Origin: a virus
Virus record (IMG/VR): IMGVR_UViG_3300025132_000067
Location: 1-46,886 of that record
Length of the DNA: 46,886 bases
Direction: 5' to 3' (one strand)
Both the position numbers and the translations under genes were made by a program. Positions 1-46,886 of this stretch are shown piece by piece. Every line of letters starts with the position of its first letter. Within the stretch, counting starts at the first letter, position 1. The notes beneath the pieces were generated by a model that worked only from the letters and a program-made list of their open reading frames with translations, did not search any database and was not told the origin of the DNA.

Positions 1-429
1 TGTTCTTAAATCAGAAATGGTTGTATTCAACTGCGTCTTTTCTAATGTTAAATCAGTTTTGTTTTCTTCAAACCTATTTTGTTTTGTTTGTAGTACTGCT
101 AATGATTTATCTAGAAATTCTGATTTGGTTGCCGTCTCTTGGTAAGCTCCTGATAAGAATCCGTATATACCACCGGATGTAATCAATATCAAAATAAAAC
201 AAGCGATAGATAAATAAATTTTAAGAGCTCTATTAATTGTATCCCAATACTGGTACAGTAGAGAGGCTACCACAAGTTTTGCAAATTCTAATGAACCTGC
301 CATTATAATAACTTGGGTACTAGCCCCAGCAAATAATTTACTTAATCCGAATACTGAATAGAATGCTGCACTACCCGATACCGCAAGTGCAGATAAAGCT
401 ATTAATAATGGAAATAATCTTTTTTTCAT
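1..429 (-). CDS. Membrane protein with C-terminal coiled coil, partial (3' end outside window)
   Basis: The frame is open from an ATG at 429 to the first base of the window, giving 143 residues with no stop, so the gene continues to the left. The N terminus is hydrophobic: likely membrane segments at residues 5-33, a second around 38-58 and a strong one at 70-94. From about residue 98 the sequence becomes charged and helical, suggesting a coiled coil outside the membrane. A weak Shine-Dalgarno-like AAGGA lies just before the start. The gene begins 21 bases after the sigma factor stop and is probably co-transcribed with it. I do not recognise a named family. A role in the infected cell envelope is possible but unproven. 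Confidence 0.7.
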   Translation of the reverse strand, partial: MKKRLFPLLIALSALAVSGSAAFYSVFGLSKLFAGASTQVIIMAGSLEFAKLVVASLLYQYWDTINRALKIYLSIACFILILITSGGIYGFLSGAYQETATKSEFLDKSLAVLQTKQNRFEENKTDLTLEKTQLNTTISDLRT

Positions 430-442
430 TTATCCTTTTATT

Positions 443-453
443 GATAAATATTA
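443..453 (-). promoter_or_regulatory. Recurrent TAATATTTATC motif before a gene start
   Basis: The minus strand reads TAATATTTATC 13 bases before the ATG at 429 and overlaps the sigma factor stop codon. The same TATTTAT core followed by A, C or T occurs shortly upstream of several other genes in this window. It may be a phage promoter element, but its AT richness makes chance matches easy. Confidence 0.25.
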
Positions 454-1248
454 ATCTGTTAGGTATTCTAGCAGTTGGTAGCTATCATTTCTTAGTTTTC
501 TTAAAGCTTTTTCTTTAATCTGTCTAACTCTTTCCTTTGTTAGACCTAGTCCATCCCCTATTTCTTGTAATGTCATAGGTGTATCTAACAAACCATAATA
601 GTCTTTTATAATATTCTTTTCTCTTTCGTCCAAACCAGACATTAATTTAAATAACTCTGTTTTAAGATTAAACTCATCTTTAAAAATGTCTTCTGGATTT
701 TCTGCGTCTCTATTTTCAAGTAGGTCAATTAAAGTATCCCCTTCCTCATTTATAGGTCTATCATAGTTAATTGTGGATGGTAAAAGAGCGAGTTTACTAT
801 TTATATTCTCTATCTCGTTGGTGACTTTTTTCTTTTCTCTTTGTATCTCTTGTATGATATTAACTGGTAAACGGATAGTTCTGGCATTTTCATTTAAACA
901 TTGAAGTATTGATTGTCTTACCCACCATACTGCATATGATATAAATCTAAATCCTTTATTCCAATCAAAATTATTTATAGCTTTTAATAAACCTAAATTA
1001 CCTTCAGCTATTAAATCACTTAGTTCAATACCTTGATTTTGATAGTCTTTTGCTACACTGATGACAAACCTAAGGTTTCCCTCCAATAATTCTTTTTCTA
1101 CTTTTGCAATAGTTTCTGGGGTAGTATCCTTAGCTAACATCAACTTAGCTAGTTCTTTTTCCCTCTCTGGTGTTAATACTTTTCTTTTTCTAACATCTTT
1201 TAGATAGTAAGAAATTTCTGCTTGATTTATGAATGTGTTCTTTGCCAT
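451..1248 (-). CDS. RNA polymerase sigma-70 family factor, primary-type (RpoD-like)
   Basis: This 265-residue protein directs RNA polymerase to promoters. Region 1.2 is near residues 10-40, region 2 spans about 55-125 (ELSDLIAEGNLGLLKA, then FISYAVWWVRQSI), and region 4 with its helix-turn-helix is at 205-255 (TLQEIGDGLGLTKERVRQIK). The long N-terminal region 1.1 of proteobacterial RpoD is absent. The total length is close to Bacteroidota primary sigma factors, which the arrangement resembles. T4 uses the smaller and more divergent gp55 as its late sigma factor, so this gene may fill that role here; this is inference. It lies between glutaredoxin and a membrane protein gene, and a Bacteroidota-type promoter match and a hairpin precede it. 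The family call is secure; its place in the transcription programme is unknown. Confidence 0.95.
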   Translation of the reverse strand: MAKNTFINQAEISYYLKDVRKRKVLTPEREKELAKLMLAKDTTPETIAKVEKELLEGNLRFVISVAKDYQNQGIELSDLIAEGNLGLLKAINNFDWNKGFRFISYAVWWVRQSILQCLNENARTIRLPVNIIQEIQREKKKVTNEIENINSKLALLPSTINYDRPINEEGDTLIDLLENRDAENPEDIFKDEFNLKTELFKLMSGLDEREKNIIKDYYGLLDTPMTLQEIGDGLGLTKERVRQIKEKALRKLRNDSYQLLEYLTD

Positions 1249-1300
1249 TTATTTATTATTTTATAAATTAATACTACAATTAGTGTACCATAATATAATA

Positions 1301-1317
1301 ACTGACTTTTTGTCAGT
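1301..1317 (-). other. Small hairpin in the sigma gene leader
   Basis: ACTGAC, a five-base T loop and GTCAGT form a perfect 6-bp inverted repeat in the 128-bp gap between glutaredoxin and the sigma factor. On the minus strand it would lie about 13-29 bases into a transcript from the promoter proposed at 1335-1366. It could be a leader structure or a weak terminator for the upstream gene. No strong U-tract follows it on the minus strand. Confidence 0.4.
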
Positions 1318-1334
1318 ATATTGTATTTAGACTA

Positions 1335-1366
1335 CAAAATTAATAAATAAATTTCGATTATACAAA
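1335..1366 (-). promoter_or_regulatory. Candidate Bacteroidota-type promoter for the sigma factor gene
   Basis: On the minus strand TTTG (1366-1363) is followed after 20 bases by TAATTTTG (1342-1335). This matches the known Bacteroidota -33 TTTG and -7 TAnnTTTG elements at the usual spacing. It lies immediately after the glutaredoxin stop codon and would give a leader of roughly 80 bases before the sigma ATG at 1248. It fits independent transcription of the sigma gene by host RNA polymerase. The region is very AT-rich, so one match is suggestive rather than decisive. Confidence 0.5.
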
Positions 1367-1376
1367 TAATTTACAC

Positions 1377-1727
1377 TTAAATTAAGTAAGGTTTTAGGAC
1401 CGCTAATGTATCTTCTGGACCATCCATAGCTTGTCCTAGAGGTGCGTCGGTTTTGTCTTGGACTGTGGGAATGTAAGTGGTTTCCCCATTATCGTCTTCT
1501 ATAACTAGAACTGGGGTATACCAACCTAGGTGGTGTTCTCTTTCTGCGTCAATGTATTCCCATCTTGTATCACCATTTTCTTTTTTCTGTTCCTCTGTGA
1601 TTACAGATATAGACCTATTCACAAATGGTATGTTATTCTCTTTTAATATTTTTTTTGTTTCTTGGCAGTCATCACAAGAATCTTCTGTGAAAATAGATAA
1701 TTTGTATTTTTTAGTATTTAACTTCAT
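1377..1727 (-). CDS. Glutaredoxin-like thiol-disulfide oxidoreductase
   Basis: The 116-residue product has the thioredoxin-fold layout of glutaredoxins. A beta strand (KLSIFTED) leads into an active-site CxxC at C18 and C21 (SCDDC), and the cis-proline element is TP at 71-72 followed by VLVIED. Such proteins reduce disulfides in the cytoplasm and can supply electrons to ribonucleotide reductase. T4-type phages commonly carry one. An acidic insertion between residues 45 and 66 (many E, K and D) makes it longer than a minimal glutaredoxin. It ends just before the sigma factor promoter and lies 8 bases downstream of the 185-aa gene, so it probably shares that transcript. The substrate is not visible from sequence. 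Confidence 0.85.
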   Translation of the reverse strand: MKLNTKKYKLSIFTEDSCDDCQETKKILKENNIPFVNRSISVITEEQKKENGDTRWEYIDAEREHHLGWYTPVLVIEDDNGETTYIPTVQDKTDAPLGQAMDGPEDTLAVLKPYLI

Positions 1728-1735
1728 CTTGTAAA

Positions 1736-2293
1736 TTATTTTTTATAGTTATTTAAGAATTCTAATTCTTCTTTAGTTAAACTATCTAAACCTTCGTCTA
1801 TTATTTTGTCTAGTAAAATATCAATATTTAAAGGTCTTAGATTCTTTATAATTTTATTAATTCTAACGGGTTTGTCAAGTTCTGTTACAAGATTTTTAAA
1901 TTTATTTTCTATTATGTTTTTTAATTGTTGTGATAATGCTTTTGCAACTTCGGGGTTTATTTGTTTTGTTTTTAGTTTATCATTTTTACCGAAAAGGTGT
2001 TCTTCTAATTTATCATCTAATCTAAATCCTAACTTTCTTGGTTTAGGCATTAAAAAGTATGTACTAACATCCTCCACTAAAAATTCCCTAAGGATGTCAT
2101 TTATCTCTTCAAAACTCATTCTAGATTGTACTTGCATGATGATAACTCTATCTCCCGTAACAAAACTAAACTCATGATGACTTACTATGGTATCCATAAC
2201 GTCTTTTATGTTCATCATTATTTTAGAATTTTTTTCAACGGTACCCCATTGTCCAAACATAAATAAAAGATATTTTTTAACTCTATTTTGCAT
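1736..2293 (-). CDS. Unknown protein with a Bacteroidota-type C-terminal helical motif
   Basis: I do not recognise the 185-residue protein as a whole. The first 100 residues look like a small mixed alpha/beta domain. The middle (about 105-145) is lysine-rich and helical. The C-terminal 30 residues contain LDKIIDEGLDSLTKEELEFL, which closely resembles a helical hairpin motif at the ends of Bacteroidota proteins such as the DUF6576 tail of rhomboid proteases; this similarity is from memory. An ATG at residue 26 or 27 is an alternative start, but the upstream one is used here because ATATTTATAGAT directly precedes it. It sits 12 bases after the gp46 stop, so it is likely expressed with the nuclease genes. 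Confidence 0.75.
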   Translation of the reverse strand: MQNRVKKYLLFMFGQWGTVEKNSKIMMNIKDVMDTIVSHHEFSFVTGDRVIIMQVQSRMSFEEINDILREFLVEDVSTYFLMPKPRKLGFRLDDKLEEHLFGKNDKLKTKQINPEVAKALSQQLKNIIENKFKNLVTELDKPVRINKIIKNLRPLNIDILLDKIIDEGLDSLTKEELEFLNNYKK

Positions 2294-2305
2294 ATCTATA
2301 AATAT

Positions 2306-4633
2306 TTAATTTAGTTTAGAAATATTGTTTTGTTTATTAATAGTGATGGTATTATCTGCCCACTCTCTCACTAAAGGATTGTGTGTTATTAAAAAAACAT
2401 TTTCAAAATACTCTTTAACTCTACTAAAAAATACACCTACCTGTTCTAAATTTTCATTACTTACTTTACCCAATACCTCATCAAATACCGTAACATTAGG
2501 TCTTGGTAGGCATGAAACTTTAGTAAGTACTGTTCTAATAGCTAAGGAAGATAGTGTTTTTTCAAATCCACTCCCACTAGATACTAACTTTTCAACGTTT
2601 GTGGTGTTGTCTACCATCCAAAATTCTACCTCATTTTTATCATTTACTCTTATCTCTACCATAAAGTTGGTTACATCTGATAATAGCCTCATTAATTCAT
2701 TGTTTAGTTTTGGTACCACACTTTTCACTATTGTTTTAATAATCCCATTTTTACCATAAACAGTTAGATAAGCTCTAAAAATTTTATCCACATTACTTTC
2801 TTTATTGATTTTCTCAATTTTATCCAACCTATCTTTTACATTAATTTCCCCATTTTCTATTGTACTTTTATTTGACTCTATCTCTCTTACAAGTCTGTCT
2901 TTGGTGTTATTAAGTATGTCTATTGTGGAATTTAATGTTAGTATTTTTTTATCTATTTCAGTGTTATTTTCTAGTTTTTCTTTGTTTTCTGCCCATTTTT
3001 CTAATTTAGTATTTAGTCCATTTATTTCTAAATTTTTCTTTTCTACTTCTAACATCAATCTTTCTTTTTTAAGAATTTCCTTTTCGTACTCATCAAAAAT
3101 TATTTTTTTTGTTGTTAAATTTTCTACCTCTTCTTCTAAACTTATTAGTGTTTTATTTTCTATATCTATAGTGTCACTTAGTGTGTTTATTTCTTTCTTT
3201 AAATTTTTTATCTCTTTACTGTGGTCAACATCTTTAAGGGTTTGTTTACACATAGGACATATTTCGGATTCTTGTAATCCTTTTAAAGTATTTTTTTTAT
3301 TTTTTAGATTGGTTTGTTGTTTTATTTTTTGGTGTAGGGCACTATCTCTCTTTTTAGTTTTTCTATCCAATATCTCTAAATTAACTTCATCAGGAACTTC
3401 TTTTTCACCATAGGCTTTTAATTTTGAATTTAAAGATTCTAGAGTTTCTTTTTCTTGAATTATCTTTTCCTCTACTAGTCTTGGATTTACGTTTTCTATC
3501 TCTGTATCTATGTCTGTTATCTTTTGACCTATAAGCTTATCTCTATCTTTATTGTGTTCTTTTAAAGTTATTAGAGTTTCTTCTAAGCTTTTTTGATTTT
3601 CTATATTTACAGAGGTTAGTTCTTCTTTTTTATCATTTAAATTTTTGATTTCTTGTTTTAAGTCCTCAACATTATACACATTAGATATTAATTTTTTAGA
3701 CCAATCTGAATACATTTTTTTACAGGTTGTTTCTTTATCTTTTAGTATTTCTAATCCAATAAATCTACTTAATACATTACCTCTTTCTGTTGGTTTTGAT
3801 TCTATCAAAGATTCTAAATTACCAGCGGTTGATAATACTGTTAGTAAAAAATCATTCATTGTACCTATCGATTCTTTAATGAATTTTTCTGTTTCTCTTC
3901 TTTGTTCTCCTGTAAAATTTTGTAGTGACCCATCTTTTTTTCTCTCTAAAAATTCTAAGCTTGTACTGACAGACCATTCTCCTCTTTTGGTCTTTCTTCT
4001 TTTTATTTTACGTAATATAATATAATCACTACCATCTATTTCCACTTCTCCTTGAACAAAAACTTCATTAACATTTCTAAACCTATTAAAAATCTCCATA
4101 GCTTTAGTGGTTTTGGTCGTTGTATTAAAAAACAAAAATAATATCAAATCTACAGCTAGTACTGATTTCCCACCAAAATTAGGTGGGTTAGAGTCTATTA
4201 CTGTTATCCCACCCAAATCTTTAAAATCCAAAGTATTATTATCACCGAATGATAAAAAATTAGAAAATTTTATATTTTTAATATATACTCTTTTATATTT
4301 GGTGTCGATGTCTGCTTCTTCACTAATTTTTATATTAACCTTATCATCTAATCTTTTTAAAAGGTCTATATCTATTTTCATGTCATTAGCCATAACAAAT
4401 TGTGACATTAAACTTCTTTGGTAGTTGGTGTCCATTACGTTTTGCTCCAAATCTATATCTAATTCATTTCCAGATGTTTTATCTATAGCTTTGGTTAAGA
4501 CAGTTACATTTTTAGATTTGTATTTGTTTTGAAAGTAACTTCTTACTCTTTTAATTTTTTCTTGAGTAAAGTTTTCGGGTATGTCTTCCCAGGTTACTTT
4601 GATGAAAGGGTTTTCTAATGTGTCTATATTCAT
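2306..4633 (-). CDS. 46: gp46-like recombination nuclease ATPase subunit (SbcC/Rad50 family)
   Basis: The 775-residue protein is an SMC-type ATPase that pairs with the gp47 nuclease to process DNA ends during recombination-dependent replication. The Walker A region is at 149-157 (NPPNFGGKS, an unusual version). A coiled coil of charged heptads runs from about 320 to 640, interrupted by a zinc hook CPMC at 459-462. The ABC signature is near 686-692 (SGSGFEK), Walker B ends in D718 and E719 (TVFDEVLGK), and the switch histidine is H751 (LITHNP). The protein is longer than T4 gp46 (560 residues), partly because the ATPase core starts only near residue 116, after an N-terminal extension. The partner gp47 gene is about 2.6 kb upstream rather than adjacent. 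Confidence 0.95.
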   Translation of the reverse strand: MNIDTLENPFIKVTWEDIPENFTQEKIKRVRSYFQNKYKSKNVTVLTKAIDKTSGNELDIDLEQNVMDTNYQRSLMSQFVMANDMKIDIDLLKRLDDKVNIKISEEADIDTKYKRVYIKNIKFSNFLSFGDNNTLDFKDLGGITVIDSNPPNFGGKSVLAVDLILFLFFNTTTKTTKAMEIFNRFRNVNEVFVQGEVEIDGSDYIILRKIKRRKTKRGEWSVSTSLEFLERKKDGSLQNFTGEQRRETEKFIKESIGTMNDFLLTVLSTAGNLESLIESKPTERGNVLSRFIGLEILKDKETTCKKMYSDWSKKLISNVYNVEDLKQEIKNLNDKKEELTSVNIENQKSLEETLITLKEHNKDRDKLIGQKITDIDTEIENVNPRLVEEKIIQEKETLESLNSKLKAYGEKEVPDEVNLEILDRKTKKRDSALHQKIKQQTNLKNKKNTLKGLQESEICPMCKQTLKDVDHSKEIKNLKKEINTLSDTIDIENKTLISLEEEVENLTTKKIIFDEYEKEILKKERLMLEVEKKNLEINGLNTKLEKWAENKEKLENNTEIDKKILTLNSTIDILNNTKDRLVREIESNKSTIENGEINVKDRLDKIEKINKESNVDKIFRAYLTVYGKNGIIKTIVKSVVPKLNNELMRLLSDVTNFMVEIRVNDKNEVEFWMVDNTTNVEKLVSSGSGFEKTLSSLAIRTVLTKVSCLPRPNVTVFDEVLGKVSNENLEQVGVFFSRVKEYFENVFLITHNPLVREWADNTITINKQNNISKLN

Positions 4634-4664
4634 GTTTTAAATATAACATAATAAAGTATATTAA

Positions 4665-5690
4665 TCAATTATAGAAGTAGTCCCTAAAAACTTTTCCTTT
4701 ATATTTTTCTAATTTAGAGTATAGTGCACCCATTTTATTTAATTTGATGTCCTTAATTAATAAATTCATCTCTTCTTTGGTTTTAGGTGACATCTCAAAA
4801 GCTAGATTTTTTGGTATGGAAGCTTTGTTGAGTATTTTAACTACATTTATTTTATTACTCCAGTATTCTAATGCCTGGATGTAACCTAAATTTAGTCCTA
4901 TGTTTTTTGTCGTTTTTATATTAGTAGACCTGTTCCATGCCATTATTATTGATTTTAGTGTAAAGGGGATGTTAAGTTGGGTGATACTAATATTTATTTT
5001 TTCTTGGGGATAATTTTTAAACTCTTCTTTGCTTTTCATAAGTGAGAAATCCCTTTTAATTTTATCGTATTCTTTTGTTGTGATGTTACTATCATATTTG
5101 GTTTGGAGTAATCGTGTTGACATCCCGTTAAAATGAAGGTGTTCTATGGGTATTTCTTTTATATTTTTATTATGTTTTTTTAATATTTTTTGTGATAGTT
5201 CTACATTTTCAAACCCCCAGTAGTACTTTTCATCATAACCACCTATTTCTATAAACTTTTTTCTTTCCATTACTAATGGAACTTCTTTTAAATAATAAAA
5301 TCTCTTATCTTTACTAAAGTAATGCATTTCACTACCTGTAGCATAAACATCATCATCGAGAGGTTGGGTCATTAATTCAACCCAATTTTTTTCTATAATT
5401 TCACAATCATCATGAAATATAGCTATGTACTTATGAATAGATTTTTTCACACCATTATTAAGGGCTTTTGGTAAATGGTATGGTGTAGATTTGATAAAAC
5501 TTATGTTGGCGTATTCTGATGATTCCCATTTCTTTTTAAGGTCTTTATCACCACTGTTATCAACAATAATAATTTCAATCTCCCAATCTTTTAGGTGTTT
5601 AGTTGTTTTGATGATACTTGGTAGTGTTCTTTTTTTAACAAAAAAATCACAAAATGTGTTTATAATGATACATGATAGAGTTTTATCCAT
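4665..5690 (-). CDS. Family 2-like glycosyltransferase (GT-A fold)
   Basis: The 341-residue protein starts with a nucleotide-sugar binding fold typical of GT2 enzymes. An N-terminal strand (LSCIIIN) is followed by IIVDNSGD with D44, then the metal-binding FHDDCE at 92-97 and an acceptor-side block GGYDEKYYWGFENVEL at 150-165. A conserved-type HLHFNG follows at 184-189. The C-terminal 130 residues are helical and unassigned. It could glycosylate a virion protein, modified DNA bases or a host surface polymer; the sequence does not say which. Its start is divergent from the M23 peptidase start, with 41 bases between the two ATGs. Together they form an insertion between the gp47 and gp46 regions. 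Confidence 0.9.
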   Translation of the reverse strand: MDKTLSCIIINTFCDFFVKKRTLPSIIKTTKHLKDWEIEIIIVDNSGDKDLKKKWESSEYANISFIKSTPYHLPKALNNGVKKSIHKYIAIFHDDCEIIEKNWVELMTQPLDDDVYATGSEMHYFSKDKRFYYLKEVPLVMERKKFIEIGGYDEKYYWGFENVELSQKILKKHNKNIKEIPIEHLHFNGMSTRLLQTKYDSNITTKEYDKIKRDFSLMKSKEEFKNYPQEKINISITQLNIPFTLKSIIMAWNRSTNIKTTKNIGLNLGYIQALEYWSNKINVVKILNKASIPKNLAFEMSPKTKEEMNLLIKDIKLNKMGALYSKLEKYKGKVFRDYFYN

Positions 5691-5703
5691 ATGTTAAATA
5701 TGT

Positions 5704-5714
5704 GATATTTATTA
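5704..5714 (+). promoter_or_regulatory. Recurrent GATATTTATTA motif in the divergent intergenic region
   Basis: The plus strand reads GATATTTATTA, starting 28 bases before the M23 peptidase ATG at 5732. It has the same TATTTAT core seen upstream of several minus-strand genes, and here it is oriented toward the only plus-strand gene. The 41-base divergent spacer must carry whatever signals drive both genes. Confidence 0.3.
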
Positions 5715-5731
5715 CTATAAATCAATTAGTA

Positions 5732-6499
5732 ATGAAAATTCAAATAACAGAATCTCAGTATAGAACCCTTGTTGAACAGAGTGATAGGTGGTTGGATATT
5801 ATTAAAAGTGAGGTGTTCGATATACAGAATTATATTAAGGATATCAACTGGGATGTTATGGATACCGCTGTGTTAAAGGGTATTAGTAGAGATGATATGA
5901 CTTTACTAATAATGGCTTATAAAAAATTTAAAGGTGGTGTGGGTAGTTCAGCACCCGATATAAACCCTTTGTTAACCCAGGATGGGGACAAACTAGGTAC
6001 TGTAAATGGTAGTAATTGGTATAAGTGTGGTAGGTTTGGTAACCCCCAACGTCAACATAATGGGGTAGATTTAGACACTCAGGATATAGCAAAAAATCAA
6101 CCAGCAGTTGCTGCTTGTAACGGTACAATTACAGCAAGTGAGTACGGTGTAGGTAATTGTGGTGGGATGATTAAATTAAAATGTAAAAATGGGTATACCG
6201 CTCAATATTGTCATATGGATTTTGTATTTCCTGCTGATATTATAGTAGGACAACAAGTACCTCAAGGTTTTCCTATTGGTGTAACTGGTGGGGACAACCC
6301 TAATCACGATAAAGAAGGGGGTAGTAGTGGAGCACATTTACATTACGCTATATTTAAAGATGGTTATTCTTGGAACCCTTATTATTTACCTTTTACTAAA
6401 TCTTTAGAATTTGCAAAAAATAGTGGTGATGAACCGGTAAAAATGAGCTTATGTAGATGTTCTAAAAGTAGGCCTGAGTGTTGTTGTAAGAAAAAATAG
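5732..6499 (+). CDS. M23-family zinc metallopeptidase (peptidoglycan endopeptidase)
   Basis: The 255-residue product carries an M23 (lysostaphin-type) domain from about residue 85 to 220. The zinc ligands are visible as QHNGVDLD with H109 and D113, and AHLHY with H202 and H204; H161 is in CHMD. Such enzymes cut peptide cross-links in peptidoglycan, so it may be an endolysin or a virion-associated lysin. No signal peptide or membrane segment is seen. The N terminus (KIQITESQYRTLVEQ) is helical and may be an anchoring or docking segment. The C terminus is Cys-rich (CRCSKSRPECCCKKK). The reading frame extends 20 codons upstream, but ATG 5732 was chosen because the upstream part overlaps the divergent GT gene and the protein then begins at a natural MKIQITES. 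It is the only plus-strand gene. Confidence 0.92.
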   Translation: MKIQITESQYRTLVEQSDRWLDIIKSEVFDIQNYIKDINWDVMDTAVLKGISRDDMTLLIMAYKKFKGGVGSSAPDINPLLTQDGDKLGTVNGSNWYKCGRFGNPQRQHNGVDLDTQDIAKNQPAVAACNGTITASEYGVGNCGGMIKLKCKNGYTAQYCHMDFVFPADIIVGQQVPQGFPIGVTGGDNPNHDKEGGSSGAHLHYAIFKDGYSWNPYYLPFTKSLEFAKNSGDEPVKMSLCRCSKSRPECCCKKK

Positions 6500-6501
6500 T
6501 T

Positions 6502-6819
6502 TTAGTACTCTTCTTTTGGTGGTTTATTTTCTTCAAACCACTCTATAATAGCATTTAACCCCCATACAGAACCACTAGCTAACATACCGTCAAAAAATAT
6601 GTTAACGTATTCAATACTACACATCGCAAGTGTAGGTGAGTAAAATGTAAGGGAGAAAAAGAATCCTACCCATGTAGATGTACACATCATACATCCTAAT
6701 AAGTCACCAAAAAAAGTAGACTTTTTAGTTATCCAATTTCTTGGTTTATCAAATATAGTGCCATATACTAGTATTTGAGACATTCCATAAGCTGCTAAAA
6801 TCCATATAAGTGTTTCCAT
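6502..6819 (-). CDS. Small membrane protein, DUF1360-like
   Basis: The 105-residue protein has likely transmembrane segments at residues 3-21, 48-64 and about 75-92. A cytosol-membrane boundary motif LLGCMMCTSTWVGFF (40-54) with C43 and C46 resembles the CxxC-x3-WVG pattern of DUF1360-type membrane proteins found in phages and some bacteria; that match is from memory. The C terminus is short and charged. It is not an obvious holin, although it lies convergent with the M23 peptidase, whose stop is two bases away. It directly follows the coiled-coil gene and belongs to the gp47 transcription unit. Confidence 0.75.
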   Translation of the reverse strand: METLIWILAAYGMSQILVYGTIFDKPRNWITKKSTFFGDLLGCMMCTSTWVGFFFSLTFYSPTLAMCSIEYVNIFFDGMLASGSVWGLNAIIEWFEENKPPKEEY

Positions 6820-6822
6820 AAT

Positions 6823-7269
6823 TTAATCTAAATAAGTATCGTTTAGGTTAGATGTTTTCATGTATTTTGTTCTTCTATTTACTGTTACGTTTTTGAAGTG
6901 TTCTAATACATCATCTTGTTCTTTTATTTTATTGTTTTGTTCTTTTATTTTATTGTGTGCGTCTAGTAACTCTTTTTTAAGTTTTTCTAACTCTTCTACA
7001 AGTTCAGTATCTTTCACTTCTTTAGTTACTATTTTTTCAATTATCACCTCTTTTTCTATAGGGATTTCTTTAATCACCTCTTTTATTACCTCTTTTTCTA
7101 CAGGAACTTCTTGTATTTGAGATTTGGGTAGAAAGGGTGCTACACCGTATTTGTCTAAGGTTAGTCCGTCTTTTGCACACTTCACTATAAACTCCTCACT
7201 ATTGTCAATTTCATTTAATTTACAATATGAGTCAAATTCTTTCTGTAATTGTTTATTTATACTAACCAT
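6823..7269 (-). CDS. Coiled-coil protein with a VEKEV/IKE repeat, unknown function
   Basis: The 148-residue protein has a small globular-looking N terminus (residues 1-50, with two Cys). It continues into a low-complexity stretch from about 53 to 86 built of short repeats such as VPVEKEVIKEVIKEI and IPIEKEVIIEKIV, and then a long coiled coil at about 88-125 (KLKKELLDAHNKIKEQNNKI). The repeat resembles extended beta or stalk segments in other phage proteins. Its start overlaps the end of the gp47 gene by 8 bases, which indicates translational coupling. No catalytic motif is seen. Confidence 0.7.
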   Translation of the reverse strand: MVSINKQLQKEFDSYCKLNEIDNSEEFIVKCAKDGLTLDKYGVAPFLPKSQIQEVPVEKEVIKEVIKEIPIEKEVIIEKIVTKEVKDTELVEELEKLKKELLDAHNKIKEQNNKIKEQDDVLEHFKNVTVNRRTKYMKTSNLNDTYLD

Positions 7270-8044
7270 TTATTAAAATTTCTTTTTCGTTTTCAATATC
7301 TTCTATATCTTTTATCATAAAATTAAGATATGGTTGAGGATTATCAAGGTTAAAAGATTTATATTTTTCTTTTTTTACATTATATACTCCGTACCCATGG
7401 TTTTTAATACTTTCTCCAAAATTTTGAATTATGGTAGACCCCACCATGTAAGCTTTTTTATTACCTGGTATTTTAAATTGTTGTCTTTTATGTATGTCAC
7501 CCGCAAAAACCACATCACAACCTTCAAACCTATCCACACTATAACCATCATCAAAAATAAAACCGAAGTCATTAGATGAACCTTCTATCGGTCCGTGGAA
7601 TAGGCCTATCTTGTATTTGTCTGTACTTTCAGGTATGTTGGGTCTGGTGTTATGTTCTCTTAATGAGTAAACACACCATAAAATATTTTCATCTTCATAA
7701 CACCCCTTATCTTTATAATAGATTATATTATCATTATTTAAACTATCTATAATAGGTGATAAAGCATCTACCCTATCCATATTATTTTCTAAAAAATCAT
7801 GATTACCAATTAAATAAACACATTTACAAATTTTTGCGGTTTCTGTCATAACCCATGACATAAGATTTATTAATTCAGGTGTCATTTGATTTTTAGAATG
7901 TACGAAATCACCAGTAAAAACTATTCTGTCTGGTTTTTCTGCTTTCCAAAGTTTAAATGCTTGTTCTAATACTTTTTTATCCCTTTTGTGTTGCTTATAC
8001 AATTTTAAGTGTAAGTCTGAGTAGTGTATTATCTTATTTATCAT
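7262..8044 (-). CDS. 47: gp47-like recombination nuclease subunit (SbcD/Mre11 metallophosphoesterase)
   Basis: The 260-residue protein has all the calcineurin-like phosphoesterase motifs in order: SDLHL (D10, H12), TGDFVH (D46), IGNHDF (N81, H82, D83), FHGP (H150) and AGDIHKRQ (D183, H185). With gp46 it forms an exonuclease complex that resects double-strand ends. It is shorter than T4 gp47 (339 residues) and lacks an obvious long C-terminal capping domain. Its start overlaps the end of the ParB-like membrane protein gene by 11 bases, so they are co-translated. The partner gp46 gene is displaced by the coiled-coil, membrane, M23 and glycosyltransferase genes. Confidence 0.95.
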   Translation of the reverse strand: MINKIIHYSDLHLKLYKQHKRDKKVLEQAFKLWKAEKPDRIVFTGDFVHSKNQMTPELINLMSWVMTETAKICKCVYLIGNHDFLENNMDRVDALSPIIDSLNNDNIIYYKDKGCYEDENILWCVYSLREHNTRPNIPESTDKYKIGLFHGPIEGSSNDFGFIFDDGYSVDRFEGCDVVFAGDIHKRQQFKIPGNKKAYMVGSTIIQNFGESIKNHGYGVYNVKKEKYKSFNLDNPQPYLNFMIKDIEDIENEKEILING

Positions 8045-8948
8045 TCTTTTTTATTAGTTTTATTAAATCTTCTAATGTAAAAGTACTAGGAGTTTTATTT
8101 AAGTTTAATTTATCGATTAATACACCTGTTATACTAGTAATAACTAAAGTTATACCCGTCATTACAAAAAATTCTAACCAATAATTAGAAAATATGTGAT
8201 ATATAAAAAATAACAATATAATACTACTAATTACATAACCTAAATTATAATATATGGTCATTATAAACTCATAAAGTTTAGGTGTTTTATTGTATATAAA
8301 ACCTAAACCTTTAAGGGGGTGGACATCTGTCAAATAAAATTTACTATCGTTTTTATCTTTTATGAAAGCTAATGTTAAGTAAATTAAAAAAGATGTTAAT
8401 AAAATGGACCCTAGTAAGTAGATGATAAAAAATATAAGAGCTGGAAAATACATAAGTGGTAAGTTTAAAAATCTATTTTTAAATTCTGGTCTGGGTGTGT
8501 TGTATGTTCTTCTTACTTTTATTACGTGTTCACCACCATATAAATCTTGTAGCACCTTTAATCTATGATTTCCATTTACAATTAACCACTTTCTATTATC
8601 GCTATCTTTTGTTTCACGTACTAATATATAACCGTATTTTTCTGGTTGGTATCCGTTTTTTTCTATACTGTTTTTTAGTTTTTCCCACGGGTATATTCCC
8701 CCACCAGGTAAAAAGAATAAAAATTTTGCTGTTTTTATTCTACCCCACAAAGATGTATCTTGACTCCATTCTTTTTTTTCTTTTTCAGTGTCTTCTACAG
8801 AGTTTTTACCAACAGCGACTACATGATTTTCATATCTCCCTGCTTGGATTAGGTCTTTTATTTTTACTTCTATAATATCTTGAGGTGTTGGTTCGTTACC
8901 CCAATTACCCGTCTTGATTTTTATTTTTGGGTTTTTTGTTAATTTCAT
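8034..8948 (-). CDS. ParB-like domain fused to a membrane-spanning C-terminal half
   Basis: The first 150 residues of this 304-residue protein look like a ParB/sulfiredoxin-type domain: EVKIKDLIQAGRY near 27-39, then WEKLKNSIEKNGYQ (88-101) and WLIVNGNHRLKVLQDLYGG (121-139). The NGNHR motif is the usual nucleotide-binding signature of this fold. From residue 160 the protein is strongly hydrophobic, with likely membrane segments at about 164-196 (one long or two short), 229-253 and 258-278, and a short charged helical tail. It overlaps the preceding nuclease gene by 4 bases (ATGA). The function is unknown. It could tether a nucleotide-dependent or DNA-related activity to the membrane. Confidence 0.75.
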   Translation of the reverse strand: MKLTKNPKIKIKTGNWGNEPTPQDIIEVKIKDLIQAGRYENHVVAVGKNSVEDTEKEKKEWSQDTSLWGRIKTAKFLFFLPGGGIYPWEKLKNSIEKNGYQPEKYGYILVRETKDSDNRKWLIVNGNHRLKVLQDLYGGEHVIKVRRTYNTPRPEFKNRFLNLPLMYFPALIFFIIYLLGSILLTSFLIYLTLAFIKDKNDSKFYLTDVHPLKGLGFIYNKTPKLYEFIMTIYYNLGYVISSIILLFFIYHIFSNYWLEFFVMTGITLVITSITGVLIDKLNLNKTPSTFTLEDLIKLIKKNDK

Positions 8949-9712
8949 TTTTTCATTATGTTTAATATTTCATCTCTAAAATCATAACACTTCATAATTT
9001 TATAGGTTTCGTTATTTTCGTTAAACCACACTATGTAGCTGTCCCCCAATTCTAATTCTGTGTTTCTTTCTACTATTAATTTGTAAAAAGATAATTGTAG
9101 TGAATAGGTATTAAGTTCACACACATCTAAATGTGATAGAGGTTCTTTAAACTGTTGCCATTTATTTTCTTTTTTTATAGCTTTGTTAGTTTTCCAATCC
9201 CATATTTCTAATTTTTTAGATTTTTCATTGTAGAACAATTGGTCAATCATTCCTGTTACACCCCATTCTTTATCCCCCACAACAACTTCTGCTCTTACAG
9301 GTATAAGTTTACCAAATGATTTATCATAAAACTCAGTAAACATTTTTTTTAATTTATCTACAGCTTCTTTACATTCTAACATATTTTCTACACCACCTAA
9401 AGCTTCAGTAATTCTATGTTCAGGAAATGGAAATAATTTATTAGTTAAGAAATTTTCAGCGTACTCATGAAAAGCAGAACCTTTTTCACATGAAAAATCT
9501 GCCTTATATTTCCACTCTTTTAAAATCTCTTCCTTGGTGATTCCTCTTTCATCAGCTTTTTTTTGTGACCAATAATCCTTATCGAATGGATGTTTGTATT
9601 TACCGATTATTGAAGTGACTGATTTAGTTCTTATTCCATCTAAATAATAGATGTGTTCCTTATCATGAAACTTTATATTATTAAATTTAGCTAATTCTCT
9701 AGTAATCTTCAT
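8945..9712 (-). CDS. PD-(D/E)XK nuclease (Cas4/RecB-like)
   Basis: The 255-residue protein has the core of the PD-(D/E)XK superfamily: KGSAFHEYAE with H82, GMIDQLF with D157, EIWDWKT with D172 and K174, and a QLSFY motif (Q206, Y210) as in RecB-type nucleases. There is no four-cysteine iron-sulfur cluster, so it is not a canonical Cas4. The likely activity is a DNA exonuclease or recombination nuclease. It lies one base after the primase stop and overlaps the ParB-like gene, placing it in a replication and recombination operon. The exact substrate cannot be read from sequence. Confidence 0.9.
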   Translation of the reverse strand: MKITRELAKFNNIKFHDKEHIYYLDGIRTKSVTSIIGKYKHPFDKDYWSQKKADERGITKEEILKEWKYKADFSCEKGSAFHEYAENFLTNKLFPFPEHRITEALGGVENMLECKEAVDKLKKMFTEFYDKSFGKLIPVRAEVVVGDKEWGVTGMIDQLFYNEKSKKLEIWDWKTNKAIKKENKWQQFKEPLSHLDVCELNTYSLQLSFYKLIVERNTELELGDSYIVWFNENNETYKIMKCYDFRDEILNIMKK

Positions 9713-9713
9713 T

Positions 9714-10628
9714 TTATAGTAATGTTATTTCTTCTAACCCCTTTATACCACCTAATTCACCAACATCTTTATCTTTTGGTAGTTTTAAGAGTTTTATTCT
9801 TCCGTTTAACCTACCACCTTCAAGTTTTCTATATAATTTTTTAGCGTCTTCCCACGCATCCCCATCTAAACATATAATTATATTCTTTTTAGAATTATCA
9901 TACAATTTCCCCCATAATTTATCACTCACACTCTTACCTAAAAGAGGGATAGAATTATCTATAAAAAACATATCAAAAACACCTTCTACCAAATATATAT
10001 CTTTTTCCCAATTTATTAAATGTTCATTAAATATTATTTTATCTTTTTCTGCTTCAGGATTTTTGTATTTATTTTTATGTCCAACATAAGACCTGGAAAC
10101 AAAGTAATTAATTTCATTATTTTCATCAAATGAGGGAACTATAATTCTACCTCTATATTTCCCTTCTGTAGTATATCCTAAACAATAGTGGTTGATTAAC
10201 TTGTCAGTTATATTTCTTTTTCTGAGATAATTATACGCTTCTTTATATGGTATTGTAAGTTTGTTCGCTTTACTAAAAGATATATATTCTTTAGGTAATT
10301 TTACGTCATCGTACTTTTTTTCTACTTTTTTAATAAAGTCTCCACCTATAAGTCTCCAAGTGCTTTTATTACTTTTACTACCCCACTTTAAAAATAGTTT
10401 GTTTAAAGAACCGTGGGTACCATAAGTTTCAGAACAAGCCCAACATTTATAGACTCCTTGGTAGTAGTTTACTTCAAAGTTCCCTTTACCGTCACCTTTA
10501 TCTAAACCTTTAATGTCATAAGAACATACAGGACAATCAAAAGATATTTGTCCTTTATTCGGATAGTGAGAATTTATTTCCCCTAAAACATCCTGTAATA
10601 ATTCTAATAGTAGTGGTGAATCTTCCAT
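9714..10628 (-). CDS. DNA primase, CHC2-type zinc finger plus TOPRIM (gp61-like)
   Basis: The 304-residue enzyme synthesises RNA primers for lagging-strand replication. An N-terminal zinc-binding domain is formed by C32, C35, C62 and C65 (DCPVC and KCWAC). The catalytic TOPRIM domain has E215 in YLVEGVFDMFF and the DxD pair D255/D257 in ICLDGDAWED. The length is close to T4 gp61 (342 residues), and no helicase domain is fused. A separate helicase gene must lie outside this window. The start is TTTACCATATGGAA, similar to the start of the neighbouring RuvC-like gene, with no Shine-Dalgarno. Confidence 0.93.
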   Translation of the reverse strand: MEDSPLLLELLQDVLGEINSHYPNKGQISFDCPVCSYDIKGLDKGDGKGNFEVNYYQGVYKCWACSETYGTHGSLNKLFLKWGSKSNKSTWRLIGGDFIKKVEKKYDDVKLPKEYISFSKANKLTIPYKEAYNYLRKRNITDKLINHYCLGYTTEGKYRGRIIVPSFDENNEINYFVSRSYVGHKNKYKNPEAEKDKIIFNEHLINWEKDIYLVEGVFDMFFIDNSIPLLGKSVSDKLWGKLYDNSKKNIIICLDGDAWEDAKKLYRKLEGGRLNGRIKLLKLPKDKDVGELGGIKGLEEITLL

Positions 10629-10663
10629 ATGGTAAATGTATGGAATTTTTTATAGGTAATCAA

Positions 10664-11260
10664 TTACCAAATGTTATTTTGTTTCATATAACCTAAAACA
10701 CAAGTGTAAGCGTCACACATATCAAAGTTTTCCTTCTTAAGTGTATTATTTCTCGTATAAGACCATGCTAATTCTGGTAATATATTAGATACTTGTTGCC
10801 ATATAATTTGTTTTTTATCACAACCAATTTCATACCCGCCAAATAACACTTTTCTTCCTTTACTATTTTCTTGTACTAGGTTTGGGAAGGCAAATTTTCT
10901 AGAGTTATATGTAGATATGAAGTTAGGTACGATTCCTAAAATATCATAAATGCATCTAGTAATAAAAGAATTATACCTCATAAGAGTTGCTACCGTACGA
11001 ATATTATTGGAGTTGATTAGAGGTTCTTCAATTATAACTTTAGTAATTCCTATGTTTTTATAGTCTACCAATTTATTTTTAAAGTGGTCAGCTTTTACTA
11101 ACATTTCTTCAATTTTATCCTCTTTTTTTGGTTTTACTTTAGGGGAGAAATGTGTTAACTCTAATAGTTCTTCACTTTGAATGTCAAAAAGTGCCCAACC
11201 TATTGTTTTTGTAGATATATCTAACCCTAATACTTTAGGGGTTTTTCCTATTTTTTCCAT
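10664..11260 (-). CDS. RuvC-like Holliday junction resolvase (RNase H fold)
   Basis: The 198-residue protein begins with VLGLDISTKTIGWALFD, in which D14 is the first catalytic acid of RuvC-type nucleases. The second is in VIIEEPL (E78 or E79), and the last are in NFDMCDAY (D180 and D183). RuvC-family enzymes cut four-way DNA junctions formed during recombination and replication. T4 instead uses endonuclease VII (gp49), which has an unrelated fold, so this gene may be the functional replacement. It follows the last tail-fibre-like gene by 9 bases and starts the run of DNA enzymes. Confidence 0.88.
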   Translation of the reverse strand: MEKIGKTPKVLGLDISTKTIGWALFDIQSEELLELTHFSPKVKPKKEDKIEEMLVKADHFKNKLVDYKNIGITKVIIEEPLINSNNIRTVATLMRYNSFITRCIYDILGIVPNFISTYNSRKFAFPNLVQENSKGRKVLFGGYEIGCDKKQIIWQQVSNILPELAWSYTRNNTLKKENFDMCDAYTCVLGYMKQNNIW

Positions 11261-11269
11261 ATAGTAAAT

Positions 11270-12436
11270 TTAGAAAGTAAGAATCAATTGTAAAGTGGTT
11301 GGGGTGTTCTTCTTTTTTTCTATTGGTCTATCTGGTTTGGCGATGGCTAATAGTTTGTTTTGTGCATCATACAAACCTATTTCTGTTATATAGGTAGAAC
11401 TTACATCAGAAAGATTCCAAACACTTTGTATATCACCAAAAGGTGTTTTAAATTGTATTCCAGTGTCTTTTCCACCAGCACCATAATAAGGTGCATCTGC
11501 ACTTGCCGCTGTTTGATTTTCAGTAATATAGAATTCATCCGAACCAGCCACTAAATCTAATTGTATTTGAATTTCTTTTTCAAAAGAATAGTAACTACAA
11601 AATGCGGATGTTCCGGCTGTATAAAATATTTGTGTAAATGCAGATGATGGTCCGTCGTATAATTCGGTAGATGCTGAAGATGCTCCAGAAAAATCAAAGT
11701 GTTGTCTTAGTGTCGGGTCAGTAATTACTGCAAACCCTTTATCTAAATAAACTAAACCAACTGGTAAATCTTGAGATTGAGCATAAGCTTTAGGTGTGTT
11801 AGAACTTGATACCACATCTGTAAATCTAAAATTATCAGTACCACCATTTGGGTAACCGTTAGGTATTACATTTATCTGCCATCCATCTGCCCAACTATTT
11901 AATGCTGTTACGGAACTAGCTAATGTGGGTTTTCTAATATCATCACAAAATAAGAAAGCTACGTTAGATGATGCCATACCAGGACTTCCTTGTATGTTAC
12001 CTGGAACAGTTGGATTTCCGAAATATTCTGCCGCGTCTGAATTGTCCGATGAAGTAGGTAGTGGGTCATAATAAGAACTATATAACGTATAGGTACCACC
12101 AGTATCGTTGTGGAACATTAACTTTACAGTTCTACCATCTATTAAGGTACCATATTCAGTACTAGGTATATCTACCACAATAATATCATCTTGACTTAGA
12201 GCACTTACCCCATTTCTTGCCCATGTTGATTCGAAAGCTGTTACATCACCAGAAATTGCTGGTAAAGAAAATGATGAATATAAATTGGAAAAAGCTCTTC
12301 CGTTATTTGGGTCTCTTTGTGCAGCGGTAAATTTTAAAGTACTACCACTTATTGTATTCCACCCGTTTCCACTAAAAGGAACTACTAGTGTTTTTATACT
12401 TTTTTGATTATTTTGTATTTTTTTAAGTTTTCCCAT
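11270..12436 (-). CDS. Tail fibre-like structural protein with a C-terminal ITEIGLYD module
   Basis: The 388-residue protein is rich in Ser, Thr, Asn and aromatic residues, as expected of a beta-structured virion protein. Its last 45 residues contain YITEIGLYDAQNKLLAIAKP, which is also found at the end of the 808-residue protein at 15590-18016. It resembles the IGLYD-x-LLAIA motif of tail-collar/fibre proteins. A motif AGSDEFYITEN near residue 297 resembles AGSDKFSIRDN in the 1167-residue protein. It is the last gene of the tail block, two bases after the 143-residue gene. Attachment or receptor contact is inferred from location and composition. Confidence 0.75.
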   Translation of the reverse strand: MGKLKKIQNNQKSIKTLVVPFSGNGWNTISGSTLKFTAAQRDPNNGRAFSNLYSSFSLPAISGDVTAFESTWARNGVSALSQDDIIVVDIPSTEYGTLIDGRTVKLMFHNDTGGTYTLYSSYYDPLPTSSDNSDAAEYFGNPTVPGNIQGSPGMASSNVAFLFCDDIRKPTLASSVTALNSWADGWQINVIPNGYPNGGTDNFRFTDVVSSSNTPKAYAQSQDLPVGLVYLDKGFAVITDPTLRQHFDFSGASSASTELYDGPSSAFTQIFYTAGTSAFCSYYSFEKEIQIQLDLVAGSDEFYITENQTAASADAPYYGAGGKDTGIQFKTPFGDIQSVWNLSDVSSTYITEIGLYDAQNKLLAIAKPDRPIEKKKNTPTTLQLILTF

Positions 12437-12438
12437 TT

Positions 12439-12870
12439 TTAAATCCAGTTTTTATAATTAGTCGAGTTAGGGTTTGTATCCAAAGTTAATGAACTCTTAC
12501 CAGCAAAGTAAAGCATTACCATATGAAAAGGACTTCCATCTGAACGTCCGTTATCATTTTCTTGTATACCCGGAAAAGGGTCTTTTTTAGATATTGTATT
12601 ACTGTTAGGATAATTAACAAACATAACCTTACCTTTATTAGGTGGTGTTAAAGCTGTGATATATTTTGAGGCTTTAAAATTAGCACTATATTCACCTGGA
12701 GTACCATAAAATTTTAATCCATTGTTAGACCTAACAGAATCCACAAATCTACTACCACCACCAGGGATAGATTGAGTATCGAAGTACATTAATTGTTGAG
12801 TACCTGCTTTGATACTATTTTCTGTGTAATTACTATTTTTTCTATAAAATTCTAATGCTCTCGTATTCAT
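12439..12870 (-). CDS. Probable small virion protein, unknown
   Basis: The 143-residue protein has no motif I recognise. It is rich in Asn, Ser, Gly and Tyr, like its neighbours, and has no signal peptide or membrane segment. A Gly-rich turn (SIPGGGSR) and a Pro/Lys patch (ALTPPNKGKVMFVNYP) are visible. It is packed with 2-base gaps between two larger fibre-like genes, so it is most likely a tail or fibre accessory protein made from the same transcript. Confidence 0.65.
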   Translation of the reverse strand: MNTRALEFYRKNSNYTENSIKAGTQQLMYFDTQSIPGGGSRFVDSVRSNNGLKFYGTPGEYSANFKASKYITALTPPNKGKVMFVNYPNSNTISKKDPFPGIQENDNGRSDGSPFHMVMLYFAGKSSLTLDTNPNSTNYKNWI

Positions 12871-12872
12871 AA

Positions 12873-14759
12873 TTATATTTGTATTTTTTGTCCACTTATT
12901 AATTTTCTATAAAGTGATTTACCACCTTCTGTTTGCCAAGCATAAGTACTACCTGTTGTGTAACCATGACCTCTTGGGTCATCTGAGAAAGAAGATTGGT
13001 CCGCACCTGCTTCTCCATACCATTTAAGTGTGGCGTTATCATATATCCTATAATAATTTTGTGAATCAACATTATTGTAAGAAATTGAGTTTGTCACAGC
13101 TTTTTTATTAAATTTAAATCTAACGGTGACTGTACAAGGTGCCGCACTTGGGTCAGCTACAGAAAATATCTGCCATCTTATAGGAATTGATATGTTGTAG
13201 TCTGTAACACTATTCCCACTAACCCCACTTTTAAATCCACCAGAATATGTGTCTGTTTGCCAAAAATTATTATTTTGACCCCCTACATTGACAAAGATAT
13301 CATCCGCCATTTTCATCATTCTAGTAGCTAAGGTATAATAAGGTTGTTGTTGTGAAGATACTCTTGCTGCGACAGCTACTCCTGCATTATCCTTTGAAGG
13401 GTATAGATTAAAGTATGGGGAAGAACTTAGTAGTCCTTGTTGAGACCTATTCCAACTAGAACTGTATTCTAAAGAACCTAACATTAAACCAAATGTGTCT
13501 ACAGGGTTAGTTGTTTCAGTAATTTGTATACCCTTATTTTCTCTACCGTTAATATCTATATAACCACCTACTTGTGTTGTTAATCTTTCTATTTTAATTG
13601 GGTAGTATGTTGGGCTTAAATCACTCGTTGCTACATTAAGTACTAGTCTTGCACTTGGTATAGTTGTTGTTATGTTATCATATCCTTTTTCACCAAACCC
13701 TCCTGTACTTGAAGCTACCACACTTTCCATATCTATACTAGTCACAAACCCAACAAAAACCGATTTAATATCGTACTCGTCACTAGACCACCCGTTTAAT
13801 TTGTTATTCATATTAAACATAGGATAAGCGTTAGTGTTACTATCCCAAGCACTTAGACCACCAACATTTATATAACCAGTGTCATAAGCTGCAAAACCTA
13901 TACCTGCACTACCCGTTCCTCTCACATAACGTGAAGAAGATTCATTTAATCCCGGTGTAAATACCATAGAAAATGGTGATGCCATTTTCGTACCTTTAAT
14001 GTTGGTTCCAGCATACTCAATCCCAGTATGTTCACCTCTATTCATAAATGCACCACCTGCTAATGCTAATGCATTATAGTAAGAATAATCTTTGTCTGCT
14101 ACTAATTTTATTGTGCCCGCCTGTAATGAAGTTCCATCATAAAGTTTAATAGAATCCCAAAAATTTAAATATTGTGTAACACCATATTCCGACAAAGTAT
14201 TAAGTAATTGGTCGTAATCAGTGGTGTTTTTTACATCTAAAGTGTCACTAAAATAAGTATTAAAAGAATTTGTGATGGTAGTTGGGTTACTTGATAGCAC
14301 TTGTTTGTGGTCACTTACATATCTAGATGTTAATAATTTACATAGAACGAAATAATCGTGTAAGTAAACATCTATTTCTACGTTATCTCTATAGTACTCT
14401 ACTTTATTATCTTTATTTAAAAATCCTAGTGCGACATATTTTTTAGGGCTAGTTAAAACATTACTACTAGCTGGAGTTACATGAACCAAATCCTTTTGTT
14501 TGTATCCACTACTCACCGCATTTCTAAAAGTACTATCATTACCTGTCACATCTGGTAAGAAACCTAATTGTGCAGAGTCATTACTAGTTGTTGTAGTATC
14601 CGCGTGTTTTTGTGTATTTCTATAGTCAATATCACTATCAGAAATACCAAACTTATCGAATAACCCCATAAAGTTAGAAGAGGTTAACATCCTTTCTCTA
14701 GCATCTTCTGTTAACTGTATTCGTATTGTTGTCGTTGTTGCACTATTAATATATCCCAT
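12873..14759 (-). CDS. Tail fibre-like structural protein with shared N-terminal anchor
   Basis: The 628-residue protein opens with IRIQLTEDARERMLTSSN and then FGISDSDIDYR at about 38-48. This module recurs at the start of the 259- and 808-residue proteins and probably anchors these fibres to a common baseplate part. The remainder is Ser/Thr/Asn/Tyr-rich beta-type sequence, with Gly-rich loops in the C-terminal half and no catalytic motif. Membrane and signal sequences are absent. The gene starts 51 bases after the stop of the 259-residue gene. Receptor binding is inferred from composition and location only. Confidence 0.75.
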   Translation of the reverse strand: MGYINSATTTTIRIQLTEDARERMLTSSNFMGLFDKFGISDSDIDYRNTQKHADTTTTSNDSAQLGFLPDVTGNDSTFRNAVSSGYKQKDLVHVTPASSNVLTSPKKYVALGFLNKDNKVEYYRDNVEIDVYLHDYFVLCKLLTSRYVSDHKQVLSSNPTTITNSFNTYFSDTLDVKNTTDYDQLLNTLSEYGVTQYLNFWDSIKLYDGTSLQAGTIKLVADKDYSYYNALALAGGAFMNRGEHTGIEYAGTNIKGTKMASPFSMVFTPGLNESSSRYVRGTGSAGIGFAAYDTGYINVGGLSAWDSNTNAYPMFNMNNKLNGWSSDEYDIKSVFVGFVTSIDMESVVASSTGGFGEKGYDNITTTIPSARLVLNVATSDLSPTYYPIKIERLTTQVGGYIDINGRENKGIQITETTNPVDTFGLMLGSLEYSSSWNRSQQGLLSSSPYFNLYPSKDNAGVAVAARVSSQQQPYYTLATRMMKMADDIFVNVGGQNNNFWQTDTYSGGFKSGVSGNSVTDYNISIPIRWQIFSVADPSAAPCTVTVRFKFNKKAVTNSISYNNVDSQNYYRIYDNATLKWYGEAGADQSSFSDDPRGHGYTTGSTYAWQTEGGKSLYRKLISGQKIQI

Positions 14760-14810
14760 ATTAGTATTCTCTTATTATATAATTATCTAGTTATCCAATT
14801 TATTTTATTA

Positions 14811-15590
14811 TTATATACATCCTATACAATCACCATTACATGGTGAATCTTTACCCAGATGTTCACAAAGTAAACAAAAAACTTCTTTATCAACACAGAA
14901 ATCCATTATATCCTTCCCACTATGTTTCATGCAATTAATAAATGTATTAAAATCTTCCATGTCTACTAAACCATCACCATTAAAATCACCTACTAGTTGT
15001 TGGGTCCCATCTTTTTCATTACCCATTAAATTTAAAAATATTTTTAAGTCGTCTCCGTCTATTTCACCATCATGATTAAAGTCTGCACATGTCCAACAAA
15101 ATGAAGGAAAAAAACTTACCACAGAATGACCTAATTTCCAACACGTATTAAACATACCACTATCTGGTTGTTCTATTTCTGTGGGTCTATTACGAGCATT
15201 ATATTTTAACCATATATTTGAAGGTTGTGGTGCTACGCCTAAACTAGTATTCAGTAGTTTAGATAGTCCGGTTTGTATTTCATATCTTGGCCCTACCATA
15301 ACACTACCGTATGTAACTATACCACCTGACATTGTAGTCAACTCACCCCCTCGAGAATCAGGTAAATCATAAAAACATGAACTACTTAACGCACTTAAAC
15401 CACTCTCACTTTGGCATGTACCTCCAGTAGTAAATCTTCTATAATCAATATCTCTATCACTTAAACCAAATTTTTCAATAGAATGATATAAACTACCTGT
15501 AGAAGCTAAAGTGAATTTACCATAGTCTGAGAGATATAATCTAAATGTATTACCCGATAGTGTATTATTATGTATGTCTAAGTATGCCAT
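14811..15590 (-). CDS. Fibre-anchored protein with a dockerin-like calcium-binding pair
   Basis: The 259-residue protein begins with the shared anchor (LYLSDYGKFTLAS, then FGLSDRDIDYRR at 41-52). Near its C terminus are two EF-hand-type loops, DFNHDGEIDGDD at 170-181 and DFNGDGLVDMED at 202-213, 32 residues apart. Each has D, N, D, G, D and a final D at the calcium-ligand positions, as in type I dockerin repeats. The last 35 residues are Cys-rich (CLLCEHLGKDSPCNGDCIGC). Its start shares one base with the stop of the 808-residue gene (TAATG), which suggests coupled translation. It may bind calcium or dock a partner at the tail. Thrombospondin type 3 repeats are a less likely alternative. Confidence 0.78.
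   Translation of the reverse strand: MAYLDIHNNTLSGNTFRLYLSDYGKFTLASTGSLYHSIEKFGLSDRDIDYRRFTTGGTCQSESGLSALSSSCFYDLPDSRGGELTTMSGGIVTYGSVMVGPRYEIQTGLSKLLNTSLGVAPQPSNIWLKYNARNRPTEIEQPDSGMFNTCWKLGHSVVSFFPSFCWTCADFNHDGEIDGDDLKIFLNLMGNEKDGTQQLVGDFNGDGLVDMEDFNTFINCMKHSGKDIMDFCVDKEVFCLLCEHLGKDSPCNGDCIGCI
14949..15083 (-). other. Dockerin-like EF-hand pair (protein segment)
   Basis: This segment encodes the two calcium-binding loops of the 259-residue protein, residues 170-214. The ligand pattern D-x-N-x-D-G-x-[IV]-D-x-x-D is complete in both loops, with about 20 residues between them, as in dockerin domains. Confidence 0.7.
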
Positions 15591-18016
15591 TAAAAATCAA
15601 TAGATATTGTAAATTGCTGTGTACCCGTTCTATCTACTGGTGACTGCAATTTAGCAATAGCCATTAAATCTGGGAACCCATTTTCGTTATCATATAAACC
15701 AATTTCAGTAATTTTTGGTGTTACTGCTGGGTTGGATGGGACTGCGCTATAGTCCAACCATGTTGGGTTGGTTGATGTTAAGTATTGTGTTGACCCTAGT
15801 TGTACTACATGTCTCATTTCATATATTGTTGCCATTATGTCTGTTTCTATAGTACCGTAAAAAAAGTATTCGTCCCCAAATTGTAACTGAGTTTCATCGG
15901 TTTGGGGTATGGTTATAAAATCATTTAAATTATAAGTGGTCATAGCAGATACAGTGTTGTATATACAACCACTATCGGTATCATTTCCTGTTAAATAAAA
16001 AGTATGATTAATTAAATTTGTTGCTAATATTTTATTACCCACCGTATGATTAGGGATTTCAGATGTTACATCTTTATATTTCCAAGCAGATGGGGATGGT
16101 TCAGAACCACTACTCACCACTTGTGTTAATAGATATAGTCTATCAGCTTCGAAACCTGTACCACTGAATGAATTAGGTAATCCAGAAGCATTACCTAAAT
16201 CTCTTAAATAAGGGAATTCTGAACCAAATGTTATTCCTATATCAAAAAGATTTTCACCCACCCCTAAAGTTTCATATACGTAATAATTACAATGAAGTCC
16301 TGTAGAAGTCCCTGCACTATTATAGAACATATATGTTAAATAAATTGAGTCTGTTGGTGCTTGTACTACACCTGTTGTACATCCTGTAGCACATGTAGTT
16401 CCTGCTGGTATTTTTTCTACTTTAGGTGCGGGTAATGTAAAACTTCTATTAGATTTATAGGACATTGCAGCCAATACTTCTTCATCGTCTATTACCACCA
16501 TTTTATAATCAGGGAAAACTTTACCTATTCTGTTAGGGGTGTCTCCGCTACCCGCGTTATCATCCCATAAATGGTAATATCTTAAACCATCATCATTCAT
16601 ATTGCTGTTAGGGGTGGATAACATAATATGTGGGTTACCGTCCGCTGGAAAAGCACCTGGATAACCTGGTGGGTCAACATAAAATGTTTGACCTAGAATT
16701 GTTTCGTTACCAGCACCACTACCGGTACCAGAACCTATAGCATTCTTTTTATGCCACATTAACCAAGGTAAATGTAGTTTAAAGTTTCTGGCCTCCCCAA
16801 TACAACTTTGTGCACCACAAAATGCTTGTTGTTTTAAAGCGAATTTTTCACCATAAAAATCAGTTGTTGTATTATTAGTGTAATGAATGAATCCAGCACA
16901 CTTTTGTTCCGAAGGAAGAACAACACGTAAATTATCGAAAGAATCATAGTAGAATGTACCACCTATAACATTTGGGTGATAGCTATCAATATATTGGTCT
17001 GTAAATGATTGTCCGTTATTACTATTAAGTCCAAAATATTCTTTAGAACCACAATAACCACTAGAACCATAGAATGTATCACCCAGATATACGGAAGTAT
17101 CTACTCCAGCTACCGTTTGGGTCCAATTTATATTCATGTTCCATATCTTAGTATCTGTAGTGTTTAAACTCGCACAATTATTAAAAGATAGTGTATCATT
17201 ACACCAGTATGTACTAGTTGCTGCGGTACTATAAATACTAGAAGTAGTCATAGGGTTAGCTGATAAAGGTGGATAAACTCTTACATGTGCACACACCCCG
17301 GTAATTCCGGAATATTGTGCTGCTGTATAATTAGGTAAATCTCTGTCTACTGTAATATTTAATTCTATTTCGGTTTGTGCTGAATTAGTGTTTCCAGCTT
17401 GTACTTGATAGAATAGGGTTTGTGATGCTGCTGTATAATTAAGTTGTGCACAATCATTACCAAAAAATTCATAAGTAACTGATATTAAGTCACCATTAAC
17501 GGGTGTGTAGCTTTGTGTACTACAGTTTGCACTTGTTATCTGCATACTACTAGTTCCTGTCATTGCTGACACACAGAATAACCAATTAGATGATAAAGTA
17601 TAGTTTGAGTTTGTTTGAGCTGTAAAATAAGTATATACACCAGGGGTAGTGGTTGATGGTACTTCAAAAAATCCTCTAGGGGTAGCTGTATTAAACACTT
17701 CCTCGTGAATGTGTTGTGGTATTGTTGGGCCAAATGTATCTCCACTAGTTATGCCCCCACTTATAGGGTATTTTACATGTGCTTTATTTTTTTCAGGTAA
17801 GGGTAATATGTTTTGTGCATTGTGTTCTGCTTGTAAAATATTTAAACCAGCATATTCTGATGGTAAAGTTGTGTTATAACAATTATAACACATTTCACTA
17901 TCCCCTAACTGGAATAAACCTATATTTAATTTCCCCTCTGATAATTTTTTTCTACCGGCGTCTGTTAACCGTGCAACAATCGCCCCTTGTGTATTGTTTT
18001 TAATTATATAACTCAT
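15590..18016 (-). CDS. Large tail fibre protein with shared N- and C-terminal modules
   Basis: The 808-residue protein starts with the anchor IVARLTDAGRKKLSEGKL followed by FQLGDSEMCY, and ends with PKITEIGLYDNENGF. The ending matches the 388-residue protein and fits a tail-collar-type fold. Between them is a long Thr/Ser/Asn/Tyr-rich beta-type body with scattered cysteines and no catalytic motif. It is the only one of the set with both end modules, which suggests that the 628-, 259- and 388-residue proteins are partial relatives. The start has AAAGGA about 9 bases upstream, one of few possible Shine-Dalgarno sites here. Baseplate attachment and host contact are inferred. Confidence 0.78.
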   Translation of the reverse strand: MSYIIKNNTQGAIVARLTDAGRKKLSEGKLNIGLFQLGDSEMCYNCYNTTLPSEYAGLNILQAEHNAQNILPLPEKNKAHVKYPISGGITSGDTFGPTIPQHIHEEVFNTATPRGFFEVPSTTTPGVYTYFTAQTNSNYTLSSNWLFCVSAMTGTSSMQITSANCSTQSYTPVNGDLISVTYEFFGNDCAQLNYTAASQTLFYQVQAGNTNSAQTEIELNITVDRDLPNYTAAQYSGITGVCAHVRVYPPLSANPMTTSSIYSTAATSTYWCNDTLSFNNCASLNTTDTKIWNMNINWTQTVAGVDTSVYLGDTFYGSSGYCGSKEYFGLNSNNGQSFTDQYIDSYHPNVIGGTFYYDSFDNLRVVLPSEQKCAGFIHYTNNTTTDFYGEKFALKQQAFCGAQSCIGEARNFKLHLPWLMWHKKNAIGSGTGSGAGNETILGQTFYVDPPGYPGAFPADGNPHIMLSTPNSNMNDDGLRYYHLWDDNAGSGDTPNRIGKVFPDYKMVVIDDEEVLAAMSYKSNRSFTLPAPKVEKIPAGTTCATGCTTGVVQAPTDSIYLTYMFYNSAGTSTGLHCNYYVYETLGVGENLFDIGITFGSEFPYLRDLGNASGLPNSFSGTGFEADRLYLLTQVVSSGSEPSPSAWKYKDVTSEIPNHTVGNKILATNLINHTFYLTGNDTDSGCIYNTVSAMTTYNLNDFITIPQTDETQLQFGDEYFFYGTIETDIMATIYEMRHVVQLGSTQYLTSTNPTWLDYSAVPSNPAVTPKITEIGLYDNENGFPDLMAIAKLQSPVDRTGTQQFTISIDF

Positions 18017-18032
18017 AGTTTTTTTCCTTTAA

Positions 18033-18042
18033 TGATAAATAC
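18033..18042 (-). promoter_or_regulatory. Recurrent GTATTTATCA motif before the 808-aa fibre gene
   Basis: The 68-base gap before this gene is one of the few spacers in the tail block. The minus strand reads GTATTTATCA 16 bases before the ATG, sharing the TATTTAT core found upstream of other genes here. A promoter role is possible. Confidence 0.3.
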
Positions 18043-18084
18043 ATTTTATTTTGTTTTATACCCTTACAATTTAAACCCATTATA

Positions 18085-21000
18085 TTAATATAAATTATTG
18101 TAGGATTCTAAACCACCCCTCCTAAATGGGTTATCTGTGTAAAAAACACTTCTACTTATTTCAAATGGCACCCTCTCGCTCAAAGATTGTGTATAAATAG
18201 TGTCTCTATTAAGTAGTGGATACGCCCTATTTACTAATACTTCATAACTATACTTACCTGGTTCTGGTGGATTTAACTGACATGTTTTACTTATTAAACC
18301 TCTTGTCTCTACACCTATATTATAAGTTTGTTCTTGTGTTAAGTCACCATTTTCGTTATACATTTTTACCACAATAATTTCTTCTAAATTATTATTTTTA
18401 TGATAAATTATAGGAATTTGTGGTGTTTTAGTTAATGTACTAGAAATAGTTTGGTATATGGTTCTATAAAACACAGCGAGAGTGTCCCCACTTACATAAT
18501 CACTAGTATTTCTCAAGAGTTGTATTCTTTTATTACTTACTTGTTGGAAATCTATATCTAGTGATTGAGTCACCCCATTTAATGCGACTGCTACCCCACC
18601 TGATGCTTGTTTACCTAGATTGATGTAATAATATCCGTTTTCTTCATATATAGTTTCACCACTAGATGTAGATACTGTAGCGGGAATAGTAATAGTTTCT
18701 ATATAAGAATCAGCTAGTGCATCATAAACTAATTGTACAACATCACCATTCCTAACCGTTTCTTTATAAAATGTGACACTTCTTGTAGCCGCATTAAATC
18801 TATAATCCCCTGTTTGTGGAGCTCCACTTGTCACACCACTAAACCCTTCTGTCAATAATACTCCATTAACATAAACCAATGGTCCACTATTAGATATCTT
18901 ATTTGATAGTGTTAAGGTATAAGTGTAAGAAGAATATCCTGCAGTTGTTACTTCAGGTAAACCTTGTAGTTGTCTTTTTTCTGTGTATAATAAAGAACGT
19001 TCTGTTGGTACGTTAAACTCACCAAAATGTAATCTTGGTGTTGGTGGGTTTTCTACTAGTACTAGATAAAAATCTTGTTTAATGTCTATCTTAGTACTAG
19101 GTGGATAAATAGCTGTATCTATCCAGTAGTCACTTACTGATTTTTTATCTTTAAATATATAACTTGGTTTTACTATAAATTGCCATGAATTAGAAGTAAA
19201 ACTTGAAAGTGGTAGGGTGGTACTAGCACTTACTATTGTACTTTGTAAGTCTTCGTGAAAATAATTAGGTAAAGAATCGAATATAACTTCATAGTCTGGT
19301 ATTGTCGCTACCTCATCTGTTTCAAACAAGTAAGGATAGACCCTAAATTTTGGGTATGCATTCCCAAAAAGTATTTCATCATTTTCCCCACCAAAATACA
19401 ATTGTATATCACAACTTCCTGATTGACTAGAATTATATACAGTTAAATCTGGAATACCACCAACAGTATCTGTAGAAGTAACATATGGTCTATTTAAACC
19501 ATTAATAGTTAGTGTTGGGTTAGGCATTGTCTGAAGTGTAACTTTTACTGGTGGTTTAATTGTAGGCACACCTGGTTCTGTTGTAGATGGTGGTAGTACT
19601 GATTGTGTTTCGGTTATGTTAAGTGTAGTTGCTGTGGTCGCTGTGATAACAGTTGAGTTTGATGGTCCTTGTGAACTTTCACAAGCAGGTACTTCTACAT
19701 AACTCTCAAATGGTGTACCAGTAAATTGCATGTGGTAGAAATTAACAGCTTCTTGTGAAGAATAAGCAAAACCAATTCTTGTAGAACCTAAATATTTACA
19801 TAAAGCGTATTCACTTAACCAGTCTACAGCACTAGTTGTATTTCCGGTCCATGTTGCCTTATCTAATAAATTTATATCAATTGTGTAATTTGAGTTATAA
19901 GGATTGGGGTCTCCCGGTGCTTTTGTAGCGGATGCTGCAACACCCATAGTATCAGTAAATTCTATTTTAAATTGTTCACCGTATACACCTCTTCTAGTAA
20001 TTCTAGTTCTTATTGACCCTTCTCCATTCCAATTACCAGAAGTAGTGGTCGGTGTTTTTGCACCTGTATTTTCCAGTATAATATTAGTGTAATATGGATT
20101 AGTAGTACAATTACCACTTACACGACAATCTCTAAATCTATTTCCACTATAATAGTAATGTCCATAAGCACCAGTAGCTACATTATCTCTTATACTAAAC
20201 TTATCCGACCCTGCTTTCATTTCTATAGATAGAGTGTGGGTCACACCTGTAGGTCCATGTAGTCCCTCATTATCTCTAAAAGAAGCTATTACAATACTAA
20301 TAGTATCATCATCATTATCAGTAGAGTTAAAAGCTGTAGACCACGTATAATTTAGGTAAGAACATCTACTTATTTTTCCATTATATAACCCCCAATTTCC
20401 TGATGCTGCCGATTTAAATTTTCTTAATGCACCTGGTGCATAATTAACAACAGCACTTGCTAAAGCTACATTACCAGCAGAGTTTACTGTATAATCATTT
20501 GCATCAACATCAACATTAGAAATACCGTTGGTGGTACCGGTTAGTGACCTAAGTGAAACTGGGTTACCGTTTATACCATCATCTACTCTAGGGTCTATTG
20601 TAACCCACCCATAACTTCCTGGTATACCAAACCACCAAACTAAAAATTTATTTATAACAGTATTATAATAAAAATAACCAACATCACCTGCTGATGCAGT
20701 AGGTCCTGAAGGACCAACATTATCACCTTCACTAATAGTAAAGGCACTTGCTCCCATATACCAATCTTTACTATTGTCACTCTTTCTTGTTGCTGAAGTT
20801 CCGGTGTAAAACCACACATACGGGTTACTAGCATATACAAATCCATTACTCCCTAAACCTAAATCAAATTGTAGGGTATCACTTGGGTGGTCATTAGGTC
20901 CATAAGTAGATGGAAAACTAATAGTCCTTGGTGCTCTTGGTACCCAAGAATTCCATGTATTAAATAAATTAGTAATGTTCCAACCACTATATGCTCCACC

Positions 21001-21588
21001 ATCATTATACATATCGTAAGTACAACCTGTTAAATTAGGTCTTTCAGTAGTATTTAAAGGTCTATTTTCAATAACACTTACACTATACATACCATTTTCT
21101 ACATCAGTAAAGGTATGTGTTGTATCAGCAGTAGACCCATAATGTACATCCACCACTTTACTGTCTTTTACTAATTCATATTTATACCGAGGGGTTTTAG
21201 TGGTTGATGTGGAAATTGCTATAGTACATTTTTTATTTGGGTCTAAAATACAACCATCATCACCTAAGGCTGCTCTTAGACTTGGTTGTGTTTGACCTGT
21301 TAATAAAATATTAGTGGTACCTGTACCACCTGTAGAGTCTGTAATAACAGCTTGATATTCTCCTTCACATAAATTATAGATATTAAAAGTGGTAGCTGAA
21401 TAACTACTTATTCCTGACCAACTAATACTATAAGGTGATGTACTACTATCACCAGAAATTTGTAAATTATATATTGCACCACCACACTGACCACTTAATG
21501 TGTCTTCAATCGTTAAACTAACTAAATTTATCTTCCCGTTTTGGGAGATTATTCCACTTGTTCCTTCTATCATGTCAGATATTGCCAT
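18085..21588 (-). CDS. Tail fibre-like protein with N-terminal SprB-like repeats
   Basis: The 1167-residue protein has at its N terminus (about 26-98) a beta-sandwich-type repeat, with PYSISWSG, then IYNLCEGEYQAVITDSTGG. This matches the pattern PYxYxW, NLxxGxYxVxVTDxxG of SprB repeats in Bacteroidota gliding adhesins. A weaker second copy may be at 102-175 (DVENGMYSVSVIEN). The C-terminal 330 residues contain two tandem fibre-type domains with VNGVLL and GDVVQLVYDAL, then VALNGVTQ and GDTLAVFY. The middle includes AGSDKFSIRDN, shared with the 388-residue protein. It lies 8 bases after the 1304-residue gene. Surface adhesion in the phage tail is inferred. Confidence 0.78.
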   Translation of the reverse strand: MAISDMIEGTSGIISQNGKINLVSLTIEDTLSGQCGGAIYNLQISGDSSTSPYSISWSGISSYSATTFNIYNLCEGEYQAVITDSTGGTGTTNILLTGQTQPSLRAALGDDGCILDPNKKCTIAISTSTTKTPRYKYELVKDSKVVDVHYGSTADTTHTFTDVENGMYSVSVIENRPLNTTERPNLTGCTYDMYNDGGAYSGWNITNLFNTWNSWVPRAPRTISFPSTYGPNDHPSDTLQFDLGLGSNGFVYASNPYVWFYTGTSATRKSDNSKDWYMGASAFTISEGDNVGPSGPTASAGDVGYFYYNTVINKFLVWWFGIPGSYGWVTIDPRVDDGINGNPVSLRSLTGTTNGISNVDVDANDYTVNSAGNVALASAVVNYAPGALRKFKSAASGNWGLYNGKISRCSYLNYTWSTAFNSTDNDDDTISIVIASFRDNEGLHGPTGVTHTLSIEMKAGSDKFSIRDNVATGAYGHYYYSGNRFRDCRVSGNCTTNPYYTNIILENTGAKTPTTTSGNWNGEGSIRTRITRRGVYGEQFKIEFTDTMGVAASATKAPGDPNPYNSNYTIDINLLDKATWTGNTTSAVDWLSEYALCKYLGSTRIGFAYSSQEAVNFYHMQFTGTPFESYVEVPACESSQGPSNSTVITATTATTLNITETQSVLPPSTTEPGVPTIKPPVKVTLQTMPNPTLTINGLNRPYVTSTDTVGGIPDLTVYNSSQSGSCDIQLYFGGENDEILFGNAYPKFRVYPYLFETDEVATIPDYEVIFDSLPNYFHEDLQSTIVSASTTLPLSSFTSNSWQFIVKPSYIFKDKKSVSDYWIDTAIYPPSTKIDIKQDFYLVLVENPPTPRLHFGEFNVPTERSLLYTEKRQLQGLPEVTTAGYSSYTYTLTLSNKISNSGPLVYVNGVLLTEGFSGVTSGAPQTGDYRFNAATRSVTFYKETVRNGDVVQLVYDALADSYIETITIPATVSTSSGETIYEENGYYYINLGKQASGGVAVALNGVTQSLDIDFQQVSNKRIQLLRNTSDYVSGDTLAVFYRTIYQTISSTLTKTPQIPIIYHKNNNLEEIIVVKMYNENGDLTQEQTYNIGVETRGLISKTCQLNPPEPGKYSYEVLVNRAYPLLNRDTIYTQSLSERVPFEISRSVFYTDNPFRRGGLESYNNLY

Positions 21589-21596
21589 ATTATTAC

Positions 21597-24500
21597 TTAT
21601 TTACACGGTTCTTTTAAACTTATACACCTACCTAAAGATTCACACCAATAGTAACCTTCCTTACAAATTCCTTCTTTATCACTATCAAATTCACTTATAT
21701 CGGATATATCTTTACCTACAGGTTTCTCTTCATCTTTTTTTACTTCAGGTTCATCTCTTTCATCCGTTATATCCGAAGCACCACCTTTTTCTTCTTCTTC
21801 ACCAGAAGGGGTGTCTGGTGGTGGAGGTGGAGTGGCTACACATTTAGCCACACAACTTTCTAAACTAGAGTAGATAGGTCCGTCATGAGGACCACCATCA
21901 TATGGGAAACAAACCCCATCAGCACAGATATAAGTAACATTACCTCTATCAGGAGGTGGGGGACTACTTGGTCTTCCTCTAGGTCTACCCCTACCTTCAC
22001 CCTCTAATCCAACTTCCTCTTCCTCAATTACTGGGTCCGGTTTACCACCAGGTTCACCAATAGGTGGTCTTGTTCCACCCCCATCTTCCACACTACTTAC
22101 CCCAGCATTGTTTATCAATGTTGTACCAATAGGTGCTTTCTTAACTATAGTACCATCTGCTTCTATAATAAAGTCATTACTATCACAATTACCAACCATT
22201 ACAGGTTTACAAGTTTGATATAGACTTTTACAATGAATTTCTGCCTCTTTATAACATTCTTCACAATTTAATAATTCTAAATTAGTGTAAACATCGCTAA
22301 CACCATAGATTGGGTCTATTCCAATTTCCTCAGAGATATCTTGACCACATTTACAATAATATTGACATTTGAAATCTCCAGCTAAGGTTAAAGGTGCTGG
22401 ATTATAATGAGAATGACTAGATATTATTTTTATTTCCTTTCCATTTATTCTTATCTTTTTATTTACATTAACTAGTCTCCAATTTTCTGGTGTATTTTTA
22501 TGTAAAATATTATAAGCTGTGTTAACTTTTGCTGGTGAACAAGGTTTATAAAAATTACAATCTGGTGTTACCACAATATAATGTTTAAGTTTATCCCCAA
22601 ACATATTTTTAAATGTGTTTTCTACAACATATGATTGATTTGTTTGTGGGAAAGTAAAGTCACATTTTCCACCGTAATCCATGTTGTAGGTTGGTAGATA
22701 GAAACAGAATTTTCCATCGTCTTTCATAAATGTCATATTTTGCTTATTACCTTGTGTTAGGGTGTAATCTTTAATTTGATTATTTTCTATAAGGTATTGC
22801 CACCTATTAGTAGGTGTATTAAGTTTTTTATCCCAAACTAACATATGATTAGGTCCGGTACTATCTATAAATGTTAATCTATTAAAGTTAGTTTCATCGA
22901 TTGTTGGTCTGATAAGGTTTCCACATTCTTTATCTGTCAAATATAGACTACCATCTAAATGTACTTTTCTAACTTCCTGATTACTAACCATGTTAAAAGC
23001 TTTTGATTTTTTGGTGGAGTCAAAGAATAGTACTTTATTTGTAAAATAGTTCCCCACTTTTACTCCTCTAAACCAAGGTGCTTCCACAGTATTACCTGAA
23101 ACATCTAATTTATGGCCTAGATTAATAGTTAAATTAGTTGTACCACCCGTTTCACCAAAATAATTAGATTTAGAAGTTGCACTCCAATTAGTATCATAAT
23201 TTAAAGTCACCGATTGTCCACTTAATAAATTTATAAGACCTGTATCTATAGTGATTGGTATTTGTCTGTGAAAAATGGTAGAGGAGGAAACACCACTTAA
23301 AATACAAACATTATCACCACTAAAAGATTTGTCATTTTGACTAACAGGTAGTGTTAGATAAGCATTGGCTCCACCAAATATTTTACTTCGTGTTACATTA
23401 AATTTCTTTAGTGTAGTAGTAGCGGTACTACCTGAATTATATTTATCTAAAGTTACTGTAAAATTAAAATTAAGTAACCCACTATTGGTTGGGATGTTTG
23501 TAACTATTTCTTCGTCCCTCCTTTTAAATTTATATCCTGGATGAAATTTATAATTAGTGTCTTGTACTACAGTTTTTGTTTCTCCTTCCCCCGCTTGTAT
23601 AATAGAAGTATTTATTAGTCTTTTTATTTCATAGTCAGTACTTGGGTAATTCCCTGTCATACCTGAAGGATACGCTCTCGTCAAATAATCACACCATTTA
23701 GTATCTGTATATTTTACATCTAAATATGCCTTATAGGTAAATCTATAAATTCCGTTGGTGGTGGCTGTGTATGTAAAGTAATCTCCTGTTACTGAATTAT
23801 TTAGTATAACATTACCTCCGTTTGATTTGTAAACTTCATTAAAAGAATATGCTCTATAGTCGTGTGTTAAATCATCAATAAGTGGAAGTTGTTTTTGGGT
23901 AACTATATTAGATATAGGTATACTAGTTCCAGCGGAAAAAGTGGTTCCCGTTATAAATAAATCATAAGTATCATTAGACTTGTATCTATCAGTTGTTGTA
24001 GTTGTAAAACCTGAATATGTAGAATCTGTTTTATTACTATATGTGGTAAATAAAAAATCTGTTTTACTATTAGCACTAATGGGTGCATAATTAAAAAATT
24101 CGGTTAAGGTTTCATGTGGTTGACTGGAGTGTGTTTTACCAACCATAGGTATTCCCTCATGTCTATGATAATAACCTTCGTAATTTTGACCATTCAATAA
24201 AAATTCACCACCTTTAGTATATAGATTAGATTGTGTACCTTTATCCCCATTAATCCATGTTTTTTTTCGGGGACAACATAGGATAGTTTTAATTAACCCA
24301 TCACTAAAATATGAAAAAGTTACATCTGAAAACTGGTCTAGTAGTGTTCTTTCCACCCATTGTGAAATCTTACTATAGGTTCTTTTAACAAAACCTGACC
24401 TACCATCTTCATTTATAATAGGATAACTCTCTATATTTCCAATTTGTTGTGATTTTAGTTTTTCTGAAAAAGCTACTAATTGTTCTTTATTAGCGAATTT

Positions 24501-25511
24501 TAATGAATAGCATCTATCTGAATCTGTTACCCTATCATTATTGAATAGTTCTTGTGCCCAATCTAACTGGTATATCTCTTTACCATCTTTAAAGTATTTT
24601 TTAGTTTCTTTAATCTCATTGTCAAAAACAATTCTAGATACATTATAAGGTATTTCAACAACATTATTGGGTGTTAGATTAACACTAGTTAAGTTAACAT
24701 CTGGGTTAAGTATGTTTTCTACCGCGTATACTTTACTTTCTACTAGATTTATAGATTCTGGTTCAGCATTAAATGGTAATAATTGTTTTTTATAGTCGTG
24801 AATAACCTCTCGGGAAGCTAAATCTTTATTTGTTAAATTAATATAAGTAGTTTCAAGTCTTATATTTGGTGTTTGGTTTATAATTTGTTTAGGTGGGATT
24901 ACATCCATAACTGCTCCTTCCACAGTTATAACCTCATCTTTACTTACTTTTAAACCTAAAGTATTTATGTATTGATTTTCATTTTCTATAAGAATATCTA
25001 AATCAAATGAAACTTGTTGGAGTGTTTTTCTGTTCATTCTTACATTAGGTACCACCATTTGTAAGGCGTGTAATTTACCTCCTATCCTCCTACCAAAACT
25101 TTTTAGGGCACCACTACCACTACGACTACCATAAGAAGGACTAGCATCAAAATAATTAGGGTGTGAAAGAAAAGCTCCCCATTTTTTACCTTTAACACTC
25201 TCGAAACCATATATACCTTGTTTATTATTAAAAACTTCTAATATTATATCAGATTCAGCTATAGTTAATAATTTACTATAATTCTTTATTTTTGTATGAC
25301 TTCGAGGAAATTTTAAAAATAATCTTTCCATACCATTAGTCTCTGTTTTCATCACAGCCTCTACTGGTCTTGTAGTGTCATATGTGCAAGTAAAAGACTT
25401 TCTTTTATTAAATCCGACACCATCTACGGTTCCTGATACATAAAATACAAAATCTAACTTATCAGCTAAAACTCTTAAATCTACTTTATTTTTATATGTT
25501 TTAATTCCCAT
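21597..25511 (-). CDS. Large tail protein ending in Cys-rich modules
   Basis: The 1304-residue protein has a structural body with no catalytic motif, including a block GEFLLNGQNYEGYYHRHEG near 455-473 that I recall from other large phage virion proteins. From about residue 1040 it has cysteine pairs (YYCKCG, CEECYKE), then a Pro/Gly/Glu-rich linker. Next comes a single Cys-rich unit (YICADGVCFPYDGG, then IYSSLESCVAKC) like those in the 2623-residue protein. A strongly acidic linker leads to a final CKEGYYWCESLGRCISLKEP cluster. The linkers suggest small, flexible surface modules. The gene starts 8 bases after the stop of the 1105-residue gene. Confidence 0.75.
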   Translation of the reverse strand: MGIKTYKNKVDLRVLADKLDFVFYVSGTVDGVGFNKRKSFTCTYDTTRPVEAVMKTETNGMERLFLKFPRSHTKIKNYSKLLTIAESDIILEVFNNKQGIYGFESVKGKKWGAFLSHPNYFDASPSYGSRSGSGALKSFGRRIGGKLHALQMVVPNVRMNRKTLQQVSFDLDILIENENQYINTLGLKVSKDEVITVEGAVMDVIPPKQIINQTPNIRLETTYINLTNKDLASREVIHDYKKQLLPFNAEPESINLVESKVYAVENILNPDVNLTSVNLTPNNVVEIPYNVSRIVFDNEIKETKKYFKDGKEIYQLDWAQELFNNDRVTDSDRCYSLKFANKEQLVAFSEKLKSQQIGNIESYPIINEDGRSGFVKRTYSKISQWVERTLLDQFSDVTFSYFSDGLIKTILCCPRKKTWINGDKGTQSNLYTKGGEFLLNGQNYEGYYHRHEGIPMVGKTHSSQPHETLTEFFNYAPISANSKTDFLFTTYSNKTDSTYSGFTTTTTDRYKSNDTYDLFITGTTFSAGTSIPISNIVTQKQLPLIDDLTHDYRAYSFNEVYKSNGGNVILNNSVTGDYFTYTATTNGIYRFTYKAYLDVKYTDTKWCDYLTRAYPSGMTGNYPSTDYEIKRLINTSIIQAGEGETKTVVQDTNYKFHPGYKFKRRDEEIVTNIPTNSGLLNFNFTVTLDKYNSGSTATTTLKKFNVTRSKIFGGANAYLTLPVSQNDKSFSGDNVCILSGVSSSTIFHRQIPITIDTGLINLLSGQSVTLNYDTNWSATSKSNYFGETGGTTNLTINLGHKLDVSGNTVEAPWFRGVKVGNYFTNKVLFFDSTKKSKAFNMVSNQEVRKVHLDGSLYLTDKECGNLIRPTIDETNFNRLTFIDSTGPNHMLVWDKKLNTPTNRWQYLIENNQIKDYTLTQGNKQNMTFMKDDGKFCFYLPTYNMDYGGKCDFTFPQTNQSYVVENTFKNMFGDKLKHYIVVTPDCNFYKPCSPAKVNTAYNILHKNTPENWRLVNVNKKIRINGKEIKIISSHSHYNPAPLTLAGDFKCQYYCKCGQDISEEIGIDPIYGVSDVYTNLELLNCEECYKEAEIHCKSLYQTCKPVMVGNCDSNDFIIEADGTIVKKAPIGTTLINNAGVSSVEDGGGTRPPIGEPGGKPDPVIEEEEVGLEGEGRGRPRGRPSSPPPPDRGNVTYICADGVCFPYDGGPHDGPIYSSLESCVAKCVATPPPPPDTPSGEEEEKGGASDITDERDEPEVKKDEEKPVGKDISDISEFDSDKEGICKEGYYWCESLGRCISLKEPCK

Positions 25512-25519
25512 GATATATT

Positions 25520-28500
25520 TTAATAACCGCCCCCTCCTCCACCAGAAGAACCACCACCATAACCACCCATACTACCACCTCCACCACCAGAAGCGGTAGT
25601 TGGTGTAGATGGAATATTTCCACTTCCTCGAGTTGGGTTTGTTAATGATGGTCCACCTGTTGATGGTGTTATGGGGCTATCCCCCTTTAGATTTAAATCA
25701 TAATTCATTATCCAGCTATCCACCCCTTCATAACTTTTTAAAGTGTCTATACATAAAAGATTATTTATACTACCTTGTTTTGTAAATAATGAGTTAGTTC
25801 TATATTTTCTTTTATTACCTATAAATCTATCACTCAATAAATTAGTAACTTCACTTACTATTTTACTACCGAATAACTGCCCCCTATTATCTATATTATA
25901 CGAGTTAGCATAACTAGAAATTGGGTTGGGTGTCTCTCCAGTTAATATATTGTTATAATATTTAGTGCCCACTGTTGGTGGTGTTGGGGGTGTAGTTTCT
26001 GATATTCTTAGTTGGTATTGTGGTGCTGGAAAAGACGTGTATCCTGTTGGGGATACTGTAAAGTGCCCTGTTAGTGCACTGACTATGGTCGTCCCTGTCA
26101 TATTATAACATCTATACACAAACTTATCTCTATGGAATACTGAATTTTGGACTTTTACCCCACTTAACCATAATGTAGTAGAAGGTACTAATTGTTCAAT
26201 TATTTTAACCCAATAGTCACCCATAGATTGAGCGTACTCCAACATTTTATTGTATGTATATTTGTTATTATCACCACAATTATTTCTTAAGTAATCTAAA
26301 TACATTTGTTGTAGTGTTGGGTAACCCCCGGTTTTTCCATCACTTATGGTCATTCTATTTTTAGCGTCTATAAAATTTTTCCAAAAGTGTTGGTTAAAGG
26401 TTTTGAAGTCGTGTAATTTTGCATTCCACCTAGGATTTGTAGAATCCCATGTACCACCTGAATTAGGATATAATGATGGTAATGAACCCCCACTAAAAAA
26501 ACAATCACTTTGTGCAGATTGTCTCCAAACATCATAACTTAAACCTTGTCCAATATTTAAATTTAATTCTACATTTTTTACATTTAATACTAATTTTTCA
26601 TTAGTGGTTTGATAGTAGGCATCTCTATTTTTAAAAGTGTAATCTCTTGTTTGTAATCCTGGAGATTGTTGTGACCAAGATTTTTTGTCGTCTATAACTC
26701 TAGTTAAACCAAAACCAAAAGACATATGTGGAAATCTTCTAAATCTATCCAAATATGGTGATTTTAAATTATTGGAATATTGCCCTCTAGTCCAGAATCC
26801 ACCCCAAGTAAATGGAGCAAATTTATTATTAATTACTGGGGTACAACCTGAAAGGATAGACGTATCTTCATCTAGTATTAGTTCTGATTTATGTTCTTCA
26901 TTTCTTTCGTACCATCCAGCTCCTCTTTGAAAAAAGTAATTGTTGGTAATTCTTGGTTTGGTTGGAAACCCGTGTTCGTCTATTGGGTAATCCCCTTGAC
27001 CCCCACTTACTGTGTATCTGATGAATGGATGGGTTGTTGTCCCTGTAGAAATATAAAAAGCTGGTGATACCCCCATACTAAATAATACGGGACTAAATTT
27101 AATAGTTTCTGTTACATATGAACCACCTGATATTTGTGACCATCTTTTGGTGAATCTATTTTCTGGTCTAAAATAGTTTGGTGATACCCAACCCGTATTC
27201 GTGTTGTCTGCTAACACACCGAAACCTGAAGTTCCAGTAAATGCACTATATTCTTCTGGCCCACCAAATTTATATTGTAGTGGTTCTGTTAAACGGATTT
27301 TTGAGTCTGCCAATACTACGTATTCATTAAACTCTATTAGTGCCTGTGGAGCACCCAATAACCCTAACATAAATTCAATAGATTTTCTTGTACCTTTAGA
27401 TTTAAAAAGATACGCTGTATTCATTAAAATTCTTCTATAAAGTTCCACGTCAAGTTGTGCTGGAGTTTTACCAATACTTGTACCTGAATATGTTGGATTG
27501 GATACTCCTAGTATACTGTCTAAAAATTTAGTATTATCTAGTGTTGACGGTGTGGACCAACCCAATGTTTTAGCGAAATTTTTAATTAATTTGTTAGGTA
27601 TATTATTTTTACCATCATATGTTACATTAGTCATATATGCTATACCATCTACAAAAGTTTTAATATCATCAAAACTTCTACCATATATTTGTAATGTTTT
27701 TTCTACTTTTTGACCACTAGTATCAAATTCTTTTAATACTGGTGCTGTTAAAAATCTAGAAATTAAATTAGTTTTTTGAGTGTCTAGTTCATCTCCTAGG
27801 TTTGCTAAACTAGTTAAGTATTGTGTATAAGAACTTGTGGTAATATCAAGATTTACTGCATCTTCTAAAGGCCAAGTAATTTCCTCATTATTAAAATAAG
27901 TAACCCCTTGGTCTGTTTCTTTTAATAATTTAAATTTTGCTGTATATATGGGGTTACATTCTCTATTTACTAGAAATGATTCCACATCACCAAATTCCTG
28001 AAATTGTTTTTCACTTTCTTCTTTATTAGGTTTTATGTAGTACTGGGTGGTTGTGGTAGTAGCTGTACCTAAAGGTGAACCTTTTACTGTTAGTTCAACA
28101 TAGTTTGTTGTTGTAGTTTGTGGTTTTAAATTTATAATTTTATATTCTTTATCTGTTACACTACCACTAAATGTTAACACATATTTACTATATTCTGTTG
28201 TTAAATTTCTTATTGATGCGACACTACCATCTGCTATTTTTACAATAGTATTACTAGTATGACCAAATTGTTCTAGATTATTAATTATTTGTTCTTTACT
28301 GAGGTGTTGTGTGATTAAATTACCATTTGTTGTAAATTCTATATTAAACGGGTTTGATAGATAATTTACATTGACTCTAAATGTCGTTTGGTCTCTACCC
28401 GCATCGTATATGATGTTGGTGGCTGTTGTATTACCAGTATTTAAATTTATATCTACACCGTCCACAAATAAGGCTCCAGGAAAAAAATTAATTATATTTT

Positions 28501-28837
28501 CTGTAGCTACTTTTAATCTTTTGTTTAAAGAACCATATAAAACAAAATTAGTTAAATCAGAGGTGTCGTGATTTATATAAACTTCTAAATTATTACTAGC
28601 TAAAGATTTTGCTAATTCTAAATCAGTAATATTTAAAGATTCTAGAGTTATAGGTGCTGAAAACCCACCTAAATTGTAATTCGTACTATTTCTTCTACTG
28701 TAATTTTGTGGTGTAGAGAAATTACCCATAGTCATCTGAGATGAACCATCCGTAAATTGATTACCCACTAAGTTATCACTAAAGGTACCTAGACCGTTAG
28801 GTGGTGCTGGGGGATATCTAAATCTCTTACTAGCCAT
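25520..28837 (-). CDS. Baseplate/tail protein with a gpI-like middle region and Gly-rich tail
   Basis: In this 1105-residue protein a segment at about 355-495 has the layout of the phage P2 gpI/TIGR02242 tail protein family. It has a run of helices (SRFLTAPVLKEFDTSGQK, then RSFDDIKTFVDGIAYM), a LGWSTPSTL turn, and ELYRRILMNTAYLFKSKGTR followed by EFMLGLLG. In that family the KGT motif precedes a C-terminal helix of a baseplate component. The remainder is beta-rich. The last 40 residues are almost only Gly, Ser, Pro and Tyr (GGGGGSMGGYGGGSSGGGGG), a likely flexible linker. GAGG lies only two bases before the ATG. The match is by pattern, not by search. Confidence 0.75.
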   Translation of the reverse strand: MASKRFRYPPAPPNGLGTFSDNLVGNQFTDGSSQMTMGNFSTPQNYSRRNSTNYNLGGFSAPITLESLNITDLELAKSLASNNLEVYINHDTSDLTNFVLYGSLNKRLKVATENIINFFPGALFVDGVDINLNTGNTTATNIIYDAGRDQTTFRVNVNYLSNPFNIEFTTNGNLITQHLSKEQIINNLEQFGHTSNTIVKIADGSVASIRNLTTEYSKYVLTFSGSVTDKEYKIINLKPQTTTTNYVELTVKGSPLGTATTTTTQYYIKPNKEESEKQFQEFGDVESFLVNRECNPIYTAKFKLLKETDQGVTYFNNEEITWPLEDAVNLDITTSSYTQYLTSLANLGDELDTQKTNLISRFLTAPVLKEFDTSGQKVEKTLQIYGRSFDDIKTFVDGIAYMTNVTYDGKNNIPNKLIKNFAKTLGWSTPSTLDNTKFLDSILGVSNPTYSGTSIGKTPAQLDVELYRRILMNTAYLFKSKGTRKSIEFMLGLLGAPQALIEFNEYVVLADSKIRLTEPLQYKFGGPEEYSAFTGTSGFGVLADNTNTGWVSPNYFRPENRFTKRWSQISGGSYVTETIKFSPVLFSMGVSPAFYISTGTTTHPFIRYTVSGGQGDYPIDEHGFPTKPRITNNYFFQRGAGWYERNEEHKSELILDEDTSILSGCTPVINNKFAPFTWGGFWTRGQYSNNLKSPYLDRFRRFPHMSFGFGLTRVIDDKKSWSQQSPGLQTRDYTFKNRDAYYQTTNEKLVLNVKNVELNLNIGQGLSYDVWRQSAQSDCFFSGGSLPSLYPNSGGTWDSTNPRWNAKLHDFKTFNQHFWKNFIDAKNRMTISDGKTGGYPTLQQMYLDYLRNNCGDNNKYTYNKMLEYAQSMGDYWVKIIEQLVPSTTLWLSGVKVQNSVFHRDKFVYRCYNMTGTTIVSALTGHFTVSPTGYTSFPAPQYQLRISETTPPTPPTVGTKYYNNILTGETPNPISSYANSYNIDNRGQLFGSKIVSEVTNLLSDRFIGNKRKYRTNSLFTKQGSINNLLCIDTLKSYEGVDSWIMNYDLNLKGDSPITPSTGGPSLTNPTRGSGNIPSTPTTASGGGGGSMGGYGGGSSGGGGGGY

Positions 28838-28842
28838 CCTCG

Positions 28843-29760
28843 TTATTGATTAACTATTATATTATTAAACGCTTGACTGAAATCTATATTGTTACCTCTA
28901 TTTTGTCTAACTTCATATAGTTGGTCGTTAAATGCATCTCTTACTTCGTATAAGTCATATTGTTGGTAGATGTTGTTTAGTCCACTTAGGTCATATAATG
29001 TGTATATACCATTATCTATAGACTTAGTTTGGTTACCGTACAGAGCGATAGCCAAGGTATCAAAGTCATGGTCTACCATTTCAATATCTAAAGCTAGTGG
29101 GTTAAAAAATGTATTAGTTATTATGACTGATTGTCCTGGTTGCCCAATAAACGGTATCGCGTTAGGATTGTTAGATGGGGCACTAGTAGGTGTTAAAGTA
29201 CAAAAAACTAAATTAGTTCTATTATTAGTATATACATACCTTGGTGATATCTGATTAGGGTTTGTTAGTTTTGCTGCTACTGGTTCACAATAAAAATTAG
29301 ATGTTACAATTCTGAAAAAATTACTTTTTTTAGAACCGTCTAACTCTAAATATTCTATCCTATAACCAACTAATTCAGATGGTCTAAATCTATCTCTAAA
29401 TTGTATAGGTATAGCATTTAAATCAAAAACTAAACCTTTTACGTTAGGTAATGATGATAATATACCACAATCTATTATAGTTGTTCTTATTTCTATTGGT
29501 CTTATATAAACAGTGTATATACCTTTTTGAGCAAACACTGAAGAAGGTAGTTTTAAATCATACAATCCACCTAATATTTCATTAGGGTTACCACCAGTAC
29601 TGGTATTGTGAGAGTGTGGTGCAAGTACTTGAGTCGCTGGTAATTGAGTTATTATAAAGTTGCTCGATGCACTTCTGTCTGGTTGAAAATGAACTAGGAC
29701 TTGTGCGTCCTCTGGTCGTACATCTGCTGGTCTTTTTATTCCGTATGCTCCTAATGCCAT
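28843..29760 (-). CDS. Probable baseplate/tail protein, unknown family
   Basis: I do not recognise this 305-residue protein. It has alternating beta-type segments (IYTVYIRPIEIRTTIIDC, then GYRIEYLELDGS and FFRIVTSNFYCEP), no membrane segment or signal, and a C terminus rich in Asn and Tyr. The gene sits between the 73-residue and 1105-residue genes with gaps of 3 and 5 bases, in the structural operon. A tail or baseplate connector role is the most likely. Confidence 0.68.
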   Translation of the reverse strand: MALGAYGIKRPADVRPEDAQVLVHFQPDRSASSNFIITQLPATQVLAPHSHNTSTGGNPNEILGGLYDLKLPSSVFAQKGIYTVYIRPIEIRTTIIDCGILSSLPNVKGLVFDLNAIPIQFRDRFRPSELVGYRIEYLELDGSKKSNFFRIVTSNFYCEPVAAKLTNPNQISPRYVYTNNRTNLVFCTLTPTSAPSNNPNAIPFIGQPGQSVIITNTFFNPLALDIEMVDHDFDTLAIALYGNQTKSIDNGIYTLYDLSGLNNIYQQYDLYEVRDAFNDQLYEVRQNRGNNIDFSQAFNNIIVNQ

Positions 29761-29763
29761 TTA

Positions 29764-29985
29764 TTACGCTTCTTTTTCTATTTTATAAAACCCATAACCA
29801 TGTAACGTCAATTCACCCATATTTGGGGTTAAATCTAGTCTTTGGGGTCTTTCAAAGACGGTTATTTTACCTCTTTCGATAAATATATTTGAACGTGTTT
29901 CAGGTCTCTCACAAACATTCATTAATACCTCTTCTTTTGTTAAAGGAGGAATACAACCACTATATTTTACAATACCTAAACCCAT
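29764..29985 (-). CDS. Small protein of the tail operon, unknown
   Basis: The 73-residue protein has no recognised domain. It contains CIPPLTKEEVLMNVCERP with two cysteines 13 residues apart and a beta-rich C-terminal half (NIFIERGKITVFERP, GELTLHGYGFYKIE). It is preceded by a 59-base spacer that carries GATATTTATAA on the minus strand, so it may head a transcript covering the following tail genes. The downstream gene starts 3 bases after its stop. Confidence 0.65.
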   Translation of the reverse strand: MGLGIVKYSGCIPPLTKEEVLMNVCERPETRSNIFIERGKITVFERPQRLDLTPNMGELTLHGYGFYKIEKEA

Positions 29986-29995
29986 ATTCTTTTAT

Positions 29996-30006
29996 TATAA
30001 ATATCT
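29996..30006 (-). promoter_or_regulatory. Recurrent GATATTTATAA motif in the 59-base tail spacer
   Basis: The minus strand reads GATATTTATAA 10 bases before the ATG at 29985. It is one of the recurrent TATTTAT-core sites. The plus strand here reads TTATAAATATC, so it also contains the T4 late-promoter octamer TATAAATA, but in the wrong direction for the gene. Confidence 0.3.
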
Positions 30007-30044
30007 AACATCTAATTTATATTTATTAATTATCCAAATCCATT

Positions 30045-33000
30045 TTACATATGTGTGTGGTGATGTATACCACAAATAGGGGGTACAGTAGACCATCCCT
30101 GAGGACATGGTAATGATGACACGGATGTTGTTTGAATAGCCCATCCATTTTGTGAATGTACACATTTATAACATGTAATATTAGATATTACTGGTGGACA
30201 CTTGTCACCATTTTCATCACACCCACAATTCATCCATGCTCCAGTTATATCTGTTAAAGTACCATTAATTATTTGACATGGTATGTTAGATACGTTAGAA
30301 TTTGATTTTTTTGCTACTATGGTATCACTATGGTCCGTAGAACTATCGGCATTATTTGGATTTACACAACAATAACAACACCCGTCTGTTGGGTTGGTTA
30401 CACAGTCATTATACGAGTAGTTCCAAAGCCCAGCATTACCTGGCCATAATGTCCAACTTATAGGCCAAATACCTAGATATGGTGCTAAGTGTAGTGAACA
30501 ACATTCACACTCTCCATCAGGAAAACAAGTATCACCATTAACATCAACACCACAAGTTTGCCAACCTGCCCAAGCTGATTGTGGAAGACCTACATTTTGA
30601 TTTGGTACTATACCACCATCACATCTTAAACTATTAGGGTTTCCACCTGCACTCAACCAACCTTGTTCATCTATCAATACACAACAATAACAACACTCAT
30701 CTTCTGGGTCTATAACACATTCATTAACTACAAAGCCCATAATACTAGAACTCCAATAACCAATGTGGGTTGGGGTGTATTGTGGTACTAAACTAAAATA
30801 ACTACTTAAACTATTTAAACATTCGTCACACCCATCCCAACAATTCGCTTGACAGTCTGCTAGTGATTGGTATTGTCCACCTAATTGGGTTACACAACTA
30901 CCGTTTATACATTCATACTCTTTTGGTGAACGTCCTCCACAAGTTTCATCACAAGGCCACCAAGGAGACATATCACCATAATTTACACTTTGAATTTGGG
31001 TTACTGGTGTTGGTGCTGACATGGTACTTCCATCACACGCTAATCCATTTATAAAGTTATTATAACATATAGAAGGGTCGTAGAAACTTGTAGCGTCGAC
31101 AACATCTCCAAACTTCTTTACAGAAATATAACAACAACCATCTAATGGACTTTCTGTAACTTCATTATACCCCCAAATTAATCCTGGTGCCCATGTGGTT
31201 ATACCACCCTGAGCGTTACTCGTAGTAGGGAGTGCCATAGAACCTGTCCAATAAGGAGCCCATATTCCTGTGAATTCATTTCGTATCAGTGCATGACCTA
31301 CTGTCCCCACACAAGGTTCACATTTAGATACAGTAGTGGCTGTATAACAACAATTATCAAGTGGGTCATTTAAACAATCAGCTAAACTTGCATATTGACC
31401 TAATGGTCCAGCTGGTATACATTCACAATCTACAGTTGACACTGTCTGTCCTGGAAGACCTAAAGTTGGTGAAATTGTTTTTTTACAATCGTATCTGGTT
31501 GTAGAAGTTATACCAGTATTACAACACGTGTGACTTTGTTGACATTCTGCTAAAGTAAGATAAGGACCATTTGGGGTTGGTATACACTTACATAAACCAT
31601 TAAGGTTGGAGACACAATCATACTTAGTCTCTCCGGTCATTCCAGTCCAACAACAATTTAATGGGTCATTTTGACAATCTATAAGACTCGTGTATGGACC
31701 CGTTGGGTCTGGTACACACTTACATAAACCATTATTACCTACTTTACATTGATACGTTTCAGGTGTTACACCGGTCCAACAACATTTTCCTGGGTCAGTC
31801 TCACAATCGTGTAGAGTATTGTATACACCAAAGACATCTGGTATACAGTTACAGTCAACTGGGTCACAAGTCCATCTAGTTTGTGTTTGTGCTGAACAAC
31901 AAGTAGTTGGGTCATTTTCACAATCAGTTTGATTATAATAATGAATTAGTGGGTTATAGGTTGTAATACTCGTATCAAAGATACAGTTACATTGGGACCC
32001 TGTTTGAGGTGCTAAAACATTTTCACAAACCCAAAATCCACAACATGGGTCACTTAATAATGATTGGTTACATTGTCCTTGTGTTGCATATTGTCCACCA
32101 ATACCAACTACCGGTACACAAGTACATGGTGTAGTAGGACAAAGACATTGGGTCGCTGAAGCGGTAGGATTTATTGGTCCACAAACATTATTAAGTAAAC
32201 TTCTTAGTTGGGTAAAATTCATTGCGTTTGTTGCCGCTAACCCAGCATTTACTAATTGATTGACCCAGTCTTGTTTACTCACGAAGGCCATTGGCATATA
32301 GTTGGCGTTAAAAGTTGCATCGTTACTACAAAAATTAAAGGACATCGTAGTTGGTATATTATATTTTTGATTGGAAACAGTCCCTAAACAACTATCACTA
32401 CTAATACTTTGTCCAGGGTTGGTATCTTGATAATAATACTCTGTAAATAAATCTGTTGGTGGCACATTATTTGCTGGGTCTAATATCCATATTATTGGTG
32501 CAAATCCAGTCATATTTCCTATAAAAGTTTTACTTTGACAATCACCAGGAGAAGGTGTGGTTGTTCCAGGTATACAATCATAACTAATTCTATTAACAGG
32601 GTTTCCACAACTTGAGTTACATGGTACCCACACTAATGTACCACTATTACTTGCGTTAGTTCCTGGTCCTGTTGGTCCTGGCCATACTGGGTTACTAGTC
32701 GCTAAATCATTAAGATAATATTGATAGTATGCTCCAGGATTAAAAGTCCAAATATTCGCGGGGTCATCATCAACAGCAACATAACAACACACGTCACCAT
32801 CCCAACTAGCTGTTACAACATCCCCTATAGAGTAGTTTGTTCCTGGAACCCATGCTGGTGCACTACCAGTAAATGGTGTTACAGTAACTGAACCTACCAT
32901 CCAACTATTCATCGGGTCATCAAAATAAGTATAACTGATGGAACCTATCACGGAACATTCATAACAATCACAACACCCACTATATGAAGCAAAAAATGCG

Positions 33001-36000
33001 GATGAAGTTACTGCAACAACACAATCTGTATAATTGTAATATACTGGGTTACATGTTCCTGGAGGTTGTGGTCCCGCACAAAAACAATCATTTATACAAT
33101 CACCACATCCCCAAGTACAAACTGCTTGACAATCTATTAGTGATGCATGTGGTCCTGAAACAAAACTACTAGGTGGACTTGTACTGGTAAAAGCAGAACA
33201 CCCTACTATATCTAAACAATAAAAATCAGTAGTGGCTAAAGTACAAGGATATCCTATTGCTGAACCAGCAGTTGCTTGTTCACACGCATATGGTGTTAAT
33301 TCACTAGGTATATTCGTACATGGACACATATTTATACCCCAATCTACATCATTACAATTAGATGTACCTGGAGGGGCACAATCACAACAATATCTACATT
33401 GTTGCTCACAATCTGCTTGTGTTGCAAATCCTACACCTGCAAAATTATTTGTTACTTGTGCATCAAAGTAAGTGTTTGTTGGGTCTGTAGGTCCTCCCGC
33501 TAATTGTCCTATAGCCCCTTGTTGATAAAGCGGTGTTTGTCCCGCGAAATAAGTACTATTTCTACAAGATGATATTGGTACTGCTGCACTGTAATCACCG
33601 TTTAATGCACCGTATGTATCACACCACCATTCTTCTGGAGGTGCACAACAATCACAACTACTAAATGCAGCCCAACAATCAAAAGCACTACTGTATGTGG
33701 TTGGTGCAACAGATAAAGCGTTAAATATACAATTACCTATTCCATTAGGTGGACAACCACATTCCCATGTACAATAGTCTTGACAATCTTGTAAACTAGT
33801 AAAAGGTCCAGGATAACCTGGAGTATTAGGTGGTACTATAACACAACCTAAACCAGCTACACCCGCTGTAGATTCACAATTAGATGTATAATCACAATAC
33901 CAAGTATCCGCTGATGTACTACCTGTACAACAATCTATTACTGATAATGAAGCAAGACATGCATCAAGAGATATAAAAGGATAAACAGGATGTGTAGCTC
34001 CTTGTGGTACCGGTGGGAACGTAGGGTACCCACCAAAAAATATACCCGTATTACTTTGATTAACCCAATCTTGTAGAACTACACAATTTGTAGTATCTGT
34101 AACTGGGTCTTCACAATAACAAGATGCTCTACAGTGTTCTTCACATGTATTGGCCGTATAACAATTTTGTGATGCTTGTGTAAACATTGGGTCGTAAACA
34201 CAAGAAGATGGTGTACAACCACTTGGTGTACATTCGTAAGTTTGACTAGGTCCTCCACCACAAGGTTGACATCCTGTTGGTGGTAGTCCCGGTGTTCCTC
34301 CACAAGTTTCCCAAGGGTTTGGTGTACCGTTAGTTGCTGGTCCATCATCTGGTATAAAACAACTACAGTCAAATGTTGTTATACAGTCTGGTCCAGTTCC
34401 TATTCCACCGAATCCCCATAGTGACGGCATCATACAAACATAACAACATAAAGGAGAATCTGCATCAGAATGCCAAACTACATCATGTAATTCGTAGACG
34501 ACACCTAACTGATATTGTCCTTGTGGTGATAAAACTGTTCCACCCATACCTATACTATTCATATAATCATCACATGGACAAATACAATCGTCCACCTGAG
34601 TTTCAGAACAAACATAATCCCCTACAGAATTTAAAACTAAATTAGTGGTACATTCTAACATTGTACAATAAGGTAAGAAAGGGTTGGTACCTGTTGGGTC
34701 ACAATTCGCAGCAGCAGTAGCAGTATAATATGGCACATAATAACAAGGCCAATTACCTGGTGGGAAAAGTTGTTGATTTCCAGGTTCTGAACCTAAAGCT
34801 AGGGTATCGTCACATTCTGCGTGACAACATTCGGTTGCTTCACAACACGCAGAGAAACTACTATAACCCGTAAAACCTGGAGCTGGATTAGAAAAACCTA
34901 AAAGATTTTGTGCCATATAATAGCCACTAACACCATCCTGACAATATGTAGGACCTTGATAATTAGGGCTCGTGGGGTCAATATCTATAAAACAGTCCCA
35001 TCCTGCATCACATACACAAAAATCATTACAATCGGTAACTGAGGAAAACCAAGTTACATTATCAATTACTCCAGCACATGGACTTTGTAATGTACATGGT
35101 GTCATTTGAGTACAGTCACAAACATAACATTGTTCAATTTGAGTACAGTCTGCAGTACAGGCAGAATAACCGTATCCTGGATAGGTTGGGTTAGTAGGTG
35201 AAACCCATGGTCCCCAACCACAATTACAATCATAACATTCAACACAAGGTTGATTTATTGTTTCACAAGACCAACCACAAGGTACTATACCACCACCCAG
35301 AGTCGCTGGGTCTTGTTGACACTCTTGTAAGTTTGCGTAGGTACCTCCGATAGTTACTTGGTAACACCCAGTACAACAATCCCACTCAAAACCCGAATAA
35401 TCACAACACGCGGAAGTACTATATTGGTATCCTAAACTAGTGGTAAAAGCTGTTCCAGCGTTACAAGCTGCTAGTCCAAAATCTGGCGTAAAATAAAATT
35501 GTGCATTAACGGCTAACCATTCATTTGGTGTTAAACCGTTAGGGAGGAAACCTGGTACCAAACCTAGTACACTATTTACGGTACTGGTGTACACTCCTGG
35601 GGTTGCATTTGCCGCGTCTTCAGCACAAGAGAATAATGTACAACATTCATTAGCATTTGATGCTGTAGGGGTTGTACAAGAATAAGCTGGTGGGTTACAC
35701 CAACCTTCACAATCCATTTGTGTATTAAATACTGGTCCAGCTAATGGATTAAGAGGGTCAAAACTTGTATAAGCAGAATGACTAGAATTAATTTCAATAC
35801 ATCCAGTACAATCATATTGATTTTCACACACCCATTTATCAGGGAAACACTCACCATCATCAAAATCATCTTTACAATCTTCATAGTACTGATAACCCTG
35901 AATAACATTAGTTGTGGTTGTTATTCCAGTACCTGGTACTAATTCACAACCATATAGGGGTATATTATTTAAGTCTTGAGGACAAATCCATGTTGAACAA

Positions 36001-37916
36001 CCTACATATTCCCAATAAGTGGTAGAAGTAAAAGCGGTTGGTGGGTAATTTGCACTACTCGCTGATAAAGCTTGGTAACAATTACCTTCTGGTCCTGTCA
36101 CAAAACATCCTGGTAATATCCAAGCCGCTCCATTAACGTACTGACCTGCTGGGTCTCCTGGATTCTGACCACAATGTTGTATAGTAACATCGTCACACGG
36201 TGTTGAGGTTCCTGGAGGACAGTTAACACAATCCGAAGAACATGCCTCCCAAATATGTTCCATTGGAATATTATTTTGGTACCATACACCTTGTAGTGTC
36301 ATAGAAGGTGGTACACCTGCCCAATCCGAAATTGTTGAGCCTGTTTGGAAAATATCTTTAACAGCCATAAAACAACAACAAGTATTGTATGTGGTATCAA
36401 ATACTATATCACCCACTTGATAGTCTGTGTATGGTGACCAAACACCTCTTTGTGAATTAAAACTAATAGAATTCCACACACCAGTTATCCTATCTATATA
36501 TTCATCTTTTGTTTCACAAAAATCACAATCTTCTACGGTACATTCAAAACAATCATATGCTCCAAAAGACAAAGCATTAAGACCACAACTGTCAGCGACA
36601 TATAAAGTAATTCCGTTATTGAAATCATAAAAATCTATTGGTGTTTGGTTATTTGCAGAAGATATCGTATAAGCGGTATATATGGCATTTGCTGTGTTGA
36701 TATACCCATACATACCTGTTTCTATATTATTTGTATTAGGATTAACTACGTCACCTCCAATAGGTACTATAGTGTTATAGGTATACCCGGGAGGTAAGTT
36801 TGGTGAATTAGCTGTGGTGTAGGTTTGGAACGCACCCAAAAGACTTTCTGTTACACCTGTAACTTCAAAACAATTTGGGAATTGTGTCATTCCTGTGTAC
36901 TCGTTGATATCTGTACCACTGTCCCACGGTATGTAATTACCTTGACCTAGAGTACCAGATGGAGCAGAGGTGTAACCAGTACCTATAGTTTGACCTGATG
37001 CGTTAATAGTTAAAGCACTATTAGGTGGAATACCACCTATTGAAGCTAGTTGGTTATAGGTATAGTTAGGTGCTGTGATAATTTGAGAAATAGAAGTGGG
37101 CCCCCATGGGGTGTCTTGTGTTATGGTAATCCTATATTGTACTGGTGGACCAGGAGGATACGGGTGTGTTGCAGAAACAACACCATTATTATAAACTAAA
37201 GTTGTTGGTGCTGTACCGTCACCCCAGTCAATAGTAAATGGTAGGTCTTGCAATTCTTTATAATAACTAAAATCTGTGGTATTAGTAATTTTTATAGTAT
37301 CACCAGGCATTACAGTAGTACTTGCTGTGAAAACAAAATTAGAAAAGGTATCTTTTTGACTTATATTACCATCCCATAAAGAGTAGTGCCCAATATCATT
37401 AAAATCTTGTGAAATAAATAATGTTAGATTATTCAGGTATGGGTCTAAATTATTATCACAATTACAAGGGCCTATATTATAATTAATATTATATTCTGAA
37501 GTTAGATTAATTGGTTGATTAAAGTTAACTCTTAAGGATTCAAAAAGTGTTATAACATTGTTATAACTTTCCCCGGTTACTACAGTATTTGCTAAACTAT
37601 CTACAACATTTATCCCATAAAATGCTTTATAAGCGTAATTCCCTATATTTCTACAATGACCACTATTAGCAGAAGTATACAAATCCCACAATATAATACA
37701 TGGGTTACTAAAAGAACACTCTCGTAATTCTAAAGGAAAAGTTCTTATATCACCACTTAACGCATTAAGAAGTTGTGACCCTGTAGAGTTATACATACTC
37801 ATACCAGAACAATCCATACTGTTATTAATTGGCCAGTAGTTAGTACCTCCACTACAAGGTAATGACGTATAAATGTCCGGGTTAGTTCTTTTTATTCTAA
37901 AATTTAATCTTTCCAT
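30045..37916 (-). CDS. Giant Cys-rich modular tail protein (2623 aa)
   Basis: This is the largest gene in the window. The N-terminal 190 residues are structural and unrecognised. A PKD-like domain follows (about 190-290; TIDWGDGTAPTTL, then VSATHPYPPGPP and YRITITQ). Two types of module then alternate. Type A, about 15 copies, is a Cys-rich repeat of pattern [WY]xC-x(n)-CxC-[IV]P-x(4)-GxYxSLxxC-x(5)-CC, clearest at residues 2006-2188. Type B, about six copies, resembles carbohydrate-binding module family 5/12, with W..G..Y..GDVV and a CCY motif, near 491-521, 1130-1165, 1684-1725, 2240-2270, 2385-2425 and 2490-2525. No membrane segment or signal peptide is seen. It lies 3 bases after the 300-residue gene. 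The function is probably host-surface binding, by inference; a capsid-decoration role cannot be excluded. Confidence 0.8.
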   Translation of the reverse strand: MERLNFRIKRTNPDIYTSLPCSGGTNYWPINNSMDCSGMSMYNSTGSQLLNALSGDIRTFPLELRECSFSNPCIILWDLYTSANSGHCRNIGNYAYKAFYGINVVDSLANTVVTGESYNNVITLFESLRVNFNQPINLTSEYNINYNIGPCNCDNNLDPYLNNLTLFISQDFNDIGHYSLWDGNISQKDTFSNFVFTASTTVMPGDTIKITNTTDFSYYKELQDLPFTIDWGDGTAPTTLVYNNGVVSATHPYPPGPPVQYRITITQDTPWGPTSISQIITAPNYTYNQLASIGGIPPNSALTINASGQTIGTGYTSAPSGTLGQGNYIPWDSGTDINEYTGMTQFPNCFEVTGVTESLLGAFQTYTTANSPNLPPGYTYNTIVPIGGDVVNPNTNNIETGMYGYINTANAIYTAYTISSANNQTPIDFYDFNNGITLYVADSCGLNALSFGAYDCFECTVEDCDFCETKDEYIDRITGVWNSISFNSQRGVWSPYTDYQVGDIVFDTTYNTCCCFMAVKDIFQTGSTISDWAGVPPSMTLQGVWYQNNIPMEHIWEACSSDCVNCPPGTSTPCDDVTIQHCGQNPGDPAGQYVNGAAWILPGCFVTGPEGNCYQALSASSANYPPTAFTSTTYWEYVGCSTWICPQDLNNIPLYGCELVPGTGITTTTNVIQGYQYYEDCKDDFDDGECFPDKWVCENQYDCTGCIEINSSHSAYTSFDPLNPLAGPVFNTQMDCEGWCNPPAYSCTTPTASNANECCTLFSCAEDAANATPGVYTSTVNSVLGLVPGFLPNGLTPNEWLAVNAQFYFTPDFGLAACNAGTAFTTSLGYQYSTSACCDYSGFEWDCCTGCYQVTIGGTYANLQECQQDPATLGGGIVPCGWSCETINQPCVECYDCNCGWGPWVSPTNPTYPGYGYSACTADCTQIEQCYVCDCTQMTPCTLQSPCAGVIDNVTWFSSVTDCNDFCVCDAGWDCFIDIDPTSPNYQGPTYCQDGVSGYYMAQNLLGFSNPAPGFTGYSSFSACCEATECCHAECDDTLALGSEPGNQQLFPPGNWPCYYVPYYTATAAANCDPTGTNPFLPYCTMLECTTNLVLNSVGDYVCSETQVDDCICPCDDYMNSIGMGGTVLSPQGQYQLGVVYELHDVVWHSDADSPLCCYVCMMPSLWGFGGIGTGPDCITTFDCSCFIPDDGPATNGTPNPWETCGGTPGLPPTGCQPCGGGPSQTYECTPSGCTPSSCVYDPMFTQASQNCYTANTCEEHCRASCYCEDPVTDTTNCVVLQDWVNQSNTGIFFGGYPTFPPVPQGATHPVYPFISLDACLASLSVIDCCTGSTSADTWYCDYTSNCESTAGVAGLGCVIVPPNTPGYPGPFTSLQDCQDYCTWECGCPPNGIGNCIFNALSVAPTTYSSAFDCWAAFSSCDCCAPPEEWWCDTYGALNGDYSAAVPISSCRNSTYFAGQTPLYQQGAIGQLAGGPTDPTNTYFDAQVTNNFAGVGFATQADCEQQCRYCCDCAPPGTSNCNDVDWGINMCPCTNIPSELTPYACEQATAGSAIGYPCTLATTDFYCLDIVGCSAFTSTSPPSSFVSGPHASLIDCQAVCTWGCGDCINDCFCAGPQPPGTCNPVYYNYTDCVVAVTSSAFFASYSGCCDCYECSVIGSISYTYFDDPMNSWMVGSVTVTPFTGSAPAWVPGTNYSIGDVVTASWDGDVCCYVAVDDDPANIWTFNPGAYYQYYLNDLATSNPVWPGPTGPGTNASNSGTLVWVPCNSSCGNPVNRISYDCIPGTTTPSPGDCQSKTFIGNMTGFAPIIWILDPANNVPPTDLFTEYYYQDTNPGQSISSDSCLGTVSNQKYNIPTTMSFNFCSNDATFNANYMPMAFVSKQDWVNQLVNAGLAATNAMNFTQLRSLLNNVCGPINPTASATQCLCPTTPCTCVPVVGIGGQYATQGQCNQSLLSDPCCGFWVCENVLAPQTGSQCNCIFDTSITTYNPLIHYYNQTDCENDPTTCCSAQTQTRWTCDPVDCNCIPDVFGVYNTLHDCETDPGKCCWTGVTPETYQCKVGNNGLCKCVPDPTGPYTSLIDCQNDPLNCCWTGMTGETKYDCVSNLNGLCKCIPTPNGPYLTLAECQQSHTCCNTGITSTTRYDCKKTISPTLGLPGQTVSTVDCECIPAGPLGQYASLADCLNDPLDNCCYTATTVSKCEPCVGTVGHALIRNEFTGIWAPYWTGSMALPTTSNAQGGITTWAPGLIWGYNEVTESPLDGCCYISVKKFGDVVDATSFYDPSICYNNFINGLACDGSTMSAPTPVTQIQSVNYGDMSPWWPCDETCGGRSPKEYECINGSCVTQLGGQYQSLADCQANCWDGCDECLNSLSSYFSLVPQYTPTHIGYWSSSIMGFVVNECVIDPEDECCYCCVLIDEQGWLSAGGNPNSLRCDGGIVPNQNVGLPQSAWAGWQTCGVDVNGDTCFPDGECECCSLHLAPYLGIWPISWTLWPGNAGLWNYSYNDCVTNPTDGCCYCCVNPNNADSSTDHSDTIVAKKSNSNVSNIPCQIINGTLTDITGAWMNCGCDENGDKCPPVISNITCYKCVHSQNGWAIQTTSVSSLPCPQGWSTVPPICGIHHHTHM
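31353..31901 (-). repeat. Tandem Cys-rich repeat units (117-174 bp) in the giant gene
   Basis: Four successive type A units begin at the CC of each copy, at 31901, 31784, 31655 and 31526, and the next CC is at 31352. Unit lengths are therefore 117, 129, 129 and 174 bases, all multiples of three. The two 129-base units are the most alike at both DNA and protein level, for example GLCKCVPDPTGPY and GLCKCIPTPNGPY. This indicates recent duplication or recombination between units without loss of frame. Confidence 0.8.
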
Positions 37917-37919
37917 AAA

Positions 37920-38822
37920 TTAAGGTGTTGGGTTAACGTATTCGTAAAATTTTATGGGTTGTTGTCCTGGTGGAAAACCTGTTCCTACTTCAGAACCCAT
38001 ACCTACTTGTCCTGCGTTATAATTATTTATATTATATTTTCTTACTTTATAACTAAATTTAGGGATAGCTGTTGGATTTGGGTTTATATTTAAAAGTACC
38101 TCGTAGTAAAAATAATCTGTAAAGTCATAGGTTACAGTACCAGATACAGTAGGTGAAGGTGGACTTTCATTTACCATTCTTGTGACTTTACCTGTTTTTG
38201 CGTTAAAAAATTGACAGGACATATAAAATACGTTCCCCTCAAATAAATCTCTTTTTTTATACCAGTGTATATAATAATTTTCATTTAATCCTGGCCTTGG
38301 TCTTAGTCTAACTTTTGGTTCGTAAAGTATCCAGGAAGGCATAGTGATTCCTTGGCTAATTTGTGTATAGTATTCCAAAGCATCTGTCATTGGATTGACG
38401 GGCACACTATCTCCTTTTAAACAATTATTTAAAGGCATAATATTAGAAAACATTATTTTTTGTTGTTTTCTGTCGGGTGAATCATAGAAATTAAACTTAA
38501 AAAAACTTCTAACAACAGAATTTGCGTCATTAGCTAATTCATTGTCCGTAAAACCTATAGTCTGAAATTTATCCTCGTATAATTGCGTTACTGGATTAAA
38601 AAACTCGAATTGGTAATAAACGTCATTACCACTTACTGAATTATTAAAGGAGTATCTAGTTGTTTCAAAATCTTGTATTATATTTATATTATCTTGAATT
38701 TCTACCTCTTCATAAGTGGTTATTAACTGTTCTCTACCCACCTCATCAAATGTATCTCCAATAGGTATAGTAATCTTTCTATCCTCACTTGAAACTTTTA
38801 GTTGTATTCTATTGGCACCCAT
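37920..38822 (-). CDS. Probable baseplate/tail protein, unknown family
   Basis: The 300-residue protein starts with an acidic, beta-type N terminus (LKVSSEDRKITIPIGDTFDE) and has a middle section of alternating strands and aromatic residues (FFKFNFYDSPDRKQQK, YYIHWYKKRDLF). The C terminus is Gly/Pro-rich. No family is recognised. Its start overlaps the end of the 601-residue gene by 14 bases, so the two are translationally coupled. The position two genes after the 1192-residue protein resembles where T4-type phages carry baseplate wedge genes 8-10, but I cannot confirm homology. Confidence 0.68.
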   Translation of the reverse strand: MGANRIQLKVSSEDRKITIPIGDTFDEVGREQLITTYEEVEIQDNINIIQDFETTRYSFNNSVSGNDVYYQFEFFNPVTQLYEDKFQTIGFTDNELANDANSVVRSFFKFNFYDSPDRKQQKIMFSNIMPLNNCLKGDSVPVNPMTDALEYYTQISQGITMPSWILYEPKVRLRPRPGLNENYYIHWYKKRDLFEGNVFYMSCQFFNAKTGKVTRMVNESPPSPTVSGTVTYDFTDYFYYEVLLNINPNPTAIPKFSYKVRKYNINNYNAGQVGMGSEVGTGFPPGQQPIKFYEYVNPTP

Positions 38823-40614
38823 CGGTATACATGTTTAAAATATTTATAGTACTAGCAGTGTACTCAGGTAATGTTAATATAGGTCCTATCGGTTCTATCG
38901 TGAATTCCAGTGTGTGACTTGGATAGTGTGCGTCATTAAGATAAGGGTATGTTACTCCATTTTTTTCTTCTTCAAAATAACCCACAGGTAATAAAGGACG
39001 CCATCTAAATGTACCTTCCACTAAAGAATAAGTAGAATACTGTGGGGATGTAAATAGTGCGTCGTTAAAATTAATACCATTCGATAATTTTCTAATAGGT
39101 ATACGATGATGTGGTTGGTACTTATATATGGATTCTACTTGTGGGTACATGTAATTTCCTGAGTCTAAAGCGTCTGTATTAAATTTAAGTGAATGACCTA
39201 ATTCTGATATTATTCTTTCTTTTATCTCATATGGGTTATATTCTACAAAAGCTCCTCTATATGTAGTACCACTAACTGGTAGTGGGTCCACACCATTCGT
39301 ATTAGTTTGAATGATATTAGTTGGGTTTGTTCCGTTATCTACAAATGGGTCCACAAAACCATTTTTCCTAAAATTCCAGCCCCAACCATAACCACAAGGA
39401 GAATTACCACTAGTATAATCCCAAATTAAATTTCTATTACTAGCAAAAATACTCAAATATAAATCAATCACAGGTCTATTAAGATTGTCATAATACATAC
39501 TCCTATCTATATCTTCAGTTATAGTCCATAAAAATGATTTAAATTCTTCTCTAATTACTGTTTTACCTGGATACCCGGGAGGTGTTTTACGTGATTTAAA
39601 TACCCTACCTTTCTTATTATATATCCCAAATTCAAAACCTGTTCTTCCCAAGGTATAATCTCGTGGGTTAGTTATTAATTTATGTTCATGTGTGTAGTAT
39701 TCACTTTTAGTTTCTGGGTTATCTGGGTTTACGAACCTTTTGAGTACACCGACACCTTTGGGTGGCATTGCGGTTCCACCACCCGCATTAATAGTTGTAT
39801 TAATTAATCCTCGTGTATTAATATTTATTATATATTTTTCTGAACCTGCGAATTCATTACCCAGTGAATCTACTTCAAATAAAGTTTGTACTCGAGTATT
39901 TAGTACACCTAAAACACTGACTTGTAACACAATACTTCCAATAAAATCTACCCCACCAAAAGCAAATGTTTGACCCCCCACTTCAGGTTGTAATTCAATG
40001 TACTCACCCGGTATTAAACCGTGAGGTACTGGTGTTGTTATCCTTAAAATTTCTTTTCCTTGGTCATTTGTAACTTCTAGTTCAAATGGTATACCATCAC
40101 TAGATATAAAATTTAAACCTTGATTTAGATTATAATCACTATAATAAGTCATGTGTTGACTTGTGTTAGCGGAGTGAACATATGATATATATAATAACCA
40201 ATTATCTTGGTAAGAAACTAAATCATTATAGTTAAATGTCTTAGTTGATGGTCCAAAAGGTCCTGGAGGCATAAAATCAAAAGTTCTTGCTGGTGGGAGA
40301 CCTAGACAAGGTGTGTTAGTACAACCTAGATAATCTGGTAAAAAATACATACTCTCTAAAAAATCTGGGTCAGAGGTGTTTCCTGTTATTATATTTTCAA
40401 ATAATACATCAATTTTACCATATAACCTATAAAATTGTGAGTAGTCTCTTTCAAAGTTAAATTGTTCAACAACATTTAATACTCTATTTCTATCCCCTTG
40501 AATTAGTGTTCTTTTTTCGGAGGTAAGAAGTGGTTGTAAAGAAACGTCAAAATCTTTAGCTCCTTTATATTTGGAACTACCTTTTACTATTCTTATGTTT
40601 TTTCTATTACTCAT
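38809..40614 (-). CDS. Probable baseplate wedge protein, gp8 position
   Basis: In this 601-residue protein the first 60 residues are charged (RIVKGSSKYKGAKDFDVSLQ). The body is beta-rich with frequent aromatic and Pro/Gly turns, including PVPHGLIPGEYIELQPEVGG, a pattern seen in phage structural proteins. No catalytic motif, signal or membrane segment is seen. It starts on the stop of the preceding gene (TAATG, one shared base). The order gp25, gp6, this block matches the order of baseplate wedge genes in T4-type phages, so it may replace gp8 (334 residues in T4). The placement is by synteny only. Confidence 0.68.
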   Translation of the reverse strand: MSNRKNIRIVKGSSKYKGAKDFDVSLQPLLTSEKRTLIQGDRNRVLNVVEQFNFERDYSQFYRLYGKIDVLFENIITGNTSDPDFLESMYFLPDYLGCTNTPCLGLPPARTFDFMPPGPFGPSTKTFNYNDLVSYQDNWLLYISYVHSANTSQHMTYYSDYNLNQGLNFISSDGIPFELEVTNDQGKEILRITTPVPHGLIPGEYIELQPEVGGQTFAFGGVDFIGSIVLQVSVLGVLNTRVQTLFEVDSLGNEFAGSEKYIININTRGLINTTINAGGGTAMPPKGVGVLKRFVNPDNPETKSEYYTHEHKLITNPRDYTLGRTGFEFGIYNKKGRVFKSRKTPPGYPGKTVIREEFKSFLWTITEDIDRSMYYDNLNRPVIDLYLSIFASNRNLIWDYTSGNSPCGYGWGWNFRKNGFVDPFVDNGTNPTNIIQTNTNGVDPLPVSGTTYRGAFVEYNPYEIKERIISELGHSLKFNTDALDSGNYMYPQVESIYKYQPHHRIPIRKLSNGINFNDALFTSPQYSTYSLVEGTFRWRPLLPVGYFEEEKNGVTYPYLNDAHYPSHTLEFTIEPIGPILTLPEYTASTINILNMYTDGCQ

Positions 40615-43600
40615 TATACTACGGTATCCGCTAATTCTTCATCCACATATAATCTAATAAAAGTGTTATATGAAGTTGCTCCTGGTCTCAAACCAAAATA
40701 ATAAAATAGTGGTTGTGAGAAATTTATTTGTCCCGCACTATCTGGTGTAAGTATTGGAAATTGTGTTGCTCCTGTAAATCCTATATCGAATCCCATGTTA
40801 TTCTGAAAAGAAGATGCTGGTGGTAAATTATTATAAGTAAAAGTTACTGGTGGTGTTAAAGATAATCCAGGTATTACTGTCATTCCTTGAGCCGGTGCTA
40901 CAGCAACTCTAACGGAGTAGTTTCCTCTTGTATACATCCAATCATTAAAAGTACTACCAAAACCAGAACCAGGGTTACGTATAATCCAAGGATAAAAAGG
41001 TACTGTTTGACTACTAGCGGATAAATCTAAAGTTGCACAATTAATTAAATCTTGACCACTCATTAATATTTGTGTTGATGATGTAAATAGTAGTGGTTCC
41101 CATTCTATATCTGAACCTCCTCCATTCATGGTACTCCAATCAACATTTACAGCATTAGGTACATAAGTATTTGGTACAATATTCATTGGTGGATACTCCA
41201 TACCAGGAACCGGTGGTGGAGTAGTTTCAGGGGATGAACAGTCACAAATGGTAGAACTCATATTAGTTTCATATCCAAACACACCTAACATACAATTTTG
41301 CATTAATGCCTGTGCAACATCACCACCAATCTCTTTTTCCGGTCTAGTAAACATAGTATCCTTCATGAAACTTGGGTTATATTGTTTCGCGTTATAGATA
41401 TCAGCTACCAAATCAGTTATATTTTGGAATGTTGTACTACCTATTTGGTCTGTTATCGAACATTCCTCAGCGTATGATGGGTCTAAACATACTTGTTGTA
41501 TGCATTGGTTTCTGGACCCCATATCTGTCATCGTAGTTGGAAATAGGATGTGTCTATCCATATCCCCTGTAGAGTGTAGGTCAGTACTTAGGTTACCGGG
41601 AGATAACCAAGCAGACCATACTCCATCCGTATCACCTATAAAGTTACCAGTACTTGCAGCGGTAACTCTAAATGGTGTTGACCTATAATAAAAAACGTTA
41701 TCTATTGGATGAAGGTAAACAACTTTTCTACAGAACATTGAGTCTTCGGCATAAGTGTCATATGTTTCTCCATTCCAAAACGCTGTATACCCATTTGTTG
41801 TTAATTCTAATTTTGCCTTAAATTGGAATTGGTATAAGAATCCACTTACCCAATTATTTTCCCAGAAATAATTCATTATTCCGTTACATAAAGCAGAGGT
41901 TAATTTTTCTCTTTTTATCCACTCATATAAAACTCTCATGTCTAGATTTTCACCCAAACATGCTGGATTAAAACATATTATTTTAACATAACAACCCCCC
42001 GCCGCATAACCATCAGTAATAGTGTTGGGGGAAAATTCTTCGGAATTAAAACCGTATGTATTTGAACAACAAATCACATCTTCTGATGTTTCGGTTGGTG
42101 GATTGGTTGCATAAGCTCCTTGTCCACAACAATCATGTTGCCATTTCATTTCAATGCCCATTCCACCTGCACCCGCCGCATTACCAACAGGACATGGTGC
42201 TATTTGTGTTGTTGCACCACTGCTAGGTATACCATCTGGACAAGGTGCATTAGTTGCTAATGTATCAAATTCACCACTCGCTGATGGTCTACATGAACAT
42301 TTTTCACACTCTGGGTATTTAGTTTGTCTTAAAGAAAATAAAACGAATCCAATCCTTAACCCAAAATACATGCAGTCAATACCACATCCAAAACCTGTTA
42401 AACTTATTTGGCCACAGAGCTGGGGTGGGGTAGGCATTAAATTGCCAAAATTGATTATGGTAAAGAAGGTATTGAATGGCCACCCTAGATAAAAACCCAG
42501 AACCAAACTATATAACCAACACCATAGTTCACAAAATGCATATATAATAAATAAAACTATACCTAATATCAAACCTAAAATTACAGCTAGTAAACTTACT
42601 ATCAAATTTACTAAGAGGTATATAAAACCTAGAAAAGTTATAAAGAAATCATTTAGATATAAGACAAATTTCATCCTTCTAACCGCACTATTAACTGGAA
42701 AGAACATTGCTGAAGTTGCACATTGTTGTTCCATTTCTGGTAAAATCTCTTTTATACCTATAAACTGTCTTCTACCATTATGTTTGACGTGGTCATGAAA
42801 TTGAGCACATGTATATACTCTATTAAACGTCATATCATAAAACACATCTTCTGCACCGGGCATTAGATGTCTTTGAGCGTAACCGTGATAATCACTATAA
42901 TTTATAGAAAAAGCATAACTTCTTGGGTCGATTCCAGGCCAATCACCATCATTATTAGATTGAGTATTAAATTCTCGGATGTTGGGAACTAGATGTGCTC
43001 CTGAACGTCTTTGTCTAGCACTACCTCTACTTTGTTCTGGTTTAATTCTAAATCTACACCTTGCTCGTGTTGGTACACCTTTACTAGGGTCTTTAGATAA
43101 CACTAAATCACCGAACTCGTTGGTTATTACATGGTCCAAATTCATGGGTACGTGTACTAAAAAAGCTCCGTCATTATCTATTACCCTACCACCATTTTCA
43201 AAATAAAATCTTTCTAGTACAGGGACTTTACCACCCAGAGGGGGTCCAGTATAAGTTTCCCCATCGTATGTTGGGAAAGCTGCTGGGTCATCTTTAAAAA
43301 ATGGTGTATACCTTATACAATCTATAATACCTGGTTGTGTTATTATACTACATAACTCACCCATGTGTCTTCTTGGTTTACATTGTCTATTAACTGAATC
43401 TTTATCAGTATCTTGTGCTGTACTTCCCATAAATACAGATGTCGGTTCTAACTTAAAACCAGAATTACCTAGGTCAAAATCTACTCTTGTAATTGCCGCC
43501 CTACATTGTTCTTCATCCCCCCAAAAAGGTTTAATATCTATTGTTTTAGTTTGGTTTATAATTTGTGGTAAAGAATCTATTTCCGCGTCTGTTCTAAATC

Positions 43601-44192
43601 TAGGCCCATCAAAATCTGATTCTGGGAACCCTTTAAGTTTAAAATCTTGTGGTAATAGGGAAAAACAACCTATATCACTTAAGTCCACATCCATCACTAT
43701 ATTTTGAGAACCTGTGGGAACCCCATATATCATAAAGTCACCTGACTCATTAGTTTTTACTGTAAACTTATAATATTTGTCATACACGTATTTTACTTCT
43801 TGTTGGGTGAGTACAGAGTTTAGTGTCGGGAAAGTTCCTACTGGTGTATGACAATTAAAATTTCTTTCTGAACTTAAAAGGTTGTATCTAACCCCGTCTT
43901 CATTTTTTTCATATGGCTCTTTATATGGATATAAGAATTTAACTACTTCATTATCTTCATCCTCAGCTTGTAGTGGGATAAATATAGAAACTTTAGCGTT
44001 AGGGATACCAAAACCATTATTTGCTGTAACTCTACCAACTACCACACCAAAATCAGCACACATTCTTGTATACACTTCTTGTTGTGTTAAAGAAAGACTA
44101 AGAATCTCTAACAAATCAAATTTTTGGTCTAATTCAAAAGTTACATTCTTATCTTTACCTACTTCTGTTCTTACTCTAAAAGATTTACCCAT
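40614..44192 (-). CDS. Large baseplate-region protein with a membrane-spanning core, gp7 position
   Basis: The 1192-residue protein has at residues 48-175 a CarboxypepD_reg-like beta domain (VVGRVTANNGFGIPNAKVSI, then SGDFMIYGVPTGSQNIVMDV). A structural section to about 500 follows, with FDLGNSGFKLEP and RCRFRIKP. Residues 507-575 are one long hydrophobic block (FFITFLGFIYLLVNLIVSLL, LILGIVLFIIYAF), and a weaker one (FGLRIGFVLFS) ends near 620. A Cys-rich segment follows (CEKCSC, CCGQ, CC), and then beta-type sequence. Its place immediately after gp6 corresponds to T4 gp7 (1032 residues), but T4 gp7 has no such hydrophobic core as far as I know. It may insert into a membrane during infection; this is inference. 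Confidence 0.78.
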   Translation of the reverse strand: MGKSFRVRTEVGKDKNVTFELDQKFDLLEILSLSLTQQEVYTRMCADFGVVVGRVTANNGFGIPNAKVSIFIPLQAEDEDNEVVKFLYPYKEPYEKNEDGVRYNLLSSERNFNCHTPVGTFPTLNSVLTQQEVKYVYDKYYKFTVKTNESGDFMIYGVPTGSQNIVMDVDLSDIGCFSLLPQDFKLKGFPESDFDGPRFRTDAEIDSLPQIINQTKTIDIKPFWGDEEQCRAAITRVDFDLGNSGFKLEPTSVFMGSTAQDTDKDSVNRQCKPRRHMGELCSIITQPGIIDCIRYTPFFKDDPAAFPTYDGETYTGPPLGGKVPVLERFYFENGGRVIDNDGAFLVHVPMNLDHVITNEFGDLVLSKDPSKGVPTRARCRFRIKPEQSRGSARQRRSGAHLVPNIREFNTQSNNDGDWPGIDPRSYAFSINYSDYHGYAQRHLMPGAEDVFYDMTFNRVYTCAQFHDHVKHNGRRQFIGIKEILPEMEQQCATSAMFFPVNSAVRRMKFVLYLNDFFITFLGFIYLLVNLIVSLLAVILGLILGIVLFIIYAFCELWCWLYSLVLGFYLGWPFNTFFTIINFGNLMPTPPQLCGQISLTGFGCGIDCMYFGLRIGFVLFSLRQTKYPECEKCSCRPSASGEFDTLATNAPCPDGIPSSGATTQIAPCPVGNAAGAGGMGIEMKWQHDCCGQGAYATNPPTETSEDVICCSNTYGFNSEEFSPNTITDGYAAGGCYVKIICFNPACLGENLDMRVLYEWIKREKLTSALCNGIMNYFWENNWVSGFLYQFQFKAKLELTTNGYTAFWNGETYDTYAEDSMFCRKVVYLHPIDNVFYYRSTPFRVTAASTGNFIGDTDGVWSAWLSPGNLSTDLHSTGDMDRHILFPTTMTDMGSRNQCIQQVCLDPSYAEECSITDQIGSTTFQNITDLVADIYNAKQYNPSFMKDTMFTRPEKEIGGDVAQALMQNCMLGVFGYETNMSSTICDCSSPETTPPPVPGMEYPPMNIVPNTYVPNAVNVDWSTMNGGGSDIEWEPLLFTSSTQILMSGQDLINCATLDLSASSQTVPFYPWIIRNPGSGFGSTFNDWMYTRGNYSVRVAVAPAQGMTVIPGLSLTPPVTFTYNNLPPASSFQNNMGFDIGFTGATQFPILTPDSAGQINFSQPLFYYFGLRPGATSYNTFIRLYVDEELADTVV

Positions 44193-44233
44193 ATATAATA
44201 AAAAATTATCTAAAATAGATTTATACTACCTAT

Positions 44234-44245
44234 GAAATAAATAGT
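44234..44245 (-). promoter_or_regulatory. ACTATTTATTTC motif in the spacer before the 1192-aa gene
   Basis: The 99-base gap between gp6 and the 1192-residue gene is one of the longest spacers in the tail block. The minus strand reads ACTATTTATTTC 41 bases before the ATG. It shares the TATTTAT core with other upstream sites. No other signal is evident in the gap. Confidence 0.25.
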
Positions 44246-44291
44246 TCAACCCTTAAAAGTAAAAGTAATTAGTTAGTTAATATAGTAAAGT

Positions 44292-46133
44292 TTAGGTGAA
44301 GGTAGGTTTGTTTGGTTTTCTTACCCTTATAGCTATATCTTTCTCTGGAAATCTTACTTGTAATATCTCATCTGGTTGAGCATATATAGTATCATCAAGT
44401 AAAGCTATTTCTCTAGTACTATCATCCCCATAAGGTTGTGAGGTGATTGATTGTGAGTATTGTCCACCCACTTTATTGTAAATTCTTAAATTTACTATGT
44501 TCAAAACTCCTGGTTGGTTCATTATTTGACTTCTTAGTTCACCCATTGATAAGTCTTGTCCCATTTCTATTTTATTAATATTAAAATAGTTAGTTACCTG
44601 TTCTACAACATTACCCACTATTGCTCCAGAATTAAAAGAGTCTTCTATTATTAAGTCTATTAAAAAAGATATGTCGATTACTTTTGCTGGTCCAACCACT
44701 ATATAATCATTCATCATCCTATAGTTTGATAGGTAGGTTGCGATATTACTCTTTAAAGTACTAGTAACTTCTGAGGTTAGTTTTCCGTCAGGTGTATACG
44801 AAAGTATGTTTAACATAACCTTATTTTCAATCTCTGTAACACCTACCTTTGCGGGTGCTCCAAAAGTACTAGGCATCATACGTAATTTAGAAACATAATC
44901 ATTTATAGTTACAGCTCGGTTTTGTGCGGCAAAATTATAAGATATGTAATTTCTTATTTCTTCAACAGACATAGGGTCCGCACCTCCTATTGCTGAAGTT
45001 ACGTTAGTAACAGCTAAACTATCAACTACCGATTGATTTATTTGTCCGTTAGGTCCCGCAACCACAAAGTTTACTTTACCAACATTAGTTATAGCACCTG
45101 CCCCTAGATTTGATACTTTTCCACCACCAATTCTATATTGTATAAATAAAGTACTATTTCCTTGTACCATATTACCTAAAGCGATATTATTCATGTACTG
45201 TGACATATTTAATTTTACACCTTTTTTTGCAAAATCATCTAAAAGGTCTTGTGATGTTTGGTTTCCACCCCCAAAAGTTAAAAAGAAATAACCTTCTGGT
45301 GTATATTGTGTTGTAAATCTTTGATTGACTTCTAAATATTTACCTACTTTGGTACCTACTTCGTCTGATGGCATAGATGGGTCCTCCACAAATACTTCAT
45401 CTTGAGCTAATGCTTCTACCTCATACCATTTATTGGTGTTTACAGCTAAAAACTCGGCATTAGTAGGTAGTGTTTGGTATCCTAGTCCCGATTTTTGCAT
45501 GACGGAGGTTACACCCACAACATTTCTTTCGGGCAAAAATAACTCGTAAAATGGAGTAGCTAAAGAATCAGTTATTTCTTTTTTAAAGACTTTGGTTACA
45601 CCATTAACAATAACCTCTCTTTTAACTATAGTATAATTTTGTATAATACCATTAACATCCCTATTAGGTATTTTAGTTCTATTAACTATACCTTCTACAT
45701 TATATTGTGTAGAAAAATCACAGTCGTTTACTAGTTCAAATATTTGACCAGCTCCTCTAAATTGAGCTCCTCTACTTAATTTTCCTAGGTATCTAAAATC
45801 TTCTTTATCGCCTAAAGCTGGTACAATTATAGATATGTCAGCTACTGTTATTGATGGTCTATTTCCAGGTATTTTTAATCCATAAGTTTTTGCTAAATTA
45901 TATAAAGAACTGCGTTCTTGTGCAAATTGTAGTGTTGTTTCTTGGAATGTTCTATCTATTTGGAAATTAAGATTGTCTGCGACTGCAGCATTTAAATCTA
46001 AAAATAAAGAATAAATAGATGCGTCATTGGCGTTTTTAATTAAGTCTGGATAATAGGTATTGGTAAGTCTTAGTAATTCATTTCTTACACCTAGAAAATC
46101 TCTTTCAGTATATGCTATTTTTTTCTCTGCCAT
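44292..46133 (-). CDS. 6: Baseplate wedge protein gp6-like (baseplate J family)
   Basis: The 613-residue protein is similar in layout and length to T4 gp6 (660 residues). It has an N-terminal region with TERDFLGVRNELLRLTNTYY and NDASIYSLFLDLNAAVADNL, followed by RSSLYNLAKTYGLKIPGNRP. Baseplate J-type proteins have this pattern of helices with a GxxxPGxRPS turn. The C-terminal half contains GADPMSVEEIRNYISYNFAA and a beta-rich end (REIALLDDTIYAQPDEILQV). Gp6-family proteins form the inner ring of the baseplate and join the wedges. It starts one base after the gp25 stop, and a shared transcript is likely. Confidence 0.9.
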   Translation of the reverse strand: MAEKKIAYTERDFLGVRNELLRLTNTYYPDLIKNANDASIYSLFLDLNAAVADNLNFQIDRTFQETTLQFAQERSSLYNLAKTYGLKIPGNRPSITVADISIIVPALGDKEDFRYLGKLSRGAQFRGAGQIFELVNDCDFSTQYNVEGIVNRTKIPNRDVNGIIQNYTIVKREVIVNGVTKVFKKEITDSLATPFYELFLPERNVVGVTSVMQKSGLGYQTLPTNAEFLAVNTNKWYEVEALAQDEVFVEDPSMPSDEVGTKVGKYLEVNQRFTTQYTPEGYFFLTFGGGNQTSQDLLDDFAKKGVKLNMSQYMNNIALGNMVQGNSTLFIQYRIGGGKVSNLGAGAITNVGKVNFVVAGPNGQINQSVVDSLAVTNVTSAIGGADPMSVEEIRNYISYNFAAQNRAVTINDYVSKLRMMPSTFGAPAKVGVTEIENKVMLNILSYTPDGKLTSEVTSTLKSNIATYLSNYRMMNDYIVVGPAKVIDISFLIDLIIEDSFNSGAIVGNVVEQVTNYFNINKIEMGQDLSMGELRSQIMNQPGVLNIVNLRIYNKVGGQYSQSITSQPYGDDSTREIALLDDTIYAQPDEILQVRFPEKDIAIRVRKPNKPTFT

Positions 46134-46134
46134 A

Positions 46135-46593
46135 TTATAAATTTATTATAACAAAATCTTTAGTTTCAAAAAATCCGTCACCCGCACTATAGTCAATCCT
46201 TACCCTCATAGTATATTCTCTCTCATCTTCACCGATGAAACCAAAACTATTATCATTTATGTTTTCAGAAGTATCATTTTTTTCTTCTAACCTTATATCT
46301 TCCGCTGTTTTAATATCAATGTCATTAATAACCAAATTAGGCATAAATTTTTCTACAGCATCCTTAATTTCATTATTAATACCTACTCTGGTTGTTGTAT
46401 CCATTGGTTCATAAATATACTTCATAAGATTTGTACCAAAATCAGGTAAAAAATACCTGGTACCCTTTAAAGTTAATATTAAATGAACTAAACTAGATTT
46501 TACTTCCGCGTCCGTTGTGCTATTTAACCCCAGGAAAAATCCTTCATTACTATCCGTAAATGGAAATGTTATACCGTACTTTTGATTAGGCAT
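46135..46593 (-). CDS. 25: Baseplate wedge protein gp25-like (GPW/gp25 family)
   Basis: The 152-residue protein has the typical GPW/gp25 layout, a lysozyme-like fold without activity that initiates sheath polymerisation. LTLKGTRYFLPDFGTNLMKY at 40-59 is the family signature region, followed by IYEPMD, a helix (INNEIKDAVEKFM) and a beta-rich C terminus. An acidic insertion (EDIRLEEKNDTSENINDN) lengthens the part before the final strands. It begins 52 bases after the stop of the DUF5522-like gene and directly precedes gp6, as in T4-type tail modules. Confidence 0.92.
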   Translation of the reverse strand: MPNQKYGITFPFTDSNEGFFLGLNSTTDAEVKSSLVHLILTLKGTRYFLPDFGTNLMKYIYEPMDTTTRVGINNEIKDAVEKFMPNLVINDIDIKTAEDIRLEEKNDTSENINDNSFGFIGEDEREYTMRVRIDYSAGDGFFETKDFVIINL

Positions 46594-46604
46594 GCTTTTT
46601 TTAT

Positions 46605-46613
46605 AATAAATAC
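46605..46613 (-). promoter_or_regulatory. Recurrent GTATTTATT motif before gp25
   Basis: The minus strand reads GTATTTATTATAA about 8-20 bases upstream of the gp25 ATG. It is among the closest matches to the recurrent TATTTAT core and would suit a promoter for the baseplate gene cluster. It lies in a 52-base spacer with no other visible signal. Confidence 0.3.
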
Positions 46614-46645
46614 TTCAAAGATTAGTTTGGTGACTATGTATATTC

Positions 46646-46858
46646 TTATCTATTCTTTAATACTTTGTTAGTTTTTTGGTGGGGTGGCCAATAAGGACAG
46701 TGTTTACACCCATTACCACAACAACTACCTCTTTTAATGTGGTATTCTTCTGTCATAACCATTTTTCCATCTTCCCAATAAAAATCCTTACCTTGTAGTT
46801 TAGGTTTTAAAAATTCTCTGTAATGTAGTTCTGCTATCCAATCGTCTTTTCTATTCAT
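46646..46858 (-). CDS. DUF5522-like small Cys-rich protein
   Basis: The 70-residue protein contains DFYWEDGKMVMTEEYHIKRG (25-44) followed by SCCGNGCKHCPY (45-56). The pattern G-x-D-F-Y, then F/Y-H-x-x-R-G-x-C-C-G-N-G-C-R/K-x-C-P-Y is the signature of the DUF5522 family, common in Bacteroidota and some eukaryotes; recognised from memory. The four cysteines C46, C47, C51 and C54 probably bind a metal. Function is unknown. It lies immediately upstream of the baseplate genes and is not a usual T4-type tail gene, so it may be acquired from the host lineage. The ATG at 46858 leaves 28 bases to the window edge. Confidence 0.85.
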   Translation of the reverse strand: MNRKDDWIAELHYREFLKPKLQGKDFYWEDGKMVMTEEYHIKRGSCCGNGCKHCPYWPPHQKTNKVLKNR

Positions 46859-46886
46859 ATTTTATATCTATTACATTTTCTTTATG

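Follow-up and report, generated by a model that had tools for sequence, protein, structure and literature searches.

Cysteine is scarce in most phage structural proteins, as would be expected of particles assembled in the reducing environment of the cytoplasm. The closest described systems of the cysteine-using kind are two Agrobacterium phages. In phage Milano, the tail, baseplate and receptor-binding proteins are disulfide-linked, the receptor-binding proteins being joined to the baseplate by disulfides, and these disulfides must be broken for contraction (PMC10811340), while in phage 7-7-1 disulfides are found in the capsid (PMC12796354). The structural proteins of the two phages contain about 2.1-2.6% Cys (PMC10811340, PMC12796354).

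The window analysed here, by which we mean the whole stretch of DNA, is a virus record of 46,886 bases and encodes a protein far richer in Cys than these. Its reading frame is uninterrupted, with one terminal stop, and 218 of the 2,623 encoded residues (8.3%) are Cys, which agrees with the initial annotation of a 2623-residue Cys-rich protein at 30045-37916, where the strand was unstated. The Cys residues are split unevenly, with 9 in the head (aa 1-452) as against 209 in aa 453-2623 (9.6%), and the chain is strongly acidic, with 241 D+E as against 47 K+R and only 24 His. The gene, which we refer to as the giant gene, and its two main parts are, in positions of the window:

30045..37916, minus strand: giant Cys-rich gene, 2,623 aa, 218 Cys; syntenic homologs in L002-L004 and L009/L017, 61-97% identical
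36561..37916, minus strand: N-terminal head, aa 1-452, conserved (dN/dS 0.06-0.13), with aa ~151-437 as the core common to the compact ~360-aa homologs
30048..36560, minus strand: Cys-rich extension, aa 453-2623, 209 Cys, missing from the compact homologs

Since about 20 relatives carry a syntenic giant version (2,440-2,991 aa, 7.4-8.6% Cys), the ORF is not an oddity of one contig. It lies in a cluster with the gene order gp25, gp6/J, 1192, 601, 300, giant, 73 aa, 305 aa, which is kept in the relatives examined wherever the contig covers it:

46135..46593, minus strand: baseplate wedge gp25, same cluster, upstream of the giant gene
44292..46133, minus strand: baseplate wedge gp6/Baseplate_J-like, same cluster, upstream of the giant gene
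40614..44192, minus strand: 1,192-aa protein with 3% Cys, same cluster
38809..40614, minus strand: 601-aa protein, same cluster, order conserved
37920..38822, minus strand: 300-aa protein directly upstream of the giant gene, order conserved
28843..29760, minus strand: conserved 305-aa protein X305, a clade marker that is always downstream (order in relatives)

The shared gene order with gp25 and gp6 argues for the giant being a baseplate-region protein by context. The initial annotation had called it a phage structural protein, and the gene order and the compact homolog together argue for a place in the baseplate or tail.

By scanning viral contigs with the head, the 305-aa neighbour and the compact homolog as queries, we recovered compact, intermediate and giant forms of the locus. 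The compact form is a single ORF of 357-376 aa with 0-2 Cys, in which the head core is joined directly to a 70-aa domain (80 of 80 sampled). The intermediate form is split into two ORFs, most of them with 3-7% Cys; one encodes the head and in most cases one or two CBM-like modules, and the one after it often carries GCTDP-type repeats and has the 70-aa domain at its end. In the giant form the giant gene is then followed by a bare downstream gene of 73-77 aa, which in the window is:

29764..29985, minus strand: 73-aa gene, corresponding to the second half of the compact homolog but separate here, and strongly conserved (alignment over the junction, compact loci)

In the junction alignment the two halves of the compact protein are separated, in the window protein, by about 2,170 residues rich in Cys. 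That the Cys-rich part lies inside what is elsewhere one smaller protein tells us more than any other point of the analysis. Across the relatives the locus grades from a compact, near-Cys-free protein into the giant, and a tree built from the 305-aa neighbour groups the giants in one clade (100/100) and the compact loci in another (97/93), with the split intermediates between them. This tree is unrooted, and insertion, rather than loss in the compact phages, is therefore what we infer and not what we observe; growth of the extension would be a simpler reading than loss, offered as such and not as a demonstrated one. Because the 70-aa half became a separate gene, the giant chain has lost its covalent link to that half, which would suit an extension that works off the particle, after cleavage or release, as a secreted lectin-like or matrix-binding protein. 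We nevertheless regard this as very improbable, given that the head core shared with the compact form stays at the N-terminus of the giant and is its most conserved part. In some giants a further gene, of about 210 aa, separates the giant gene from the 73-aa gene (L020 18985-19626, L041 17327-17962), and in L049 and L051-L057 the first and second genes of the split form contain GC[TMV]DPxAxNYNPxAxxDDGSC-type repeats instead of the window's modules, repeats that resemble sequences associated with marine Bacteroidota.

The protein had initially been described as about 15 copies of a repeat of the form [WY]xC..CxC[IV]P..GxY.SL..C..CC that could not be named with confidence as a domain. To avoid circularity, we trained a repeat HMM only on relatives outside the window's clade (here called the cross-trained profile) and scored it on the window protein and on 400 shuffles. 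At >=20 bits it recovers 7 copies, and at >=5 bits 9; the corresponding averages in shuffles with all Cys positions fixed are 0.00 and 0.04, which puts the repeat far above chance. The repeat is thus real, but the strict form of the motif fits only 4 tandem copies in full (aa 2015-2190). Degenerate units picked out by eye, e.g. aa 694-748, 849-870, 1542-1605, 1924-1959 and 2333-2364, bring the total to roughly 12-14, so that 15 is best read as an upper bound:

33924..34118, minus strand: weak Cys repeat, aa 1267-1331, cross-trained profile 5.2 bits
33756..33905, minus strand: Cys repeat, aa 1338-1387, cross-trained profile 25.4 bits
33639..33755, minus strand: weak Cys repeat, aa 1388-1426, cross-trained profile 8.8 bits
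33381..33632, minus strand: Cys repeat with a long loop, aa 1429-1512, cross-trained profile 20.3 bits
31887..32036, minus strand: Cys repeat in the tandem block, aa 1961-2010, cross-trained profile 23.9 bits
31764..31880, minus strand: Cys repeat in the tandem block, aa 2013-2051, motif and cross-trained profile, 28.8 bits
31635..31757, minus strand: Cys repeat in the tandem block, aa 2054-2094, motif and cross-trained profile, 40.1 bits
31509..31628, minus strand: Cys repeat in the tandem block, aa 2097-2136, motif and cross-trained profile, 31.5 bits
31332..31499, minus strand: Cys repeat in the tandem block, aa 2140-2195, motif and cross-trained profile, 30.5 bits
30825..30920, minus strand: degenerate Cys repeat, aa 2333-2364, 8.3 bits (cross-trained profile 4.8 bits over aa 2320-2364)

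Nor can the protein be said to be made of this one repeat, as first proposed: the repeats are a minority of a chain that also contains the head of about 450 aa, 6-7 CBM5/12-like modules, and long Cys-rich stretches that belong to neither of the two module types. A self-BLAST of the giant protein showed no repeats, because the units are too short and divergent, and profile HMMs are needed to see them. Repeats at the DNA level are weak, the best tandem pairs reaching 73-75%, and there is therefore no sign of recent duplication. An enrichment of CC and CxC was considered as a sign of a motif and rejected, the doublets being no commoner than the Cys density predicts. Single units and the profile found no match in the PDB up to E 10, and the repeat found none in PHROGs; against Pfam, one of 25 units weakly matches DUF5637, a family of unknown function (E 0.0013), all other matches lying above 0.1. 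The end of the repeat, a small residue and an aromatic followed by C..C, resembles the end of a Kunitz domain; membership is not supported, neither units nor profile giving a Kunitz match in Pfam or the PDB and the Cys framework being different. The view that the repeat is not a nameable domain thus holds apart from the one stray DUF5637 match, and the repeat is undescribed in the libraries searched (Pfam, PHROGs, PDB). The profile search suggested with that view, carried out as a contig scan, found the repeat in viral contigs only inside this virus clade, where copy numbers vary among relatives from 4 to 11 Cys repeats and from 4 to 6 CBM-like modules (>=8 bits).

Iterative profiles uncovered a second module in the giant, present in 7 copies and with the layout G-x-W-x(5)-Y-x-x-G-D-x-V-x(n)-CCY-x(n)-P-x(n)-W-x-x-C. 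The initial annotation had overlooked this module, as well as the head and the location of the Cys-rich part within a smaller protein. Of the 7 copies, 6 were recovered at >=15 bits by a profile built on relatives outside the window's clade, which found 0 in shuffles:

36240..36449, minus strand: CBM5/12-like module 1, aa 490-559, 51.6 bits (cross-trained 64.7 bits)
35985..36149, minus strand: CBM5/12-like module 2, aa 590-644, 21.2 bits, degenerate in the window and clear in L017, missed by the cross-trained profile
34302..34523, minus strand: CBM5/12-like module 3, aa 1132-1205, iterative and cross-trained profiles
32619..32861, minus strand: CBM5/12-like module 4, aa 1686-1766, both profiles, with Pfam CBM_5_12 sub-threshold at aa 1688-1702
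30951..31196, minus strand: CBM5/12-like module 5, aa 2241-2322, iterative and cross-trained profiles
30552..30761, minus strand: CBM5/12-like module 6, aa 2386-2455, iterative and cross-trained profiles
30225..30422, minus strand: CBM5/12-like module 7, aa 2499-2564, iterative and cross-trained profiles

Compared with the PDB, a profile of 22 modules matched chitin oligosaccharide deacetylases (E 5.8e-5 to 2e-3), ChiA1 (E 0.024), a chitinase domain (2rts, E 0.099) and, weakly, a putative tail fiber of phage 7-7-1 (9rkv_M, E 0.058). Pfam CBM_5_12 was matched by 7 of the 22 single modules (best E 3e-5) and weakly by 6 of 27 whole proteins, with bit scores of 12.8 for the window protein and 21.1 for a module of L048, every listed score lying below the Pfam gathering cut-off for CBM5/12 (PF02839) of 26.2 bits. 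With the CBM5/12 domains of ChiA1 and the chitin oligosaccharide deacetylases the second module shares the layout W-x(5)-Y-x-x-G-D-x-V-x(n)-Y-x(n)-P-x(n)-W, but it has extra Cys (CCY, CCCF and the final W..C) and longer inserts, occurs in 6-7 copies within one phage protein, and does not obviously keep the exposed aromatics that stack on chitin in chitinases. We thus regard it as a Cys-reinforced relative of CBM5/12, and not as a certified member of that family.

In a set of 16 giants that are 34-61% identical to the window protein, 61% of its Cys are kept in at least 15, with Trp the next best at 17%. Other residues are conserved at about 50% in the head but at only about 20% in the last third, while Cys conservation mostly stays above 50%. 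Along the chain dN/dS rises, with values of 0.06-0.13 for the head, 0.05-0.22 for the middle part and 0.27-0.42 for the C-terminal third, and nowhere exceeds 0.42. Such a gradient, together with the variable repeat counts, is what one would expect of a protein that is anchored at one end and variable at the other. For a metagenomic contig with no solved relative one might suspect an assembly artefact or a functionless neutral expansion; we assign this a negligible probability and reject it, as it is contradicted by full-length versions in the same place on independent contigs, by a dN/dS of at most 0.42 throughout, and by the selective conservation of Cys.

The preferential conservation of Cys supports the proposal, made at the outset, of disulfide or metal stabilisation, and the conserved Cys could bind metal. 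Taken further, the chain would be a modular rod in which Cys and acidic residues coordinate zinc or calcium and form no disulfides, for which one could cite its strongly acidic character, DxNGD stretches that contain Cys and lie close to the C-terminal modules (aa ~2458-2466 and 2567-2574), and dockerin/EF-hand-like sequences elsewhere in the cluster and in L053. We consider this improbable, since the protein has no more than 24 His, the second module has its relatives among extracellular chitin-binding domains, and the composition (few basic residues and much Thr, Gly, Pro, Ser, Asn, Trp and Tyr) is of the type of extracellular disulfide proteins.

The head contains a putative domain:

37062..37304, minus strand: PKD/Ig-like domain in the head, aa ~205-285, with 'TIDWGDG' (Pfam, Foldseek, BFVD)

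The DWGDG motif is present. In relatives, Pfam PKD_4 and PKD are sub-threshold (PKD_4 18.8 bits in L049 against a cut-off of 27), and Foldseek of the head model gave weak matches to PKD and FnIII folds (E about 0.03). The top BFVD match of the head is A0A6J5L9U6, a 364-aa phage PKD protein (E 1e-14, 27% identity), which resembles the giant's head in size and fold only; the next is a phage protein annotated as ChiA1-BD-binding (E 2.8e-4, at a low probability of 0.18). The AlphaFold models have a mean pLDDT of 60 (aa 1-760) and 63 (aa 1660-2366), with the better head parts at 70-87, and at this confidence no shape, the initially suggested rigid rod included, and no disulfide pairing can therefore be claimed. 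Foldseek of the repeat-region model, which says little at its low confidence, gave no meaningful match (lowest E 1.6).

Our main reading, to which we give a probability of roughly 0.58, is that the giant serves an uncultured contractile-tailed phage as a host adhesin, mounted on the baseplate, stabilised by disulfides and binding carbohydrate; its location in the virion, the disulfides and the ligand are what we infer. The CBM5/12-like modules and the faster evolution of the distal end make adhesion, also suggested initially, plausible. Both the head and the 70-aa protein would sit on the baseplate and hold the giant there; the chain would be made reduced in the cytoplasm, with disulfides forming on release; the Cys framework may then keep a long extended arm stable while its surface diversifies; and the CBM-like modules and variable distal repeats could bind host polysaccharide, giving a receptor-binding or attachment arm. 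One could also speculate that the protein decorates the baseplate in a structural or protective role, as a cage or lock of disulfides that would hold the tail tip until contraction is triggered and would not bind a receptor. The very high Cys content and its selective conservation, the position of the gene within the baseplate cluster, and the precedent of Milano, where disulfides must be broken for contraction, would all fit such a device. It would not, however, need 2,000 variable residues and 6-7 carbohydrate-binding-like modules, and the C-terminal third evolves quickly while the repeat number differs among relatives, so that we judge a cage or lock unlikely. Building on the adhesin reading, we put forward, only tentatively and as a possibility we doubt, that the locus represents a new class of phage attachment organ, in which a disulfide scaffold, with a constant Cys skeleton and surfaces that can vary, grew inside a compact baseplate protein and split it, with the undescribed Cys repeat and the Cys-reinforced carbohydrate-binding modules as building blocks, host range set by repeat number and distal sequence, and oxidation only after release.

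The host is likely a member of Bacteroidota, because Shine-Dalgarno-like sites are few (1 of 29 window genes, a weak argument at 33% G+C) and the cultured relatives of gp6/J include Flavobacterium phages (~27% identity); one cultured relative infects a cyanobacterium. Scans of bacterial genomes found no relative, and hence no prophage or host copy. None of 50,697 phage records was matched by tblastn when the queries were the giant, the compact form, two short relatives and the neighbours of 1,192 and 305 aa, and PHROGs contained no profile matching the giant, the short relatives or the compact form. A literature search on Cys-rich phage tail proteins, CBMs in tail fibres and the GCTDP repeat found nothing directly relevant.

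Several other genes of the window were recorded in passing. Three adjoining fibre-like proteins of 628, 259 and 808 aa (12873-18016, minus strand) have similar N-terminal sequences, with '..FGxSDxDIDYR..' in the first two, and different C-terminal parts; they are probably paralogous, with no significant BLAST match among them. The tail-region gene at 14811-15590 (minus strand) matches Pfam Dockerin_1 at 24.4 bits, above the cut-off, and is calcium-binding-like (dockerin/EF-hand), and a tail-region gene of L053 (9455-12412) also holds dockerin/EF-hand-like calcium-binding sequences. The window further encodes a sigma-70-type factor with regions 1.2, 2 and 4 (451-1248, minus strand), a glutaredoxin-like protein (1377-1727, minus strand; Pfam 23.2 bits, just above the cut-off) that could serve ribonucleotide reduction or influence the thiol state, and, on the plus strand against the window's trend, an M23 peptidase (5672-6499) that is possibly a lysis or cell-wall enzyme.

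What this uncultured, widespread phage clade offers is a series at one locus, running from a compact, near-Cys-free tail protein of ~360 aa to a Cys-rich giant of 2,400-3,000 aa, and with it a tangible example of how phage adhesins may enlarge by adding modules. It also adds a Cys repeat absent from Pfam, PHROGs and the PDB, and suggests that contractile-tailed phages adopted disulfide chemistry more than once. Its nearest counterpart is the compact PKD-domain protein (80 loci), which has the same locus, head core, 70-aa second half and neighbours as the giant, but carries head and 70-aa domain in one ORF and is without the whole Cys-rich extension. Beyond the weak CBM-profile match to 9rkv_M (E 0.058), we found no sequence relation between the giant and Milano or 7-7-1. 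All are contractile-tailed phages with an unusual Cys content in structural proteins, the giant being a putative one. In Milano and 7-7-1, however, the Cys are spread over many subunits, whereas here they reach 8.3% in one giant modular protein, about four times the density.
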